Of a DNA stretch of 64,000 bases, positions 1 through 64,000 are shown one piece after another; the stretch's first letter is position 1; every line of letters begins with the position of its first letter. The DNA lies in NCBI RefSeq assembly GCF_900187405.1, contig NZ_LT896716.1, forward strand, positions 496,001-560,000. Direction: 5' to 3'. The position numbers were made by a program, and so were the translations under genes. The notes under the pieces are model-generated. The model did not search any database. It had not been told where the DNA came from and was given only the letters and a program-made list of their open reading frames with translations. Source of the stretch: Geobacter sp. DSM 9736. Lineage in GTDB: Bacteria; Desulfobacterota; Desulfuromonadia; Geobacterales; Geobacteraceae.

Positions 1-2
1 GC

Positions 3-1742
3 AACCTCTGGCGGTATGCCTCGCTCCACGATGCTATGGAAATATTTAAAGTCATCACGGTTTCCTCTGTCATGACTGTCTTCGCTGTTATGTACGTCCG
101 GTACTTTGATTCCTTCCCCCGATCGATCTTCATCCTTGACTGGTTTCTCCTTTTTTCCATGGTTTCGTCAAGTCGTCTAGTGTGGCGGATATTCCGCGAG
201 ATGTATTTCCTTCCTTCACAGCGGCCTCACAGCGGGAAGCGCACTCTAATTTTGGGTGCTGGGGAGGCGGGTAGCATGCTGCTCAAGGAGATACGGAAGC
301 GGCGCGATTCCGAGTACAACATAATCGGGTTTGTAGATGACGATAGGGAAAAATGTGGAATGCTCCTTCACCGGGTTCCTGTCCTTGGAGACATTGACCA
401 CCTCCGGGCACTGGTAAGGAAATACAAAATCCAGGAGCTAATTGTTGCTATCCCCTCCGCCCAGGGGAAGATGCTGCGCCGCATTGTGGGATGTTGCGAG
501 AAGGCCAAGGTAGCGGTGAAGACTATTCCAGGTATCAGCGACATCATCAGCGGTAAGGTGGCTATTTCTCAGATAAAAGATGTGGACATCGAGGACCTGC
601 TAGGGCGGGATGCGGTAGTTCTCGATGAGCATAGCATCAGCAGCTACCTAACCGGAAAGAAGATCCTAGTAAGCGGCGCGGCGGGCAGCATCGGCAGCGA
701 GGTCTGCCGGCAGGTCGCCCGTTTCGAACCGACGAAGATCATTCTCGTAGATGCCGCTGAAACCCCGCTTTTTTATATTGAAAAAGAGCTAGCGGAAAAG
801 CATCCTCAACTTAGAATTATTCCGATCGTGGCAGATATTCGTAACGACGTTCGCATCGAGATGATCTTTGACCAGTTCATGCCGGAGGTTGTCTTCCATG
901 CTGCTGCATACAAGCATGTGCCGATGATGGAGTACAATCCTGTTGAGGCGGTATCCAACAATATCCTCGGTACGAGAAAGCTTGCCGACGCAGCTCATCG
1001 CTTTGGCGTCAAAAACTTCGTAATGATTTCGACCGATAAGGCGGTGAACCCTACAAATGTGATGGGCGCGAGCAAGCGGGCAGCGGAAATATATGTTCAG
1101 GCTCTTGCCCGAAAGAGTCTGACAAAATTCACCACTGTCCGGTTCGGCAATGTCCTCGGCAGTAACGGCAGCGTAATTCCTGTATTTAAGGAGCAGATTA
1201 GTAGGGGGGGGCCCGTTACGGTTACAGACCCTCAGATCATGCGCTACTTCATGACAATACCAGAGGCGACGCAGCTCGTGTTACAGGCCGGATGCATTGG
1301 CAACGGCGGCGAGATCTTCGTGCTGGACATGGGGGAGCCGGTGCGGATTATTGACCTTGCTGAGGAGCTTATTCGGTTGTCAGGGTTCATCCCTTATGAG
1401 GATATCGATATCGTCATTACAGGGCTGCGGCCGGGGGAGAAGCTTTTTGAAGAATTGCTGATTGAGGGAGAAGGAATAAAGCCAACGAGCCACGAAAAGA
1501 TAAAGATTGCAGCCGCAGTGCCTTCGAATCTGGATACTGCAAACACGGCCCTTGACGAATTGGCCGAACAGGCAGATGTCTCTGATGTGGGAGGAATTAT
1601 GGAGTGCTTGAAAGCGCTGGTACCCGAATTTACTCCTTCATACAAATTCAGTGGAGACCCACCACTGGGAATGCAGAAGTTGCGTCCCGATCTGTTTGTT
1701 GCAAAAACCTCTCAAAGCAAAATCATCTCTCTCAAAAAATAG
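3..1742 (+). CDS. CapD/WbpM-type nucleoside-diphosphate-sugar epimerase/dehydratase (5' truncated)
   Basis: Membrane-anchored enzyme expected to convert UDP- or other NDP-sugars for surface polysaccharide synthesis. The reading frame is open to the left edge and encodes NLWRYASLHDA before the first internal Met at 36, a stretch typical of this family's membrane domain, so the gene starts outside the window; 579 residues are visible. Two Rossmann regions follow: a CoA-binding-like one around LILGAGEAGSMLL and the catalytic one around GAAGSIGSEVCRQV. The family signature STDKAVNPTNVMGASKR with the Met-x3-Lys catalytic pattern is present. A hydrophobic segment remains at the start. Family call is firm; the sugar substrate is unknown. 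Confidence 0.9.
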   Translation, partial: NLWRYASLHDAMEIFKVITVSSVMTVFAVMYVRYFDSFPRSIFILDWFLLFSMVSSSRLVWRIFREMYFLPSQRPHSGKRTLILGAGEAGSMLLKEIRKRRDSEYNIIGFVDDDREKCGMLLHRVPVLGDIDHLRALVRKYKIQELIVAIPSAQGKMLRRIVGCCEKAKVAVKTIPGISDIISGKVAISQIKDVDIEDLLGRDAVVLDEHSISSYLTGKKILVSGAAGSIGSEVCRQVARFEPTKIILVDAAETPLFYIEKELAEKHPQLRIIPIVADIRNDVRIEMIFDQFMPEVVFHAAAYKHVPMMEYNPVEAVSNNILGTRKLADAAHRFGVKNFVMISTDKAVNPTNVMGASKRAAEIYVQALARKSLTKFTTVRFGNVLGSNGSVIPVFKEQISRGGPVTVTDPQIMRYFMTIPEATQLVLQAGCIGNGGEIFVLDMGEPVRIIDLAEELIRLSGFIPYEDIDIVITGLRPGEKLFEELLIEGEGIKPTSHEKIKIAAAVPSNLDTANTALDELAEQADVSDVGGIMECLKALVPEFTPSYKFSGDPPLGMQKLRPDLFVAKTSQSKIISLKK

Positions 1743-1824
1743 TTTGAGAATCAGCTAAATATACTGAAGGAGCACAGCGGCGCCGGTTCCGAAGAAGTTG
1801 GAGCAGCGGGTTTTAAGCACACTC

Positions 1825-3480
1825 ATGATTTGCAATAAGCGAACATCCCTTGTCGCCGTCCTTGCCCTCGCTTTTTTCTTCAGTTTCGCGGAGACAAGCT
1901 GGGGGCTCGCCTCCAACAATATTCCTCTCGACAGCCCTATGTACTTCTACCTGGAGAAACTGGCTGGTTTCGGTCTGATCAGAGACGATATCACCGGGTT
2001 GCGTCCTTACTCGCGGGCGGAAGCGGCGAGACTCGTAATCGAAGCGGAGCGGACCATGGAGGAAAATGGAGGGGGAAGGGACAGGGTGGCAGAGTCGATC
2101 CTTAGTGAGCTCCGCATTCTGCTTGCCCGTGAGATCTCCCTCTACCGCGAACCTGATAAAGCCCCTAGGTTCGACTTCAATCCCCTGTCAGGTTACAGGG
2201 TACGCAACGTCTACCTTGACGGCGCGTCCCGCAGCTATGAGCGTCCGGTCCACGATCCAGGTGGGGATGGCGTTTTCGGCATTGGTTCGGGTCTGCGGCC
2301 CGATAACAGGTACCCCTCTCTCGTGCAGCAGCATGGTACTGAAGGAACGCCGCTTCTGGAGAACAACGAGGGAATCAGATACGTGGATGGCCATAACATA
2401 GAGATTCGCGTGGCGGGCGAGGCGTATGCAGGACACTATGTTGCGGGCCTATTGGAGCCGCTCCTCGTATCCTCTAGGAGAACCGATGATACACGGCTCT
2501 TTCTGAACAAGGCTTATTTGAAACTTGGAGGAGGAGGGCTCGAAATTGAAGTAGGACGTGACGCAAACTGGTTCGGGCTGGGATATCGTGGTGCCATAAC
2601 ACTTACCAATAATGCGAGAAACTTCGACCATGTCAAGTTGTCAAGCCCCGAGCCGATCAGCCTCCGTTATATCGGAGATATTAAATATGCCTTCATACTC
2701 TCCCGCTTCGACCAATCGTCTGCGGGCGGAGTCGAGCGCAGGCCGTACTTCCTTGGGGCTAAGCTTTCGGTGAAGCCTACGGAGAACCTTGAGCTCGGTC
2801 TCAACCTAGGCAGGCAGGCGGGTGGGCCGGGGGTGAACAACGGGCTGGGGGAGACAGTGCGAGGTCTAGTTGGCGGCACAAATTCAGACAACACCAACAG
2901 TATTGCCGGACTGGAAGCCCGGTACCGGATACCTTTGCTGCGTAATACCGAGGTATATGGTGAATTTTCCGGCGAGGATTCGGCTTTCTTCTGGCCAATC
3001 GTCGAGAGCTATGTAGCCGGCTTTTTCATACCCGTTTTAAGTGATTCTGGTAAAGACGACTTTCGTTTTGAGTACTTCTGGGGAGATCAAATTCTGTACA
3101 CCCATAGCACTTTCCCACAAGGGTATATCTACCAAGGCAGGCCTATTGGTCACTTGCAGGGAGGTGCAGCGCAGGAGTTCTTCTTCCGTTACAGTCATTG
3201 GTTTTCCCCCCGAAACAGACTTGCTTTAGAATACATCCATGGTGAGCGTGGAAATGTCGGTCGTGTTACAGTGAATGCCGTCGGAGAGTTTGATCCAGCG
3301 GGGATCCTGCAGGCAGTCGAGCGGCGGAATTCGTGGCGGGTTGAATGGAACCTGCCACTGCGCGGTGATATTGATTTCAATGCATTGTATGGCTGGGAAC
3401 GGATAAATAATGTCGACCTTAGGCCAGGTAGCGATCGGACGAACCAGGTGTTTAAGGTCGACATCAGTTACCGTTACTGA
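1825..3480 (+). CDS. Wzi-like capsule assembly outer membrane protein
   Basis: About 551 residues with an N-terminal signal peptide (hydrophobic run LVAVLALAFFFSFA) and a mature part rich in alternating, aromatic beta-strand sequence ending in KVDISYRY, a terminal-Tyr outer membrane pattern. Blocks such as LEIEVGRDANWFGLGYRG, the FSGEDS region and the final RVEWNLPLRGDIDFNALYGW resemble Wzi-family capsule assembly proteins. It follows the CapD-type gene by 82 bases, fitting a role in anchoring or exporting surface polysaccharide. The start is uncertain: an in-frame TTG at 1798 would add nine residues before the ATG chosen here, and neither has a strong ribosome site. Confidence 0.75.
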   Translation: MICNKRTSLVAVLALAFFFSFAETSWGLASNNIPLDSPMYFYLEKLAGFGLIRDDITGLRPYSRAEAARLVIEAERTMEENGGGRDRVAESILSELRILLAREISLYREPDKAPRFDFNPLSGYRVRNVYLDGASRSYERPVHDPGGDGVFGIGSGLRPDNRYPSLVQQHGTEGTPLLENNEGIRYVDGHNIEIRVAGEAYAGHYVAGLLEPLLVSSRRTDDTRLFLNKAYLKLGGGGLEIEVGRDANWFGLGYRGAITLTNNARNFDHVKLSSPEPISLRYIGDIKYAFILSRFDQSSAGGVERRPYFLGAKLSVKPTENLELGLNLGRQAGGPGVNNGLGETVRGLVGGTNSDNTNSIAGLEARYRIPLLRNTEVYGEFSGEDSAFFWPIVESYVAGFFIPVLSDSGKDDFRFEYFWGDQILYTHSTFPQGYIYQGRPIGHLQGGAAQEFFFRYSHWFSPRNRLALEYIHGERGNVGRVTVNAVGEFDPAGILQAVERRNSWRVEWNLPLRGDIDFNALYGWERINNVDLRPGSDRTNQVFKVDISYRY

Positions 3481-3524
3481 CGAGATATTTGTTTCCCGGT
3501 ACAATTACACAAGTCGGAGTTCAC

Positions 3525-4403
3525 ATGGTAAAAAGCATGACCGGATACGGCAAAGCCGAGACTTCCTCCTCCGTTGGCAAGCTTACGGTGGAAATTCGGA
3601 CTGTAAACCATAGGTATGGCGAAGTGTCGGTGAAATTGCCGCGCACCCTTCTTTCCTGTGAAAACGTGGTAAGAAAGGCAGTTTTTGAGCGGCTCAAGCG
3701 GGGGAAGATCGAGGTTTCCATTCAGCAGGAGGCTTCCCCTGGTGCTGGGATAGTTTTGGAGCCGGATATTGAACTGGCGAGGGGCTATGCTGAAGCTTTC
3801 CGTAAGCTACAGTCTTCTCTCGGTATAGAGGGGCCGATTCCACTGTCACTGATCGTTTCTCAAAGAGATGTTCTGAATCCTCGTGAAATATCCTCTGCTG
3901 CGGAAGATCTGGAGCTTAACCTGCTGGCGGCAGTTCAGCAGGCGGTTGATTCCGTAGACAAGATGCGCATCCGTGAAGGTAATGCACTTGTTCAGGACCT
4001 AGAGGAGCGTCGCAAAGGCTTGAACTTATTGATTGCCGGAATAGAGGAAAGAGCTCCGCTGATTGTGGCTGAGCATGCAGCTCGTTTACGTGAGCGCGTC
4101 CGGCAGATGCTGGGGGATTTGCAGGTTGACGAAATGCGACTTGCTCAGGAAGTGGCGCTGCTCGCCGATAAAAGTGATGTAACGGAGGAATTGGTCCGGT
4201 TTAGGAGTCACCTGCAGCAGTTCGATGAGACGCTTCTGCTCGACGAGCCAGTGGGGCGCAAGCTGGATTTCCTTATGCAGGAGCTCAACCGTGAGGTGAA
4301 TACCATCGGTTCCAAGGCAAACGACGGAGAGATGGCCGCGGTAGTTGTCCAAATCAAAGCCGAACTCGAAAGAATCCGGGAGCAGGTGCAGAATATCGAG
4401 TAG
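3525..4403 (+). CDS. yicC: YicC family endoribonuclease-like protein
   Basis: Begins MVKSMTGYGKAE, the hallmark N-terminus of YicC proteins, and ends with the family's conserved tail (KLDFLMQELNREVNTIGSKAND ... ELERIREQVQNIE). About 292 residues, the usual length. YicC proteins have been described as stress-related endoribonucleases; that role is family knowledge. The ATG at 3525 is preceded by GGAG at 3515-3518, so it is preferred over the in-frame TTG at 3489. It lies just upstream of gmk and rpoZ, the usual bacterial order, probably in one transcript. Confidence 0.92.
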   Translation: MVKSMTGYGKAETSSSVGKLTVEIRTVNHRYGEVSVKLPRTLLSCENVVRKAVFERLKRGKIEVSIQQEASPGAGIVLEPDIELARGYAEAFRKLQSSLGIEGPIPLSLIVSQRDVLNPREISSAAEDLELNLLAAVQQAVDSVDKMRIREGNALVQDLEERRKGLNLLIAGIEERAPLIVAEHAARLRERVRQMLGDLQVDEMRLAQEVALLADKSDVTEELVRFRSHLQQFDETLLLDEPVGRKLDFLMQELNREVNTIGSKANDGEMAAVVVQIKAELERIREQVQNIE

Positions 4404-4423
4404 CACACTGAAAAGGCGCTTTC

Positions 4424-5047
4424 ATGAAAAAGGAAGGAATCCTCTTCGTCATTTCGGCTCCATCGGGAGCCGGCAAAACCTCACTTTGCAAGGAAGTCGT
4501 TGACATTTTCAAGAACCTGCGGCATTCTGTCAGCTACACAACCCGAAAAGCTAGGCCCGGCGAGCTTCATGGCCGGGATTATTTTTTCATCCCCCCCGAA
4601 GAATTCCAGCGTATGGTTTCGGCGGGAGAGTTCGCCGAATGGGCCGAGGTTCATGGTAACTTCTATGGAACGGCCCTCAAGACCCTCCATGAGTACCGCA
4701 CCAACGGGGTAGACGTCATTCTCGACATCGACTGCCAGGGTGCACGTCAGTTGAAGGAACATTACTCGGGAGGAGTTTTCATCTTCATCCTTCCTCCCAG
4801 TTACGGCGAGTTGCGGCGGCGGCTGGACTGTAGAAATTCTGATGCTTGCGATGTTATCGAACGTCGTCTCGAAAATGCGGCAGGAGAAATTCGTGAGTCT
4901 CGCTGGTATGATTATATTATAGTTAATGATGTGTTCAGCAAGGCGGTGGAAGAACTCAAGGCGGTGCTGGTGGCGGAGCGGTGTCGCACCTCCCGGGTGA
5001 TTGAGACGGTTGCTGACATGTTTGAACTTGAGAAAGGAGTGTCCTGA
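4424..5047 (+). CDS. gmk: Guanylate kinase
   Basis: Phosphorylates GMP (and dGMP) with ATP to GDP in the cytoplasm. P-loop [14 protein letters not shown] near residue 15, then the GMP-binding region [21 protein letters not shown] and [28 protein letters not shown]. 207 residues, normal length. The stop codon overlaps the rpoZ start (TGATG), implying translational coupling and a shared transcript with yicC upstream. Confidence 0.97.
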
Positions 5048-5256
5048 TGGCCCGAGTAACTGTTGAAGATTGCCTTGAAAAGGTTGATAATCGCTTTCTT
5101 CTTGTAATGCTTGCAGCAAAACGTGTAAAGCAGCTCTACAAGGGTGCTAAGCCGCAAATCGAGAACAAGGGCGGGAACAAGAATGTTGTGATGTCCCTCC
5201 GTGAGATCGCTGCTGGGAAGGTTAAGTACGAGCTTTCGTCGCGCAAGAGCCGTTGA
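5047..5256 (+). CDS. rpoZ: DNA-directed RNA polymerase omega subunit
   Basis: Small 69-residue protein, [30 protein letters not shown], matching the conserved omega core (NRF.LV..A..RA..L) that clamps beta-prime during RNA polymerase assembly. Overlaps the gmk stop by one base and precedes relA/spoT, the common gmk-rpoZ-spoT order. A strong hairpin lies between it and relA/spoT. Confidence 0.96.
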
Positions 5257-5318
5257 CGAAAGAGTGGTATTTTTTCGTTCAACCGGATGCGGTTAAACAA
5301 TTGTCTGGCAGCACTAGA

Positions 5319-5351
5319 GAAGGCGGCGATATCAATCGCCGCCTTCTTCGT
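5319..5351 (+). terminator. Hairpin terminator/attenuator after rpoZ
   Basis: A perfect 12-bp stem (GAAGGCGGCGAT at 5319-5330, loop ATCA, ATCGCCGCCTTC at 5335-5346) followed by only a short T-poor tail (TTCGT). It probably ends or attenuates the yicC-gmk-rpoZ transcript before relA/spoT; the weak tail suggests readthrough is possible. Confidence 0.7.
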
Positions 5352-5394
5352 AAGTGGATGAGTAAAACACTCCGTCAACGAGTAAGTTTCACAT

Positions 5395-7545
5395 ATGATA
5401 CGACTGAACGATATCCTCGATAAGCTGACAACCTATAATCCTGCTCCTGATCTGGAGCTCGTTCGAAAGGCGTACGTCTTTTGCGCCAAAGTGCACCAGG
5501 GGCAGACCCGTTTGTCGGGAGAACCCTACCTCGTGCACCCGATGGAAGTCGCAGCCATTCTTGCGGACCTGAAGCTCGACGTGGCTACGGTTACGACCGG
5601 TCTGCTGCACGACACTGTGGAGGATACCCTCACTACTCTGGAAGAACTGGAGGAAGTCTTCGGAGCTGAGGTAGCTCGGCTGGTGGATGGTGTCACAAAA
5701 ATCGGTAAAATTCATTTCAAAACCAAGGAAGAGAGCCAGGCAGAGAATTTTCGCAAGATGCTCCTTGCCATGTCCAATGACATCCGCGTTATCCTCGTTA
5801 AGCTGGCTGACCGTCTTCACAATATGCGCACTCTTCAGTACCAGCCGGAGCCCAAACAGCGCAGTATCGCCAAGGAAACCCTCGACATCTATGCTCCTAT
5901 TGCCAATCGGCTCGGAATTTCCTGGGTTAAGAGCGAATTGGAGGATATCTCGTTCCGTTACCTGGACTCGCAAGTCTACTACGATCTTGCCTCCAAAGTG
6001 GCAAAGAAGAAAAAGGAGCGTGAGGCCGACGTTGAGGAGGTTCGCGAGATTCTAGCCCAGAAACTGGTGGAGCATAATATAAAAGGAGAGGTATCCGGGC
6101 GTAGCAAGCACCTTTATTCAATCTACCGTAAGATGCAGAGCCGCAACGTGGATATTGATCAGATCTATGATTTGATCGCTATACGCGTCCTGGTTGAGGA
6201 TATCCGCGAATGTTATGAAGTTCTTGGCATAATCCATTCCACTTGGAAGCCGATTCCGGGTCGCTTTAAAGACTACATAGCGATGCCGAAGGGGAACATG
6301 TACCAGTCGCTCCATACAACGGTGATCGGTCCCAAGGGGGAGCGGATGGAGGTGCAGATACGCACCCTTGAGATGCACAGGGTGGCGGAAGCCGGGATTG
6401 CAGCGCACTGGAAATACAAAGAGGGGAAGGGGTACGACGAGAAGGAAGTAAAGCGATTTGCCTGGCTGCGCCAGCTCCTGGAGTGGCAGCAGGAGCTGCA
6501 GGATTCTCGTGAGTTTATGGATACGGTGAAGGTGGAGCTCTTTCCGGAGGAGGTCTACGTCTTTACGCCAAAAGGTGATGTGAAGGCCTTTCCCAAGGGG
6601 TCGACTCCAATTGACTTTGCCTACAGTGTCCATACCGATATCGGTCACCGATGCGTGGGTGCCAAGGTTAACGGGAAGCTCGTTCCCCTGAAATATGAAC
6701 TGAAGACAGGTGACATCATTGAGGTCGTCACGTCCCCTCACCATACTCCGAGCAAGGATTGGCTCAAGCTTGTAAAGAGTTCGCGGGCGAGGAACAAGAT
6801 TCGCGCCTGGATCAAGACAGAGGAGCGGAAGCGAAGCATATCTCTCGGCAGAGAGATAGTCGAAAAGGATTTTCGCCGTTACTCCCTGAACTTGGGGAAA
6901 CTGCAGAAAAGCGGCGAGATAAAACGTGTAGCAGCTGAGTTCGGCTTCGTTGCCGAGGATGACCTGATGGCGTCCGTGGGGTACGGAAAGCTTTCGTCCA
7001 ACCAGTTGATCGGCAAGCTGATTCCTGAAGAACGACTCGCGGAGCACCAGGAGCGCAAGGAGACCCGAGTCGGCAAGGTAATAGAAAAGCTCAGGGGGAA
7101 ATCGTCCAGCGCTATTCAGATCAACGGCGTGGACGACGTCATGGTCAGGTTCGGCAAGTGTTGTAACCCTCTCCCTGGCGATGATGTTGTGGGTTTCATC
7201 ACTCGCGGCCGTGGTGTAACCATTCATACCGCTGACTGCCCCCTGGCTATGGAGAGCGATCCCGAGCGGCGGATCGAGGTGACGTGGAACAAGGACAAGA
7301 AGACCGCGCTACCCGTCAAGATCCGTGTAGCATGTCATGACGAGAAAGGGATGCTGGCCAATATAACTACCGCCATTACGAATTGCGAGGCAAATATCGT
7401 CAGTGCATCCATTCAGAGTACGGTGGACAAACGGGGTCTCAACACATTCGAGGTAGACGTTACCGACTTGGAGCATCTCAACAAGGTTATCAACAGCATC
7501 ATGAAATTGCGTGGAGTTATTCGAGTCGAGAGGCTTAGAAGCTGA
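5395..7545 (+). CDS. relA/spoT: Bifunctional (p)ppGpp synthetase/hydrolase
   Basis: 716 residues in the long RelA/SpoT layout: N-terminal HD hydrolase domain with an intact HDTVEDT motif, synthetase domain, TGS domain (VFTPKGDVKAFPKGSTPIDFAYSVHTDIGH), a conserved zinc-finger-like segment (FGKCCNPLPGDDVVGFITRGRG) and a C-terminal ACT domain. The synthetase loop reads RFKDYIAMPKG, the RxKD form found in bifunctional enzymes rather than the ExDD form of synthesis-only RelA. It should both make and degrade the stringent-response alarmone. Located after rpoZ as in many bacteria. Confidence 0.96.
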   Translation: MIRLNDILDKLTTYNPAPDLELVRKAYVFCAKVHQGQTRLSGEPYLVHPMEVAAILADLKLDVATVTTGLLHDTVEDTLTTLEELEEVFGAEVARLVDGVTKIGKIHFKTKEESQAENFRKMLLAMSNDIRVILVKLADRLHNMRTLQYQPEPKQRSIAKETLDIYAPIANRLGISWVKSELEDISFRYLDSQVYYDLASKVAKKKKEREADVEEVREILAQKLVEHNIKGEVSGRSKHLYSIYRKMQSRNVDIDQIYDLIAIRVLVEDIRECYEVLGIIHSTWKPIPGRFKDYIAMPKGNMYQSLHTTVIGPKGERMEVQIRTLEMHRVAEAGIAAHWKYKEGKGYDEKEVKRFAWLRQLLEWQQELQDSREFMDTVKVELFPEEVYVFTPKGDVKAFPKGSTPIDFAYSVHTDIGHRCVGAKVNGKLVPLKYELKTGDIIEVVTSPHHTPSKDWLKLVKSSRARNKIRAWIKTEERKRSISLGREIVEKDFRRYSLNLGKLQKSGEIKRVAAEFGFVAEDDLMASVGYGKLSSNQLIGKLIPEERLAEHQERKETRVGKVIEKLRGKSSSAIQINGVDDVMVRFGKCCNPLPGDDVVGFITRGRGVTIHTADCPLAMESDPERRIEVTWNKDKKTALPVKIRVACHDEKGMLANITTAITNCEANIVSASIQSTVDKRGLNTFEVDVTDLEHLNKVINSIMKLRGVIRVERLRS

Positions 7546-7578
7546 CAACGATAGCGCTTACCGTAAGGGAGGAATGAA

Positions 7579-7959
7579 ATGAAAAAGACGATCCATTCGG
7601 ATAAAGCACCAAGGGCGATAGGCCCTTATTCTCAGGCTGTAATCGGAGGGGGAATGGTGTTTTGTTCGGGGCAGATCCCCCTTGATCCGGAGACGGGGGA
7701 GCTTCGAGGGGGTGGGATCAGAGAGCAGACCGAGCAGGTGATGGAGAATATTTCCGCCGTGCTGGGAGTGGCAGGTGTCTCATTCCGAGATATCGTTAAG
7801 ACGACAATATTTATGACGGACCTGAGCGACTTCGCTATCGTCAACGAAGTGTACGGCAGCCGGTTTGATTCTGAACCGCCGGCACGTTCGACGGTCCAGG
7901 TCAGCGCCCTGCCAAGAGGAGCACTCGTCGAAATAGAGGTGATCGCTCTGGCCGGCTGA
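7579..7959 (+). CDS. ridA: RidA family reactive imine/enamine deaminase
   Basis: 126 residues with RidA signatures: KAPRAIGPYSQAVIGGGMVFCSGQIPLDPETGEL at the N-terminus and the substrate-binding arginine context PPARSTVQVSALPRGALVEIEVIA near the C-terminus. RidA trimers hydrolyse reactive 2-aminoacrylate and related imines produced by PLP enzymes. A clear GGGAGG ribosome site precedes the ATG. It follows relA/spoT by 33 bases and probably shares its transcript. Confidence 0.95.
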   Translation: MKKTIHSDKAPRAIGPYSQAVIGGGMVFCSGQIPLDPETGELRGGGIREQTEQVMENISAVLGVAGVSFRDIVKTTIFMTDLSDFAIVNEVYGSRFDSEPPARSTVQVSALPRGALVEIEVIALAG

Positions 7960-7977
7960 TCGGCAGTGTCGGCAACG

Positions 7978-8011
7978 AAAAAAAAGCCGCCTGCAAACAA
8001 CACAGGCGGCT
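7978..8011 (-). terminator. Rho-independent terminator of rpmB
   Basis: On the minus strand a 9-bp GC-rich stem (AGCCGCCTG / CAGGCGGCT, top-strand arms 7985-7993 and 8003-8011) is followed by eight T residues. It lies just past the rpmB stop and faces the convergent ridA gene. Confidence 0.92.
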
Positions 8012-8039
8012 GTCAAACTGCTAATTTTCAGGCCGGGGT

Positions 8040-8231
8040 CTAGAGTGCCTTCGTCACGCTTCCGGACCTGATGCAGCGGGTGCAAACCTTTACGCTTCTT
8101 ACAGCCCCGTTGCTGATTGCCTTGACTTTCTGCAGGTTCGGATACCAGATCCTACGGGTCTTGTTGTTGGCATGGCTGACATTGTTACCGAAGCTCGGAC
8201 CCTTACCGCATATTTCACATACTTTGGACAT
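8040..8231 (-). CDS. rpmB: Ribosomal protein L28
   Basis: 63 residues beginning [25 protein letters not shown], the L28 signature, with CxxC (CEIC) and a second pair CTRC, i.e. the zinc-binding form of L28. The frame extends further upstream, but the ATG at 8231 is preceded by GGAGGG on the minus strand and matches the family's N-terminus. Monocistronic, with its own promoter and terminator. Confidence 0.96.
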
Positions 8232-8265
8232 GTTCGTATACCCTCCGAATAAGCTGAAGCATATT

Positions 8266-8294
8266 TCTATACCAGAGATACTTTTGGGATGCAA
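8266..8294 (-). promoter_or_regulatory. Sigma70-type promoter of rpmB
   Basis: Reading the minus strand: TTGCAT (8294-8289), a 17-base spacer, then TATAGA (8271-8266), about 35 bases upstream of the rpmB ATG. Confidence 0.65.
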
Positions 8295-8372
8295 GTCTAT
8301 TTTAGCACTTCGTGCTCCGTTGTCTCCTGTACTGCTCAAGCAAACCTCTGTTGATACTGTTGAGGAATAAAA

Positions 8373-8981
8373 ATGACCATACTTCGGGGAATCCTTTCGC
8401 TCCTGGTGATACTCTTTCTAATCGTTGCCGTCCTCTTCGTAGATTTCGCATACAAGACCTTCTCCCTCCGCCCCCGTGATGTCGCAGCAGACGGGATCGT
8501 CGTGCTGGCGGGAGGAAGGGGGCGTGTGGAGGAGGGGTTAAAGCTGTTTCGGGAAGGGAAGGCGCGCTGGCTGTTCCTGATCGGAGTGGACCCATCAGTC
8601 CGAAAAGGGGACTTGTTTAAGGAACGCCCAGGAGAGAGCCTTGGGGAGCGTGTCGTCCTGGAAAAGGCTTCCAGAAATACCCTGGAAAACGCCATTTATG
8701 CACGGGAGATACTGGTTGACAAGAAGATAAGATCAATCCGGTTAATAACTTCCCGATACCACATGAAGCGCGCAACAGTCATCTTCCGGAACACGCTGCC
8801 GAAGGACATAGCCATTTACTCTCACCCCGTGGACAGTAAGAACCTCAGAGGAGAGTGGTGGAGCCACAGTGGCAGCTTCCGGCTACTCTTCGGCGAGTTC
8901 TACAAGTACTGCATGTTCAGGTTCTTTTTTCTTTTCGCTTCAGGCGAGTTGCGACCCTCCGTCAACAGTTCTTCGAGTTGA
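8373..8981 (+). CDS. YdcF/DUF218 family membrane-anchored protein
   Basis: 202 residues: one N-terminal transmembrane segment ([21 protein letters not shown]) followed by a DUF218/YdcF fold with [20 protein letters not shown] and the conserved [16 protein letters not shown] and SRYHMKRA blocks. YdcF/ElyC-type proteins are linked to envelope polymer metabolism, but the substrate here is unknown. Divergent from rpmB and convergent with metG, so it is probably transcribed alone. Confidence 0.85.
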
Positions 8982-8985
8982 TGCC

Positions 8986-10518
8986 CTATAGTTCCGGCTT
9001 ATCTTCGATCCTTGGAAATAGCGGCTCCGCCTTGATGATCTTTGTACCTGGGACAAGTCCTCCCCATTGCAATGCGGCGTCGGTCTGCGCACCATCAGTC
9101 CCGAGCCATGCCAAGGCCTTTGCAGCGGTTCCGGGCATGAATGCACTGAGGAGAGTGTGCACGATTCGCTGCGATTCGAGGAGGCAGTACAATACCGTTC
9201 CAAGCCTTTCCACCTTCGCCGGCTCCTTGGCGAGAGCCCATGGCGCGGTTTCGTCGATATACTTGTTCCCGGCGGAGATGGTCTCCCATATGGCCTGGAG
9301 TGCTTTACTGAACGCCAGTTCGGTCAGACATGTCTCGACCTGATCCACCATTGCACTCGTTTTTTTCAGGTGGGCCAGGTCGATGGGTTCAAGCTGTTCC
9401 GGCTTCTGAACGATCCCGTCGAAATATTTGTTGATCATGGCAGTTGATCGATTCAAAAGGTTTCCCAGGTCATTGGCCAAGTCGGAGTTGATCCGGTTGA
9501 CAAGCGCGGCGTGGGAAAAGTCGCCATCAAGCCCGAACGGAACCTCCCGGAGCAGAAAATAGCGCACCGCATCCACGCCGTAGCGGTCGATGAGCATATT
9601 TGGCTCTACCACGTTCTGAAGGCTTTTGCTCATCTTCTGCCCCTCCACAGTCCACCAGCCGTGAGCAAAGACCTTTTTCGGGAGCGGCAGTCCGGCGGCC
9701 ATTAGAAACGTGGGCCAATAAACTGCGTGGAAGCGTAGGATGTCCTTGCCGATGAGGTGGACATCGACGGGCCAGTATTTTCCGAAATCGCCTGACTGGT
9801 CGGGGTAACCGAGAGCTGTAATGTAGTTGGCTAGCGCATCGAACCAGACGTAGATGATGTGGCGGTCATTTCCGGGGACCGGGATACCCCAAGTGAAGGA
9901 TGTGCGGGATACTGACAGGTCTCGAAGGCCTTCCCGTACAAATGCGATAATCTCGTTTCGGCGCGATTTCGGCTGGATGAAGTCAGGGTTTGCTTCGATG
10001 TGTGCGAGGAGTTGCTCCTGGTACTTGCTCATCCGGAAGAAATAGGATTCTTCCTTCAGCTTCTCCGTCGGTCTGTTGCAGTCCGGGCATTTGAAATCTA
10101 TGAGCTGCGTTTCGGTCCAGAAGGTTTCACAGGGGGTGCAATACCAGTCTTCGTACTCACCGAGATAAATGTCTCCCTGCTTCATCACCTTCTCGAACAG
10201 GTGTGATACACCCTGCTTGTGCCGCTCCTGGGTAGTGCGAATGAAATCGGTGTACGAGATATCAAGCTTTTCCCAGAGCGCCTGAAAACGCTTTACTACC
10301 CGGTCCGCGAGTTCAAGAGGTGTCTCTCCCGCTGTATTGGCGGCTTTTTCCACTTTTTGCCCGTGCTCGTCAGTTCCAGTCAGGAAATGGACATCGTATC
10401 CCTGCAGCTTTCGGTATCGGGAGAGCACGTCTGCGGCAAGCGTAGTATAGGCATGGCCTATATGGGGTACATCGTTAACGTAATAGATGGGTGTGGTGAT
10501 ATAAAAAGTGCGGCTCAT
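8986..10518 (-). CDS. metG: Methionyl-tRNA synthetase (short form)
   Basis: 510-residue class I synthetase charging tRNA-Met. HIGH-type motif PHIGHAYT near residue 20, zinc-binding knuckles CTPCETFW and CPDCN, and KMSKSLQN near residue 300. There is no C-terminal tRNA-binding (Arc1-like) extension, so this is the compact form. Its start overlaps the stop of the upstream RicT-like gene (ATGA), making it the last gene of the tmk-holB-ricT-metG block. Confidence 0.97.
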   Translation of the reverse strand: MSRTFYITTPIYYVNDVPHIGHAYTTLAADVLSRYRKLQGYDVHFLTGTDEHGQKVEKAANTAGETPLELADRVVKRFQALWEKLDISYTDFIRTTQERHKQGVSHLFEKVMKQGDIYLGEYEDWYCTPCETFWTETQLIDFKCPDCNRPTEKLKEESYFFRMSKYQEQLLAHIEANPDFIQPKSRRNEIIAFVREGLRDLSVSRTSFTWGIPVPGNDRHIIYVWFDALANYITALGYPDQSGDFGKYWPVDVHLIGKDILRFHAVYWPTFLMAAGLPLPKKVFAHGWWTVEGQKMSKSLQNVVEPNMLIDRYGVDAVRYFLLREVPFGLDGDFSHAALVNRINSDLANDLGNLLNRSTAMINKYFDGIVQKPEQLEPIDLAHLKKTSAMVDQVETCLTELAFSKALQAIWETISAGNKYIDETAPWALAKEPAKVERLGTVLYCLLESQRIVHTLLSAFMPGTAAKALAWLGTDGAQTDAALQWGGLVPGTKIIKAEPLFPRIEDKPEL

Positions 10519-11453
10519 CGTTTCTCCTTCTTCTCCCGTTCTTTCCCTTCAGGACGGCGATCCCGGCGGGTCTTTCCTCCGGATGGTGCACTTTCCCGCG
10601 GCTCGGCTTGCCCCTTCTCGTTCTCCCGACCAGTTTTTTTCTGACGGTCGGAAATCTGTTCGGGTTTTATAGCTTCGCCGTCCAGTACTACCTGTCGATC
10701 GTCATCAGTGCGGACGGTTACAGTTCCTTCCAGCACATTCAGCTTTACGACCTCGCCTTCCACTCCTCCGCAGTTGACCCGTTTGCCGCATTTCGGAAGG
10801 CATTTGCGCAGGGAGCAGTAGGTTTCAAATTCGTAGCCGAGGCAGCAGAGAAGACGTCCACATTGGCCTGAGATTTTGGTTGGGTTAAGGGCGAGATTCT
10901 GCTCCTTTGCCATTTTTACCGAAACCGGTTCGAATTCACGAAGAAAGGAGGCGCAGCAGAGCTCCCGGCCACAGATGCCGATACCGCCGACCATTTTCGC
11001 CTCATCGCGCACGCCGATCTGCCTCATCTCTATTCTGGTGTGGAAGGTATGGGCGAGATCTTTCACCAGTTCCCGGAAATCAACACGGCCGTCGGCAGTG
11101 AAATAGAAGATAGCCTTGCTTCCGTCGTAGAGGTACTCGACCCTTACCAGCTTCATGTCCATGCCGCGTTCCTTGATCTTCGTCAGGCAAAAGGAGTACG
11201 CTTCCTTCTCCCGGGCGGCATTACGGGAGGCGGCATCTATGTCATCGGCGTGGGCTTTCCTGATGATGCTCTTAATTCCTTCAGGGGCATCGGTATCTGC
11301 AAATTCTCGTGGTTCTATGACGACGGTGGCAATGCTTTTCCCTCTTTCCGTCTCGACAATGACGCGCTCACCGGTTTTCAGCTGTAGTGCCCCTGCGTTG
11401 AAATCATACAGCTTACCCGCTTGCTGGAACTGAACTTTAACTATTCGTACCAA
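10515..11453 (-). CDS. PSP1-domain protein (RicT/YaaT-like)
   Basis: About 312 residues with the PSP1 C-terminal domain and a dense cysteine set (GICGRELCCASF, GQCGRLLCCLGYEFETY, CSLRKCLPKCG), as in RicT/YaaT, which in Bacillus carries an iron-sulfur cluster and helps control RNA processing and signalling. The tail is very basic and charged. I place the start at the TTG at 11453 (MVRIVKVQFQQAG) because GGGAGG sits seven bases upstream; the longer frame to 11531 overlaps holB. Association with holB and tmk is conserved in many bacteria. Confidence 0.9.
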   Translation of the reverse strand: MVRIVKVQFQQAGKLYDFNAGALQLKTGERVIVETERGKSIATVVIEPREFADTDAPEGIKSIIRKAHADDIDAASRNAAREKEAYSFCLTKIKERGMDMKLVRVEYLYDGSKAIFYFTADGRVDFRELVKDLAHTFHTRIEMRQIGVRDEAKMVGGIGICGRELCCASFLREFEPVSVKMAKEQNLALNPTKISGQCGRLLCCLGYEFETYCSLRKCLPKCGKRVNCGGVEGEVVKLNVLEGTVTVRTDDDRQVVLDGEAIKPEQISDRQKKTGRENEKGQAEPRESAPSGGKTRRDRRPEGKEREKKEKR

Positions 11454-11490
11454 AAATTGCCTCCCAGGGCAGATGCCCCGATTTGTAAGG

Positions 11491-12480
11491 TTACTGAGGT
11501 GGTGTGCATGAAAGGCCGGCGTCGCCGGCAAGTCTCATCAAAAGAATGTCGAGGGCGAGTCGAGTATTCACGTTTCGCTCGATAGCCCGTCGGGCATCAT
11601 CTACGTGGTGCAGTTTCTCCAGCAGCGAATCACGTGAGTTCCGCCCGGTCTGCTCTTTAACTAAATTCATCAGGTCGGAGTTCACAATCTCCTGGGTGCC
11701 TTCGTGAATCAGGAGGGCGTCCCTCAGAAAGACCGTCAGCGTTTCCAGGATTTCTTTGAGTTGGTCTTTGTCAGCAGCAAGCTCTTCCGCGCATCTGAAG
11801 AGACTGCCTATGTTCTGGAGCGAGAGGGTTGAGAGCTTGCCGACGACGGAGGCTCTCTGCTGGAGGGTGTCCTCTCGGCTGATGTCGATAGCCTTGCGCA
11901 TGCTGCCGTCTGCCAGTGAGGAGGCGACTCTTGCAGTATCCGCGGTTACACCTGTTTCGACCAGGTACTTTTCGATTTCTCCTTGCGGCAGAGCAGGGAA
12001 ATTGAGTTGCTGACAGCGTGAAAGGATTGTCGGCAGGATGCTCCCCGGGTTGCTGGATATGAGTATGAGGAGGGCATCCCCCGGCGGTTCTTCAAGAGTC
12101 TTGAGAAGAGCGTTACCGGCCGCGGTGTTGAGGCGGTCAGCTCCATCGATAATACATGCTTTTTTAGGCGCTTCAAAAGAGCGGTATGACAGGACCTTCT
12201 GTAATTCTCTTACCTGGTCGATCTTGATGAAGGCGCCATCCGGTTCAAGAAGGTGCAAATCCGGGTGCTGAAGGTTCGTTATCTTTCGGCATGAGGGACA
12301 TGTTCCGCACCCTTCATCCCTGCCGCAGAACACTGCCTGAATAAAGGCAAGAGCTGTCTGCTTTTTGCCGCATCCTTCAATGCCGGTAAAAAGATATGAA
12401 TGGGCGATCTTGCCGGAGATAAGAGCTCTCTTCAGCAGCCCTATGGTTCCGGAGAGTCCTCGTAAAGTTGAAAAAGACAT
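11491..12480 (-). CDS. holB: DNA polymerase III delta-prime subunit
   Basis: 329-residue clamp-loader ATPase-fold subunit: HSYLFTGIEGCGKKQTA, zinc module CGTCPSCRK, then CIIDGADRLNTAAGNALLKTLEEPP and SSNPGSILPTILSRCQ, including the SRC motif. It would load the beta clamp together with DnaX and the delta subunit encoded by holA at 33.5 kb. Followed 37 bases later by the RicT-like gene and preceded by tmk. Confidence 0.95.
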   Translation of the reverse strand: MSFSTLRGLSGTIGLLKRALISGKIAHSYLFTGIEGCGKKQTALAFIQAVFCGRDEGCGTCPSCRKITNLQHPDLHLLEPDGAFIKIDQVRELQKVLSYRSFEAPKKACIIDGADRLNTAAGNALLKTLEEPPGDALLILISSNPGSILPTILSRCQQLNFPALPQGEIEKYLVETGVTADTARVASSLADGSMRKAIDISREDTLQQRASVVGKLSTLSLQNIGSLFRCAEELAADKDQLKEILETLTVFLRDALLIHEGTQEIVNSDLMNLVKEQTGRNSRDSLLEKLHHVDDARRAIERNVNTRLALDILLMRLAGDAGLSCTPPQ

Positions 12481-12494
12481 TTTGGCTACCAGAA

Positions 12495-13139
12495 CTATAG
12501 CTTGAGCCTCTTGAAGACAGCTGCGGCAACTGCGGACTCGATTTCCGCTATGCTTTTCGATCCATCAATGGTTACGAAACGAGCAGGCTGTGACGCTGCC
12601 AGTGCCAGGTATCCGTCTCGCACCCGTTGATGAAACTGGATCGATTCAAGTTCAAACCGTTCTTCCCGTGCACCGTTACAGCTGTTGATACGGGAAAAGG
12701 CCCTCTCTAGGCCTGTTTCCACCGGGCAGTCGAGCAGCACCGTCAGATCTGGCAGCGTACCGTCGACTGCTTCATCGTTAAGCCGGCTGATGAGAGCCCG
12801 ATCAAGGTTCCGACCGTATCCCTGGTATGCAAGGGTTGCGTCGGTGAACCGGTCGCAGATGACGGTTTTTCCTGTTGCCAGAGCCGGCTGTATCACTTCC
12901 TGAACATGCTGAGCCCGGGCCGCCGCATAGAGGAAGAGTTCTGCCAGGGGAGTCAGGCTGCTGTTCTCAGCGTCGAGGAGAATCTCACGTATCCGGTCAG
13001 AGATGCGACAGCCTCCCGGTTCGCGGGTAACGGCCACCCGAAGTTTCAGCTCGGCCAGTTTCTCGGTGAGAAGCTTTACCTGGGTGGTTTTTCCGCACCC
13101 CTCTATGCCTTCAAAGGTTATGAACATCCCACACGCCAC
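12495..13139 (-). CDS. tmk: Thymidylate kinase
   Basis: 214 residues; phosphorylates dTMP to dTDP. P-loop FEGIEGCGKTTQVKLL, the DR(F/Y) motif in VICDRFTDATLAYQGYGR and the lid region GLERAFSRINSC. The GTG at 13139 is taken as start with GGAAAG upstream; the ATG at 13127 (MFITFEGIEG) is an equally plausible start and matches many homologues. Promoter-proximal gene of the minus-strand block. Confidence 0.96.
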   Translation of the reverse strand: MACGMFITFEGIEGCGKTTQVKLLTEKLAELKLRVAVTREPGGCRISDRIREILLDAENSSLTPLAELFLYAAARAQHVQEVIQPALATGKTVICDRFTDATLAYQGYGRNLDRALISRLNDEAVDGTLPDLTVLLDCPVETGLERAFSRINSCNGAREERFELESIQFHQRVRDGYLALAASQPARFVTIDGSKSIAEIESAVAAAVFKRLKL

Positions 13140-13275
13140 TTATTTCTTTCCAGAGGTTAAAAAATAAAAAGTATAGGAGAGGGGGATCAATTAATCAAGA
13201 TAAAAACCAGCGCCAGTGGGCATCTCTATTGATATATTGCGGTGCTTTAGATATAGTCACCTGATCAGCAGGCGA

Positions 13276-14016
13276 ATGAGGGAGAGAAGGGATAACGGCT
13301 CGGGACCGATGGAAGCAGATCCGGAAAAGCTGTTCGAATTACAAGATCTTATCGGGCATAGATTCACCGACTGCAGTTTGCTTGTCGAGGCTTTGACGCA
13401 CCGGTCGTTTATAAACGAAACTACGGACCGTGAAACACGGGACAATGAACGGCTGGAATTCTTCGGAGATACCGTCCTTGACTTCTTTCTCAGTCAACTG
13501 CTCCTGGAGCTCTTTCCTGAGAGCCGTGAAGGAGAGTTGACAAAAATAAGGGCATCCCTTGTGGATGAGGATAGCCTGGCGATGGTTGCACGGTCCGTAG
13601 GCATCGGCAGCGTCCTCCGGCTCGGACGGGGTGAAGAACGTAGCGGCGGACGTGAAAGGAAATCTATCCTGGCAGATGCCTATGAGGCACTTCTTGCCGC
13701 AGTGTACCTGGACGGCGGTCCGGAACCTGCTCGGGTGCTCGTGAAGAAGCACCTCCAGTTCCTTCTCGACAAACGGCAATCGGTGGCTGCCCAGGATTTC
13801 AAGACCGATCTCCAGGAACTTACGCAGTCCCGGTTTGGCACTGCTCCAAAGTACATGCTGCGAAAAACCGAAGGACCTGATCACGACCGCACTTTCACTG
13901 TCGCTGTCTTTGTAGGTGCCCGCTGTATCGGTGAGGGTAAGGGCCGGAGCAAGAAAGAGGCCGAGCAGAAGGCGGCGAGCAAGGGTATTGAACTGCTTAA
14001 GCGAGAGTCGGAATGA
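13276..14016 (+). CDS. rnc: Ribonuclease III
   Basis: Cleaves double-stranded RNA, including rRNA precursors. The catalytic domain holds the signature NERLEFFGDTVLDFF and the second acidic site ILADAYEALLAAVYLDGG; the C-terminal double-stranded RNA-binding domain runs from DFKTDLQELTQSRFG to KKEAEQKAASKGIELL. The start is uncertain: GTG 13216, ATG 13276 (246 residues, chosen) and ATG 13309 are all in frame. The stop overlaps the following radical SAM gene by four bases. Confidence 0.95.
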   Translation: MRERRDNGSGPMEADPEKLFELQDLIGHRFTDCSLLVEALTHRSFINETTDRETRDNERLEFFGDTVLDFFLSQLLLELFPESREGELTKIRASLVDEDSLAMVARSVGIGSVLRLGRGEERSGGRERKSILADAYEALLAAVYLDGGPEPARVLVKKHLQFLLDKRQSVAAQDFKTDLQELTQSRFGTAPKYMLRKTEGPDHDRTFTVAVFVGARCIGEGKGRSKKEAEQKAASKGIELLKRESE

Positions 14017-15074
14017 TTCGGCGCCCAGTGGTCCCTTTTTTTATCTCCCACCATGGATGCCCCCACCAATGCGTATTTTGCGATCAGAACTCTATTGCTG
14101 GCGAGAGCCGCAGGCTCCCCACTGCCGATGCCATTGTTGAGAAGATCCGAAACTACATGCGCAGTTCGGGAGGAGGGGTGGTCGATGTCGCTTTTTTCGG
14201 GGGTACGTTTACGGCACTACCGACGGACGTTCAGGAACAACTCTTGGAGCCTCTGAAGCCGCTTGTGTCGCAGGGGCATGTCGGAAGCATCCGAGTCTCG
14301 ACCCGCCCAGATGCTATCGACGTGGAAAGGGTAGAACTGCTGGATCGTTATGGTGTGACCACCGTTGAACTGGGGGCCCAGTCCCTGGATGAAGATGTCC
14401 TTGTAAGCTCCGGCCGCGGTCACACGGTTGAGGACGTGTTAGCTGCGTGTGCTCTCCTGAAGGAGCGGGGATTCGCCGTGGGGCTTCAACTTATGGTGGG
14501 CCTGCCTGGAGACTCCGGTGCCCGTTCTCTGGTTTCACTTGAGCGCGCACTGGCCCTGGCTCCCGACTTTCTGCGAATATATCCAGCTCTTGTCATTTCC
14601 GGAACAGAGCTTGAGCGGCTCTACCGCCAGGGAGCATACATCCCGCTTTCGCTGAAAGAGGCCGTTGTGCGATGCAAGGTCCTGCTGACGATGGCGGAAC
14701 GAGCCGGCGTTCCGGTTATACGTCTCGGGCTCCAGCCGACTGAGGAGTTATGTTCCTCCGGGGCGATAACGGCAGGACCTTTCCATCCGGCATTTCGACA
14801 GCTGGTTGAGAGTCAGAGATTTTTTGATCTTCTAGCTTCCCTTTCTCCCGAAGGCGCTACGGTTCGGGTTCATTGTGCCGCCGGGAGAGTTTCTGATGTC
14901 GTTGGACAAAGGGGAGAAAACCGCGAGAGGCTTTTTCGGGAATGCGGGGTGAGGCTGGCTGCAGTGGAGGTCGATCCGTCACTAACCGCACCTGAAGTTC
15001 AAGTCCAAACCACAATGTGGACCCGGAGAGGGCACCTTCTCCAGGATCTGCATTACCTGCCGGAGGTAGCCTGA
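14013..15074 (+). CDS. Radical SAM protein, Elp3-like N-terminal fold
   Basis: 353 residues. Radical SAM cluster motif near the N-terminus in the form CPHQCVFC (Cx3Cx2C), followed by the conserved FFGGTFTALP and GLQLMVGLPGDSG blocks of Elp3/coproporphyrinogen-oxidase-like radical SAM proteins. Substrate unknown. It overlaps rnc (ATGA) and is followed immediately by era, so it belongs to an rnc-rSAM-era-der transcript, which points to RNA or ribosome maturation; that link is inference. Confidence 0.88.
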   Translation: MIRRPVVPFFISHHGCPHQCVFCDQNSIAGESRRLPTADAIVEKIRNYMRSSGGGVVDVAFFGGTFTALPTDVQEQLLEPLKPLVSQGHVGSIRVSTRPDAIDVERVELLDRYGVTTVELGAQSLDEDVLVSSGRGHTVEDVLAACALLKERGFAVGLQLMVGLPGDSGARSLVSLERALALAPDFLRIYPALVISGTELERLYRQGAYIPLSLKEAVVRCKVLLTMAERAGVPVIRLGLQPTEELCSSGAITAGPFHPAFRQLVESQRFFDLLASLSPEGATVRVHCAAGRVSDVVGQRGENRERLFRECGVRLAAVEVDPSLTAPEVQVQTTMWTRRGHLLQDLHYLPEVA

Positions 15075-15971
15075 ATGTCCGAAAGCATTTTTCAATCTGG
15101 ATTCGTTTCAATCATCGGACGTCCAAACGTGGGGAAATCTACGCTCCTGAACCGTATTCTCGGGGAGAAGATCGTTATTACATCAGACAAGCCCCAGACG
15201 ACACGGAACCGGATTCAGGGCATACTCACACTACCTGACGCGCAGATAATATTCATCGACACCCCGGGGATCCACGCCCCCCGATCGATGCTCAACAAGC
15301 TAATGGTGGAGACGGCGCTTGCCTCCATAAAAGGGGTGGACGCAGTGTTGTTCCTGGTGGAGTCAAGCGTAGCTGCAGGTGAGAGGGAGAGGCAGATTCT
15401 AGAGGCTTTGGCAGGTGCGGAGTCTCCTGTATTTCTTGTAATCAACAAAATTGATCTTGTTTCCAGGGAAGCCCTGCTTCCCCTCATTGCCGGTTATAGC
15501 GAGCTCTTCCCTTTTAAAGAGGTTATTCCGCTTTCGGCTGCCACTGGCGATGGAGTGGAGCGGCTCGTGCAAGCCGTCCAGAGGGTGCTTCCTTCCGGCC
15601 CCCGTTATTTTCCAGACGATATTTTGTCCGACGTGCCTGAACGCTTCATTGCTGCTGAAATCATCAGGGAAAAAGTCTTCAGGCTTACCCGCGATGAAGT
15701 GCCATACTCCGTCGCGGTTGTCATCGACAGTTTTAAGGAACGGGAGGATGGCAATCTAATTTCCATCTCTGCGACCATCAATGTGGAACGCGATTCCCAG
15801 AAGGGAATCATCATAGGCCGCAAGGGGGAGATGCTGAAGAAGGTAGGGATGCAGGCCCGGCGGGAAATCGAGCAGCTCATGGGCACAAAAGTGTTCCTTG
15901 AGCTCTTTGTCCGGGTAAGCCGGCAATGGAGCGAAAATCCAAGGATGCTTAAGGAGTTTGGTTACGAATGA
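15075..15971 (+). CDS. era: GTPase Era
   Basis: 298 residues. G1 [14 protein letters not shown], switch region TRNRIQGI, G3 DTPGIH, G4 NKID, and a C-terminal KH domain ([26 protein letters not shown]). Era binds the 3' end of 16S rRNA during 30S maturation. It abuts the radical SAM gene and overlaps der by four bases. Confidence 0.98.
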
Positions 15972-17284
15972 AACCGATAGTTGCAATAGTCGGACGTCCT
16001 AACGTCGGTAAATCCACTCTATTCAACCGGCTTATAGGACGCCGCAAAGCCATGGTGGATGATATGCCGGGTGTCACTCGTGACCGCAACTACGGTGAGG
16101 TGACACGATTCGATATTCCGTTCATTCTCATTGATACAGGCGGGTTTGAACCTGAGACAAGCGATCGTCTTCTTCAGCAGATGCGGGAGCAATCGCAGTT
16201 GGCAATTGAAGAGGCCGATGTAATCCTTTTTGTTATGGATGCGCGTGACGGGCTGACCCCTGCTGACCGGGATGTGGTGGAGATGCTTCGTCGGGTGGAT
16301 AAGCCGGTGTTCTATGTCGTCAACAAGGTAGACGGCGAAAAAATGGAAGCAGCTATCGGTGACTTCTACATGTTGGGTGTCGACCTCCTTCACCCGGTCT
16401 CTGCCGAACATAACCGCGGGGTGAGCGACCTCATGGATGAAGTGGTGGCTGCCCTTCCGAAACGCGCTGCGGCTGCCGATGAGGAATCTGTTACCAAGAT
16501 AGCAGTCGTAGGCCGTCCGAATGTAGGAAAATCATCATTGGTGAACCGGCTGCTCGGGTACGAGAGAGTTGTAGCCAATCCCACTCCGGGCACAACCAGG
16601 GATTCTATCGACACCTACTTTACGTGCAACCGTCGACGCTACATGCTGATCGATACCGCAGGCATCAGGCGCAAAGGGAAAACTGTTCAGAAGATCGAGA
16701 AATACAGTGTAGTCGACGCTTTGCGTTCAATAGACCGTGCGGACGTGGTTCTCATCGTCATCAATGCCGAAGAGGGCGTTACTGAGCAGGATGCCACCAT
16801 TGCAGGTTATGTTTACGAGGCGGGGAAAGGGTGCATTTTCGTAGTCAACAAGTGGGATACCCTTTCCAAGGACAACAGCACCATCGGCATGTTCGTTGAC
16901 AAGATTCGCATGTCTTTCAAGTTTTTAGCCTTTGCACCGATTCTTTTTATCTCAGCGAAGAGTGGGCAACGGCTGGGAAAAGTGATTCCGGAAGTGGATA
17001 GCGTTATGGAGCAATACTCCCGCCGGATTTCCACGTCGGAACTGAACAGGGCATTTTCAGAGGCTGTTACTGCACATCATGCACCACTCGCCCACGGGAG
17101 GCGCGTAAAATTTTATTTCACCACACAGGTCGGCACCAAGCCACCAACTTTCGTGGTGTTTACAAACCAGCCGGACGGAATACATTTCTCCTATGAACGT
17201 TACCTTCACAACAAGCTGCGGGAGGCTTTCGGTTTTTCAGGCACTCCACTCCGTCTTCTCTTCAAGGGACGTGAGCGTTCCTGA
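15968..17284 (+). CDS. der: Ribosome biogenesis GTPase Der (EngA)
   Basis: 438 residues with the diagnostic two tandem GTPase domains: [14 protein letters not shown] near residue 10 with DTGGFE, NKVD, and [14 protein letters not shown] near residue 182 with DTAGI and NKWD, then a C-terminal KH-like domain. Acts in 50S subunit assembly. Last gene of the rnc-rSAM-era-der run. Confidence 0.98.
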
Positions 17285-17335
17285 CCCACGAAGAGGTTCA
17301 CAACAAAGGTTGGTAGGGGAGAAAGAGCACTCGTT

Positions 17336-18937
17336 ATGAGTCTTGCCGGCAGTCTCGAAGACATTGGCCTTGGCGACATCGTCCAGGTGGTATCTTTAAG
17401 CCGCAGGTCCGGAATCATTTCACTTCGGGACGCAAACCGGGAGGGTGAGATCGTATTCCGCAGCGGTCGCGTGGTGCGAGCTCGCTCCAGTGACAGGCAT
17501 GTCGCGATAGGCAAAATCCTTACGGATAAGGGAAATCTCGGTGCCATGGTGCTTCAGGAGGCGCTCCTGGCACAAAAGCAGGAGAAGCATCACGAGGCGC
17601 TCGGCAAGCTTCTGGTTCGCAGATATACTCTTTCCGCCGCCGATGTTGAAGCAGCCGCACAGGAGCAGATCGAGCGGGCGGTTCGCGCCCTGCTTGAGTG
17701 GAAACAGGGTCATTTCGAGCTCGATCTGTTTGACGATGTTGGCGTAATCGATGGCGCTGCACTCGATCCGATCCCATTACTCCTGGAGCGGGGCTTCGAT
17801 CCGCATCATTTCATGGCAGATGAGGAAGATGCACACCCGCCTGCAGAAGTCCAGTATGCTCAAGCCGTAAATATAGAAGCCGCTGCTGTTTTTACCCCTA
17901 TAGATTTTTCACGGCACATTGTGCTCGTCGATGACGACGCTGCAATCATTGATGTTCTTGCCCCGTATTTCAGGGGTAAAGGGTTTGAGGTTACCGCATG
18001 CGCGAAGAGTGAGGAGGCTCTTATTCTCCTTGATGACCTGTATCGTAACAACGTTCGCCCCCATGTAGTGATAGACCTGATCATGCCGCGCATGGATGGT
18101 TCGGGAATTCTCGGAGGACTCGAACTGCTCGAACTGATACACAGTAACTACCCTGCTCTCAAGCTGGCAGTTATGGCTGATTATCAGAATCTGGAAGCGG
18201 AGAGGAAAGTTCAGGGGATGGGACTCCCCTTTCTGCTCAAGCCGCGGCGGGGGGAGCTTAATGACAACGACGCATGCGGAAATTTTGGCGACCGGCTCTT
18301 TGCAGGGCTGGAGCTGAAGGAGCAAGAAACGGACAGGTCGGGAGAATCACTTCACGATTTCGAGGAACCTCGGCGCAATACGGATGAGGATATCCCGGCA
18401 AAGGTAAAAGGCACTGCAGATAGGGGCATTTCACTTCTACGCAATGTGCTGCGGGAGCTTAATGACCCGTGTCTCGGAGAGGGTATAACGCTGTTGATTT
18501 TGAGATTCGCTGGGGAATTCCTCCGTCGCACTCTGGTTTTTCTGGTGGAAGACGGCAAATTCCGCGGCGTCGGTCAGTTCGGGTTTGATGGCGATGATGC
18601 ATCCGCCCAGTCGGTGAAGAAGTTGTGCATTCCATCCGGCGAGTCTTCAATTCTGGCCGATGCCGTAGAGAGGCGATTTCCTGCCACTGTGTGTCCGGAA
18701 GACACACCTGCAAACCGCCTCCTTTTTTCCTGCCTCGGCGGCACGCCGCGTGAAATATTTATCGCCCCTTTAATGGGTGAGAAGGGTGTTGTGGCACTTC
18801 TTTACGGCGATAACTTTCCGACGGGTAAACCCATCACGGATACCGATTGCCTGGAGATTTTCATTTTGCAGGCAGGGCATGTTGTGGAAAACAATCTTGA
18901 GCGGCTCCTCACGGAGACATGGGGGGAGAGAATATGA
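17336..18937 (+). CDS. DUF4388 - receiver - GAF-like sensory protein
   Basis: 533 residues. The N-terminal DUF4388 region (SLAGSLEDIGLGDIVQVVSLSRRSGI ... EGEIVFRSGRVVRA) is followed by a helical segment, then a receiver domain near residues 197-300 (HIVLVDDDAAIIDVL, phosphoacceptor in [12 protein letters not shown]) and a C-terminal region resembling a GAF-type sensor. No output domain is visible. Its stop overlaps the next cheY (ATGA), so it heads the chemosensory cluster and probably feeds into or reads from the CheA pathway. Exact role unknown. Confidence 0.8.
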   Translation: MSLAGSLEDIGLGDIVQVVSLSRRSGIISLRDANREGEIVFRSGRVVRARSSDRHVAIGKILTDKGNLGAMVLQEALLAQKQEKHHEALGKLLVRRYTLSAADVEAAAQEQIERAVRALLEWKQGHFELDLFDDVGVIDGAALDPIPLLLERGFDPHHFMADEEDAHPPAEVQYAQAVNIEAAAVFTPIDFSRHIVLVDDDAAIIDVLAPYFRGKGFEVTACAKSEEALILLDDLYRNNVRPHVVIDLIMPRMDGSGILGGLELLELIHSNYPALKLAVMADYQNLEAERKVQGMGLPFLLKPRRGELNDNDACGNFGDRLFAGLELKEQETDRSGESLHDFEEPRRNTDEDIPAKVKGTADRGISLLRNVLRELNDPCLGEGITLLILRFAGEFLRRTLVFLVEDGKFRGVGQFGFDGDDASAQSVKKLCIPSGESSILADAVERRFPATVCPEDTPANRLLFSCLGGTPREIFIAPLMGEKGVVALLYGDNFPTGKPITDTDCLEIFILQAGHVVENNLERLLTETWGERI

Positions 18938-19299
18938 AGACGATACTCATTGTAGAAGATTCCCCGGCCATGCGTTCGATGCTTTCATCTACCATCGAGT
19001 CCATGGACGGTTTCCGTACCGTTGCTGCAGCCAATGGTTTCGAGGCATTAAGGATACTGCCCCGTGAGCGGATCGACCTCATCCTGACAGACATCAACAT
19101 GCCGGATATCAATGGTCTTGAACTCATCAGCTTCCTCAAGCAGAACCCACGCTACGAAAAGACCCCTCTGATCATTCTTTCCACCGAGGGGAGCGAGAAG
19201 GACCGCACGAAAGGATTGTCCCTGGGAGCAGACGAGTATCTCGTGAAGCCATTCGATCCCGCTAAGCTGCAAGCCGTAATATGCAGGTACGTCGCGTGA
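18934..19299 (+). CDS. CheY-like response regulator
   Basis: 121-residue stand-alone receiver domain: acidic pair EDS, phosphoacceptor in LILTDINMPDINGLEL, the conserved Thr/Ser in IILSTEGS and Lys in EYLVKPFDP. The ATG at 18934 has GGGGGGAGAG just upstream, so it is preferred to the in-frame ATG at 18919. Sits directly before cheA and is the likely phosphotransfer partner. Confidence 0.93.
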   Translation: MKTILIVEDSPAMRSMLSSTIESMDGFRTVAAANGFEALRILPRERIDLILTDINMPDINGLELISFLKQNPRYEKTPLIILSTEGSEKDRTKGLSLGADEYLVKPFDPAKLQAVICRYVA

Positions 19300-19327
19300 T
19301 GCACAACATGGGTGAAAGATAGGTGGT

Positions 19328-21406
19328 ATGAACGATACTTTGGGAAAAGCGGCAAAGGACTTCCTGGCCGAGGCGGAAGAAATAGTTGACCAGCTGAGCC
19401 TCGATCTGGTCGGCGTCGGAGATGCTGCCGAGGAGGGTGACTACAATCCTGACATCGTCAACTCCATTTTTCGTGGTGCACACTCTCTCAAAGGCCTCGC
19501 AGGGATGTTCGGTTTCAACGACATCGCAGAGTTATCTCATAACCTGGAGAATCTGCTCGATTCTCTCCGTCTTGGAAAGGTGCAGCTTAACGGGCAGGTG
19601 ATGACCATCCTGTTCGACTCACTGGATCTTCTCGGCACAATGGTGCAGCATGCAGGCTCGGGAAAGGGCGAGCCCGTGGATCTGGCTTCCGCCATCGTCC
19701 GCATCAACGACTGCATCAGGTCCCCCGAGTCGTCTGGCGACGAGGATCAGCTAACGAGCCTGGGACTTTCCGATGCGGCGTTAAAGTCACTAACGGAGTA
19801 TGAAGAGCATCGCCTTCTGGAAAACATCAGGAAAGGGAAAAGGCTCTATTCAGTTGTTGCTTCCTTCAGTCTCGCTACATTTGACCAGGATCTCGGAGCA
19901 CTTACCGAAACCCTGAAGGATATGGGGGAGGTAATTAGTACCCTCCCCAGCGCCGGGAGTGGACATGAAGGGATCGATTTCGAGATCCTCTTCGGCACTG
20001 ACCGGAGAGATGATGAGATCTCCGCTGTTGTAGGTTCGCAATTCATCACTGTACGGCTTCTTAGGGCAGGGAGTGTGAAGCCTGCCACCGATCTGCGGGG
20101 AGCCACTCCGATAACGCCGCTCCCGCTGCCTGCTCCTCCCTCGGCTTCCGTACTGCAGAATTTCCAGGATGTGCCTGTGGTAAACGATGTCTCGTCCGGA
20201 GATACGTTGTCTGCAAAGAGCATGAGCCGGACGGTGCGAGTCGACATCGGTAAGCTTGACGAACTGATGAACATCGTAGGGGAGCTTGTTCTTTCGCATT
20301 CGAAGATAAGTAGCCTGTCTTTTGCGATGCGAAAGGAAGGTTTTTCCTCCTTTGCCATGGAGCTCGGAAAAGCGGCGAAAGGGCTTGAACGAAAGCTGAC
20401 TGAGCTTCAGAAGGGTGTTATGGAAATCCGAATGATACCCGTCGGGCAGCTTTTCGAAAAGATGTCGCGGATTGTGCGCAAGATTTCCCGTGAACAGGGA
20501 AAGAAGATCGATCTTCGAATGTTCGGTGCCGATACGGAATTGGACAAGCTCATTATCGAGGATATTTCAGATCCGATGATGCACATCGTCAGAAATGCCA
20601 TCGATCATGGAATCGAGCCCGCGGAGGATCGTATCCGCCTTGGTAAAAGCGAGAAGGGTACGATCCGACTCTCTTCCTACCAGAAGGGAAATCATGTCGT
20701 AATAGAGGTGGAAGACGATGGGCGGGGCATCGATCTGGAAAAGGTGAGGTGCAAAGCTTTCGACAGGGGCCTGATCCCGAGTATGAACATTTGCGACAAG
20801 GACGCGTTAGAGCTCATATTCCTTCCGGGGTTCTCCACTAGTGACCAGGTTAGCGAGATATCCGGACGAGGGGTCGGTATGGATGTTGTGAAAAACAATA
20901 TCGCTGCCGTGTCGGGGATGGTCGATATCGAGACGGTTCTCTACAAAGGAAGCAAGGTCATCATAACTCTTCCCATCACTCTTGCTATCATAAAGGCGCT
21001 CATCATTTCTTCTGCTGGACGGACATATGCTCTCCCGATTACATCTGTTCTTGAAACTATCATCATTGAGCCGCGGGAGATTCTGACCATAGAGCGAAAG
21101 GAAGTCATTCAACTCCGGGAAGCAACTCTGCCGCTGCTCAGGCTCGACCGTTTTTTCGAGATAACCAGAGGGAGCGCCGAGGCTTCAGAATCCTTGTATG
21201 TAGTCGTCGTGGGGGCAGCTGAGAAACGGCTGGGGATCGTTGTGGAAGACCTGCTCGGTCAGCAGGATATTGTCATTAAGTCCATGGGGGAGACGTTCAA
21301 GGGATTCCGCGGGATTTCCGGTGCCGCCGACCTTGGTGACCAGCGAACCATTCTTGTTCTCGATGTGGGAGGAATCATCGGTGAGGCTACGAGGGGAAGC
21401 GTTTAA
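19328..21406 (+). CDS. cheA: Chemotaxis histidine kinase CheA
   Basis: 692 residues in CheA order: Hpt domain with phospho-His 52 in GAHSLKG, a variable middle region, dimerisation helices, HATPase domain with N-box HIVRNAIDHGIE, G1 VEDDGRGID and G2 GRGVGMDVV, and a C-terminal CheW-like regulatory domain ending near GDQRTILVLDVG. Only one Hpt is seen. It anchors a cluster with two cheW, cheR and cheB but no chemoreceptor gene, so the receptors must be elsewhere. Confidence 0.96.
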   Translation: MNDTLGKAAKDFLAEAEEIVDQLSLDLVGVGDAAEEGDYNPDIVNSIFRGAHSLKGLAGMFGFNDIAELSHNLENLLDSLRLGKVQLNGQVMTILFDSLDLLGTMVQHAGSGKGEPVDLASAIVRINDCIRSPESSGDEDQLTSLGLSDAALKSLTEYEEHRLLENIRKGKRLYSVVASFSLATFDQDLGALTETLKDMGEVISTLPSAGSGHEGIDFEILFGTDRRDDEISAVVGSQFITVRLLRAGSVKPATDLRGATPITPLPLPAPPSASVLQNFQDVPVVNDVSSGDTLSAKSMSRTVRVDIGKLDELMNIVGELVLSHSKISSLSFAMRKEGFSSFAMELGKAAKGLERKLTELQKGVMEIRMIPVGQLFEKMSRIVRKISREQGKKIDLRMFGADTELDKLIIEDISDPMMHIVRNAIDHGIEPAEDRIRLGKSEKGTIRLSSYQKGNHVVIEVEDDGRGIDLEKVRCKAFDRGLIPSMNICDKDALELIFLPGFSTSDQVSEISGRGVGMDVVKNNIAAVSGMVDIETVLYKGSKVIITLPITLAIIKALIISSAGRTYALPITSVLETIIIEPREILTIERKEVIQLREATLPLLRLDRFFEITRGSAEASESLYVVVVGAAEKRLGIVVEDLLGQQDIVIKSMGETFKGFRGISGAADLGDQRTILVLDVGGIIGEATRGSV

Positions 21407-21430
21407 CAGTGTCCGTTGACAGAGGACTTC

Positions 21431-22231
21431 ATGTATAAAGTGTTTTACGGCCTGAATGAAAAGCCCTTCAGCAAGACCCCTGACCCCCGCTTTCTATATC
21501 TGAGCAGAGGGCATCGGGAAGCCCTCGCCCGTCTGCAGTACGTTATAGAAGAACGGGAGATAGCATTGATGACCGGTGACATAGGGTGCGGGAAAACAAC
21601 GCTTTCCCGGGCACTCATGGACTCCGTAGGAAGCGGGTATCACTTCTGTTTCGTCTACAACCCTAGGCTAACAGCGATCGAGTTTCTACGTGTAGTGGCA
21701 CGAAGTCTTCACATTGCCAATCCTCCGGCTGCCAAAGATGAACTGTTAAAGGAGATTACCGATCTCCTTTTCAGGTACCATGAAGATGGACGTTGTCCGG
21801 TCGTGATAATCGACGAGGCTCAGATGATTCCCGACCGGGAAATCTTCGACGAGATACGGCTCCTGACAAATTTCCAGCTGGATCACAAGAACCTGCTGAG
21901 TATCATCGTAATGGGGCAACCAGAGCTGCGGAGCATACTCGCCGCCCCGGTTTACGAGCCCTTTCGGCAGAGGATCGCACTCAACTACCATCTTAATCCC
22001 CTCTCAGTTGAAGAAACCCAGGATTACCTGGATTTCCGCATAGAAGTAGCCGGGGGAACTCCGGGACTTTTCTTTCCCGATGCGGTACAGCGAATATACG
22101 AGCTTTCGGGGGGGGTGCCGCGCATGATTAACGTCATAGCTACCAATGCGCTCCTCGAAGGCTTCGGCAGGGATGCGGCATACATCGATGGCAGCATCAT
22201 CGACGAGATGGCGGGAGAGTTGTTAGCGTGA
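21431..22231 (+). CDS. ExeA/GspA-like AAA ATPase
   Basis: About 266 residues: MYKVFYGLNEKPFSKTPDPRFLYLS is the typical N-terminus of ExeA-type ATPases (general secretion pathway A/MSHA biogenesis families), with Walker A TGDIGCGKTTLSR and Walker B PVVIIDEAQMI. It lacks the C-terminal peptidoglycan-binding domain of full ExeA. ATG 21431 has AGAGGA upstream. Its place between cheA and cheW is unusual and suggests a link between the sensory system and an envelope-localised machine; that is inference. Confidence 0.85.
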   Translation: MYKVFYGLNEKPFSKTPDPRFLYLSRGHREALARLQYVIEEREIALMTGDIGCGKTTLSRALMDSVGSGYHFCFVYNPRLTAIEFLRVVARSLHIANPPAAKDELLKEITDLLFRYHEDGRCPVVIIDEAQMIPDREIFDEIRLLTNFQLDHKNLLSIIVMGQPELRSILAAPVYEPFRQRIALNYHLNPLSVEETQDYLDFRIEVAGGTPGLFFPDAVQRIYELSGGVPRMINVIATNALLEGFGRDAAYIDGSIIDEMAGELLA

Positions 22232-22253
22232 ATAACTTCATAAAGGATTCGCC

Positions 22254-22943
22254 ATGAATCTCGCGGAGATACGTAAAAAGGCGCAGGAGGAGAAGACGGA
22301 GCGACCCTCGCCGATCAGTAGTGAAAGAACTGATGTTACGCTGGAGGAAAGCGTCAGGGAAGCGGGAAGAGGAGGTCTTCCCGGATCGACTTTGACGGCT
22401 TCACAACGGCCGCCCCAGAGTTTCGACCCGCTTTCCGTTCTTCTTGCGGGAAGAATGCTGGCTGCAGTAGAGGAGGAGCTTCCGGAAGAGCATGCGGAAG
22501 AGGGGGTCGATGATGATTTTCAGGAATTCCTCTGCTTTCGCGTCGCTACCGAGCTTTATGCCATCAACATCATGGAGATCAAGGAGATCATCAAGCCGCG
22601 CGAGGTTACCGAAGTCCCTCGGGTTCCGGCGTTCGTATCGGGTGTCCTGTCACTGAGGGGTATCATAATTCCGGTGATAGACTTGCACAGGCGCCTTGGA
22701 CTGGAGGGGACTTCCGAAGGGCCGAAAGTCAGAGTCGTTGTCGTCAAGAAGGGGGAAGAATTCTGCGGCGTGGTGGTGGATGAGGTAATACAGGTGGTAA
22801 AAATAGCAGTACCCACCATCGAACAGCCACCCGCGGTACTCGACGGGATCGACAGGGATTTCGTCCAGGGTATAGGCAGGCACGAGGGGCGCATGCTTAT
22901 CCTGCTGCAACTTGGAAACATTCTTGACCTTACCCTCTGCTGA
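22254..22943 (+). CDS. cheW: CheW-domain coupling protein with N-terminal extension
   Basis: 229 residues. The first 90 or so are low-complexity and acidic (VEEELPEEHAEEGVDDDFQ); the CheW domain follows, with FRVATELYAINIMEIKEII, VLSLRGIIIPVIDLHRRLG and VVVDEVIQVVKI. It would couple CheA to chemoreceptors. Second CheW homologue is two genes downstream. ATG has no strong Shine-Dalgarno but is the only sensible start. Confidence 0.92.
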   Translation: MNLAEIRKKAQEEKTERPSPISSERTDVTLEESVREAGRGGLPGSTLTASQRPPQSFDPLSVLLAGRMLAAVEEELPEEHAEEGVDDDFQEFLCFRVATELYAINIMEIKEIIKPREVTEVPRVPAFVSGVLSLRGIIIPVIDLHRRLGLEGTSEGPKVRVVVVKKGEEFCGVVVDEVIQVVKIAVPTIEQPPAVLDGIDRDFVQGIGRHEGRMLILLQLGNILDLTLC

Positions 22944-22953
22944 GTGAAAGGTA

Positions 22954-23355
22954 ATGATCATGAAGAGACGCAAGATCCTGATTGTGGAGGATGAGGAAAG
23001 CCTCTTGAGGCTTGAGAGCATTCTGCTCACCTCGAAAGGATTTGAAGTGATCGGCGCAATGGATGGGCCTTCGGCACTGAAGCGGGTCGTTTCGGATCGA
23101 CCTGATTTGGTCCTGCTCGACGTGATGCTTCCTGAAATGAACGGGTTTGAGGTCTGCCGGCAAATAAGAGCCAATCCAATAGTCAGTCAGACTCCAGTTG
23201 TGATGCTGACTGCGAAGAAGAACGGCCAGGATTTCGAGCAGGGGAAGGAATGCGGAGCGAATGCCTACATTACCAAGCCGTTCAAGTCGGCAAAGGTCAT
23301 AGAGATAATAGAACAGATACTATCCGAAAGCTGCAGCAGCGGGCCTGGTGAGTGA
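22954..23355 (+). CDS. Response regulator receiver protein
   Basis: 133 residues, one receiver domain: VEDEESLL, phosphoacceptor in LVLLDVMLPEMNGFEV, conserved Thr in VVMLTAKK and Lys in AYITKPFKS. No output domain. A second ATG at 22960 is possible. The second small receiver of the cluster, it may act as a phosphate sink or an alternative output of CheA. Confidence 0.92.
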   Translation: MIMKRRKILIVEDEESLLRLESILLTSKGFEVIGAMDGPSALKRVVSDRPDLVLLDVMLPEMNGFEVCRQIRANPIVSQTPVVMLTAKKNGQDFEQGKECGANAYITKPFKSAKVIEIIEQILSESCSSGPGE

Positions 23356-23356
23356 T

Positions 23357-23845
23357 ATGAGCGTAGAAATCGAGGAAATCCAGATTGCCTGTTTCAAGCT
23401 GGGGGAAGACCTTTTCGGGATCGACATCATGCGGATCAGGGAAATCATCCGTCCGCAGCGACTGTCGAGCCTGCCAAAGGCTCCCTCCTTTGTCGAAGGC
23501 GTCATCAACCTGAGGGGAACGATCATCCCTGTAATCGATCTGCACAAGCGCTTCGATATGCCCGGTCTGCAGGAAAGCCCTCACATCAGGCTGTTGATCG
23601 TCTCACTGGGACGTCAGCTCATAGGGCTCGTCGTCGATGATGTGACGGAAGTCATCGCAGTACCCGTAAAGGATATCAAGCCTCCTCCCCAGGTTGTGGG
23701 GGGCATCGGCGCCGAGTATCTAATTGGCGTTTGCCTTGCCCATGACAACCTTATAATGCTCCTCAACATCGATCAGCTGCTGACTGCAAAAGAAGCGGGC
23801 GAGTTGACGGGTATACAGGGTGAACGCCCTGGCGCGAGCCAGTGA
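23357..23845 (+). CDS. cheW: CheW-like coupling protein
   Basis: 162 residues that are almost entirely a CheW domain: CFKLGEDLFGIDIMRIREIIRPQ, GVINLRGTIIPVIDLHKRF, GLVVDDVTEVIAV. ATG 23357 is preceded by GGTGAG; a GTG at 23348 overlapping the upstream stop is the alternative. Two different CheW proteins in one cluster imply distinct receptor sets or array architectures. Confidence 0.92.
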   Translation: MSVEIEEIQIACFKLGEDLFGIDIMRIREIIRPQRLSSLPKAPSFVEGVINLRGTIIPVIDLHKRFDMPGLQESPHIRLLIVSLGRQLIGLVVDDVTEVIAVPVKDIKPPPQVVGGIGAEYLIGVCLAHDNLIMLLNIDQLLTAKEAGELTGIQGERPGASQ

Positions 23846-23857
23846 TTCGGAGCAGAT

Positions 23858-25855
23858 GTGGAGCAGCTACAGGCTATAATCGACAGTCAATACTCTCCAG
23901 ATGAAGAGACGCGCTGCCAAGCGGTAATCTGCCTGCTTCGGTACCCATTGCAGCAGGTTAAGGCACGTCTTTTCTACGCGATGGGTGACCCTAGCTGGCG
24001 TGTCAGAAAACAGGCGGTGGAGGCTGTATGCGGCTCCCGGTTCGACGAAAAGCTTGCAGAAGGAATCGTAGAGCTTTTGAGAGACCAGGAGAATGCGGGA
24101 TTACGCAATTCCGCGGTCGAGGCGCTGGTGAGAATCGGAGGAGGAGCGGTTCCGCTACTGTCGCGATTTGTACGAGATCCGGATCATGACGTAAGGAAGC
24201 TCGTTGTAGATATTCTTGGCGGCATAGGCTCACCCGATACTTTTCCTATTTTGATCGACGCCCTCAAGGATGAGGACGACAACGTCCGTGCGGCTGCAGC
24301 GGAAAGCCTCGGGAAAACGGGTGCGGAAGCTGCAGTCCCACATCTCCTGCAGTGTCTTTGCACCGGAGATACTGTTCTTCGTTTTACCGTGCTAGATGCT
24401 CTCATCAAAATCGGCAAGCCTTTGCCCATTAACGACTTGCTTGCGCTGGCAACGGATCCCTTTCTCAAGAAGGTAATTTCCCAATGTATGGGGGCTGCAG
24501 GAGATCCTCAAGGAGTCCCGTTCCTGCTGCAGGGGCTCCGCGAAACGCGGGCGGTCAGGGAAGCGGCAGCGGCTGCGCTTCTCGATATCAGGCGACGGCT
24601 GTCGACAGCGGAGGCGGAGCGGGTCATCGATGCTCCGCTGCATCAACTGCGGGGATCTTCGGTAGTTGATGAGGTTCTGCTTTCGCTGGATTTGAGCGAT
24701 GAAGCGGTTAAGGAACGGCTGATCGAGTTCCTGGGTATCATCGGCGATCATCGTGCCGCTCCCCGGCTTCTGAGGGAAGCTATAGACCCAGCCCTGGCAG
24801 GACCTTGTCTTGATGCTTTATCGGCACTTGGAGCCCCGGCGGCAGAGTTCCTCGTCAATGCTTTTGCCGATGCCACTCCAGAGCAGCGACGTTTTATCGC
24901 ACACGCCTGTGGAGAGCTTCGTTTGCCCAACTCTGACGAGTTATTGTTACTCGGTATGCAGGACGAGGATCCGGTGCTAAGGCACCTTTCAGTCACTGCG
25001 GCTTGGAAGACCTGCGGAGCCCGTGCCATACATGATATTGCTGCCCTGACGGAAGATTCGGTGGAGATTGTCCGGGAATCGGCTCTGCAGGCTATGGTGT
25101 GTCTTGCTCCCTCTGCTCTAGAAACGTTGAGGTTCTATGCAGAAGCCTATGCTGCTTCGGAGGTGCCGGAGAAACGAAGGGATGCTGCCAGGCTTTGTGC
25201 GGTTCTGAAGGATTTGGATAAACTTTCGATCCTGGTAAAGGATGAAAATGTAGAGGTCCGTAAGTCCGCCGTGGCTGCTCTGGCCGAGATGGGTTCCGAT
25301 TGCATCGATCTTCTTCTCATGGCTCTTGTGGACGAGGATCCGGACGTGCGGGTGGCTGCGGTAAAGGTCCTTCCTGCGACAGGACGCAAAGAGGTTCTAG
25401 ATCCGCTGCTTCTCCTGTTGGAGGACCCGGACGCCTGGGTCAGGAGCGAGACCCTCATAGCCATTGGAAAGCTTGGGGACGAGACGGCATTCGAGAGCAT
25501 CGCTGAGCTGATAACCATGACTGAAGCGCCGGTAGCCATCTCCGCTTTGCAGGCTTTAGCTGAAATCGACAGCCGCCGCGCCTGCGAGAAAGCACTGATA
25601 ATGCTCGGTCATCGGGATGAGGAGGTTGTAAAGGCTGCAATGGCTATCCTCGAGTCTGGTGACGATGGGTGGGTGGATTCCTATCGGGACATCCTCCTGC
25701 AGCACGCCCACTGGGATGTGCGGTGCAGATTCGCTACCCTCCTGGCTCGACTTCGCGGAGCTGATGCGCTGCCCTGGCTGGAATCCGTACTGGAACATGA
25801 ATCGGACGAGCAGGTCAGGCGGCATTTGTCCGAAGTAGTGGGGCGCCTGAAATGA
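23858..25855 (+). CDS. HEAT-repeat protein of the chemosensory cluster
   Basis: 665 residues made almost wholly of HEAT-type repeats, for example DPDHDVRKLVVDILGGIGSPDTF, DEDDNVRAAAAESLGKTG, DEDPDVRVAAVKVLPATG and DPDAWVRSETLIAIGKLGDE. No signal peptide or catalytic motif. GTG start at 23858. Overlaps cheR by four bases. HEAT proteins act as binding scaffolds; partners here are unknown, but position between cheW and cheR suggests it modulates the methylation or array machinery. Confidence 0.9.
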   Translation: MEQLQAIIDSQYSPDEETRCQAVICLLRYPLQQVKARLFYAMGDPSWRVRKQAVEAVCGSRFDEKLAEGIVELLRDQENAGLRNSAVEALVRIGGGAVPLLSRFVRDPDHDVRKLVVDILGGIGSPDTFPILIDALKDEDDNVRAAAAESLGKTGAEAAVPHLLQCLCTGDTVLRFTVLDALIKIGKPLPINDLLALATDPFLKKVISQCMGAAGDPQGVPFLLQGLRETRAVREAAAAALLDIRRRLSTAEAERVIDAPLHQLRGSSVVDEVLLSLDLSDEAVKERLIEFLGIIGDHRAAPRLLREAIDPALAGPCLDALSALGAPAAEFLVNAFADATPEQRRFIAHACGELRLPNSDELLLLGMQDEDPVLRHLSVTAAWKTCGARAIHDIAALTEDSVEIVRESALQAMVCLAPSALETLRFYAEAYAASEVPEKRRDAARLCAVLKDLDKLSILVKDENVEVRKSAVAALAEMGSDCIDLLLMALVDEDPDVRVAAVKVLPATGRKEVLDPLLLLLEDPDAWVRSETLIAIGKLGDETAFESIAELITMTEAPVAISALQALAEIDSRRACEKALIMLGHRDEEVVKAAMAILESGDDGWVDSYRDILLQHAHWDVRCRFATLLARLRGADALPWLESVLEHESDEQVRRHLSEVVGRLK

Positions 25856-26730
25856 ATTTTTGCAGTGAACCCGAAGTCCCCATGACTGATGAAGAGTTTC
25901 GCCTTATCCGCGATGTAATACATGACCACAGCGGGCTTTTCTTCGATTTCGATTTCAAGTATCTGCTTGAGAAACGGCTCAGCAAGCGTTTGATCTCCCT
26001 CCAGCTGAACAACTTCACCGAATACTACCGTTTCCTCAAGTATGGCAGGACGAGAGAACAGGAACTGTCCGACACAATGGACATCCTGACCACCAATGAG
26101 ACTTACTTTTTCCGTGAAGCGTTCCAGCTCAAGGCTTTCACCGAGGAAATCTTGCCCGATGTAAGGTCCCGGAAGGAGAAAAAGGGGGATCGGTCGCTAA
26201 GAATATGGAGTGCGGGGTGTTCTACGGGAGAAGAGCCCTATACGATAGCCATTCTTCTCCTTGAGATGGGCTGCTTCGATAACTGGCGGATCGAGGTAAT
26301 CGGGACCGACATAAGCAACCGCGTGCTGCAGCATGCAAGAAAAGGTATATACGGGCGATATTCCTTCCGAACCACGGAGGGCCGCTATATCGACCGGTAT
26401 TTCACGAAGGGTGAAGACAGCAATTTCGAGGTTTGCGACAAGGTGAAAGGACTTGTTACTATCAGCCATCTCAACCTCGTCGATCATAGCCGGCTGGCGC
26501 TGCTCGGTACCATGGATGTCGTATTCTGTCGTAACGTGATCATCTACTTCGACATAGAATCGAAGAAAAAGGTCATCGATTCCTTCTATAAGGCGCTTTC
26601 TCCTAACGGTTACCTCCTTCTCGGGCATTCAGAGTCACTTATGAACATAACTACTTCTTTTGCTCTGAAACACCTGCAGAATGATCTTGTCTACCAGAAA
26701 CCCGAGACCCGCGGCGGAGTATGCCGATGA
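25852..26730 (+). CDS. cheR: Chemotaxis protein methyltransferase CheR
   Basis: 292 residues: N-terminal CheR helical domain ([21 protein letters not shown] ... [11 protein letters not shown]) and SAM-binding domain with [30 protein letters not shown] and [13 protein letters not shown]. Methylates receptor glutamates. Start is ATG 25852 overlapping the HEAT gene; the internal Met 11 is an alternative. Overlaps cheB by ten bases. Confidence 0.95.
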
Positions 26731-27797
26731 GATCTATCAGGGTGGTAGTGGTAGACGATTCCTCATACAGCCGGCGGACCATCGGGAAGATGCTGGAGGA
26801 TATGCCCAATGTGGAGGTGGTCGGATACGCAGCAGACGGAGAAGAGGGACTCAGGCGAATCATAGATCTGAAGCCCGATCTGGTGACCCTCGATCTCATC
26901 ATGCCAAGAATGGACGGATTCACCCTGCTGCGTATCATCATGAACACGCATCCTGTCCCGGTGATCGTCATCAGCTCACGCAACGAGGACAGCCGTGTCT
27001 TTCAGGCGCTTGAGCTTGGGGCACTGGATTTTGTCGCCAAACCAACCCCCACGATTTCAGAAGAACTCCTGTCGATCCGGGAGGACCTGCAGAACAAGGT
27101 CAGAAGCATTATAAGTCTCAACCTGGCCAGAATTTTCACCGCTGACCACCGGGCACCTGTCCCCAGCCGAGCTGACATTTTGGCGCCACGCCACCATTTT
27201 TCCACCGAAATTCAGGTGGTTGCCATAGGTGCTTCTACCGGCGGACCCAGGGCACTTCAGACCATTTTTGCGGACCTCCCCGCTTCGCCTCCCTTTGCTA
27301 TCGTTGTCTCCCAGCATATGCCACCGGGATTCACAAGGGCATTCGCGGACCGCCTAGACCGGGGAAGCAGCTTTACCGTAAAGGAAGCGGAAGATGGTGA
27401 TCCCGTGCGTCCTGGTAGTGCGCTCATAGCGCCTGGTGGATGCAATCTTCTCTTCGAGAAGAGGGGCGGCGAGGTTGTCGTCTCCTTGAAGGCTCCTCGT
27501 CCGGAACATCGGTATTATCCTTCAGTCGATGCCATGTTTACTTCCCTTTCCGCTCTGTTCGGTCCCCGCATGCTTGCCGTGGTTCTGACGGGAATGGGTA
27601 ACGACGGTAGTGCGGGAGTAAGGGCGGTAAAATCTGCCGGAGGAGTGGTGCTGGCAGAGTCCGAGGAAAGTGCAGTAGTCTTCGGCATGCCCAGGGAGGC
27701 TGCCGCCACCGGCTTGGTGGACCGCATAGTGACTCTTGGGCAAATGGGGGATGAGATTCTCAGAATGGCATCCCGGACTGAGGATGGATCTACTTGA
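26721..27797 (+). CDS. cheB: Chemotaxis protein-glutamate methylesterase CheB
   Basis: 358 residues: receiver domain ([12 protein letters not shown], phosphoacceptor in [21 protein letters not shown]) and methylesterase domain with the catalytic triad contexts [10 protein letters not shown] (Ser), SQHMPPGFT (His) and [10 protein letters not shown] (Asp). Demethylates or deamidates receptors, opposing CheR. Last gene of the cluster. ATG codons at 26721 and 26727 are both possible starts. Confidence 0.96.
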
Positions 27798-28138
27798 AGG
27801 TGCTGGCGGAATCCCTTCAGCTCTGAGCGTTGAACCACCTCGACAGTCTGAGAGCTTGCAGCAGCCGACAAAGCGCTTTCTGGGAGAGCGACAGATATGG
27901 TAGGATGCCACGTCTGATCGTAAAGATTCATCGAACATGCATCAGCTATATCGGGTCGAGCCATCCAATTATCATGAAGCCGATCAAGTCTGACCGCCCT
28001 TCTCGACCTAGCGAAGGTTCTGCTGCATATTTAGTTAACGGTCACAAGAATCTCTATCGGTAGTTTTCCATCCATGGGACATGCAACTCATGTCCATCCT
28101 GCTTCTGATTCCACACATGAAACAATGAAGGAGAAGAC
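27798..28138. other. 341-base non-coding interval before the cytochrome gene
   Basis: No convincing gene: the short frames here have no family features. The only structure I see is a perfect hairpin close to the cytochrome start (GGACATG 28077-28083, loop CAACT, CATGTCC 28089-28095) without a T tract. I looked for the conserved GEMM (cyclic dinucleotide) riboswitch core, frequent before cytochrome genes in this group, and did not find it. The region probably holds the cytochrome promoter and leader. Confidence 0.6.
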
Positions 28139-30292
28139 GTGAAACGCCTCCTGCTTTCCCTTGCGCTGCTCGGGTTTCCCGTGCTTATCTTTGCCAAGGA
28201 CTTCAAGCTCGTAACCTACTACACGGAAAATGCCGGACGGGCAGTGTTCGAGCACGACGTCCATCTGAAGGCTCTGACCAACAACTGCACGGTGTGCCAC
28301 AACAAGGCTTTCAACGTCGACCACAAGAAGAACCCTGTAGCCACAATGGCGGATATGGAACAGGGCAAGTCGTGTGGGATGTGTCACAACAAGACCCGTG
28401 CCTTCGGGCTTGCCGAATGTACCCGTTGCCATCCGGTAAAGGAGGTGCCCATTGTCATTCCGGATTTCGGCACCCTTACCTTCAGTCACAACGTGCACAC
28501 AAAGCTATATCTTTGTCAGGACTGTCACAACAAGATATTCAAGGCTGGTCCCGGCAATCCTCACGTCACCATGGCAGAGATGGAGAAAGGAAAGTCGTGT
28601 GGCGCCTGCCATGACGACAAGGCGGCTTTCACCGTAAAGGGAAGCTGCACACGCTGTCACACGGTGCGGGATCTGTCACTTCCGGCGGCGTCTTTTTTCG
28701 GTCACGACTACCACCTCAAGAAGAACTATCAATGCGGCGATTGTCACAGCCAGCTCTTCATCGCCGGTCCCAACAGCAAGCGGTACAGCATGCTGGACAT
28801 GGAGCGGGGGCAGTCGTGCGGAGGGTGTCATAACGGAACAGGTGCATTTTCTGTTAAGGGGGACTGTGGCCGGTGCCATAGGGGAGTTGGGGATGTCAGG
28901 TTCAAGGCTCACCAGGCCCTGTTCCCTCATGGGTACCATCTGAACATATACAGGTGCAGCGACTGTCACAGCGGCATCATAGTCGGGGGAGCCAGCGCGA
29001 AGCGGTATACCATGCAGGAGATGGAAAAACCGCAGTACCGGTCCTGTGGTGCATGTCATCAGGGTGATTTCGCTTTTTCTGTCTCCGGAAGCTGCGACAG
29101 GTGCCATAAGGGAACAAGGGAAATTAACTACCCGATCCAGGATGCAGGGAATGTCCTCTTCAGCCATACCTTCCATGTTGAGCGCTACCAGTGCGCCGAT
29201 TGCCACTACAAGGTCTTCGCCACCGGTTCAAGACGCAAGGGTTATACAATGGCGGAGATGGTGAAAGGGGCATCCTGCGGAGCATGCCACGATGGGAAAC
29301 AGGCCTTCACAGCCGCTGCCAACTGCGGAAGATGTCATCCGGTAAAGGACATAGAGTTTACGCTTGATGCCCTCTTCGGGCACGACCGGCACCTTCAGAT
29401 GTATTCTTGCACCGATTGCCACAATAAGCTCTTTGTGGCAGGGCCGAAATACCAGACGAACCGGTATACCATGGTCGATATGGAGAAGGGAAAGTCGTGC
29501 GGTGGATGTCACGAGGGTAAGAGCGCCTTTTCAGTCGCCGGGGACTGCGGGAAGTGCCACCGAACCGCCCCCGAACTGACCCTGAAAGTTCAGGATGCCG
29601 GAAATACTCCGTTCAGCCATAAGGTTCATATTTCCATGTACACCTGCGGTGACTGCCACAACGGCATCTTCACAACTGGTGTTGCCGCGAAGAGGTACAA
29701 CATGGCCGATATGGAAAAAGGAAAATCTTGTGGCGCCTGTCACGACGGGAAGGCCGCTTTCACGGCTGCCGCCAACTGTGCCAGGTGCCATCCGGTAAAG
29801 ACCCTGAAGCTTGCCGGTGCAACATTCAGCCATGACTTCCATATCGGGCTCTACCGGTGTAACGAATGCCACAGCAAACTCTTCAACCCCACTCCGCTCA
29901 ACCTGCGGCGTTCTATGAAGGAGATGGAGGGGGGCAAGTCGTGCGGCGCATGTCATGACGGAAAGACAGCCTTCTCCGTCACGGGAAACTGTACAAAATG
30001 TCATAAGTTGCAAATGATCAAGTTTGACTTCCCGGACAAGCCGCAGACCAAAAGCGTCAAGTTCAGCCACAAGGTACATATCGGCAGAGGCTACGAATGC
30101 AGCAATTGCCATTACAAGCTCTATCCTTCCGAAGGGGTAAAGAAACCGGTAACGATGGGGGAAATGTCACAGGGAAAATCGTGCGGGGCTTGCCACGGGC
30201 AGGGAATGATTTTTAATGTCAGCGACAACGCATATTGCGAGAAGTGCCACGTGGGGGAGACGGAGCCGGCTCCGGAAGAGGGTGGGCAGTAA
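28139..30292 (+). CDS. 27-heme c-type cytochrome of nine triheme c7-like units
   Basis: 717 residues with a signal peptide (KRLLLSLALLGFPVLIFAK) and 27 CXXCH motifs arranged as nine repeats of about 75 residues. Each repeat opens with FxHxxH, then YxCxxCH, a YxMxxM-x-x-G-x-SCGxCH segment and a third CxxCH. This is the layout of polymeric c7 cytochromes; in the Geobacter 12-heme relative one heme per unit is His/Met ligated, which the conserved Met would allow here. GTG start with AAGGAG upstream. Exported, likely periplasmic electron conduit. It sits directly before leuS, as I recall for a 27-heme cytochrome in G. sulfurreducens. Confidence 0.93.
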   Translation: MKRLLLSLALLGFPVLIFAKDFKLVTYYTENAGRAVFEHDVHLKALTNNCTVCHNKAFNVDHKKNPVATMADMEQGKSCGMCHNKTRAFGLAECTRCHPVKEVPIVIPDFGTLTFSHNVHTKLYLCQDCHNKIFKAGPGNPHVTMAEMEKGKSCGACHDDKAAFTVKGSCTRCHTVRDLSLPAASFFGHDYHLKKNYQCGDCHSQLFIAGPNSKRYSMLDMERGQSCGGCHNGTGAFSVKGDCGRCHRGVGDVRFKAHQALFPHGYHLNIYRCSDCHSGIIVGGASAKRYTMQEMEKPQYRSCGACHQGDFAFSVSGSCDRCHKGTREINYPIQDAGNVLFSHTFHVERYQCADCHYKVFATGSRRKGYTMAEMVKGASCGACHDGKQAFTAAANCGRCHPVKDIEFTLDALFGHDRHLQMYSCTDCHNKLFVAGPKYQTNRYTMVDMEKGKSCGGCHEGKSAFSVAGDCGKCHRTAPELTLKVQDAGNTPFSHKVHISMYTCGDCHNGIFTTGVAAKRYNMADMEKGKSCGACHDGKAAFTAAANCARCHPVKTLKLAGATFSHDFHIGLYRCNECHSKLFNPTPLNLRRSMKEMEGGKSCGACHDGKTAFSVTGNCTKCHKLQMIKFDFPDKPQTKSVKFSHKVHIGRGYECSNCHYKLYPSEGVKKPVTMGEMSQGKSCGACHGQGMIFNVSDNAYCEKCHVGETEPAPEEGGQ

Positions 30293-30438
30293 TCGGTGGT
30301 TGAGATGATTGCATGTAAACGGCACATGTGCTACAAAAACAGGCTTGCCGCACTGTGCGGGAGCCTGCGGCAGTGGTGGTTGCACTCCCCGCTAATACTA
30401 CGGCCCGTCCTTAAAGGACATGGGTGGAGGTAGCTATT

Positions 30439-32913
30439 TTGGAAGAGCGATATGTTCCGAAAGAAGTAGAGGCGAAATGGCAGGAATACTGGGAATCGAA
30501 CCGCAGCTTCAAGGTTACCGAGGATCCGGGGAAGCAGAAATATTACCTGCTGGAGATGTTCCCGTACCCCTCGGGGCGCATACACATGGGGCACGTGCGC
30601 AATTACTCGATCGGTGATGTGGTCGCTCGCTACAAGCGTATGCAGGGACTGAACGTCCTGCACCCCATGGGGTGGGACGCGTTCGGAATGCCCGCAGAAA
30701 ATGCCGCGATCCAGAATAAGAGCCATCCAGCGAAATGGACTTATGAGAATATCTCCTACATGCGTAACCAGCTGAAGAGGATGGGTTTTTCATACGACTG
30801 GGACAGAGAGCTGGCCACGTGTGACCTTTCCTACTACCGGTGGGAACAGCTCGTTTTCCTCCAGATGTACCGGAAGGGTATCGCATACAAGAAGAGTTCA
30901 TACGTCAACTGGTGCCCGAAATGCGAGACGGTTCTCGCCAACGAGCAGGTGGAAGACGGATGCTGTTGGCGGTGTGATAATGAAGTCAAACAGAAGGAGC
31001 TGGAACAATGGTTTTTCCGCATCACCGACTACGCTGAGGAGCTACTGGACTGGACGAACCGTATGCCGGGCTGGCCGGAGCGGGTCCTCACGATGCAGCG
31101 GAACTGGATCGGAAAGAGCTACGGGTGTGAGATCGATTTTCCCCTCGAAAATGGAAACGGCTCCATCAAAGTCTTCACCACACGCCAGGACACCCTTTTT
31201 GGCGCCACCTTCATGTCACTCGCCCCCGAACACCCGCAGGCTCTTGCGCTGACGACGGCAGACCGCCTTCCCGAGGTGCAGGCTTTCATCGAAAAGGTGC
31301 AAAAAACTGAGAAAGCGAAGCGGACCGCTGACGACCTGGAGAAGGAGGGAGTATTCACCGGCTCTTACTGCCTCAATCCGGTAACGGGACGAAAAATGCC
31401 TGTCTACCTCGCCAACTTTGTTCTTACCGACTACGGCACCGGTGCGGTGATGGCGGTGCCGACCCATGACCAGCGGGACTTTGAGTTTGCGCGTAAATAC
31501 GATCTGCCGCTTCAGGTGGTAATCCAGCCTGAAGGTGAAGTTCTCGACCCTACGACCATGACCGAGGCGTTTGTTGCTGAAGGGATCATGACAAACTCCG
31601 GCCAGTTCGATGGTCTCCCCAGCAACCAGGCAAAGCAACTCATAGCGGATTTTCTGGAGAAGCAGGGGATTGGTAAGAAAACCGTCAATTTCAGGCTTCG
31701 CGACTGGGGCATCTCCCGTCAACGTTACTGGGGAAATCCTATTCCGATCATCTATTGCGATACGTGCGGAGTCGTGCCGGTTCCCGAGAAAGACCTTCCG
31801 GTGGTGCTCCCGATGGATGTTGCTTTCACCGGCGAGGGGGGAAATCCGCTGGCGAAGGTAGAGGAATTCTTCAATGTTTCATGCCCCACCTGCGGCGGTC
31901 AGGCCCGCCGGGAGACGGATACGATGGACACGTTCGTTGAATCGTCCTGGTATTTTCTCCGCTACTGCTCACCGGATGTCGAGACGAGTCCTCTTGATCG
32001 GCAGCGGGCGGAATACTGGATGTCCGTCGATCAGTACATAGGTGGTATCGAGCACGCTGTTCTTCACCTTCTCTATGCCCGCTTTTTTACAAAAGTCATG
32101 CGGGATCTCGGATACGTTGCTATTGACGAGCCTTTCGTAAACCTTCTCACTCAGGGAATGGTGATCAAGGATGGCGCCAAAATGAGCAAATCCAAAGGGA
32201 ACGTCGTTGATCCCAATGCACTCATTGAGCGGTACGGCGCCGATACGGCACGTCTCTTTTCCCTCTTTGCCGCCCCTCCCGAGAAGGACCTCGACTGGAG
32301 CGACCAGGGAGTGGACGGTAGTTACCGTTTTCTCAACCGCGTATGGAAGTTCGTGAGAGAGTGCCTTCCTTTAGTAGAGGGGGTTGAAGCGTTTGCCGGC
32401 GGCCCTATCACTGAAGAAGGTAAAACATTGAGACGCGTCGTCCATAAGACGATTCGTAAAGTAACCGACGATGTTGGTGAACGTTTCCACTTCAACACCG
32501 CAATTGCCGCTATCATGGAGCTGGTCAACTCCCTCTACGGCTTTGAACAGAAAAATCTGCGTGAAAACGCGCCGGTTCTCAGGGAGGCACTGGAGAGCGT
32601 AGTACTTATGCTTGCTCCTTTCGTTCCGCATTTTTCCGAGGAACTATGGGAAAAGCTGGGGCATGCCGGAGGGATCGACCGGCGCGGATGGCCCGGGTTC
32701 GACCCGGCAGCTGCGGTAGAGGAGGAGCTCCTGGTAGTAGTACAGGTTAATGGAAAGCTGCGCGGCAGGGTCATAGTCTCTGCATCAGCTACCGAGGATG
32801 ATGTGCGCAAGGCGGCCTTGGCCGACGACAAGGTCTCTTCTTTCGTTGCAGGAAAAGAGTTGAAGAAGGTCATATATGTTCCTGGCAAGCTCCTCAACAT
32901 CGTTGCCGCATGA
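30439..32913 (+). CDS. leuS: Leucyl-tRNA synthetase
   Basis: About 824 residues. HIGH motif region [16 protein letters not shown], zinc module CPKCE...CCWRCD, editing domain ([35 protein letters not shown]), and [12 protein letters not shown]. The frame also opens with GTG at 30424, but the TTG at 30439 gives [11 protein letters not shown], the usual N-terminus, and has GGAGG seven bases upstream, so I take the TTG. Overlaps lptE by four bases. Confidence 0.97.
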
Positions 32914-33515
32914 AGAATAGATCCTGGAGGTATTTCAGAGATAGCCGGTCCCTGTTCACAGCAATCCTGAAAGGGGTACTTCTTGTTGCTGTCTTCGTAA
33001 TGCCAGGCTGTGGGTACCGTCTTTCGGGTGGCGAATACAACTCCTCCATCCTTCATGACAGGACGATAGCTGTTCCTCTTTTCAAGAATGCAGCATTGCG
33101 TCCCAACCTCGAAACTTTTTTAACAGCCGCGCTGCGCGATGTCATCGCTCAACGCGGCTGTTCGACCGCTCCCGACGACAGTGCGGAGCTGCTTCTGACA
33201 GGCAAGGTTCTCTCTTACTCGTCCAACGCGGTTTCGTATACCCCCGATGACCGGATTCGGGAATACCGTGCTGCCATCACCATTGAGGCCACGCTGCAAG
33301 CCCGGGAGGGGGGCACGGTGCTATGGCGAGGCACGTTGAGTGGCGGCCAGGACTATCCGGCGATGGAATTTCCCCTGAACAATCCCGCTTTGAGCGAACC
33401 ACTTGGCCCTGCAACAAGGATCGCGCTCCAGCAGAACAATGAAGAAGCGGCCATTCGGGAGGTTGCCCGCAGGCTTGCGGAACAGCTCTTTGACCGGGTT
33501 ACGGGCAACTTCTGA
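32910..33515 (+). CDS. lptE: LPS-assembly lipoprotein LptE
   Basis: 201 residues with an N-terminal lipoprotein signal ending in the lipobox VMPGC, followed by [14 protein letters not shown] and [23 protein letters not shown], matching the LptE/RlpB family that plugs the LptD outer membrane translocon. The leuS-lptE-holA order is widely conserved. ATGA overlap with leuS indicates coupling. Confidence 0.9.
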
Positions 33516-33537
33516 TTGACCGAAATCAGGCAATCAC

Positions 33538-34533
33538 ATGAAACCTGAAGAATTCGAAAAAGCGGTTCAAGGCGGAGAAGCCGCAGCTGTATACTACCTC
33601 TACGGCGACGAGCCGTACCTGATCGAACGGGCAGCAAAGCGCCTTCTTGACCGGGTGCTTCATCCCGATTTCCGCGACTTCAATTACAACCTTTTTTACG
33701 GCAATGAGTGCAAGAGTGAGGAGATTCTCGAAGCCGCATCGACTCTCCCTATGTTCGCAGACCGGCGTGTGGTGCTTGTGAAGCGAAGCAGCGGTCTTCC
33801 CGCTGCCACCTTGGAGATGCTTACTCCTTATATCGAAAACCCCGCTCCTTCGTCATGTCTGATCTTCCAGGGAGACAAGATCGACCTTCGTAAGAAGTTC
33901 TTCACATCCCTCAAGAAGCAGGGGGCTCTCGTCGAGTTTCGGCGTCTCTACGAAAACCAGATTGTCTCTTTCATCAGGCAGGAGGTTGCTGCCGGCGGGA
34001 AGAAAATCGAGGGAGCTGCTGCTGAACTTCTGGGTTACATGGTCGGGACGAATCTGAGAGAACTAGTTTCGCAGTTGGAGAAGCTGGCGGTATATGTCGG
34101 AGACCGACCTGACATTACAGTTGTGGATGTGCGGCAGATAGTTTCCGATACCAAGGTCGAGAGTGTATTCGAGTTCGCCAACGCACTTGGGGAACGGCAC
34201 CTCGGGAAGTCTCTGCGGGCACTTCATACGATACTGCGGGACGGGGAGGCGCCGCTAATGGTGCTGGCGGTTGTTACACGCCATTTCCGTCAGTTGTGGC
34301 AGGTGCGCGAGCTGACGGATCGTCGGATGCAAGCTGCGGATATCAGCAAGGCGGCAGGAATCAATCCTTATTTTCTGAAGGGGATAATGGAACAGGCCAG
34401 GAACTTCCGGCCTGTGGAGCTGAAGGAAATTTTCGAGCGTTTTTACGCCACCGACCTTGGGCTCAAGAGTGGCGGCGGGAAGCCTGCTTTTCTCATGGAG
34501 ATGCTTGCGATCGACATTTGCGGAAACAGGTGA
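33538..34533 (+). CDS. holA: DNA polymerase III delta subunit
   Basis: 331 residues: N-terminal YYLYGDEPYLIERAAKRLL and central LIFQGDKIDLRKKFFTSLKKQGALVEF typical of HolA, then the helical collar domain (LGERHLGKSLRALHTILRDGEAPLMVLAVVTRHFRQLWQV). Opens the beta clamp in the clamp loader; its partner holB is at 11.5 kb. Ends at a bidirectional terminator shared with rpsT. Confidence 0.94.
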   Translation: MKPEEFEKAVQGGEAAAVYYLYGDEPYLIERAAKRLLDRVLHPDFRDFNYNLFYGNECKSEEILEAASTLPMFADRRVVLVKRSSGLPAATLEMLTPYIENPAPSSCLIFQGDKIDLRKKFFTSLKKQGALVEFRRLYENQIVSFIRQEVAAGGKKIEGAAAELLGYMVGTNLRELVSQLEKLAVYVGDRPDITVVDVRQIVSDTKVESVFEFANALGERHLGKSLRALHTILRDGEAPLMVLAVVTRHFRQLWQVRELTDRRMQAADISKAAGINPYFLKGIMEQARNFRPVELKEIFERFYATDLGLKSGGGKPAFLMEMLAIDICGNR

Positions 34534-34542
34534 GCAGAACGA

Positions 34543-34569
34543 AAAAGGGCTCAAGAAATGAGCCCTTTT
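34543..34569. terminator. Bidirectional terminator between holA and rpsT
   Basis: Perfect 11-bp stem AAAAGGGCTCA / TGAGCCCTTTT around the loop AGAAA, giving T-rich tails on both strands. Serves the converging holA (+) and rpsT (-) transcripts. Confidence 0.9.
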
Positions 34570-34590
34570 CTAAATATCAGTTCGGGACTA

Positions 34591-34854
34591 TCAACCGAGG
34601 GTGTTTACCAGCTTTGTCAGGCGGGAAACGTTGCGCGAAGCGTTTGAGCGGTGGATCACTCCCTTGGTGGCGGCGGAGTCAATCACGGGAATAGCTGCTG
34701 CAAGAGCCTGCTGGGCTGCGGCTGGATCTTTCCCTGCGACTGCTTCCCGTACGAATTTTATGTAAGTCCGCAGCGTCGAGCGGATATGCTTGTTCCGTTC
34801 GTACTTCTTCTTGTTCTGCTTGATTCTCTTCAGCGCCGACTTATGGTTTGCCAA
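34591..34854 (-). CDS. rpsT: Ribosomal protein S20
   Basis: 87 residues, [22 protein letters not shown], the S20 signature, very basic. It starts with TTG at 34854, preceded on the minus strand by GGGAGGTG. The E. coli rpsT gene also uses UUG, where it is part of S20 autoregulation; the same may hold here. It has its own consensus promoter and a bidirectional terminator. Confidence 0.97.
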
Positions 34855-34906
34855 ACTACACCTCCCTGGATGTTGAGCATTGATGCGTAAACTTTTTAAA
34901 GGTAGT

Positions 34907-34935
34907 CTTATAGCATCGGCACCAAAGGGTGTCAA
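34907..34935 (-). promoter_or_regulatory. Sigma70 promoter of rpsT
   Basis: On the minus strand: TTGACA (34935-34930), a 17-base spacer, TATAAG (34912-34907). Near-consensus, as expected for a ribosomal protein gene. It leaves a leader of about 45 bases before the TTG start. Confidence 0.8.
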
Positions 34936-34950
34936 GGAAAAAACCGCGAG

Positions 34951-35289
34951 GTGAAAACGTTCGTGGATACAGCCATACCAGAAACTGAAATAAGGATCGA
35001 GTATTACCGCGCATCGGGTCCAGGCGGGCAGCATCGAAATGTGACTGATTCCGCGGTACGTATCCGTCATCTTCCGACCGGCATTGTCGTTCATGCGTCT
35101 GAAAGCCGTTCCCAGGCGAAAAACAGGGAGGTTGCCCTGAGGCGGCTGGCAGATGCCCTGAAAAAAAGGCTTCATAAGCCAAAACCCCGTATACCAACCA
35201 AACCCACCAGGGCAGCCGGGGAGAAACGACTTCTACTCAAGAAGAGCATCGCGGCAAAAAAGAGGTTGCGGTCTACACCGGTTGATTAA
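34951..35289 (+). CDS. Release-factor-like peptidyl-tRNA hydrolase (RF-1 domain only)
   Basis: 112 residues comprising only the RF-1 catalytic domain: [19 protein letters not shown] carries the GGQ motif that hydrolyses peptidyl-tRNA, and the protein ends in a long basic tail ([29 protein letters not shown]). No codon-recognition domain is present. It resembles ArfB/C12orf65-type ribosome rescue factors. GTG start. It is divergent from rpsT and sits before the dCMP deaminase gene. Confidence 0.85.
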
Positions 35290-35328
35290 CCGATGCCCCT
35301 ACCCGTATATGTGAACGATGCCCCATCC

Positions 35329-35357
35329 TTGACCTTTCATGGGCAATGGAGTATTTT
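35329..35357 (+). promoter_or_regulatory. Sigma70-type promoter of the comEB-nrdR-rib operon
   Basis: TTGACC (35329-35334), a 17-base spacer, TATTTT (35352-35357), ending 31 bases before the deaminase ATG. Likely start of a transcript running through nrdR, ribD, ribE, ribBA, ribH and nusB. Confidence 0.6.
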
Positions 35358-35388
35358 GTGCCATTCCATCAGGAAAAGGGGGCAGATC

Positions 35389-35868
35389 ATGGGCCGTCCC
35401 GGCTGGGATGAGTACTTCATGGAAATAACGCACCTGGTGGCAAAGCGTTCCACCTGTCTCCGTCGTCAGGTGGGGGCGGTGCTGGTCAAGGAAAAGAATA
35501 TACTTGCCACTGGTTACAATGGAGCACCTTCCGGAATATCGCATTGTCTCGATGTCGGCTGCCTGAGAGAGGAGATGGGGATACCTTCGGGGCAGCGTCA
35601 CGAGCTGTGCCGTGGACTTCACGCGGAGCAGAACGCTATAATCCAGGCAGCAAGGCATGGGACGAATATTGATGGAGCAACGCTCTACTCCACGACGATG
35701 CCCTGCATCATCTGCTCGAAGATGATCATCAACGCGGGCATCGGGCGTGTCGTATACGAAGAGGGTTATGCGGACGAGCTGGCTACTGAACTTATTCGAG
35801 CATCAGGAGTTGTTGTCGAAAAATTTGCTTTTTCCGCGAATCAAGATCAAGGGGGGGAGCTTCCATGA
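35389..35868 (+). CDS. dCMP deaminase / ComE operon protein 2 family
   Basis: 159 residues with zinc-deaminase motifs: HAEQNAI (His/Glu) and [10 protein letters not shown] (PCxxC), plus the CLDVGC insert typical of dCMP deaminases. Converts dCMP to dUMP for dTTP synthesis. The frame opens earlier, but ATG 35389 ([13 protein letters not shown]) is preceded by a GGGGG Shine-Dalgarno and matches the family. Overlaps nrdR by four bases. Confidence 0.93.
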
Positions 35869-36317
35869 AATGTCCTTTCTGTGCTTCTCCTGACAGTAAA
35901 GTCGTTGATTCTCGTCCCGATAAAGGGGGCGCTACAATCCGCCGCCGGCGGGAGTGTGAATCGTGCGGCAAGCGGTTTACTACCCATGAGCGTGTAGAGG
36001 AAATTCTCCCTTTGGTGCTCAAAAAGGATGGTCGCCGCGAGCCCTTCGACAGGCTCAAGCTTGTCGCCGGGCTGCAGAAAGCATGTGAGAAAAGACCGGT
36101 ATCGGTGGAGACCATAGAGCGGCTGGGTGACCGGCTTGAAGCGCGGCTTCAGGAGGGGGGGGAGCGAGAGGTGCCGAGCACGACCATTGGGGAGTGGGTG
36201 ATGAACGAGCTCCACGAGATCGACCAGGTGGCCTATGTCCGATTTGCTTCGGTGTATCGCTCCTTCAAGGACATCAACGAGTTCATGTCAGAGCTCCAGG
36301 ACCTGCTGAAGAAATAG
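35865..36317 (+). CDS. nrdR: Transcriptional repressor NrdR
   Basis: 150 residues: N-terminal zinc ribbon ([17 protein letters not shown] ... [15 protein letters not shown]) and ATP-cone domain ([18 protein letters not shown]). NrdR senses ATP/dATP and represses ribonucleotide reductase genes. The nrdR-ribD-rib order is seen across many bacteria, and its coupling to a dCMP deaminase fits nucleotide control. Confidence 0.97.
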
Positions 36318-36319
36318 TG

Positions 36320-37426
36320 ATGGGGGAGGCTGCAGCGCATACGGAGATGATGATGCGGGCCGTATCACTGGCGCGAAAGGGGATAGGAAAGACTTCTCCG
36401 AATCCAGCTGTAGGATGTGTCATCGTCAGGGACGGGGTCATTGTAGGGGAAGGCTGGCACCGCAAAGCAGGGACTCCGCATGCAGAGGTGCATGCACTGC
36501 GGCAGGCCGGTGAGCATGCTGCGGGAAGCGACGTTTATGTTACGCTGGAGCCATGTGCCCACCATGGCAGGACTCCGCCGTGTGCAAATGCGCTCGTTGC
36601 GGCTCGCGTGGGGCGAGTGTATGTCGGCATGATCGACCCGAACCCGTTGGTTAGCGGCAAGGGAGCCGCAATCATCAGGGGAGCTGGAATACCGGTCGAG
36701 ATAGGGACATGCAAAGAGGAGTGCCGGCGTATCAACGAAGCCTTCATCAAGCACGTTACCACCGGACTTCCCTTGGTCGTGCTAAAAAGCGCCATGTCTC
36801 TCGACGGTAAAACTGCCACGATGTCCGGAGATTCCAAGTGGATAACCGGTGAAAAATCTCGTGCATACGTGCACAGGCTCCGAGGAGTTCTCGATGCAGT
36901 AATGGTGGGGGCCGGCACCGTAATCGCCGACGATCCGCTTCTTACCTGTCGCACAGGGGGGAGAAACCCCCTGCGCATCATCGTGGACTCGAACCTCCGC
37001 ACCCCTCTCAATTCACAGTTGGTACTGACAGCTCAGTCGGTGCCTACGATCATGGCAACTGTTGCTGGCTATGCTGAAGCTGCGCCTTTCCGTGCCGCAC
37101 GAATCGAGGTTCTCCAATGCCGAGCCCGGGAGGGACGTGTAGACCTGCACGATCTTTTCCGGCGGTTAGGGGAGATGGGAATCCAATCAGTTCTGCTGGA
37201 GGGTGGAGGTACTCTTGCCGGTGAGGCCTTCCGTCTGCAACTCATCGACAAATTTCTCCTGTTCTACGCCCCGATTCTGCTTGGTGGAGCCGGTGCCGGT
37301 CCTTTTGCCGGTGCCGGGCCAGAAATGATTTCAGGAGCACTGCGGCTGCGTGATGTCACGGTGAGGCGTTTCGGGGATGATCTGCTGGTGGAGGGGTATC
37401 CGGAGGGGAAATGTTTACGGGTCTGA
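36320..37426 (+). CDS. ribD: Bifunctional riboflavin deaminase/reductase RibD
   Basis: 368 residues. N-terminal deaminase domain (NPAVGCVIV, HAEVHAL, EPCAHHGRTPPC) and C-terminal reductase domain (LKSAMSLDGKTATMSGDSKWITGE, VLLEGGGTLAGEAF). Carries out two steps from the GTP cyclohydrolase II product towards lumazine. Start is ATG 36320, or the adjoining GTG at 36317 overlapping the nrdR stop. Overlaps ribE by 16 bases. Confidence 0.96.
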   Translation: MGEAAAHTEMMMRAVSLARKGIGKTSPNPAVGCVIVRDGVIVGEGWHRKAGTPHAEVHALRQAGEHAAGSDVYVTLEPCAHHGRTPPCANALVAARVGRVYVGMIDPNPLVSGKGAAIIRGAGIPVEIGTCKEECRRINEAFIKHVTTGLPLVVLKSAMSLDGKTATMSGDSKWITGEKSRAYVHRLRGVLDAVMVGAGTVIADDPLLTCRTGGRNPLRIIVDSNLRTPLNSQLVLTAQSVPTIMATVAGYAEAAPFRAARIEVLQCRAREGRVDLHDLFRRLGEMGIQSVLLEGGGTLAGEAFRLQLIDKFLLFYAPILLGGAGAGPFAGAGPEMISGALRLRDVTVRRFGDDLLVEGYPEGKCLRV

Positions 37427-38058
37427 TCGAAAATATCGGGAGATTAGTAGCGCTCAGCCGGACAGGTAGTGCTGCCCGTCTGAAGGTTGCAGCCGAGTAC
37501 CCGGCAGGAGAGGTAAATCTCGGAGATTCCATTGCAGTGAACGGCGTCTGTCTCACCGTAACTACCATCGACGGTGACACGCTTTCCTTCGATACATCCC
37601 CCGAAACTCTCGAACATTCCACATTCCGGATCTTGCAGCCAGGGGCCCGCGTAAACCTGGAGCGTGCTCTCCGCGTTTCCAGCCGTCTGGACGGGCACAT
37701 CGTTTCCGGTCATGTGGACTGTATTGCTACGGTGGTTGAACGCAGGCCAGTGTCGGGTAATGTCATTTTCACCTTCGCCGTACCTCCTGAACATGCGAGG
37801 TTCATTGCAGCAAAGGGATCAGTGGCGGTAGACGGTATAAGCCTTACCGTTAACACAGTGGAGGAAAATAGATTTACTGTAAACATCATACCGCTCACCG
37901 CAGACCATACAACGCTGTCTGAAAGGAAACCGGGAGATCAGGTGAATGTTGAGACCGACATCCTCGCCAAGTACATGGAGCGTCTCCTCAGCTTCCGCGG
38001 GTGCGGGGATGACGGGGGAGTGACGCTGGAACTGCTTGCGAAAAGCGGGTTTATGTGA
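37411..38058 (+). CDS. ribE: Riboflavin synthase (alpha subunit type)
   Basis: 215 residues in two homologous lumazine-binding halves: MFTGLIENIGR ... NGVCLTV ... FDTSPETL and SGHVDCIATV ... DGISLTVNTVE ... IPLTADHTTL. Dismutates two lumazines to riboflavin. Start overlaps ribD, so coupled. Confidence 0.97.
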   Translation: MFTGLIENIGRLVALSRTGSAARLKVAAEYPAGEVNLGDSIAVNGVCLTVTTIDGDTLSFDTSPETLEHSTFRILQPGARVNLERALRVSSRLDGHIVSGHVDCIATVVERRPVSGNVIFTFAVPPEHARFIAAKGSVAVDGISLTVNTVEENRFTVNIIPLTADHTTLSERKPGDQVNVETDILAKYMERLLSFRGCGDDGGVTLELLAKSGFM

Positions 38059-38110
38059 GATAAGTGTCGTTTCGGTTGCCGGGTAGCGCGGGACAAGCAG
38101 AGGACAGGCG

Positions 38111-39331
38111 ATGCAAGTTGCGAAGATAGAAGATGCCATAGAAGACATCCGACAAGGAAAAATGGTCATTCTCGTCGATGACGAGGATAGGGAAAATGAG
38201 GGTGATCTGACCATGGCCGCTGAAATGGTCACCCCCGAAGCCATCAACTTCATGGCCAAATACGGTCGGGGCCTCATCTGCCTGACACTTACGGCAGAAA
38301 AATGCGATGAGCTGAGGCTTCCACTCATGGTATCCAGCAACACCTCATCATTCGGTACTGCCTTTACGGTCTCCATAGAGGCGAAAAAGGGCGTTACTAC
38401 CGGTATCTCCGCCGCTGACCGAGCCCATACCATCAGGACTGCCGTTGCAGATGGTGCCAAGCCTGAAGACCTGGCGAGGCCGGGGCATGTATTTCCTCTT
38501 CGGGCCAAGCCCGGGGGGGTCCTGGTGCGAGCCGGTCAGACCGAGGGCTCCATCGACCTTGCCCGCCTGGCCGGGCTTCGCCCCGCAGGGGTCATTTGCG
38601 AGATCATGAACGAGGACGGCACCATGGCCAGGATGCCGCAGCTCAAGAAGTTCGCCAAGGAACATGGCCTGAAGATCTGCACAATAGCCGACCTTGTTGC
38701 GTACCGCATGAAGAACGAACTGCTTGTCCGGCGTGCCGCCGAAGTCGTTCTTCCCACCTGTTTTGGAGGGGACTTCAAGGCGATTGCCTTCGAGAATGAT
38801 GTGGACCAGCTGGAACATCTGGCGCTCGTGAAGGGGAATGTGAAGGGCTCGGAGCCCGTTCTCGTCCGTGTCCATTCCGAGTGCCTGACGGGGGACGTCT
38901 TCGGCAGCCGGCGCTGCGACTGTGCCGATCAGCTCCACGCCTCCATGGAGATGATCTCCGATGAGGGGAAGGGGGTCGTTCTCTACATGCGCCAAGAGGG
39001 GCGGGGAATAGGCCTGATCAATAAGCTCAAGGCTTATGCTCTCCAGGATCAGGGCAAGGATACCGTCGAGGCGAATCTGGAACTAGGTTTCAAGGCAGAT
39101 CTACGCGATTATGGAATAGGCGCTCAGATCCTCGTAAACCTGGGGATCAAGAATATCCGTCTCATGACCAACAACCCGAAAAAGATAATCGGTCTCGAAG
39201 GGTATGGGATAAACATCATGGAGCGGGTTCCCATAGAGGCGGTACCCTCATCGACCAATATCCGTTACCTGCAGACAAAGCGGGAAAAGCTCGGACACCT
39301 GCTCGAAACCATCGACTCCAATAACATATGA
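38111..39331 (+). CDS. ribBA: Bifunctional DHBP synthase / GTP cyclohydrolase II
   Basis: 406 residues. RibB half: [39 protein letters not shown]. RibA half: [20 protein letters not shown] with the zinc cysteines, [11 protein letters not shown] and GLEGYGI. Supplies both precursors of the pathway from ribulose-5-phosphate and GTP. Confidence 0.97.
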
Positions 39332-39346
39332 CGCGAAGGAGGTCCT

Positions 39347-39814
39347 ATGCCGACATTCTATGAGGGGAAACTCAATGCTGCAGGTCTCAAGTTCGGCATT
39401 ATAGTAGGTCGTTTCAACAGCTTCATCTCCGATCGGTTGCTGGAAGGGGCTCTGGATGCCCTATTGCGACACGGCGCTGCCGACGCGGATATCTCCGTTA
39501 CCCGCGTGCCCGGTGCCTTCGAAATTCCGCTGGCCGCGAAAAAACTGGCCGAAAAAGGGGAATACGACGCCCTCATCTGCCTTGGTGCGGTTATACGCGG
39601 TTCCACCCCCCATTTCGACTTTGTGTCTTCGGAGATGTCGAAGGGCATTGCGCACGTTTCACTTTCCACAGGCCTTCCCATTGCATTTGGTGTACTCACC
39701 ACCGATACGATCGAGCAGGCTATCGAGCGGGCGGGCACCAAGTCAGGAAACAAAGGATTCGAAGCCGCCATGACAGCCATAGAAACTGCGAATCTATGTA
39801 AGGAGCTGGTCTAG
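39347..39814 (+). CDS. ribH: 6,7-dimethyl-8-ribityllumazine synthase
   Basis: 155 residues, capsid-forming lumazine synthase: [68 protein letters not shown] and [18 protein letters not shown] precedes the ATG. Its stop overlaps the nusB GTG start. Confidence 0.98.
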
Positions 39815-40227
39815 TGGGAGTACGCAGGGAAGGAAGGGAGCTGGCACTTCAGGCCCTCTACTCGATGGACATGAATCAGCTCGACATGCGGGCCACGCTC
39901 CAATCTTTCCGGGAAAATGTCCGCGCGACCGGGCTGGTCCGATCGTTCGCCGAAGAATTGGTTGCAGGGGTAATTGATAAGCGTGAGGAGATTGACCGTT
40001 TGATCGAGGAGAAATCGAAAAACTGGGCGATTTCCCGCATGGGGAAGGTCGATCTCAACATCCTTCGCCTGGCGGCGTATGAGCTATGCTACCGGAGCGA
40101 CATCCCGAAGAACGTAACCATAAACGAGGCGATCGAAGTAGCGAAAAAATTCGGCACAGAGGAGTCGCCAGCCTTCGTAAATGGCATTCTGGATGAGATA
40201 TCCTCCGGGATTACCGAGAAGTCTTAA
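39814..40227 (+). CDS. nusB: Transcription antitermination factor NusB
   Basis: 137 residues: [16 protein letters not shown] at the N-terminus and the conserved [45 protein letters not shown]. Works with NusE/S10 in rRNA antitermination. GTG start inside the ribH stop (TAGTG), a common ribH-nusB coupling. Confidence 0.97.
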
Positions 40228-40259
40228 GCATAACCTGGTCATCAATGTAGTGAGGGATT

Positions 40260-41570
40260 ATGAAACAATTGAATATAGGTCTCATTGGTTTCGGTACCAT
40301 TGGTACCGGTGTCGTGAAGCTTTTGGCTGCAAACGGAGGGCTAGTAGAAGAGAAGGTCGGCGCACGGCTTGTACTAAAAAAAATCGCTGACCTGGATATT
40401 ACAACAGACCGAGGCGTGACTGTATCTCCTGATGTTCTAACGACCGACGTTAATCAGGTGCTTGAAGATCCCGAAATTTCCGTAGTTATCGAGTTGATAG
40501 GCGGCTACGAGCCGGCGCGCTCCTTCGTTCTGCGGGCGATCGAGCATGGGAAGCATATCGTCACCGCCAATAAGGCTCTGCTCGCAGTGCATGGGGAAGA
40601 GATATACAGTGCTGCAGCAGAAAAGGGAGTCGAAGTCCTGTACGAGGCGGCGGTCGGAGGAGGCATTCCCGTTCTTGCCGCCATAAAGGGGAATCTTGCC
40701 GGGAATAACTTCACGACTGTTCTAGGTATCCTCAACGGCACGTGCAACTACATCCTGACCAGGATGACTCAGGAAGGAGCCGACTTCAGCGAGGTTCTCA
40801 AGAAGGCCCAGGAACTGGGCTATGCCGAGACCGACCCCACCTTCGATGTAGAAGGGGTAGATACAGCGCACAAGCTTTGCATTCTTCTCTCCCTCTGTTT
40901 CGGTTCAAGGATATCCTTCAAGGATATCTATACCGAAGGAATTTGCTCCATCTCTGCCATCGACATAAACTTCGCCCGTGATTTCGGATACAAGATAAAG
41001 CTTCTCGCAATCGGCAAGAGAGACGGGGACAGAATCGAAGCGCGGGTTCATCCGACGATGGTTCCGGTAAATTATCCCCTGGCGGATGTCGACGGAGCCT
41101 TCAATGCCATCCGACTCACCGGCGACTTCGTTGGACCTGTCATGTTTTACGGCCGTGGAGCAGGAATGGACCCCACAGCCAGTGCCGTCATCGGCGACGT
41201 AGTCGATATTGCACGCAACCTGATGACCGGCATCGACCGCCGTTGCACGCCGCTAGGCTACCAGGATCACCATGTAAGGACGCTTCAGATCAAGCCGATG
41301 GGGGAAGTGGTAACCAAGTACTACATCCGGTTCAGCGCGGTGGACAAACCTGGCGTGCTTGCACGTATTGCCGGGGCTCTCGGCAAGTACGATATCAGCA
41401 TCGAGTCCATGATCCAGTCGGCGCGACAGGCGGGAGAGACCGTCCCCATCGTCATCATGACACATGAGGCTCGGGAAATGGATGTAAGGGCGGCCCTGGA
41501 TGAGATAGACTCGTTCGACATAATTACCGAAAAGAGCAATCTGATCCGCATCGAGGACAACCTCGAATAA
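40260..41570 (+). CDS. hom: Homoserine dehydrogenase
   Basis: 436 residues: NAD(P)-binding GLIGFGTIGTGVVKLLA, catalytic region YEAAVGGGIPVLAAIK with GILNGTCNYILTRM, and a C-terminal ACT domain (YYIRFSAVDKPGVLARIAGALGKYDISIESMIQ), suggesting feedback control by threonine. Makes homoserine, the shared precursor of threonine (thrC nearby) and of methionine through O-acetylhomoserine (metY at 45.7 kb). Confidence 0.97.
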   Translation: MKQLNIGLIGFGTIGTGVVKLLAANGGLVEEKVGARLVLKKIADLDITTDRGVTVSPDVLTTDVNQVLEDPEISVVIELIGGYEPARSFVLRAIEHGKHIVTANKALLAVHGEEIYSAAAEKGVEVLYEAAVGGGIPVLAAIKGNLAGNNFTTVLGILNGTCNYILTRMTQEGADFSEVLKKAQELGYAETDPTFDVEGVDTAHKLCILLSLCFGSRISFKDIYTEGICSISAIDINFARDFGYKIKLLAIGKRDGDRIEARVHPTMVPVNYPLADVDGAFNAIRLTGDFVGPVMFYGRGAGMDPTASAVIGDVVDIARNLMTGIDRRCTPLGYQDHHVRTLQIKPMGEVVTKYYIRFSAVDKPGVLARIAGALGKYDISIESMIQSARQAGETVPIVIMTHEAREMDVRAALDEIDSFDIITEKSNLIRIEDNLE

Positions 41571-41590
41571 CGCAGTTACTGTATGTAAAC

Positions 41591-41613
41591 AAGCGCCTCC
41601 GGGCGCTTTTTTT
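41591..41613 (+). terminator. Rho-independent terminator of hom
   Basis: Stem AAGCGCC / GGCGCTT (41591-41597, 41602-41608) followed by seven T residues in total. It lies between hom and the convergent phosphatase gene. Confidence 0.88.
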
Positions 41614-41617
41614 GTAC

Positions 41618-42307
41618 CTACTGCGTATTCAACTCGATAATGAGGGAGCCGTTCCGTGGTGTCAGTTCGCTGAAATAGTGGATCGAGGTAAACCTGGGGG
41701 AGGGGGCGGGAACGACCGTGGAGCTGAAGCGGCTGACATAGATCAGGTAGGCAATGCCATAGGCAGCGGCAGTTGAGAGGTTCGTCTCGCTGTCTTCCCC
41801 AAGGAGCGTGCGGCTCGGCTCGTATGGAATATCCGCCCGCAGAGCGGGCCAGAATCGCTCATCTTCCTTCGGCAGTCCGACGTCGTGAGCCGAAACTATG
41901 CCGGTGAAGTAATGGCCAAGCCTCGTCTTTCGCATTTTCAGATCGAGGGTCTTGCTGTGAGCGTTGGTGACCAAGTAAACATCTTTTTCGTGATGGCGCA
42001 GAAAGAGGAGAAAATCTACTACGAAGGGGTGGACCGCGATCAGGTGATCCACTTCCCGCTTGAGGAGCGGGATGTCAAGGCCGAGCCTCTCCGACCAGTA
42101 ATCGAGATCTGTCCAGTTAAGGGTTTTCTCCTGCGAATTGAACATTGCGTGTAGGAGCTGCTTCGCTTCTGCAACAGGCATCCGGTGCTTTGCCGCATAG
42201 GTTTTGGGCACGTGTTCGAGCCAGAAGTGGTCGTCGAAGTGCCTGTCGAGAAGCGTTCCATCCATGTCCAGCAGTACGGTGTCTATGTTGTTCCAGTCGA
42301 TGATCAT
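41618..42307 (-). CDS. HAD family nucleotidase-like hydrolase (YrfG type)
   Basis: 229 residues with the HAD motifs: DMDGTLLD (nucleophile Asp and acid/base), LVTNAHSKTL (motif II) and GEDSETNLSTAAAYGI (motif IV). The DDHFWLEHVPKTYAAKHRMP block resembles E. coli YrfG, a GMP/IMP nucleotidase. Cytoplasmic. Transcribed 25 bases after thrC, but a terminator separates the two. Confidence 0.82.
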   Translation of the reverse strand: MIIDWNNIDTVLLDMDGTLLDRHFDDHFWLEHVPKTYAAKHRMPVAEAKQLLHAMFNSQEKTLNWTDLDYWSERLGLDIPLLKREVDHLIAVHPFVVDFLLFLRHHEKDVYLVTNAHSKTLDLKMRKTRLGHYFTGIVSAHDVGLPKEDERFWPALRADIPYEPSRTLLGEDSETNLSTAAAYGIAYLIYVSRFSSTVVPAPSPRFTSIHYFSELTPRNGSLIIELNTQ

Positions 42308-42321
42308 CGGATAGTCCTATG

Positions 42322-42346
42322 AAAAAAGGCCCTCAAAGGGCCTTTT
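42322..42346 (-). terminator. Terminator overlapping the thrC stop codon
   Basis: On the minus strand AAAAGGCCC / GGGCCTTTT form a 9-bp stem with T residues after it. The last thrC codons are part of the left arm and the stop codon lies in the loop, so termination structure is embedded in the coding end. Confidence 0.85.
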
Positions 42347-43718
42347 CCTCTATGAAATTCCTTATTGTGTCGATGTTTGCATCGAGCACCTGGCAGCGGG
42401 AGGGGAGTCGCTCAATACCTTGTAGGGAAGGGGGCAGGGGGGGAGGCTCCCCGATGGCCTTTTGCACTGCATCAGCGAATTTGGCGGGGTGGGCGGTGGC
42501 GAGGCAGATGGCTGTGGCCTCCGGACCCACAAGGTCCATAGCGGCCTTTACCCCTACGGCGGTGTGGGGGTCGAGGAGATATCCTGTCTCTTGGTGAAAA
42601 TTGGCGATGGTGGCGATAGTATCCTGTTCGTTCACCGATTCCGACAGAAATTCTTTCCGGACCCGGTCCTTTTCGGTGTTGGTGAATTCCATACGACCGG
42701 TTTTGGCGAACAACTCGAAGGTTTCCCGGACCCGCTTCGGGTCCTGGTCGAACAGGTAGTAGAGGTATCGTTCGAAATTGGAAGCCACCTGGATGTCCAT
42801 GGAAGGGGATGCCGTTTGAACCACATCGGCAAGCGAGTAGTCTCCATCGTTGATGAAACGTGTAAGAATATTATTTTCGTTTGTCGCAAGCAGGAGCTTC
42901 TTTATGGGTAGCCCCATATGCTTGGCTACGTACCCCGCGAAAATGTCGCCGAAATTGCCGGTCGGTACTGAGAAGACAACCTCGTTCCTGCTGCGGTCAG
43001 TGGCACGGAGCCAGGCATAGAAGTAGTAGACGACCTGTGCCAGGACCCGAGCCCAGTTGATGGAATTGACTGCCCCGAGAGCATGTTTTTCCTTGAAACT
43101 GAGGTCGCTGAACATCGCCTTCACCATGTTCTGGCAGTCATCGAAAGTACCGCGAACAGCAATGTTGAAGACGTTGGGATCGGTAACGGTGGTCATCTGG
43201 AGCGCTTGCACCGGCGACGTCTTCAGATGTGGGTGGAGAATGAAGATGTTGATGTTCTCTTTTCCACGGACCCCGTAAATTGCGGCGCTTCCAGTGTCTC
43301 CGGAGGTGGCGCCTACTATGTTCATCTTCTGTCCCCGCTCCTTTAGCAGGTACTCGAACAGGTTGCCGAGGAATTGCAGTGCCACATCCTTGAAGGCGAG
43401 CGTGGGGCCATGAAAGAGTTCGAGCACATAAATGTCGTTTTTTCTCACCAGCGGAGTTATTTCCTCTGTGGTAAATGTGGCATAGGAGCGGTCGATCAGG
43501 ATTCGAAGATCATTCGGGGGGATGTCGTCGGCAAACCGCGAGATGATTTCGAAGGCAAGCTCCGGGTATGAGAGCTCTCGCCAGTCTTCAAGCATTGAGA
43601 GGGGAATAAGGGGGTACTGCTCGGGAAGGAGAAGTCCTCCATCGTTGGCAAGACCCATCATTACCGCATCCTTGAAAGAAACCGGTTGTATGAGTCCTCG
43701 TGTGCTGATGTAGCGCAT
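42333..43718 (-). CDS. thrC: Threonine synthase
   Basis: 461 residues, long-form threonine synthase: N-terminal MRYISTRG and GLANDGGLLLPEQYP, PLP lysine in ELFHGPTLAFKDVALQF, phosphate-binding GATSGDTGSAAIYG. Converts O-phosphohomoserine to threonine. Minus strand; ribosome site GGAGA before the ATG. Confidence 0.96.
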   Translation of the reverse strand: MRYISTRGLIQPVSFKDAVMMGLANDGGLLLPEQYPLIPLSMLEDWRELSYPELAFEIISRFADDIPPNDLRILIDRSYATFTTEEITPLVRKNDIYVLELFHGPTLAFKDVALQFLGNLFEYLLKERGQKMNIVGATSGDTGSAAIYGVRGKENINIFILHPHLKTSPVQALQMTTVTDPNVFNIAVRGTFDDCQNMVKAMFSDLSFKEKHALGAVNSINWARVLAQVVYYFYAWLRATDRSRNEVVFSVPTGNFGDIFAGYVAKHMGLPIKKLLLATNENNILTRFINDGDYSLADVVQTASPSMDIQVASNFERYLYYLFDQDPKRVRETFELFAKTGRMEFTNTEKDRVRKEFLSESVNEQDTIATIANFHQETGYLLDPHTAVGVKAAMDLVGPEATAICLATAHPAKFADAVQKAIGEPPPLPPSLQGIERLPSRCQVLDANIDTIRNFIEEKAL

Positions 43719-43760
43719 GCATGTCTCCGGGGATTTTTTCTGGGCTGAAATAAAGCACTG

Positions 43761-43789
43761 ATACTAGCAGTAAATGCCTGTATTGTGAA
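43761..43789 (-). promoter_or_regulatory. Candidate promoter of thrC
   Basis: On the minus strand TTCACA (43789-43784), a 17-base spacer and TAGTAT (43766-43761), with the start expected about 30 bases before the thrC ATG. Confidence 0.5.
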
Positions 43790-43919
43790 GGGGCTTAAAC
43801 TGGTGATCGGGCTGCTTCAGGTATAGATCGGTTTCATTATTTTCAAATCCCGCTACGGTTGCTGTGAGACCGTTACTGATGTAACTTCCTATTGTAGAGA
43901 TGGGTTCTTAACAAAAGCG

Positions 43920-43948
43920 TTGACAGCCTCAATAAAGTCTATTATAAC
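43920..43948 (+). promoter_or_regulatory. Sigma70 promoter of the Rrf2 regulator gene
   Basis: TTGACA (43920-43925), 17-base spacer, TATAAC (43943-43948). Candidate operator sequence overlaps the -10 and start region, which would suit autoregulation. Confidence 0.75.
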
Positions 43949-43964
43949 CATATTAACTATAGCT
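43937..43964 (+). promoter_or_regulatory. Candidate Rrf2 operator at its own promoter
   Basis: Contains AAAGTCTATTA, identical over 11 bases to the metY promoter (site starts 43937), and a second register AACCATATTAACTATAGCT (43946-43964) that keeps the TATAG half seen upstream of cysK, metY and sbp. The match is weaker than at the other three sites. Confidence 0.4.
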
Positions 43965-43983
43965 TTGGTGGAGAATTTGGCAG

Positions 43984-44445
43984 ATGATCTCGATGCGCAG
44001 CAAATATGCCCTGAAGGCGTTGAGCTTTCTCGCAAAATCGAAGGGAAAGGATACGTTCCTCATTTCCGAGCTTGCCGAGGCCGAGAACATTCCGAAGAAA
44101 TTCCTAGAGGCAATCCTGCTGACGCTTAAAAGTCAGGGTATACTCAGCAGCAGGAAAGGCCCCGGCGGCGGCTATTCTCTTGCAAAAGCACCCTCAACCA
44201 TAACGATAGGCAGTATCATACGTGCTTTTGAAGGAGACCTTGCCCCTGTTCAATGTCTTTCCGAGACATCCACCGGAGTCTGCCCCGAGTGCGTAGATGG
44301 GCCGACTTGCGGCACCAGGCTTGTGATGGGTGATGTGCACAGTGCGGTTACATCGGTTATCGATTCGGTGACGCTTGCCGATATGGTGGAACGGAGCGAG
44401 TTCGAGCGGCAGAAGCTTCTTCAGCAGATGGACTACGCCATCTAA
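43984..44445 (+). CDS. Rrf2 family transcriptional regulator with four cysteines
   Basis: 153 residues: N-terminal winged helix typical of Rrf2 (MRSKYALKALSFLAKS ... ISELAEAENIPKKFLEAILLTLKSQGILSSRKGPGGGYSLAK) and a C-terminal cysteine set at C91, C100, C103 and C109. CymR/IscR-like. The spacing differs from IscR (C92/C98/C104), so an iron-sulfur cluster or thiol sensing is possible but unproven. It sits 68 bases before cysK, and in Bacillus the related CymR works with CysK as co-repressor; a cysteine-status regulator is the best guess. Confidence 0.88.
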   Translation: MISMRSKYALKALSFLAKSKGKDTFLISELAEAENIPKKFLEAILLTLKSQGILSSRKGPGGGYSLAKAPSTITIGSIIRAFEGDLAPVQCLSETSTGVCPECVDGPTCGTRLVMGDVHSAVTSVIDSVTLADMVERSEFERQKLLQQMDYAI

Positions 44446-44461
44446 AAATTTTTGCTTATTT

Positions 44462-44480
44462 ATCTAGAAATTCTATAGAG
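44462..44480 (+). promoter_or_regulatory. Candidate Rrf2 operator and promoter before cysK
   Basis: ATCTAGAAATTCTATAGAG, an imperfect palindrome of the RTCTA-N9-TAGAN type. Its right half overlaps TATAGA (44474-44479), a plausible -10 with TTGCTT 16 bases upstream, so a bound repressor would block this promoter. It lies between the regulator stop and the cysK ribosome site. Confidence 0.5.
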
Positions 44481-44513
44481 TAGGCAATGCGGTTAAATAG
44501 AAAGGAGAGCATC

Positions 44514-45467
44514 ATGGGACGCGTCTATGCGGACAACTCGCAGTCTATCGGCAACACTCCACTGGTTCAGCTGAACCACTTGACGAAGGGAGCCAAGGCC
44601 ACCATTCTTGCCAAGATCGAAGGGCGAAACGCAGCGTATTCGGTAAAGGACCGGATTGGCGCCAACATGATATGGGATGCCGAGCAGCGCGGGGTCCTCA
44701 AGCCGGGGGTCGAGATCATCGAGCCCACCAGCGGTAACACTGGGATCGCCCTCGCCTACGTTGCGGCTGCGCGCGGTTACAAGCTGACCCTCACCATGCC
44801 GGAGACGATGAGCATCGAACGCAGGCGTGTGCTAGCGGCTCTTGGCGCCAACCTTCTCCTCACGCCGGGACCTGAGGGGATGAAAGGTGCTGTCGCCAAG
44901 GCCGAGGAAATTGCGGCTTCCGACCCCCAGCGCTGGTTCCTGCCGCAGCAGTTCAAGAATCCTGCAAATCCGGCTGTTCACGAGAAGACTACGGGGCCTG
45001 AGATCTGGAACGACACCGACGGAAAGATCGACGTCCTCGTTTCGGGTGTAGGCACCGGCGGTACGATCACCGGCATCTCCCGCTACATCAAGAACACACG
45101 AGGGAAGAAGATCCTTTCCGTCGCCGTCGAGCCGAAGGAGAGCCCGGTGCTTACCCAGAAGCTCGCAGGGCAGGAGCTCAAGCCCGGCCCCCACAAGATC
45201 CAGGGGATCGGCGCAGGGTTCATCCCGGATACCCTTGATCTTTCCATCGTCGACCGGGTGGAGCAGGTTTCCAGTGATGATGCCATTGAGTTTGCAAGAC
45301 GTCTCTCCCGGGAGGAAGGTCTTCTTGTAGGCATATCTTCCGGCGGGGCGGTGGCTGCTGCGGTTCGCCTCGCATTCGATCCGGAATTCGAAGGAAAGAC
45401 GATCGTTGTTGTTCTCCCGGATGGTGCCGAGCGGTATCTCTCCACTGCACTTTTCGAGGGAATCTGA
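44514..45467 (+). CDS. cysK: Cysteine synthase (O-acetylserine sulfhydrylase)
   Basis: 317 residues. PLP lysine in [13 protein letters not shown], substrate loop [13 protein letters not shown], phosphate-binding [18 protein letters not shown] and C-terminal [13 protein letters not shown]. Joins sulfide with O-acetylserine. ATG 44514 has AAAGGAGA directly upstream; the earlier ATG at 44487 does not. Follows the Rrf2 gene and ends at a strong terminator. Confidence 0.96.
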
Positions 45468-45505
45468 TGAAGGATAAGGATGCATTTCAGTGACCAGAAG
45501 CTGTA

Positions 45506-45548
45506 GGCCGGAGTTGCGTGACCATCCATGCAACGCCGGCCTTTTTAT
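45506..45548 (+). terminator. Rho-independent terminator of cysK
   Basis: 15-bp arms (left from 45506, right ending 45541) with one mismatch and one wobble pair, loop ACCATC, then TTTTTATT. It separates cysK from the metY transcript. Confidence 0.9.
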
Positions 45549-45572
45549 TCTGAAGGAGCCGTACCGGCAAAA

Positions 45573-45591
45573 GTCTATTAATGTTATAGAT
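45573..45591 (+). promoter_or_regulatory. Candidate Rrf2 operator upstream of metY
   Basis: GTCTATTAATGTTATAGAT, same RTCTA-N9-TAGAY architecture as before cysK and sbp. A degenerate second copy, GTCTATATTGTTGTTGACT (45595-45613), starts 22 bases later and overlaps the -35 element. Confidence 0.5.
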
Positions 45592-45607
45592 TTTGTCTAT
45601 ATTGTTG

Positions 45608-45636
45608 TTGACTGTTTTGATTTCATTGGTTATCAT
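45608..45636 (+). promoter_or_regulatory. Sigma70 promoter of the metY transcript
   Basis: TTGACT (45608-45613), 17-base spacer, TATCAT (45631-45636), about 60 bases upstream of the metY ATG. Confidence 0.7.
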
Positions 45637-45696
45637 CGGCTCCAGTACAAGCTAAAAGGATCTGAGTCTGGCTGACAGAGAGACTGGAGACTCGAA

Positions 45697-46947
45697 ATGT
45701 CGCAACAACATAATCTTCGGATCGAAACACTTCTCATCCATGGCGGCACAGAGCCGGGGCCGGCCGGAGCAACCAATGTGCCCATCGTCCAGGCGTCGGC
45801 ATTCGCATACGAGGCCGCAGAGGATCTTGAAGACGTCTTTCGCGGCCGGAGAGCAGGTCAGATCTATACGAGGCTGAACAATCCGACGACCGAAAGCCTG
45901 GAGCGGCGTCTTGCCCTTCTGGAAGGGGGGATTGCCGCCGTTGCCACCGCTTCGGGGATGGCCGCCATCAGCACTGCCGTTCTTACCATCCTTCGCGCCG
46001 GAGACGAGCTCCTCTCCTCCTCATCCCTCTTCGGCGGGACCTATTCACTCTTCCGCGATACACTCAGCAATTACGGAATCGTCACCAAATTCATCGATCC
46101 GACCGATACCGCGCTCCTGGAGCAGGCGGTCTCGGAACGAACCAGGCTCATCTTCATCGAAACCATCGGAAATCCGAAGATGGACGTGCCCGACATTTCG
46201 GCCATCGCCACGATCGCCCGGGAGGCCGGCGTTCCCCTCATGGTTGATGCCACAGTCACTTCTCCTTACCTTGCCAGGGGGCGCGACCTCGGGGCCGACA
46301 TCGTCATTCATTCAACGAGCAAGTTCATCAATGGAACCGGGAGCGTCATCGGTGGCGCCATCGTCGATGCCGGCACCTTCGACTGGAATAGTCCGAAGTT
46401 CCCCCACTTCGAGCAGTTCGTGAAGAAGTACCGGCAGTTCGCGTTCTCCGCGCGGCTCCGAAAGCTGATGCACAAGGACCTGGGCGCTTGCCCGGCTCCC
46501 ATGAACTCGTTCCTCCTCACTGAAGGGATAGAGACCCTCGCACTCAGGATGGACCGGCACTGCGAAAACGCCCTCAAGCTCGCTACCTTCCTGAACTCCC
46601 ATCCGAAAGTGAAATGGGTCAACTATCCCGGGCTCGCTGATTCCCCGTTCCACGACGTTGCAACACGTCAGTACGGCGGCAAATACGGCGGTCTTCTCAC
46701 TTTCGGTCTTCCCGGAAAGGAAGAAGCATTCCGGCTCATCAACGGCCTGCGCATTGCGAAAAACCTTGCCAACATAGGGGATGCGAAGACCCTCGTCATC
46801 CACCCCGCGAGCACCATCTGCTGCGACTACTCGGCAGACCAGCAGAGGCTCCTCGGCGTCTCCGACGAACTTGTCCGGGTTTCCGTCGGGCTCGAACACA
46901 GCGACGATATCATCGGCGACTTCGCTGATGCTCTCAACTCTCTCTGA
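45697..46947 (+). CDS. metY: O-acetylhomoserine sulfhydrylase (Cys/Met metabolism PLP enzyme)
   Basis: 416 residues. GQIYTRLNNPTTESLERRLALLEGG and the PLP lysine motif IVIHSTSKFINGTGSVIGG mark the Cys/Met metabolism family, closest in layout to MetY. It replaces the acetyl group of O-acetylhomoserine by sulfide or a sulfur donor to give homocysteine. The next three genes encode a sulfur carrier, its activating enzyme and a JAMM protease, the gene set described for thiocarboxylate-dependent methionine synthesis in Wolinella, so the carrier may be the sulfur donor. GGAG upstream of ATG. Confidence 0.9.
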   Translation: MSQQHNLRIETLLIHGGTEPGPAGATNVPIVQASAFAYEAAEDLEDVFRGRRAGQIYTRLNNPTTESLERRLALLEGGIAAVATASGMAAISTAVLTILRAGDELLSSSSLFGGTYSLFRDTLSNYGIVTKFIDPTDTALLEQAVSERTRLIFIETIGNPKMDVPDISAIATIAREAGVPLMVDATVTSPYLARGRDLGADIVIHSTSKFINGTGSVIGGAIVDAGTFDWNSPKFPHFEQFVKKYRQFAFSARLRKLMHKDLGACPAPMNSFLLTEGIETLALRMDRHCENALKLATFLNSHPKVKWVNYPGLADSPFHDVATRQYGGKYGGLLTFGLPGKEEAFRLINGLRIAKNLANIGDAKTLVIHPASTICCDYSADQQRLLGVSDELVRVSVGLEHSDDIIGDFADALNSL

Positions 46948-46960
46948 AAGGAACATCTGT

Positions 46961-47176
46961 ATGCAGCTGACTGTAAACGGCAAACCCGCAATCATCGAAG
47001 GAAAGGACTCTCTGGGCATCCAGGCGCTCCTGGAGGAACTCAAGGTGAAGGATGCGCTCTACGTGACCGTGGAGCTTAACGGCGAGATCGTCGACCGCGC
47101 CGACTTCGACGGGACCATCGTGAAAGATGGCGACACCCTGGAATTTCTTTATTTCATGGGCGGGGGAAGAGGGTAG
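46961..47176 (+). CDS. ThiS/HcyS-like sulfur carrier protein with extended C-terminus
   Basis: 71 residues with the ThiS beta-grasp pattern (MQLTVNGKPAIIEG, VTVELNGEIVDRADFDGTIVKDGDTLEFLYFMGG). ThiS and MoaD end in Gly-Gly, which is adenylated then thiocarboxylated. Here the chain continues to GGGRG, so two or three residues must be removed before activation; the JAMM protease two genes on is the likely processor. Thirteen bases after metY, with AAAGGA upstream. Role in thiamine synthesis is less likely given the metY context. Confidence 0.88.
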   Translation: MQLTVNGKPAIIEGKDSLGIQALLEELKVKDALYVTVELNGEIVDRADFDGTIVKDGDTLEFLYFMGGGRG

Positions 47177-47185
47177 AGGCCTAGC

Positions 47186-47218
47186 TATAGGTCCCATACG
47201 ACTAGGACCTATTGGACC
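47186..47218 (+). repeat. Palindromic repeat, copy 1 (TATAGGTCC ... GGACCTAT)
   Basis: TATAGGTCCCATACGACTAG followed by GACCTATTGGACC; imperfect palindrome. Its reverse complement matches the element at 53949-53978 over about 28 bases apart from a two-base gap. It lies between the sulfur carrier and the ThiF-like gene. Confidence 0.8.
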
Positions 47219-47256
47219 ATAACTACCTGGAATCCAGTGTACCAGAAAGGTTTGTC

Positions 47257-48066
47257 ATGCTTACAGAAGACCAGATCCAGCGTTATTCCCGCCACATCAT
47301 CCTCAAGGAGGTCGGTGGTAAGGGTCAGATGAAGCTCCTCAACGGAAAGGTGCTCATCATCGGGGCCGGCGGTCTCGGGGCTCCCATCGCCCTCTATCTG
47401 GCCGCGGCCGGGGTCGGCACCATCGGGATCGCCGATGCCGACACCGTCGACGTGACCAACCTCCAGCGCCAGGTGATCCATTTCACAGACGACGTGGGGA
47501 AGCCGAAGGTACAATCGGCTGCTGAGAAGATGCGGGCGATTAACCCCGACGTGAACGTGCGGACCTACGAGGAGTGGATATCCGCCGCCAACATCGCGCA
47601 GATCATCGCCGACTACGACTTCGTCATCGACGGCACCGACAACTTCGCCGCGAAATTTCTCATCAACGACGCGTGCATCCTCGGGAACAAGCCGTATTCC
47701 CATGGCGGGATCCTCCAGTTCGACGGCCAGACCATCACCATCGTGCCGGGTGAGTCGGCGTGCTACCGCTGCATCTTCCCGACCCCGCCTCCGAAGGACG
47801 CGATCCCCACATGTTCCCAGGCCGGGGTTATCGGGGTTCTTCCGGCGGTGATCGGCTCGATCCAGGCCACCGAGGCGGTGAAGTATCTCCTCGGCAAAGG
47901 CGAGCTCCTCACGGGGCGGCTCCTCACCTACAACGCCCTCAAGATGAAGTTCCGCGACGTCACCATCCGCCGAAGCACCCGCTGCCCGGTCTGCGGGGAG
48001 AACCCCACCGTCACCGAGCTGAAGGATGAGCTCGATGCGATGAACGTCTGCGATCTGGAGAAATAG
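47257..48066 (+). CDS. ThiF/MoeB-like sulfur carrier adenylyltransferase
   Basis: 269 residues. E1-like nucleotide-binding GAGGLGAPIALYLAAAGVGTIGIADAD, the N/R-rich NLQRQVIHF, the acidic DGTDNFAAKFLIND, zinc ligands CYRC and CPVC, and a cysteine in TCSQAGVIG. It would adenylate the carrier's terminal glycine. ATG 47257 has AGAAAGG upstream; the frame extends to 47212 through the repeat but that extension is unlikely. Two bases from the JAMM protease gene. Confidence 0.92.
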   Translation: MLTEDQIQRYSRHIILKEVGGKGQMKLLNGKVLIIGAGGLGAPIALYLAAAGVGTIGIADADTVDVTNLQRQVIHFTDDVGKPKVQSAAEKMRAINPDVNVRTYEEWISAANIAQIIADYDFVIDGTDNFAAKFLINDACILGNKPYSHGGILQFDGQTITIVPGESACYRCIFPTPPPKDAIPTCSQAGVIGVLPAVIGSIQATEAVKYLLGKGELLTGRLLTYNALKMKFRDVTIRRSTRCPVCGENPTVTELKDELDAMNVCDLEK

Positions 48067-48067
48067 C

Positions 48068-48463
48068 ATGCTCACCATCCCGAAGATGATCTATGATGCC
48101 CTCGTCGAGCACGCGCGCAGAGACTTCCCGCTGGAAGCCTGCGGCATCCTCGGGGGGAGTGACGGTGTCGTCACCGAACACTACGCGATGACCAACACCG
48201 ACAAGAGCAACGAGCACTTCATGATGGACCCGAAGGAGCAGTTCGCGGTGGTGAAGGACCTGAGGGGGAAGGGGAAGGGCATGGTGGCGATCTACCACTC
48301 CCACCCGGAGACCCCGGCGCGCCCCTCCGAAGAGGACATCCGGCTCGCGCTTACCCCGGATGTCTCTTACGTGATCGTTTCGCTGGCGGGCCCGGAGCCT
48401 GTTGTGAGGTCGTTCAAGATCACCGAGGGGATCAGTACCGAAGAGGAAGTTTTAATTCAGTAA
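48068..48463 (+). CDS. JAMM/M67 family metallopeptidase (Mec/HcyD-like)
   Basis: 131 residues with the zinc JAMM motif IYHSHPETPARPSEEDI (HxHx7Sx2D) and the upstream Glu in LEACGILGGSDG. Prokaryotic members such as Mec trim residues from the end of sulfur carriers or release the cysteine adduct. Together with the carrier ending in GGGRG, the probable job is to expose the Gly-Gly end. Confidence 0.92.
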   Translation: MLTIPKMIYDALVEHARRDFPLEACGILGGSDGVVTEHYAMTNTDKSNEHFMMDPKEQFAVVKDLRGKGKGMVAIYHSHPETPARPSEEDIRLALTPDVSYVIVSLAGPEPVVRSFKITEGISTEEEVLIQ

Positions 48464-48478
48464 AGACTTGCCACGGAG

Positions 48479-48542
48479 CCACAGAGATACGGAGGGACTT
48501 GGCACTAAAGAGATTGTTCTCTGAGCCTCTGTGTCTCTGTGG
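48479..48542. repeat. Inverted repeat with CCACAGAGA-type arms
   Basis: Arms CCACAGAGATACGGAGG (48479-48495) and CCTCTGTGTCTCTGTGG (48526-48542), 15 of 17 positions complementary, with a 30-base spacer. It lies between the JAMM protease and the sulfite reductase genes and can form a long hairpin, possibly a transcript end or mobile palindrome; no T tract follows. Confidence 0.8.
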
Positions 48543-48574
48543 CGGATTTCAAGGAAGATAGAAAGGATCAAGCA

Positions 48575-49522
48575 ATGTCCCAGCAGCCCACCAAAATCGA
48601 TCTCGGCAACCTCAAGGCCGGCGGCTTCATCAAGGAGCGCGGAAAGGACCTCTTTACCGTGCGGCTCCGCATTCCCGGGGGGCGGCTCCCTATCGACCGC
48701 CTCAAGAAGATCGCCGAAGTGGCTGAGAAGTTCGGTGGCGAGTTCGTCCACCTGTCGGTTCGCCAGTCCATCGAGCTCATCAACGTCAACTTCAAGGACT
48801 TCGATGCGGTGGTTGCGGAGCTCGGGGAGGCGGATCAGAAGGTCGCATCCTGCGGCGCACGCGTCCGCGTCCCGACTGCCTGCGGCGGATGCGAATACAA
48901 CCCGAACGGGCTCGTCGACACCCAGAAGTCGGCCCTCGAGGTGAACGAGAAGCTCTTTGGGATTCCCACCGCCCACCACAAGTTCAAGGTCGGCTTCGCC
49001 GGCTGCCCCTTCGACTGCCCCAAGTCCGCCACCAACGACGTCGGCTTCCAGGGGGCGATCTGGCCTGAGCTCGACCGCGACGGATGCATCAGCTGCGGGA
49101 TATGCGCCAAGTCGTGCACCGACGGGGCTTTGAAAATGGGGGAGGACGGGAAGCCGGTGTTCGATGCCGAGCGCTGCACCTGGTGCGGCGACTGTGTCAA
49201 GGTATGCCCTACCGAGGCCTGGAAGGCCGCGAAATGCGGCTACACGGTGAGGATCGGCGGGAAGTGGGGGAGAAACCCCCTCATCGGGACCCTCTACGCC
49301 ACGTTCCTTCCCGAGGAGAAGGCCGTCGACTTCATCGCCTCCGTCCTCGCCTGGTACAAGGAGAAGGCGGAAGGGAAGGGGCGGATCCGGATCGGCGACA
49401 TCATCCTGCAGGAGGGGGCGGATTCCCTTCTGGAGCATCTGCGGCGCGAATTCCCCGATTTCGTCGTCGAGAAGACGATCCCGCCGCAGATCGTGGAAAC
49501 CCAGGTAGGAACGAGGAGCTGA
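48575..49522 (+). CDS. Small siroheme sulfite reductase with ferredoxin domain
   Basis: 315 residues. One ferredoxin-like half domain and the siroheme/[4Fe-4S] motif in the form ACGGCEYN ... GCPFDCPKS (CxxC with CxxxC) are followed by an inserted two-cluster ferredoxin (CISCGICAKSC, CTWCGDCVKVCP). This is the compact assimilatory, AsrC-like layout rather than the long CysI type. It would reduce sulfite to sulfide for CysK and MetY. ATG 48575 has AAAGGA upstream. Could also act on nitrite, but the neighbours favour sulfite. Confidence 0.88.
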   Translation: MSQQPTKIDLGNLKAGGFIKERGKDLFTVRLRIPGGRLPIDRLKKIAEVAEKFGGEFVHLSVRQSIELINVNFKDFDAVVAELGEADQKVASCGARVRVPTACGGCEYNPNGLVDTQKSALEVNEKLFGIPTAHHKFKVGFAGCPFDCPKSATNDVGFQGAIWPELDRDGCISCGICAKSCTDGALKMGEDGKPVFDAERCTWCGDCVKVCPTEAWKAAKCGYTVRIGGKWGRNPLIGTLYATFLPEEKAVDFIASVLAWYKEKAEGKGRIRIGDIILQEGADSLLEHLRREFPDFVVEKTIPPQIVETQVGTRS

Positions 49523-49527
49523 CAGAT

Positions 49528-49755
49528 ATGAACACAATCGATCTGAGGGGCGTCGCATGCCCCACGAACTTCGTAAAGGCAAAGCTTGCTCTCGAAATGG
49601 TCGAGACGGGGGAAACGGTCCAGTTTCTCATCGACGACGGCGAGCCGGTTAAAAACGTCCCCCGCAGCCTGAAGGCCGAGGGGCACAAGCTCCTCGGGCT
49701 CAAGCAGGCCGAGGAGGGGCACTACGTCCTCGAACTGGAGAAGGGGGAGGAGTAG
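49528..49755 (+). CDS. TusA family sulfurtransferase-like protein
   Basis: 75 residues: DLRGVACPTNFVKAKLALEM carries the TusA CPxxxxxxK motif with the sulfur-accepting Cys, and the tail HYVLELEKGEE is charged. TusA proteins carry persulfide sulfur between enzymes. Five bases after the sulfite reductase gene, so it may take reduced sulfur from it or deliver to the carrier system; that is inference. Confidence 0.9.
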   Translation: MNTIDLRGVACPTNFVKAKLALEMVETGETVQFLIDDGEPVKNVPRSLKAEGHKLLGLKQAEEGHYVLELEKGEE

Positions 49756-49796
49756 TAACTCCCTCGTACCGCCTCCAACGAACCGCGTCCACTGAC

Positions 49797-50603
49797 ATGA
49801 AAATCGACCAGAACAGACTGAACATTCTCACTGCACACCCGACTCAGCTGCCGGCTGCCCATGACCTGCGGCGTGACGGGCGCATATTCTTCGTCGGCGG
49901 CGAGCTGTCGGTGAACGAGACGCTCGAGACGATGTTCGACAGCTTCTGCACCGAGTCCACCGATCTGTTCTACCTCTCCTTCGGCCCGAAGGAGACCTGC
50001 CAGCGCGGGATGGAGATGGCGCGGCAGATCAAGAAGAACTTCAGCGTGAGGCTCATGGGGCGTTTCGACTTCCCTGCCCCGGCGTCGTTCACCGAACATG
50101 CCTACGCTGCGGGGGTGGATATTCTCGACATTCCCCTCTGGGTGTTCGATCCCGCAGTGGCCACCCAAAGGGGCTTCGATACCGCCGCTACCATCGAGTC
50201 CCTTCGGGACGCATGCTCGGTTTTTCCCCGCTGGTCGGTGGCCTCGACACTGCTGTTCGGTCCCGAGCCTGCCGACTCGACTATGAAGGGGATCGATACC
50301 CTGCTCAAAGAGGGGATTGTGCCGCTGCCCGCCATAGCGTGGTCCGAATCGGGTGCCGCATCGGAAGGCATCGAGGCAGCCCTGAAGCACCTCGCTTGCG
50401 GGTGGAAGAGCCATGACGTTACGATAAAGCCGCTCATCCCGCTGATCCGTTACACGACGCCGCTCATCCCGCTGGAGCAGCCCGGTCTGTTCCGTGGGCT
50501 CATCGACAAGTTGCAGGATCGTCGCCATCTTGCGGCATCCGATCTGCGCAGGCACCTCAGGGTGCAAGCCGCGGAGAATTCCCTGGACTCCGCCGGACTC
50601 TGA
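49797..50603 (+). CDS. Conserved-looking protein of unknown function
   Basis: 268 residues, soluble, no signal peptide or membrane segment. The sequence suggests a TIM-barrel-like fold with repeated strand-loop blocks (DLFYLSFGPKETCQRGM, VDILDIPLWVFDP, IVPLPAIAWSE). The second half, with a long alpha/beta pattern and PLPAIAW, recalls radical SAM barrels, but there is no Cx3Cx2C cluster motif. Stop overlaps the SLC13 gene by one base (TGATG), so the two are translated together. I do not recognise the family. Confidence 0.7.
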   Translation: MKIDQNRLNILTAHPTQLPAAHDLRRDGRIFFVGGELSVNETLETMFDSFCTESTDLFYLSFGPKETCQRGMEMARQIKKNFSVRLMGRFDFPAPASFTEHAYAAGVDILDIPLWVFDPAVATQRGFDTAATIESLRDACSVFPRWSVASTLLFGPEPADSTMKGIDTLLKEGIVPLPAIAWSESGAASEGIEAALKHLACGWKSHDVTIKPLIPLIRYTTPLIPLEQPGLFRGLIDKLQDRRHLAASDLRRHLRVQAAENSLDSAGL

Positions 50604-52051
50604 TGGAACAGATTACCTTCGACAAACCGCTCAAGGTGGACCGGCGCCCGATCTGGCTCATCCTGTTCGACCGCACCTTCCACTACCAGATCTTCGGCGG
50701 GCTGATCCTGCTGTGTGCATTCCTGTTCAACCTGACCCCTCCCCAGGGGCTCACGGTCCAGGGGTACCACGCGATGATCCTCTTCGGTGCCACCGTGTTT
50801 CTCTGGGTGTCGGGGCTGCTCCCACTTGCCGTCACCTCGCTCGTGGCAATGGCGATGATTCCGCTCCTGGGGATCATGGAAGCAAAGAAGACCTACGCCA
50901 TGTTCGGCAACGAGGCAGTCTTCTTCATACTCGGAGCCTTCATCCTCGCGGCGGCGATGACCGGGTCCGGCCTTTCCACCCGCCTCGCCCGGGGCATGCT
51001 GGCGACCTTCGGCAAGACTCCCACGAGGCTCGCCCTGACGGTATACCTCCTCTGCGCCTTTCTCTCGTTCTGCATGAGCGAGCATGCCGTGGCTGCGATG
51101 ATGTTTCCCATCGTGGCGGAGATCAGCCAGAGTCTCCGGCTCGACGGCGAGCGGGGGAGCTACGGAAAGCTTCTTTTCATGAGCATAGCCTGGGGATGTG
51201 TCATCGGCGGGATCGCCACCTTCCTCGGCGGCGCGCGGGCGCCGCTGGCGGTCGGGATGCTTCGGGAGACCACCGGGCTCGACTTCTCCTTTTTCGAATG
51301 GACGATGGCGGCGATCATGATCGTGATCCCGCTTCTCGCAATCGGGTTCATGCTGCTGCTCAAGCTCTTTCCACAGGATATAGCCAGCGTCGACGAGGGG
51401 CTCAGGTTTCTTAACCGAAAGAGGCTCGAAGCGGGACGGATGAGCTATGACGAGATGATCGTGGCGGTGGTGATGGTCGCAACCATCCTTGCCTGGATCT
51501 TTTTCGGCAAAGCACTCGGGCTTGCCGCAATAGCCACACTGGCTGTTGCAGTCCTCTTCACCTGCCGGGTCGTCTCGTGGCAGGCGATCGAGGAGTACGT
51601 GAACTGGGGCGTCATCCTCATGTACGGTGGCGCGATAGCCATCGCCTCGGCCCTCGAGAAGACAGGTGCGGCGCAGTGGCTGGCCGGGAAGGGGTTGGCG
51701 GGTCTGGGCCACTCCCCGTTCATGGTGATCACTATCATCTCGCTCATTTCCCTGCTTCTGACCGAATGCATCAGCAACGCCGCCGTGATCGCGATCCTCC
51801 TCCCCATCGGGATCAGCCTTGCGAAGAGCATGGGAATGGACCCGCGGGTGATGACCCTGGCGGTGACACTCCCCGCGGGGCTTGCCTACTGTCTCCCGAT
51901 GGGGACGCCTGCCAACGCAATCGTGTATTCATCGGGATTCCTGAAAGGACGGGAGATGATCGTCTCGGGTCTCGTGATCATGACGATCTCGTGGCTGCTC
52001 TTTCTCGCGTCGGCCCGGTTCGTCTGGCCGCTTCTTGGATTCAAGATCTGA
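50603..52051 (+). CDS. SLC13/DASS family anion permease
   Basis: 482 residues with about 12 hydrophobic segments, the SLC13 hallmarks NAVVIAILLP-like segment (ISNAAVIAILLPIGISLAKSMG) and the C-terminal LPAGLAYCLPMGTPANAIVYSSG. Family members move sulfate or dicarboxylates, often with sodium. Its position between sulfite reductase and cysH genes favours sulfate. A second, ABC-type sulfate importer is encoded downstream. Confidence 0.88.
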   Translation: MEQITFDKPLKVDRRPIWLILFDRTFHYQIFGGLILLCAFLFNLTPPQGLTVQGYHAMILFGATVFLWVSGLLPLAVTSLVAMAMIPLLGIMEAKKTYAMFGNEAVFFILGAFILAAAMTGSGLSTRLARGMLATFGKTPTRLALTVYLLCAFLSFCMSEHAVAAMMFPIVAEISQSLRLDGERGSYGKLLFMSIAWGCVIGGIATFLGGARAPLAVGMLRETTGLDFSFFEWTMAAIMIVIPLLAIGFMLLLKLFPQDIASVDEGLRFLNRKRLEAGRMSYDEMIVAVVMVATILAWIFFGKALGLAAIATLAVAVLFTCRVVSWQAIEEYVNWGVILMYGGAIAIASALEKTGAAQWLAGKGLAGLGHSPFMVITIISLISLLLTECISNAAVIAILLPIGISLAKSMGMDPRVMTLAVTLPAGLAYCLPMGTPANAIVYSSGFLKGREMIVSGLVIMTISWLLFLASARFVWPLLGFKI

Positions 52052-52078
52052 CCCTGTTGGTTTAGGAAGGATTCGAAG

Positions 52079-52768
52079 ATGAATGTAACTGTTGTGCCGG
52101 AAGATGTTACTCCCGCCGATATACTCCGCGCGGGGATCGAAGCCGCAAAAGGCCCGGTGTCCCTTGCCTGCTCATTCTCCCTCGAGGACGTGGCGATCAT
52201 CGACATCGCCCACGAGGCGGGGCTGAAACTCGGCGTCTTCGCCATCGACACCGGCCGCCTCAACGAGGAGACCTACGAAGTGTCGGAGGCGCTCGTCGAG
52301 CGGTACCGCCTGAAGATCGACTGGTACTTCCCACGCCACGAGGATGTGGAGCGGCTCGAGCGGGAGAAGGGGCTTTTCTCCTTCCGCGAGTCGCTGGAAA
52401 ACCGCCACGAGTGCTGCCACATCCGGAAGGTGGAACCGCTGTCCCGGGCGCTGTCGGGGCTGGCCGGATGGGTTACCGGGATGCGCAAAGGGCAGGGGGT
52501 AACACGGGGGGGGCTCGCGCCCATCGAGCTAGACGAGCTCAACGGCGGCATCCTCAAGATAAACCCGTTCCTCGCCTGGAACCACGAAGAGGTACTCGCA
52601 TATACAAAGGAGCGGAACCTGCCGGTGAACCGGCTCCTTACACAGGGTTACTGCTCCATCGGCTGCGCCCCCTGCACCCGCGCCATCAAGCCCGGGGAGG
52701 ACTGCAGGGCGGGGAGGTGGTGGTGGGAGGATCCAGAAAACAAGGAATGCGGCCTTCACCGCAGGTGA
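52079..52768 (+). CDS. cysH: Assimilatory APS reductase (CysH family)
   Basis: 229 residues. PAPS/APS reductase fold with SLACSFSLEDV near the start; the paired cysteines ECCHIRK and GCAPC plus the final ECGLH motif. The CC...CxxC set binds a [4Fe-4S] cluster and marks enzymes that reduce APS directly. That agrees with the absence of an APS kinase (cysC) gene here. Product is sulfite, used by the sulfite reductase. Confidence 0.94.
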   Translation: MNVTVVPEDVTPADILRAGIEAAKGPVSLACSFSLEDVAIIDIAHEAGLKLGVFAIDTGRLNEETYEVSEALVERYRLKIDWYFPRHEDVERLEREKGLFSFRESLENRHECCHIRKVEPLSRALSGLAGWVTGMRKGQGVTRGGLAPIELDELNGGILKINPFLAWNHEEVLAYTKERNLPVNRLLTQGYCSIGCAPCTRAIKPGEDCRAGRWWWEDPENKECGLHRR

Positions 52769-52810
52769 GTGCGACGTCATATTCGCGCCCTTCCGCCGCC
52801 GGTTCCTCCT

Positions 52811-52844
52811 CAGGCTCCTCGACGTAGCGCTGCTACGCCTGCGG
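52811..52844. repeat. REP-like palindrome, copy 1 (CGTAGC-GCT-GCTACG)
   Basis: Core CGTAGC (52823-52828), loop GCT, GCTACG (52832-52837), flanked by CTCCTCGA and CCTGCGG. The same block with a changed loop occurs at 63100. Lies in the 266-base gap between cysH and cysD, which otherwise holds no gene. Confidence 0.8.
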
Positions 52845-53034
52845 GCCATCGGTCGTCGCCGACGACGGAATCATCGCGAATCTGACGCCGCTGCCCGTTA
52901 TTCGCTTTCTGCGGGGGGCGACGATCTGAGGCAAAATCCGCAGCCCTGGCAATGTCGTTGTAAAGGTCGAGTCCGAAGATTTTCTTTTACCCTTCACTCT
53001 TCGAATTTCACCTTTCGACCGAATGGAGAAAAGT

Positions 53035-53940
53035 ATGAGTAACAACCTGACCCACCTGCAGCAGCTCGAAGCCGAGTCGATCCACATCATCCGTGAGGTC
53101 GTTGCCGAGTTCTCGAATCCGGTGATGCTCTACTCCATCGGGAAGGACTCGGCGGTGATGCTGCATCTGGCGCGCAAGGCCTTTTACCCGGCGCCGCCTC
53201 CGTTTCCGCTGCTCCACGTGGACACCACCTGGAAGTTCCGCGACATGATTACCTTCCGCGATCGGATGGTCGCGGAATGCGGCCTCGAGCTCCTCGTGTA
53301 TACCAACCAGGACGGGGTCAACCGGGGGGTCACCCCTTTTACACACGGCTCAGCCCTCTATACCGACATCATGAAGACGGAGGGGCTCAAGCAGGCGCTC
53401 GACAAGTACAAGTTCGATGCGGCTTTTGGCGGGGCGCGCAGGGACGAGGAGAAATCACGTGCGAAGGAGCGTATCTTCTCCTTCCGCAGCGCGAACCACC
53501 GCTGGGACCCGAAGAACCAGCGCCCCGAGCTCTGGAGCCTCTACAACACCCGGGTGAAGCCCGGCGAGAGCATCAGGGTGTTCCCCCTCTCCAACTGGAC
53601 GGAGCTCGACGTCTGGCAGTACATTCACCTGGAAAACATCCCCATCGTTCCCCTCTACTACGCGGCGGTCAGGCCGGTGGTCGAGCGGGACGGGATGCTC
53701 ATCATGGTGGACGACGAGCGTCTCGAGCTGAAGCCGGGTGAGACGGTGCAGTACAAGTCGGTCCGGTTCCGGACGCTGGGTTGCTATCCGCTCACCGGCG
53801 CTGTCGAGTCTGAGGCCGACACGCTGCCGCAGATCATCCAGGAGATGCTCCTCACCCGCACATCGGAGCGGCAGGGGCGCCTCATCGATCATGATCAGGC
53901 GGGAAGCATGGAGAAGAAGAAGCAAGAGGGTTATTTTTAA
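53035..53940 (+). CDS. cysD: Sulfate adenylyltransferase small subunit
   Basis: 301 residues: [17 protein letters not shown] (PP-loop), [34 protein letters not shown] and [18 protein letters not shown]. Forms ATP sulfurylase with CysN. ATG 53035 has TGGAGAA upstream; the in-frame ATG at 53023 is less likely. A palindromic repeat separates it from cysN. Confidence 0.97.
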
Positions 53941-53948
53941 TAGGTCTT

Positions 53949-53978
53949 ATAGGTCCTATAAGTCGTATGGGACCTATA
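53949..53978 (+). repeat. Palindromic repeat, copy 2 (between cysD and cysN)
   Basis: ATAGGTCCTATAAGTCGTAT followed by GGGACCTATA; arms TATAGGTCC and GGACCTATA. Inverted relative to the copy at 47186-47218. A partial further unit, TAGGTCTTATAG, precedes it at 53941. Confidence 0.8.
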
Positions 53979-53992
53979 ACAAACGAGGCTAT

Positions 53993-55663
53993 ATGGCACA
54001 CCAATCCGAACTGATCGAAAAGGACATCCTGGCGTTTCTAAAGAGCCAGGAGGAGAAGTCGCTCCTGCGCTTCATCACCTGCGGCAGCGTCGACGACGGG
54101 AAGAGTACCCTCATCGGGCGTCTTCTCTGGGATTCGAAGATGGTCTTTGAGGACCAGCTGGCGGCGCTCGAGGCCGACAGCAAGAAGGTCGGAACGCAAG
54201 GGGGCGCTATCGACTACGCCCTTCTTCTCGATGGCCTGCAGGCCGAGCGGGAGCAGGGGATAACCATCGATGTCGCCTACCGCTTCTTCTCCACCGATCT
54301 TCGCAAGTTCATCGTCGCCGACACACCGGGCCACGAGCAATACACCCGCAACATGGTCACCGGCGCTTCCACCGCGAAGGTGGCTGTGATCCTCGTCGAT
54401 GCCCGCAAGGGACTCCTCACCCAGACCTGCCGCCACAGCTATCTCGTCTCCCTCGTCGGAATCCGCCACGTGCTTCTCGCGGTGAACAAGATGGACCTGA
54501 TCGGCTTCGATAGGGAAAAGTTCGAGAAGATCGTCGCCGACTACCGCACGTTTGCCGAGCCGCTGGGGTTCACGTCGATCACGGCGATTCCCATCTCGGC
54601 GTTGAACGGCGACAACATCATCGAGTCGAGCGACAACACTCCGTGGTACGAGGGTTCGACCCTGATGAAGTACCTCGAGACGGTCCAGGTGGAGGGTGAC
54701 AACCGCCACCAGCCGTTCCGGCTCCCGGTCCAGTGGGTCAACCGCCCCCACCTCGATTTCCGCGGGTTCTGCGGCACCATCGCCGCCGGAACGATCAGGC
54801 CCGGCGACGAAGTTCGGGTCGCTTCCTCGGGACGTACGAGCCGTGTCGCCCGTATCGTCACGATGGGGGGTGATCTGGCGGAGGGGGTTGCAGGACAGGC
54901 GGTGACGGTCACCCTCAGCGATGAGATCGACATCAGCCGGGGCGACATGCTTACCCCGACCGATGCGCCCCCCCTCCATACCCGTCATCCGGAGGCACAC
55001 CTGGTCTGGCTTCACGACGAACCGCTCCAGCCTGGGCAGCTCTACCTTGTGAAGACTGCCTCGGCGGTGACTCCCGGGAGGGTGACGGCTGTCCACTACG
55101 GGGTCGACGTGAATACCCTCGAGCAGAAGCAGGTGACGACCCTAGGGCTGAACGGCATCGGCGTCGTCCGGCTGGAGCTCGACCGCCCCGTGTCGTTCGA
55201 CCCGTATCGGCAGAACCGCGAGACCGGAAGCTTCATTCTCATCGACCGCTACACCAACGCCACGGTTGCAGCCGGGATGGTCATCTCCGCGCCCGTCGAT
55301 CCTGACGCGGTGGAGGTTACCCGGTTCGTGCCGGAGAAGGTGCACTGCGAGGAAACCGCACCCACCCGTTTCAGCCTCAGTGAGGCCTCGATCAGCGCAG
55401 GGGGGGGCGTCGACCTCACCGCCGAGGGGTGTGCCATCGAGTTCGAGATCTCCCCGGGCTTCATCGATCACCTGGGCAGGGGGAACAGGGTCCTCTTCAG
55501 GCTCAACGAGCTTGCACAGCTCCCCGCAGTAGCGCTCCTTGCATTCGAGCACCGTCTCTCGTTCGAATTCGACCGCACCCCCGACGGTCTCAGCATCCTT
55601 TTATACAGGCGGGGGATCAAACCTTCGGGCACCCTTTACGCAGATGACGGCACCGGGATCTGA
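53993..55663 (+). CDS. cysN: Sulfate adenylyltransferase large subunit (GTPase)
   Basis: 556 residues. GTPase motifs GSVDDGKSTLIGRL, DTPGHEQYTRNMVTGAS and NKMD, followed by the EF-Tu-like beta barrels. No fused CysC kinase domain, consistent with an APS-reducing pathway. The frame is open back into cysD, but ATG 53993 with GAGG five bases upstream is the start. With CysD it activates sulfate to APS. Confidence 0.97.
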   Translation: MAHQSELIEKDILAFLKSQEEKSLLRFITCGSVDDGKSTLIGRLLWDSKMVFEDQLAALEADSKKVGTQGGAIDYALLLDGLQAEREQGITIDVAYRFFSTDLRKFIVADTPGHEQYTRNMVTGASTAKVAVILVDARKGLLTQTCRHSYLVSLVGIRHVLLAVNKMDLIGFDREKFEKIVADYRTFAEPLGFTSITAIPISALNGDNIIESSDNTPWYEGSTLMKYLETVQVEGDNRHQPFRLPVQWVNRPHLDFRGFCGTIAAGTIRPGDEVRVASSGRTSRVARIVTMGGDLAEGVAGQAVTVTLSDEIDISRGDMLTPTDAPPLHTRHPEAHLVWLHDEPLQPGQLYLVKTASAVTPGRVTAVHYGVDVNTLEQKQVTTLGLNGIGVVRLELDRPVSFDPYRQNRETGSFILIDRYTNATVAAGMVISAPVDPDAVEVTRFVPEKVHCEETAPTRFSLSEASISAGGGVDLTAEGCAIEFEISPGFIDHLGRGNRVLFRLNELAQLPAVALLAFEHRLSFEFDRTPDGLSILLYRRGIKPSGTLYADDGTGI

Positions 55664-55697
55664 CGCTTCAGAAAAACTCGGAACCCGTGTTCTGGTG

Positions 55698-55771
55698 CTG
55701 GGCAGGTGGAGCCCTGGCGGTGAACCCGCGAAGTAGGCTGTATGCCGGCGCGGAAACCGCTCCACCGACCC
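55698..55771 (+). ncRNA. Candidate structured RNA element downstream of cysN
   Basis: GGGCAGGTGGA (55700-55710) can pair with TCCACCGACCC (55761-55771) with one internal loop, enclosing three small hairpins: GCGG-TGAAC-CCGC, GGC-TGTAT-GCC and GCGG-AAA-CCGC. A multibranched fold followed by a terminator resembles a small RNA or riboswitch-like leader, but I do not recognise a known class. Low confidence. Confidence 0.3.
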
Positions 55772-55803
55772 CATGGTCCACAATCTTGAGCGTTCAACCT
55801 GAC

Positions 55804-55833
55804 GGATCAGGCTTCCCTGATCCATCTTTTTTT
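55804..55833 (+). terminator. Rho-independent terminator after cysN
   Basis: GGATCAG (55804-55810), loop GCTTCC, CTGATCC (55817-55823), then ATC and seven T residues. Ends the cysDN transcript (or the candidate structured RNA). Confidence 0.9.
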
Positions 55834-55933
55834 CAAGGCCGCCAACTTTTTCCCTTGACGGATGAGGGCAAATCCATTATTGATATAATCCATAGCCTTT
55901 GTAGAAATATGCCTGCCCCTAACAGGCATTTAT

Positions 55934-55964
55934 TTGTACCGCGTAGTCTACCAAATCTATAGAC
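55934..55964 (+). promoter_or_regulatory. sbp promoter with candidate Rrf2 operator
   Basis: GTCTACCAAATCTATAGAC (55946-55964) is the best palindrome of the RTCTA-N9-TAGAY set. TATAGA inside it (55958-55963) could be the -10 element, with TTGTAC (55934-55939) 18 bases upstream. A separate TATAAT at 55884-55889 is another possible promoter element. AAGGAGGG follows at 55970. Confidence 0.5.
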
Positions 55965-55981
55965 AAAGCAAGGAGGGTATG

Positions 55982-56980
55982 ATGAAAAGGATCGCCAATG
56001 TCATTCTGGCAGCAGCTGTAGCTCTCGGTGTATCTCTCCCCGCGGCAGCCTCTGCGGACACCACGCTTCTCAACGTTTCATACGATCCGACCCGCGAACT
56101 GTATACCGACATCAACAAGGCGTTTGCCCAGCAGTGGCAGAAAAAGACAGGGCAAAAGCTCACCGTCAAGCAGTCCCACGGCGGCTCCGGGAAGCAGGCC
56201 CGGGCCGTCATCGACGGTCTCGAAGCCGATGTGGTGACGCTGGCACTCGCGTACGACATTGATGCCATCGCCCAGAAGGGGCTGATCAAGCAGGGCTGGC
56301 AGAAGGAGTTGCCTCACAACAGCTCTCCGTACACATCTACAATCGTCTTCCTCGTGCGGAAGGGAAATCCCAAGAAGATCAAGAACTGGAACGACCTGGT
56401 AAAACCGGGTGTATCCGTTATCACTCCCAACCCCAAGACATCCGGCGGGGCCCGCTGGAACTACCTTGCCGCCTGGGCCTTCGCGCTTCACGAAAAGGGT
56501 GGTACCGAGGCCAAAGCCAGGGAGTTCGTGACGAAGCTCTTCAGGAATGTGCCGGTCCTCGATTCCGGCGCTCGCGGCTCCACCAACACCTTCGTCCAGC
56601 GCGGCCTTGGAGATGTCCTCCTTGCATGGGAGAACGAAGCGTTCCTTGCCATCAACGAACTGGGCCCGGACAAGTTCGAGGTGGTTACCCCCTCTGAAAG
56701 CATTCTCGCCGAGCCTCCCGTTACCGTCATCGACAAGGTCGTTGACAAGCGAGGCACCCGGAAGGTTGCCGAAGAGTACCTGAAGTTCCTTTACACCGAC
56801 GAGGGGCAGAGGATTGCAGCCAAGCACTACTATCGTCCTATCAACAGCAAGATTCCCACGAAGCTGGCAAAAGTGAAGCTCTATACCATAGATCAGGCGT
56901 TCGGCGGCTGGCAGAAAGCCCAGAAGACGCACTTCGCCGACGGGGGCGTGTTTGACAAGATCTACAGCGCCGGGAAATGA
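55982..56980 (+). CDS. sbp: Sulfate ABC transporter substrate-binding protein
   Basis: 332 residues with signal peptide ([25 protein letters not shown]) and the sulfate/thiosulfate-binding family sequence: [71 protein letters not shown]. Periplasmic capture of sulfate. Two adjacent ATG codons (55979, 55982); the second has better spacing from AAGGAGGG. The matching permease genes come only after a five-gene insertion. Confidence 0.95.
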
Positions 56981-56987
56981 TTCCACG

Positions 56988-57007
56988 GGGACAGCTAAAG
57001 CTGTCCC
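56988..57007 (+). terminator. Hairpin between sbp and cooS
   Basis: GGGACAGC, loop TAAA, GCTGTCCC: a perfect 8-bp stem without a T tract. It may attenuate transcription into the CODH module or protect the sbp mRNA end. Confidence 0.5.
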
Positions 57008-57056
57008 GTCTAACCATGAGTATGTGGAAGCGTGATCCCGAGCAAGAGGAAACGCA

Positions 57057-59075
57057 ATGGCGATGAAACCTAAATTCCCGACGAAAGCTGATGTCATAGC
57101 CCGCACCCCCGATCCGGCTGTCCGCGAGATGCTGAAGCACATGGAGCAGGCGGGGATCGAGACGGCTTTCGACCGTTTCGATGCGCAGAAACCCCACTGC
57201 GGGTTCGGCCTCGCCGGGACGTGCTGCAAGAACTGCCACATGGGACCGTGCCGAATCACGCCCAAGAGCCCGCGAGGCGTCTGCGGCGCCGATGCCCACC
57301 TCATCGCCGCCCGGAACATCCTTCGCTGGACCGCCGCCGGGGCTGCCGCCCACGGCGCACGGGGGCGCGAGGTTATGCTTGCCCTCAAGGGGGCGGCGGA
57401 AGGAACCCTCGACCTCCCGATCCTCGGCCCGGAGAAGGTCGTCGCTACTGCCAAGTCATTCGGCATTTACGACGAGAAGAAATCGGTCCAGGAACTGTCA
57501 GGAGAGATATCCCTGATACTTCTCGAAGACCTCTGCCGCACGATCCCCGGACCGTACCGCACCCTGGAGGCACTGGCGCCACCCGAACGGCTTCAGGTCT
57601 GGAAGGAGCTTGACATCCTGCCGGTAGGCGCCTATCACGAAATATTCGAGGCGCTCCATCGCACCACCACCGGCACCGACGGCGATTGGGAGAACACCGC
57701 GCGGCAGGTCCTGCGCTGCGGTCTGGCCTTCGCCTGGAGCAGCGTCGTGGGGTCATCCATCGCCATGGACTGCCTGTACGGGCTTCCCAAGCGGAGCCGC
57801 GTTACCACCAACCTCGGCGCGATCACGGAAGGTTCGGTCAATATCGCGGTGCATGGCCACTCTCCCGTGCTTGTCGCCGCCATCGTGAAGGCAGCCCGGC
57901 GCTCGGACCTACTCGATGCCGCGACCGATGCAGGCGCTTCGGGAATCCGGCTCTACGGGATCTGCTGCTCCGGTCATTCGGCCCTCGCCAAGTTCGGGGA
58001 TATCACCCCGCTTACCAATGCCGTCGGGGCTGAACTGGCCCTTGCCACCGGCGCCGTCGATCTGTGGGTGGCCGACGTCCAGGACGTCTTCCCCGGCATC
58101 ATGGACGTGGCGGCATGCTTCCATACCCGCGTCGTCACCACGAGCGATTCCGCGAGGCTTCCCGGCGCCGAGCACATCGCCTTCGATCATCACCATTCCA
58201 ATCTCGACCAGGCGGACGACCTGGCGGAACGGATCGTCCGGCGCGGAATCGGGGCGTTCGGCCTCCGGCAGCAGGGGAAGGTCTTCATTCCGAAAGCCCG
58301 GATGGACGCGGAGGTTGGTTTTTCCGTCGAAAAAATCCTTGCCACGTTCGGCAGTGGCGAGGTGCTGGTAGAGCACCTTAAGAGCGGCCGCATCCGCGGT
58401 GTTGTCAACCTGGTCGGGTGCAACAACCCCAAGGTCCTCTACGAGGAGACCATCGTGAAGGTGGCGGACGAACTGATCGCCCACGACGTGCTCCCCCTCA
58501 CCAACGGCTGTGCCGCCTACGCGCTCCTCAAACTCGGCTTCTGCCTTCCCGAAGGTCTCGAAGGGGCAGGGGAGGGGCTCAACGCCGCGCTGGGCGAGCA
58601 TGGTCTTCCTCCCGTCTGGCACATGGGTGAATGCCTCGACAACGCCCGGGCTTCAGCTTTCTTCCGCACCATTGCCGCAGCCACGGGGGAGCCGCTGAAA
58701 AAGCTGCCCTTGGCGTTTTCAAGTCCCGAGTGGTCCAACGAGAAGGGTATCGGGGCGGCCATGGGGTTTCGCCTGCTGGGGCTCAATTCGTACCACTGCG
58801 TCGCCCCGCCGATCTCCGGATCCGACAAGCTCTCACGGTTTTTTTACGAGGACACCCGGGAGTTGCTCGGAGCGGTGATGGTCGTTGACCCCGACCCTGT
58901 CGCGCTTGCCCGTCAAATTGTCGCCGATTTCGATGCACGCCGCGCCGGTCTCGGCTGGAAAGTTCCAGTCCCGCCGTCAGAGAAACGGCTGTCGGTGCTG
59001 CAGCACGAAAAACAACACGCTCACGCCCACCTTCACGGGCACAGCCATACCCACGAGGAGGATCATCATGATTAA
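57057..59075 (+). CDS. CooS-type carbon monoxide dehydrogenase-like protein with altered C-cluster ligand
   Basis: 672 residues. D- and B-cluster cysteines are intact (C48, C56, C57, C60, C65, C76 in CGFGLAGTCCKNCHMGPC). Of the C-cluster set, H266, C303/C304 (GICCSG), C455 (VGCNN), C485 (TNGC), C526 (GEC) and the catalytic K563 are present, but the cysteine expected in the VQC motif is Asp343 (VADVQD). H99 is kept. The C-terminus is histidine-rich (HAHAHLHGHSHTHEEDHHD), suggesting metal binding. It may have non-canonical cluster chemistry. No CooF, CooC or ACS gene is adjacent; an ABC transporter follows. Confidence 0.88.
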   Translation: MAMKPKFPTKADVIARTPDPAVREMLKHMEQAGIETAFDRFDAQKPHCGFGLAGTCCKNCHMGPCRITPKSPRGVCGADAHLIAARNILRWTAAGAAAHGARGREVMLALKGAAEGTLDLPILGPEKVVATAKSFGIYDEKKSVQELSGEISLILLEDLCRTIPGPYRTLEALAPPERLQVWKELDILPVGAYHEIFEALHRTTTGTDGDWENTARQVLRCGLAFAWSSVVGSSIAMDCLYGLPKRSRVTTNLGAITEGSVNIAVHGHSPVLVAAIVKAARRSDLLDAATDAGASGIRLYGICCSGHSALAKFGDITPLTNAVGAELALATGAVDLWVADVQDVFPGIMDVAACFHTRVVTTSDSARLPGAEHIAFDHHHSNLDQADDLAERIVRRGIGAFGLRQQGKVFIPKARMDAEVGFSVEKILATFGSGEVLVEHLKSGRIRGVVNLVGCNNPKVLYEETIVKVADELIAHDVLPLTNGCAAYALLKLGFCLPEGLEGAGEGLNAALGEHGLPPVWHMGECLDNARASAFFRTIAAATGEPLKKLPLAFSSPEWSNEKGIGAAMGFRLLGLNSYHCVAPPISGSDKLSRFFYEDTRELLGAVMVVDPDPVALARQIVADFDARRAGLGWKVPVPPSEKRLSVLQHEKQHAHAHLHGHSHTHEEDHHD

Positions 59076-60048
59076 GGCACTGCTTCACGGATCGAAGGCT
59101 GCGGTTGCTTCGGCAGCACTACTCGCTGCATTGCAAGTTTTCGGAGGGGTTGCCCGGGCAGCCGATATCCCTACGCTGAAGATCGGCTACCTTCCCCTTA
59201 CCCATTCGATGGCCGTAGTGGTTGCTGACAAACTGAATACAGGGAAATACCGCAACGTGAAGCCTGAACTGGTGAAGTTCAGTTCATGGCCGGAACTTCT
59301 CGATGCGTTTAACTCGGGCAAAATCCAGGCTGCCTCCGAGCTGATGGCCCTCGCCCTCGCCGGAGCGGAGCGGGGCGTTCCCGGCTCGGTTGTGGCATTG
59401 AGTCACCGTCATGGCGACATCCTTACCGTGGCGAAGGACGTCAAGTCGGTCCGTGAGCTGAAGGGAAAGCGGGTGGCGATCCCCCACCGGATGTCCGTCC
59501 ACAACATCCTCCTTTCCCAGGCCCTGAAAAAGGAAGGGCTTACCTTGAAGGACGTTCAGTGGATCGAGATGCCGCCTCCCGACATGCCTGCCGCCCTTGC
59601 ACGGGGTGACATCAAGGGATTCATCGTTGCGGAGCCGTTCGGTACGAAGGCGATACAGGCAGGGTTCGGGAAGAAACTCCTCAATGCCAAAGATATCTGG
59701 CCCGACTACATCTGCTGCGCGCTCGTGCTCAACCCGTCGTTCAAGAAGAAATACCCGGCGGCTGCCAAGGAGTACATCGACAGCTTCACCGCCGCCGGCA
59801 GGTTCATCGACGCCAACCGCGGGGAAGCCATCAGGATCGCCCGGCAGTACATGAACATCGACGAGAAGGTTTTCGTTCAGTCCCTTACCCATGACGTGAC
59901 CTACTCGGACCTTCGCCTCAAGCGCGGAGAGGTGGAGCAGCTGCAGAAATACGCCCTCGAGCTGAACCTGCTGAAAAAGCCGGTGAACCTCGACAGCCTC
60001 CTCGATACCACGTTCGTGGCTGCGCCTGCGAAGAAAGGCAAAAAGTGA
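59068..60048 (+). CDS. NitT/TauT-type ABC transporter substrate-binding protein
   Basis: 326 residues with signal peptide (hydrophobic run ASAALLAALQVFGG, cleavage near ARA-AD). KIGYLPLTHSMAVVVADKL, AFNSGKIQAASELMALALAGA and GKRVAIPHRMSVHNILL fit the nitrate/taurine/sulfonate-type family. ATG 59068 overlaps the cooS stop and has GAGGAGG upstream. Substrate unknown; cysteine pair ICCAL in the C-terminal half. Confidence 0.9.
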   Translation: MIKALLHGSKAAVASAALLAALQVFGGVARAADIPTLKIGYLPLTHSMAVVVADKLNTGKYRNVKPELVKFSSWPELLDAFNSGKIQAASELMALALAGAERGVPGSVVALSHRHGDILTVAKDVKSVRELKGKRVAIPHRMSVHNILLSQALKKEGLTLKDVQWIEMPPPDMPAALARGDIKGFIVAEPFGTKAIQAGFGKKLLNAKDIWPDYICCALVLNPSFKKKYPAAAKEYIDSFTAAGRFIDANRGEAIRIARQYMNIDEKVFVQSLTHDVTYSDLRLKRGEVEQLQKYALELNLLKKPVNLDSLLDTTFVAAPAKKGKK

Positions 60049-60806
60049 AAACCGCTATCCGCACCATACTCCTGCCCGCCGTCACGTTCCTGGTCGTGCT
60101 GGCGGCGTGGCACGGAGCCTCCATCCTACAGCTCTACCCGGAGCACCTTTTCCCGTCACCGCTCACGGTAGCAAAGGGTGCGGAGGAAATTTTCAAGACC
60201 GGGGAACTGTGGCAGAACGTCTGGGTAAGCCTTCTGCGGTTCGCCGCGGGCTACGGGGCCGCCGCCTTCCTCGCGCTGCCGCTGGGGCTTCTCTTCGGCA
60301 GGTGCCTTCTGCTCTGGAGTGCCGTCGACCCGCTGATCCAGGTTCTGAGGCCCGTTTCCCCCATCGCCTGGTTCCCGCTCATAAGCCTCTGGTTCGGGAT
60401 CGGGAACCTGCCTGCGGTGGTCATCATTTTCCTTGCTGCGTTTTACCCGATTCTCCTGACTACCGTAGCGGCGGTTAAGAACGTACCCCCGGTGTACCTC
60501 AAGGTGGCGAAGAACCTGGGGGCGTCGCGGCGGAAGGTGCTGTGGGATGTGATAGTCCCGGCCGCCTTCCCCCAAATCACCGTGGGGTTGCATATCGCCA
60601 TCGGCGCGGCCTGGGTGTTTCTCGTGGCGGGCGAGATGCTGGGTGTCCGCTCGGGACTCGGCTACCTCATCATCGACAGCCGGAACAACCTTCGCACCGA
60701 TCTCGTCATCGTCGGCATCATCTTCATCGGGGTATCCGGCCTCGTCATCGACCGGCTCATGGGACTTGCGGAGCGGTGGGTGAAACGGCAGTGGGGTGCG
60801 GCATGA
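60045..60806 (+). CDS. ABC transporter permease (NitT/TauT type)
   Basis: 253 residues, about six membrane segments and the EAA-type loop KNLGASRRKVLWDVIVPAAFPQI. GTG start overlapping the binding-protein stop by four bases, and its own stop overlaps the ATPase start. Moves the unknown substrate across the inner membrane together with the next gene. Confidence 0.92.
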   Translation: MKTAIRTILLPAVTFLVVLAAWHGASILQLYPEHLFPSPLTVAKGAEEIFKTGELWQNVWVSLLRFAAGYGAAAFLALPLGLLFGRCLLLWSAVDPLIQVLRPVSPIAWFPLISLWFGIGNLPAVVIIFLAAFYPILLTTVAAVKNVPPVYLKVAKNLGASRRKVLWDVIVPAAFPQITVGLHIAIGAAWVFLVAGEMLGVRSGLGYLIIDSRNNLRTDLVIVGIIFIGVSGLVIDRLMGLAERWVKRQWGAA

Positions 60807-61600
60807 CGGCGAATCCATTGGTGAAGATACGTCTGGAAGGGGTAGAGAAGCGGTTTACCTCCGCCGGCGGAAGCGAGCAGACGGCGCTTTCCCGACTGGA
60901 CCTGGAAATCCGCTCCGGGGAGTTCGTCTGCCTCGTCGGGCCCAGCGGCTGCGGGAAGACGACGCTCATCAACCTGCTTGCCGGATTCGAAAAGCCCTCC
61001 GAGGGGAGCGTTACCATCGACGGGCGGCCGGTTGCGGGTCCCGATCCGGACCACATCATGATCTTCCAGGATTACGGGCTCTATCCCTGGAAGACGGTAC
61101 TCGGCAATGTCCTCTTCGGGCTGCAGTCCCGCAGGGTTCCGGTGGCCGAGGCACGGGAGCGGGCACTGGCCGCCCTGGATCTCGTCGGTTTGCGGCAGTC
61201 GGCGGAGAAGCACCCTCATGAGCTCTCGGGGGGGATGAAGCAACGCGTTGCCATTGCCCGTGCACTGGCCGTGGAGCCGAGCGTCCTTTTCATGGATGAG
61301 CCCTTCGCGGCACTCGACGCGTTCACGAGGCTGCACCTGCAGGACGAGCTGCTCCGGATATGGCAGGAGAAGCGCCCCACCGTTGTCTTCGTCACCCATG
61401 ATCTCGACGAAGCCATTGCCCTCGGGCAACGGGTAGTGCTCATGGCGCCGTTTCCCGGAAGAATACAGCGTGTCCTCGACGTGAGCCTGCCGTATCCTCG
61501 GGAGCGCACCCGGGAAGACTTCGCGGTTGTGCGCCGGGAACTGTTCAACGAGTTCCATCTCGTGCACCAGCAGGCGTCAAGCAGCGATTACGCAATTTGA
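60803..61600 (+). CDS. ABC transporter ATP-binding protein (NitT/TauT type)
   Basis: 265 residues. Walker A GPSGCGKTTLI, Q-loop FQDYGLYPW, signature LSGGMKQRVAIARAL, Walker B SVLFMDEPFAALD and H-loop FVTHDLDEA. Energises the permease encoded upstream. ATG 60803 overlaps the permease stop; the open frame further upstream is a shadow. Confidence 0.95.
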   Translation: MTANPLVKIRLEGVEKRFTSAGGSEQTALSRLDLEIRSGEFVCLVGPSGCGKTTLINLLAGFEKPSEGSVTIDGRPVAGPDPDHIMIFQDYGLYPWKTVLGNVLFGLQSRRVPVAEARERALAALDLVGLRQSAEKHPHELSGGMKQRVAIARALAVEPSVLFMDEPFAALDAFTRLHLQDELLRIWQEKRPTVVFVTHDLDEAIALGQRVVLMAPFPGRIQRVLDVSLPYPRERTREDFAVVRRELFNEFHLVHQQASSSDYAI

Positions 61601-61629
61601 AACAGCTAGCAAGGCAGGAGAGGATAACC

Positions 61630-62208
61630 GTGAAAGTACGTGACAGCGGCATGCCCGAAGAGGAAATGTGGTCGACCTTTTTCGATCCCTCCTCCATTTT
61701 GAGCACGTTGGGGTTTTCAGCCGATACAGGCGATATAGTGGAATTCGGGTGCGGCTATGGGACCTTCACGCTTCCGGCGGCAGCTCTTGTTTCGGGAACG
61801 GTCAGTGCCTTCGACATCGAGCCTGAGATGGTTGCAACAGTACGTAAAAAGTGCCGCGCGCAGGGTATCCGCAACGTAGCTGCCGAAGTCCGGGATTTCG
61901 TTGCCGATGGGACGGGGCGCGATGACGATTCACAGGACGGAGTGCTCCTTTTCAATATCCTTCACCACGAGGAGCCGGTTCAGCTCATGCGGGAAGCCTG
62001 TCGGATCGTCCGCCCGGGTGGCGTGGTTGCCGTGATTCACTGGAATTACGACCCTTCCACGCCGCGGGGGCCGGCAATGGAGATACGGCCGAAGCCGGAA
62101 CAATGCATTTCGTGGGGAGTGGCTGTGGGGTTCGACCGTGAAAACATCATCTCTTTCCATCTCCCGCCGTATCATTACGGCCTGCTTTTCAGAAAAAGCA
62201 GTCGCTGA
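61630..62208 (+). CDS. SAM-dependent methyltransferase
   Basis: 192 residues, class I fold: GDIVEFGCGYGTFTLPAAAL (motif I), SAFDIEPEMV (motif II), DGVLLFNILHHEEPVQLMREACRIVRPGGVVAVIHW. I choose the GTG at 61630 because GGAGAGGA lies just upstream; TTG 61597 overlapping the ATPase gene is the alternative. It closes the CODH-ABC module. Substrate unknown; no nearby gene indicates one. Confidence 0.85.
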   Translation: MKVRDSGMPEEEMWSTFFDPSSILSTLGFSADTGDIVEFGCGYGTFTLPAAALVSGTVSAFDIEPEMVATVRKKCRAQGIRNVAAEVRDFVADGTGRDDDSQDGVLLFNILHHEEPVQLMREACRIVRPGGVVAVIHWNYDPSTPRGPAMEIRPKPEQCISWGVAVGFDRENIISFHLPPYHYGLLFRKSSR

Positions 62209-62217
62209 GGTCTCGAC

Positions 62218-63045
62218 ATGGCGAAAAAATCACCGTCTTCCGTTCTTCCGGGTTTCGGCCCGACAATGGGGTACACGATATTCTATCTCAGCATCATCGT
62301 GCTCATACCTCTTTCCGCCCTCGTTATCAAGAGCGCCGGACTCTCCTGGAGTGACTTTGTCGAAGCTGTCGCCTCACCCCGCGTTATCGCATCCTACAGG
62401 GTGACGTTCGGGGCCGCACTCCTGGCTGCCCTCGTCAATGCCGTTTTCGGCGTTCTCGTGGCGTGGGTGTTGGCCCGGTACCACTTTCCGGGGAAGCGGC
62501 TCGTCGATGCGCTCGTCGATCTTCCTTTCGCACTCCCCACCGCCGTTGCCGGGATAACGCTTGCGACCGTATATTCACCCAACGGCTGGATCGGGCGCTA
62601 CCTCGACCCCCTCGGAATCAAGGTTGCGTTCACGCCCCTTGGCATTCTCGTTGCCATGACGTTCATAGGGCTTCCTTTCGTGGTGCGGACCGTACAGCCG
62701 GTGATCGAGGAAATGGAGAGCGAGATCGAGGAGGCTTCCGCCTGCCTCGGGGCGAGCCGCTGGCAGACCTTCAGCCGCGTGTTGTTCCCGCTTCTGCTCC
62801 CATCGATCCTGACCGGATTCGCTCTCGCATTCGCGCGCGCGGTGGGGGAGTATGGGTCGATCATCTTCATTGCCGGCAACATGCCGATGGTTTCGGAGAT
62901 AACGCCTCTCATCATAATCACCAAGCTGGAGCAGTACGACTATCAAGGGGCGACGGCGGTGGCGTCGGTGATGCTGGGGGCGTCGTTTCTGTTGCTGCTC
63001 GTCATCAACCTGCTGCAACGGTGGAGTCGCAGGTTTGCGGAGTAG
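62218..63045 (+). CDS. cysT: Sulfate ABC transporter permease CysT
   Basis: 275 residues, six membrane segments, and the sulfate-permease EAA loop EEASACLGASRWQTFSRVLFPLLLPSILTGF. YGSIIFIAGNMPMVSEITPLII is typical of CysT/CysU. It partners with Sbp (55.98 kb) and CysW, but is separated from sbp by the CODH module. Confidence 0.95.
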   Translation: MAKKSPSSVLPGFGPTMGYTIFYLSIIVLIPLSALVIKSAGLSWSDFVEAVASPRVIASYRVTFGAALLAALVNAVFGVLVAWVLARYHFPGKRLVDALVDLPFALPTAVAGITLATVYSPNGWIGRYLDPLGIKVAFTPLGILVAMTFIGLPFVVRTVQPVIEEMESEIEEASACLGASRWQTFSRVLFPLLLPSILTGFALAFARAVGEYGSIIFIAGNMPMVSEITPLIIITKLEQYDYQGATAVASVMLGASFLLLLVINLLQRWSRRFAE

Positions 63046-63493
63046 TGGATGGTTGCGCTCATCTTCCGCCCATCTTCGCTTCGCACTCGATCGCGCGATC
63101 CTCGACGTAGCTCCGCTACGCCTGCGGTCTCGCTCACTCGGTGCAAAACGAATCTGGCCGAAATCTGCGCGCAATAAGGTTTAACCACACAAGATGAACC
63201 AGGAGCTTTAGCTGTTGGCGGTTCCGAGGAGATGGTGGAGGCTCGGTAGTGGAGGGAAAAGCCGGAGCTACGAGCGGACGCCGCCGAGCGTTGAGCGGAG
63301 GCTGCGAGGTAAGTGTTAGCGTAGAGCGCGGTGAAGCGGGCGTCGGTGCAGGTCCGCAGCTCCGGGTCGACCTGAACGAACGAGAATCCGCCATCTCCGC
63401 CTCCGGCGCCAAGTCAAAGAATTATGAGTCTTCGCCATCTCCGTCCTCCGCCGAGTCGAGGGTTGAAGTGAAAGAACGAAAGTGGGGTTTGAA
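63046..63493. other. 448-base interval between cysT and cysW
   Basis: Holds a REP-like palindrome at 63100-63126 and otherwise no convincing gene. An 82-codon frame (63249-63497) overlaps the cysW start but is low-complexity and has no family features. Such a gap inside a normally tight cysT-cysW pair is unusual and looks like inserted or decayed sequence. Confidence 0.6.
63100..63126. repeat. REP-like palindrome, copy 2 (CGTAGC-TCC-GCTACG)
   Basis: Core CGTAGC (63106-63111), loop TCC, GCTACG (63115-63120), flanked by CCTCGA and CCTGCGG as in the copy at 52823. The stem is unchanged while the loop differs; CGAATCTG follows at a similar distance in both. Confidence 0.8.
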
Positions 63494-64000
63494 GTGAAAG
63501 CAAACAGACCGAAAGAACTGACCGAACCGGCGGTAATCCGCTGGCTTCTCACCGCGGTGGCGCTTCTGTTCCTGGGGCTGATTCTTTTCCTTCCGCTGGC
63601 GGCGGTATTCAGTCAGGCATTCGAGAAGGGGTGGGATACCTACGTTGCCGCACTGCGGGAGCCGGACACCCTGTCGGCCATCAAGCTGACGCTCGTCACG
63701 GCGGCGGTGGCGGTTCCTCTCAACCTCTTTTTCGGGGTTGTAGCTGCGTGGGCCATCGCCAAATTCACGTTTCGGGGGAAGCAGTTTCTCATCACGCTCA
63801 TCGATTTGCCGTTTTCCGTGTCGCCGGTCATCTCCGGCCTCATCTACGTGCTCCTCTTCGGGCTCCAGGGGTGGCTCGGACCCTGGCTTTCGGCGCACGA
63901 CATCAAGATCATTTTCGCCGTGCCGGGGATCATCCTTGCCACCATCTTCGTCACCTTTCCTTTCGTAGCCCGTGAGCTGATCCCGCTTATGGAGGCCCAG
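63494..64000 (+). CDS. cysW: Sulfate ABC transporter permease CysW (3' truncated by window)
   Basis: 169 residues visible, open to the right edge. GTG start giving [32 protein letters not shown], then membrane segments and [45 protein letters not shown], a CysW signature. Second sulfate permease subunit; cysA is expected beyond the window. Confidence 0.92.

Follow-up and report, generated by a model that had tools for sequence, protein, structure and literature searches.

A nine-unit, 27-heme nanowire-type cytochrome with two junction length classes, encoded beside a chemosensory cluster in Geobacterales

Introduction

One long multiheme protein with c3-like parts is HmcA, a 16-heme Desulfovibrio cytochrome. 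In Geobacter, chains of the triheme c7 unit bear on how electrons are moved across the periplasm. The closest described system is the dodecaheme GSU1996 (PDB 3OV0, 3OUE, 3OUQ and 1RWJ). According to PMC10138318, each of its triheme domains holds one His-Met heme, the axial Met being shown by NMR to be Met209 in domain C and Met287 in domain D, and the hemes are placed edge-to-edge at 3-5 Å; the same paper reports a suggested capacitor role for such nanowire proteins. According to PMC12094021, ferrihydrite reduction is impaired when this four-unit protein is deleted, whereas Fe(III) citrate still supports unimpaired growth. The triheme cytochromes PpcA-E consist of a single unit in which all three hemes are bis-His (PMC10138318).

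A 27-heme protein of this kind is already in print, and the idea is not new: PMC10138318 describes GSU2210 of G. sulfurreducens as a monomeric, periplasmic, storage-like nanowire cytochrome with 27 hemes. One published listing gives its location as unknown, and the introduction of PMC10138318 mentions homologs in other species for the 12-heme proteins only. Furthermore, the electrode-sensing (Esn) chemosensory cluster of the same species includes EsnC (CheA) and EsnB (CheW), and PMC5585712 reports that deleting either of them harms electrode growth while Fe(III) oxide reduction is unaffected.

Results

The window analysed here is a 64-kb stretch of DNA from Geobacter sp. DSM 9736. It carries on the + strand, at 28139-30292, an ORF of 717 amino acids whose coordinates, frame and strand were given exactly by an earlier, sequence-only reading. 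The gene has a GTG start with AAGGAG upstream, and a probable Sec signal peptide occupies residues 1-19 (28139-28195, + strand; MKRLLL...IFA, followed by KD), with the cleavage site read by eye. The translation contains 27 CxxCH motifs, clustered by threes into nine groups, which account for all of its cysteines (54/54) and confirm the nine triheme units and 27 hemes proposed by that reading. Among the 21 histidines outside CxxCH, 18 form nine HxxH pairs. The mature part amounts to ~26 residues per heme and has a pI of 8.7. We found no sigma-70-like promoter in 27700-30600 and, in a search for riboswitch control, no Rfam match within the 64-kb window.

The motifs said to recur in each unit were largely there. 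FxHxxH is present in 9/9 units, and so are SCGxCH and a preceding Met, with the correction that each unit has two Mets in a Met-x-x-Met segment (n=9, one per unit). YxCxxCH occurs in 8/9 units, unit 1 having NxCxxCH instead; across the orthologs, units 2-9 nearly always have Y or F at the first position of this motif, and unit 1 mostly has N, K or S there. The "exact 9 x 3 periodicity" holds for the count but not for the spacing, which is uneven: unit starts lie 71-79 residues apart, with two conserved junction length classes.

Comparison with domain models placed the protein in a known family. The NCBIfam model TIGR04257 (nanowire_3heme, a c7-type triheme domain) matched it in nine stretches with 715.9 bits and a whole-protein E-value of 3.7e-221, each of the nine separate matches scoring 76-102 bits, above the curated cut-off of 40 bits; nine separate matches to one model at such an E-value put the domain pattern far beyond chance. 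Pfam Cytochrome_C7 (PF14522) likewise matched nine stretches, with 529 bits against a gathering cut-off of 24.8. The PDB relatives found by sequence were 3OV0 (E 6.8e-79), 3OUE, 3OUQ and 1RWJ, and residues 288-552 align with the GSU1996 structure sequence at E 2.2e-71. The same genome also encodes 12-heme (L116:3174-4226), 9-heme (L115:3043-3888) and 3-heme (L117:1818-2177) relatives with the same triheme unit. It holds a second open frame with 27 CxxCH motifs as well (L114:3872-12025; contig C1, about 1615871-1624024), which encodes 2718 aa of quite different build and adjoins 14-heme, 12-heme and 3-heme open frames.

Residues were compared across 34 nine-unit sequences; because these ORFs had been selected for having exactly 27 hemes in nine units, the set cannot prove constancy of number. 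Left out before counts were L005 and L028 (truncated, the former by its own end and the latter by a contig end), L027 and L031 (both with a broken frame) and the duplicates L001, L006 and L007. An HxxH pair is present in 306/306 units, and the first Met of M-x-x-M is likewise kept in 306/306 units, 8-12 residues before the heme III Cys. A set of 41 twelve-heme ORFs has this Met in 164/164 units, and 13 other ORFs, one of which is the cut nine-unit gene L028, have it in 50/50 units. The second Met is not strictly kept (304/306 units; invariant at seven of the nine unit positions). Counted along the 3OV0 chain, for which the entry numbering runs 1..318, Met209 and Met287 of GSU1996 both correspond to the first Met. 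All 34 sequences thus show the GSU1996-type build, a series of triheme units in every one of which HxxH is accompanied by an axial-type Met for heme IV.

By homology, a set of 18 bis-His and nine His/Met hemes is well supported. Hemes I and III of each unit would be bis-His, the FxHxxH pair supplying their distal ligands, and the first Met of M-x-x-M would make heme IV His/Met. On this assignment the ligand count closes, as 27 proximal His, 18 distal His and 9 Met make 54, or 2 x 27. His/Met ligation is already established for the GSU1996-type family, and the sequence-only reading, which had proposed one such heme per unit, is right by homology. Its further suggestion that these hemes have a higher potential is plausible in general and conjectural for the window protein; a limited literature search found no heme-resolved redox potentials for GSU1996. 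To our knowledge, the His/Met heme of a GSU1996 domain is not the most positive one. A single extra non-ligand His is conserved, His142 in unit 2 (32/34 sequences); it precedes Met145 by three residues and might replace it as a ligand in that unit.

We then mapped the units by motif positions and measured the length of each junction from the heme IV His to the first His of the next HxxH, that is, the next ligand His. All of the following lie on the + strand, and the Met named for each unit is its predicted heme IV ligand. Unit 1, which forms a position-specific clade, spans residues 37-98 (28247-28432; Met70) and is followed by the long junction 1 of 19 residues (28433-28480). Unit 2 (residues 115-174; 28481-28660; Met145), which carries the conserved non-ligand His142, is joined by the short junction 2 of 15 residues (28661-28696) to unit 3 (residues 187-247; 28697-28879; Met218), and the short to intermediate junction 3 of 17 residues (28880-28921) leads to unit 4 (residues 262-323; 28922-29107; Met292). 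The long junction 4 (20 residues; 29108-29158) precedes unit 5 (residues 341-400; 29159-29338; Met371), and the short junction 5 (15 residues; 29339-29374) precedes unit 6 (residues 413-474; 29375-29560; Met445). Junction 6 is long again (20 residues; 29561-29611) and opens on unit 7 (residues 492-551; 29612-29791; Met522), whereas junction 7 (29792-29824) is short, with 14 residues in the window sequence and 16 in most others. Unit 8 (residues 563-622; 29825-30004; Met593) is separated from unit 9 (residues 642-704; 30062-30250; Met673) by the long junction 8 (30005-30061; 21-23 residues over the ortholog set).

Over the 34 sequences, the eight junctions measure 19, 15, 17-18, 20-21, 15, 20, 14-16 and 21-23 residues. 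The order long-short-short-long-short-long-short-long was observed in 34/34 nine-unit sequences, with four of the eight junctions short (14-18), and the long and short classes do not overlap, junction 3 (17-18) being close to the long class. In contrast, all 123 of 123 junctions in the 41 twelve-heme ORFs are long (19-24), and the same range holds for 33/33 junctions of 12 ORFs that have three, five or six units, from which L028 was left out; relatives of three to six units thus have 156/156 long junctions. Long-only junctions, a feature seen here and not a published criterion, are therefore not shared by the nine-unit proteins, which with four of eight junctions short in every sequence form a distinct subtype. 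Furthermore, since the 27-heme proteins hold a junction type unseen in the relatives examined here, the crescent of GSU1996 cannot simply be extended to them. We rejected a two-unit super-repeat behind the alternating junctions, as the closest pairs, U5-U7 (58%) and U3-U6 (57%), fit no single alternation. Contigs of Geobacterales-like character (L034, L035, L036 and L030) carry five-unit (15-heme) relatives and one six-unit (18-heme) relative, with long junctions only.

Structure prediction without heme gave models of low confidence, too weak to reveal the geometry, both for the full length (pLDDT 62.7, pTM 0.32) and for units 5-7 (pLDDT 65.1, pTM 0.38), as is expected for heme proteins modelled in this way. 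With the low-confidence full-length model, Foldseek ranked 3OV0, 3OUE, 3OUQ and 1RWJ first (E 1.6e-22 to 2.5e-4), and the same four entries gave VIA Z-scores of 12.4-9.7. These low-confidence models give weak but consistent signs: two-domain GSU1996 fragments align best to long-junction unit pairs (units 1-2 and units 6-7), and the strands flanking long junctions have 4-6 residues, whereas those beside short junctions have 3 in most cases and 4 at the most.

A full-length match was found in 39/141 Geobacterales genomes, and some match in 131/141 because shorter relatives share the domain. The full-length gene, present in only 39/141 genomes, is therefore dispensable. Constancy of unit number rests on the 30 of 39 full-length genes that were examined in sequence, every one of which (30/30) has exactly 27 hemes in nine units. 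The nearest unit in another genome was the same-numbered unit in 305/306 cases; therefore, the divergence of the nine units predates the split of these lineages. The gene is under purifying selection, with dN/dS of 0.03-0.09 in 17 of the 25 close pairs listed, those for which dS could be estimated. In a phylum sample of 395 genomes, nine of them in the order, no full-length relative was found among the 386 genomes outside the order, with at most two candidates scored in each; the best match among these candidates had an E-value of 2.2e-49 over 187 residues.

The gene occupies a fixed site. Directly 3' of it on the same strand, at a distance of 29-234 nt, lies leuS in 39/39 genomes; in the window, leuS is at 30424-32913 (+) with a likely TTG start at 30439. 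Upstream, Pfam matches revealed a chemosensory cluster at 19328-27797 (+), composed of cheA, an AAA ATPase gene, cheW, a receiver gene, cheW, a HEAT-repeat protein gene, cheR and cheB. This cluster is a conserved neighbour as well: cheB is upstream in 36/36 genomes that have it on the same contig, at 68-1797 nt, and in 15 of the 36 the distance is just 68-187 nt. In the window, cheB and the cytochrome gene are separated by only 341 nt (27798-28138). The larger gap of L009 (L009:4636-5910) holds a GAF-like protein, read from sequence, and a receiver protein, both absent from the window interval; the best match to this GAF-like protein elsewhere in the window's genome is weak (E 9.4e-8).

In another 87 genomes, none of which has an intact full-length gene, cheB and leuS still share a contig and a strand, with a cheB-leuS gap of 24-286 nt in one family, one exception aside. 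Broken cytochrome copies occur in 2 of these 87 (G049 and G139), and among the intact genes seen at the site none has a different number of units. The gene is therefore present or absent at a single site. By order, the cheA-ATPase-cheW arrangement established from Pfam matches corresponds to GSU2222-2221-2220 as given in PMC5585712, so that the cluster appears to match the Esn cluster of G. sulfurreducens. GSU2210 is mentioned neither in the main text of PMC5585712 nor in the chemotaxis comparison PMC2577667, in which the word "cytochrome" has zero occurrences. Elsewhere in the window, GC content rises from ~53-56% to ~60-62% at roughly 47 kb; the high-GC part (47000-64000) holds sulfur-assimilation, transporter and carbon monoxide dehydrogenase-like genes by appearance and is possibly an acquired island.

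Discussion

Our data point, with a probability of roughly 0.82, to a secreted periplasmic multiheme cytochrome of the nanowire type, made of nine fused c7 domains with 27 hemes, that is the counterpart of GSU2210 and would act as both conduit and electron store. By analogy with GSU1996, a role as a periplasmic conduit and electron store is the most likely one. Electrons would hop along closely packed hemes, and a single polypeptide would therefore be a conduit and a 27-electron store at once, placed between inner-membrane quinol oxidoreductases or PpcA-type carriers and outer-membrane conduits. The "molecular wire" of the sequence-only reading finds its support only in the analogy with the GSU1996 heme chain, the full-length model being of low confidence (pTM 0.32).

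The fixed number of units invites a stronger interpretation, in which nine units are kept as 27 hemes to match the distance from inner to outer membrane and no diffusing carriers are needed. A review estimate of ~27 hemes to span a periplasm of ~200 Å, cited from PMC7096707, makes such a membrane-to-membrane wire conceivable, and the nine units in 30/30 genes examined and the single chromosomal site of 39/39 full-length genes, where other unit numbers are unseen among intact genes, agree with it. However, divergence of the units before the order radiated (305/306) would alone hinder gain or loss of units, and the nine-unit constancy may just reflect this divergence. Four-unit relatives are also widespread with a constant number (41 ORFs), half of the junctions differ from those of GSU1996, so that its length cannot be extrapolated, and no membrane anchor or partner was identified. 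We consider such a periplasm-spanning ruler unlikely. Slightly less probable still is that the cytochrome works together with the adjacent Esn-like pathway or is one of its outputs, for instance in redox sensing or in expression for electrode growth. The upstream position of cheB in all 36 testable genomes (68-187 nt in 15), the shared cheA-ATPase-cheW order and the need for EsnC and EsnB in electrode growth, as stated in PMC5585712, speak for this partnership. Against it, leuS is just as constant a neighbour, and the location may therefore be merely a fixed chromosomal site; the 87 genomes that retain cheB and leuS have no intact cytochrome gene, two of them with a broken copy, the Esn Tn-seq paper does not name GSU2210 in its main text, and no promoter-like site was found in 27700-30600.

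Joining these elements, one may picture the 27-heme proteins as a distinct wire architecture rather than a longer GSU1996. Full and trimmed beta-hairpin junctions, succeeding each other as L-S-S-L-S-L-S-L, would make the domain orientations alternate, and a chain of exactly nine units would in this way span the periplasm as a conductor. It would be kept beside, and serve, an Esn-like electrode-sensing pathway, and unit 2 with its His142 would give it a special site for redox chemistry or docking. We regard this composite as improbable. A very improbable alternative is that all hemes are bis-His and that the Met is structural. The conserved His142 of unit 2 (32/34) would suit it, but the other eight units have no conserved spare His, and their heme IV would therefore miss a sixth ligand; moreover, in GSU1996 the homologous Met has been proven to be a heme ligand. 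The preferred reading remains a conduit and store with His/Met heme IV predicted in every unit. The fixed two-length junction pattern and the constant site beside a sensory cluster look new, and together with the conserved His142 they are the parts that deserve attention. With a fixed unit number, two junction classes and a chemosensory-adjacent site, the loosely defined "molecular wire" yields questions that can be tested, on periplasm span, on whether the junctions set the shape and on Esn control.

Among known systems, GSU1996 shares the triheme c7 unit with its His/Met heme IV, but it has four units versus nine here, and the 12-heme ORFs examined lack short junctions. PpcA-E have the same fold class (VIA Z 4.6-5.1 for the wild-type PpcA-E rows); their all-bis-His ligation does not extend to the present protein as judged by its residues, with an invariant Met and no conserved spare His outside unit 2. 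HmcA gave a Foldseek E-value of 0.025 with a probability of 0.09, and a family-level match to it was not found. GSU2210 has the same number of hemes, 27, as the nine units described here, and its tag number lies near GSU2220-2222, matching the neighbourhood in the window; heme count and gene order, rather than sequence, support its being the counterpart. Whereas the introduction of PMC10138318 speaks of homologs in other species for the 12-heme proteins alone, full-length relatives occur in 39/141 genomes of the order, and this analysis met no chains of the triheme unit longer than the GSU2210-type proteins.

Follow-up and report, generated by a model that had tools for sequence, protein, structure and literature searches.

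Clade B of the CODHs probably serves sulfur acquisition and not CO metabolism, as judged from the genes that surround its members and from the changes in their sequences. The window analysed here, a stretch of 64,000 nucleotides from Geobacter sp. DSM 9736, carries one such gene, cooS, at positions 57057–59075 of the + strand. Its product has an aspartate, Asp343, where CODH-II has the C-cluster cysteine Cys333. With somewhat less confidence, we favour the reading that a clade-B CooS would free sulfur from an imported compound without oxygen, as a nickel enzyme replacing an O2-dependent flavoenzyme. The Asp variant itself is not new and has been catalogued since 2019. What is new here is the pairing of Asp/Glu343 with Glu525, the sulfur-gene context together with the link between group B-4 and the cysteine synthase CysK, and the flavoprotein counterpart of CooS.

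The open reading frame at 57057–59075 encodes a full-length CooS-type protein of 672 residues, which scores 508.4 bits with the NCBIfam model TIGR01702 (CO_DH_cata; cut-off 478). An earlier note on this DNA had placed Asp343 at the Cys333 position of CODH-II. Phmmer comparison with solved CODHs, to which the protein is highly similar, bore this out, VADVQD aligning over VVDVQC of 6elq, as did an alignment of 102 rows made up of 101 clade-B Asp/Glu proteins and the second CODH of this genome. Of these rows, 99 have Asp at residue 343 and 2 have Glu, while Cys occurs solely in the second CODH. The D- and B-cluster cysteines, His266, C455, C485, C526 and Lys563, which the note had listed as retained, are indeed kept: H266, C303/C304, C354, C455, C485, C526, K563 and H99 are invariant in 102/102 rows, and the D/B-cluster cysteines are present in 101/102, the remaining row having a gap. 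In the window CooS the equivalents of Cys295, Cys446 and Cys476 of CODH-II are conserved, so that the C-cluster set of one His and five Cys departs from the complete form at the second Cys, which is Asp343. Cys354 was considered as a stand-in for Cys333 and ruled out: the canonical CODHs 6elq, 6t7j and the genome's other CooS hold both cysteines, and Cys354 therefore does not fill the Cys333 position. The canonical CooS of the same genome lies apart from the clade-B gene (L005 9855–14511; G000, 3.035 Mb), with CooC, CooF-like and pyridine-nucleotide-oxidoreductase-like neighbours, the usual CO-oxidation set. Elsewhere, a Desulfobacterota clade-B cooS (L013; G297 contig 11) carries an in-frame TGA around residue 182, at what seems to be a conserved Trp; this is a nonsense mutation, a sequencing error or a case of recoding.

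The exchange at residue 343 is coupled to a second one. In CODH-II, Cys333 is known to ligate a cubane iron and Cys526 the nickel. Glu525, beside this last cluster cysteine, accompanies Asp/Glu343 in 101/101 proteins; residues 343/525 are Cys/Gly in 12/12 basal clade-B (B-4) proteins and Cys/Ser in 9/9 canonical CODHs. In an unrooted tree computed by a quick method, all Asp/Glu proteins fall on one side of a branch with 100% support, which suggests a joint gain of both carboxylates along a single long branch. Asp/Glu343 is found in Desulfuromonadales, Chlorobi, Chromatiaceae, Firmicutes, Bacteroidota, Fibrobacterota and one Methanosarcina. The single fully supported branch and the retention across these groups indicate that the change is not due to chance. 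The earlier proposal of an altered cluster in place of a dead gene is upheld.

The part of the CODH catalogue of Inoue 2019 that we drew on already describes this variant, placing it in group B-3 of clade B and noting a NitT/TauT transporter (PMC6344411). Clade B is divided there into B-1 (Asp/Glu and an N-terminal His-rich region), B-2 (Asp), B-3 (Asp and a C-terminal His-rich region; representative WP_012645460) and B-4 (Cys retained), and NitT/TauT transporter genes are recorded for all four groups. By its sequence the window protein is group B-3, with which it shares Asp343 at the second C-cluster Cys, the other ligands and the His/Lys being kept, a type II D-cluster (Cys-X7-13-Cys-Cys; here C48-X7-C56-C57), a His-rich C-terminus with ten His within the last ~41 residues, and adjacent NitT/TauT ABC transporter genes (59068–61600). 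Unlike the present work, the same part of the catalogue proposes nickel or another metal ion as the cargo of the transporter, and it does not report the sulfur context, the B-4 CysK link, the paired Glu525 or the flavoprotein counterpart (PMC6344411). According to a 2026 survey in eLife, clade B shares its operons chiefly with ABC transporters; the survey adds that the function of the clade 'could not be deduced' and that biochemical characterisation of any member is still awaited (PMC13056359).

The window cooS sits within a sulfur-assimilation island of ~21 kb on the + strand, in the order regulator-cysK-metY-ThiF/JAMM-sulfite-reductase-family-cysHDN-sbp-cooS-ABC-methyltransferase-cysTWA. 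An Rrf2-family regulator with weak CymR/IscR likeness stands at its head (44020–44445; TIGR00738, 99 bits, cut-off 73; CymR 63.7, below cut-off). It is followed by cysteine synthase CysK (44487–45467; TIGR01139, 461.8 bits, cut-off 350.95) and an O-acetylhomoserine/O-acetylserine sulfhydrylase-like protein of the MetY/CGS family (45697–46947; TIGR01326, 482.5, just below the cut-off of 495). Next come a ThiF/MoeB-type adenylyltransferase (47257–48066; above the PRK05690 subfamily cut-off and below the others), a JAMM-type metalloprotease of the sulfur-carrier processing type (48068–48463; desampylase match below cut-off) and a siroheme sulfite-reductase-family protein (48539–49522; NIR_SIR PF01077, 79 bits, above cut-off; TIGR02912 below). 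The stretch between this gene and cysH (49797–52051) encodes a radical-SAM-variant-like protein, which scores below cut-off, and a DASS-family anion symporter. The assimilation genes proper encode CysH, an APS/PAPS reductase (52079–52768; NF002537, 246.7, cut-off 154), CysD (53038–53940; TIGR02039, 533), CysN (53993–55663; TIGR02034, 647) and the sulfate-binding protein Sbp (55979–56980; TIGR00971, 494), the last three also above their cut-offs.

Downstream, the cooS stop codon is overlapped by the start of a NitT/TauT-type substrate-binding protein (SBP) gene, ATGATTAA, an overlap that suggests translational coupling of the two genes. The SBP (59068–60048) matches PF13379 with 130 bits, above cut-off, and its nearest solved structure is 3UN6 (E 1.7e-41). 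An ABC permease (60045–60806; best models SaoP/TauC/SsuC, all below cut-off) and an ABC ATPase (60803–61600; ntrCD, 253 bits, below cut-off) complete the importer. They are followed by a SAM-dependent methyltransferase (61597–62208; Pfam Methyltransf_25, above cut-off), the sulfate permease CysT (62218–63045; TIGR02139, 431, above cut-off), and CysW, from 63482, and CysA, which run past the window end. A homolog of the methyltransferase occupies the same place, between the ABC genes and cysT, in Geobacter sp. OR-1 (L023). Within the window operon no known riboswitch was detected, either at gathering thresholds or at E<=1. A foldable leader at 55690–55800 was rejected as a control element, being no more stable than shuffled sequences (z -0.34) and having no homolog at other loci.

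The strongest sulfur link of clade B lies in group B-4. CysK was found within 1.5 kb of cooS at 12/12 B-4 loci, compared with 0/8 canonical CODH loci in the same search, and all eight of the B-4 CysK proteins tested score above the CysK cut-off. Eleven B-4 loci were followed over a longer distance, and in all of them cysK adjoins cooS on the same strand. The SBP gene lies on the other side of cooS in ten of them, the eleventh ending at a contig edge, and nine of these ten also have the permease and ATPase. Since the transporter and the sulfur link are common to both halves of clade B, the sulfur link is independent of the Cys-to-Asp change; the order of the two depends on the root of a clade B tree that is unrooted.

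Asp-type loci in other genomes point the same way. We compared 80 named clade-B loci, the window locus excluded, with 40 control windows from the same genomes. An SBP homolog was present in 76/80 loci versus 0/40 controls and a permease in 73/80 versus 1/40, counts that are inflated by close kin, related genomes not being independent. A core sulfur-assimilation gene (CysK, MetY/CGS, CysE, Sbp, CysH, CysD, CysN or SIR, families partly chosen after the loci had been seen) occurred in 16/37 Asp-type loci of at least 18 kb versus 3/40 control windows (Fisher p 0.0003, subject to the same inflation). One Pseudobutyrivibrio run reads MetY-SIR-TusA-thioredoxin-ThiF-JAMM-HemC-CobA-SBP-permease-ATPase-CooS, then MetY and CysK. 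Some clade-B loci are adjoined by a family-2A encapsulin and a cysteine desulfurase, a system tied to sulfur starvation (PMC8049743), and some lie near a nitrogenase-like pair, from the wide class to which isethionate reductase belongs (PMC11423573). At many Firmicutes Asp-type loci (Ruminococcus, several Clostridium) the transporter and cooS stand alone, without a nearby sulfur gene. A SAM riboswitch precedes cooS in Clostridium luticellarii; as a general control it was rejected, being present in one genome only among the Clostridia sampled. No NiCo riboswitch was found among the loci searched. In Ruminococcus, two small predicted membrane proteins (~130 and ~105 residues; clusters c6 and c12) follow cooS, at loci L080, L083, L092, L096, L097 and L161; the one that was checked matches no Pfam family. 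The last of these operons, in R. albus 7, is on plasmid pRUMAL02, which is typed as conjugative. Downstream of the cooS operon of a Prevotellaceae MAG lie genes for an FmdE-family protein and a small membrane protein (L074 5495–6058).

Relatives of the importer outside clade B suggested what CooS may stand in for. The window SBP falls below the SsuA and TauA family cut-offs (SsuA_fam 139.5 against 163.5; TauA 53.5 against 304). Among its nearest CooS-free relatives in a plasmid collection, a flavoprotein of the acyl-CoA-dehydrogenase family is encoded in 11/11 annotated operons, in most cases along with an AhpD-like, OsmC or DUF4242 protein. They come from Synechococcus (pANL), Agrobacterium, Methylocystis, Thermomicrobium, Deinococcus, Bartonella, Acetobacter, Roseomonas, Pseudonocardia, Variovorax and Pseudosulfitobacter; on pANL, cysK lies upstream of the operon on the same strand. 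In Ruminococcus albus, the sole anaerobe among the plasmid relatives, cooS replaces the flavoprotein. Moreover, the SBPs from CooS operons of Rhodocyclus, Thiobaca, Allochromatium and a Desulfovibrio fall into one group with flavoprotein-linked SBPs (100/99 support). Those of Rhodocyclus and Thiobaca are 64–68% identical to the Agrobacterium and Roseomonas SBPs, compared with about 33–34% to the window SBP. Finally, Rhodocyclus tenuis (L050) and an uncultured proteobacterium (L047) carry AhpD-like, ATPase, SBP, permease, flavoprotein, CooC homolog and CooS genes in one operon. The simplest account of these arrangements would be a single importer that works with either of two enzymes, according to whether oxygen is present.

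The flavoprotein scores far below cut-off with the sulfur oxygenase models SfnB (TIGR04022; best 46 bits against 430.9) and DszC, and matches this weak leave its sulfur role presumptive. The Acetobacter ascendens plasmid operon (L167) combines OsmC, flavoprotein, rubredoxin and ABC importer with a cyanase, a single case with a divergent SBP that hints at thiocyanate or cyanate handling by some members. Within the Geobacter group, the window SBP groups with those of L025, L027 and L041 (~76–78% identical) and is ~37% identical to the SBPs of other Geobacter cooS operons (L023, L020), while the CooS proteins are ~82% identical; the binding protein of the importer was thus exchanged within this group.

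Several neighbours bear on the metal of the cluster. CooC homologs, called by similarity to the CooC beside the other CODH of the genome, directly precede cooS in eight Asp-type loci (L046–L050, L069, L214 and L215; E about 1e-22 to 1e-25 for L046–L050 and L069). CbiM-type Co/Ni ECF genes, whose models do not separate cobalt from nickel, adjoin cooS at L058 and L084, and LarB is present at L070. CooC and the Co/Ni-type ECF genes favour a nickel cluster over a nickel-free Fe-S-O cluster, and LarB and the His-rich N- or C-terminal extensions common within the Asp group add to this, so that clade-B CooS is likely to contain nickel.

From the observed sequence changes, operon partners and phylogeny, we infer the nickel content, the substrate, the product and the direction of the chemistry as follows. 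The NitT/TauT-type ABC importer would take up a small, probably sulfur-containing anion. CooS would be a homodimer of the CODH fold whose nickel-iron-sulfur C-cluster has Asp343 in place of one cubane-iron cysteine and a second carboxylate, Glu525, beside the last cluster cysteine, Cys526. That CooS acts on the imported compound itself seems rather more plausible than otherwise; it would cleave the anion, reductively or hydrolytically, and release its sulfur in reduced form, most likely as sulfide, for CysK or MetY to build into cysteine or homocysteine. This importer family would, in aerobes, serve an acyl-CoA-dehydrogenase-fold flavoprotein, presumably O2-using, of which CooS would be the oxygen-free counterpart. 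The NIR_SIR domain is missing from 13/40 clade-B genomes, some of them incomplete but including cultured Ruminococcus, Butyrivibrio and Pelovirga. Sulfite would be of little use there, which weakens it as a universal product. This absence, read with the incompleteness of some genomes in mind, and the constant CysK partner of B-4 favour sulfide over sulfite, a preference that we hold tentatively and at close to even confidence. As to the substrate, a sulfonate is possible but doubtful, and the same holds for a thiocyanate-like or other small sulfur anion.

The nickel-import hypothesis of Inoue 2019 would make CooS an ordinary CODH with an unusual ligand, fed by a NitT/TauT importer of Ni2+ or a nickel complex and with a His-rich tail that stores nickel. 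His-rich extensions are indeed frequent among the Asp-type proteins, some loci have CooC and Co/Ni-type ECF genes as neighbours, and the closest solved SBP, 3UN6, is described as a metal-binding protein in the part of the catalogue considered (PMC6344411). However, the same transporter family accompanies the flavoprotein in all 11 aerobic operons, a pairing that weakens the nickel-feeding role, and a nickel importer would be redundant with the separate CbiM-type ECF transporter in the L058 operon. It would also leave CysK at 12/12 B-4 loci unexplained. The acyl-CoA-dehydrogenase-type fold is not known to require nickel. We therefore regard metal supply as unlikely. Turnover of CO or CO2 might instead have been retained, so that CooS would feed electrons of low potential into assimilatory sulfite reduction or to related reductases of the sulfur operon. 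This would agree with the conservation of all the C-cluster Ni-site residues (H266, C304, C526, K563/H99) and with the sulfite-reductase-family gene near cooS in the window and at several loci. Yet CooF, present beside 7/8 canonical CODH loci, was found beside neither B-4 nor Asp-type cooS at the loci tested for it, the 13/40 genomes lack a sulfite reductase, and the constant transporter would have no explanation. Retained CO turnover is accordingly improbable, and the earlier suggestion that the activity may not be CO oxidation is probably right.

The earlier note had looked to CooS-V of Carboxydothermus (clade D, group D-1). The rival reading along this line is an Fe-S-O hybrid cluster of the CooS-V or HCP kind with a hydroxylamine- or NO-related activity. 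CooS-V is also a CODH scaffold in which one C-cluster Cys has become a carboxylate, and it illustrates that a single exchange can convert the cluster (PMC9311411). Purified CooS-V does not oxidise CO with viologen dyes. The analogy did not hold up, since the ligand exchanged is a different one: Cys295 to Glu in CooS-V (PMC9311411), Cys333 to Asp here, the Cys295 position being Cys in 102/102 rows. The seventh hybrid-cluster ligand of HCP, a Glu at CODH-II position 561 (PMC10502027), is Asn in 101/101 clade-B Asp/Glu proteins, which argues against a cluster of the HCP or CooS-V type. Moreover, CooC is present in a subset of loci, and no recurring nitrogen-oxide genes were noticed in the neighbourhoods; a hybrid cluster is thus very improbable. 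CooS-V also differs in that no transporter context is described for it (PMC9311411). We give still less credence to a degenerate, non-catalytic protein retained as a metal store or sensor. A 'degenerated function' has been raised (PMC13056359), but 101 proteins from several phyla share all the other cluster and acid-base residues without variation, and Asp343 and Glu525 change together.

Clade B is a main CODH clade, found in rumen, gut, phototroph and sediment anaerobes. A search at E<=1e-40 found no other CODH in 33/40 clade-B genomes, an absence that a role in sulfur acquisition, if correct, would explain. It would also mean that the NiFe C-cluster has been put to a second use, in chemistry other than that of CO, and that strict anaerobes possess a counterpart to the oxygen-dependent organosulfur enzymes. 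The sulfur reading turns a vague annotation into specific tests.

SsuABC-SsuD and TauABC-TauD are aerobic sulfonate systems with an O2-dependent enzyme. The clade-B loci resemble them in placing an importer of the NitT/TauT superfamily beside a putative sulfur-releasing enzyme, and differ in the oxygen dependence of SsuD and TauD and in an SBP that, in the window, falls below the SsuA and TauA family cut-offs. Somewhat short of even confidence, we propose that clade-B CooS is a third kind of oxygen-free sulfur-scavenging metalloenzyme beside the nitrogenase-like Isr and Mar. Its NiFe cluster, re-tuned by the paired Asp/Glu, would cleave an imported compound at a carbon-sulfur or similar bond and pass sulfide to cysteine synthase, the enzyme being swapped for an O2-dependent flavoenzyme behind the same importer family. 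The closest parallel is the isethionate reductase system IsrBHDK with SsuCAB of Rhodobacter capsulatus, in which an SsuABC-type importer likewise accompanies an oxygen-free metalloenzyme for sulfur acquisition and sulfate-transport, cysteine desulfurase and serine acetyltransferase genes are co-induced (PMC11423573). The Isr enzyme differs in being nitrogenase-like, with a radical SAM protein, and not a CODH, and its product is sulfite (PMC11423573).
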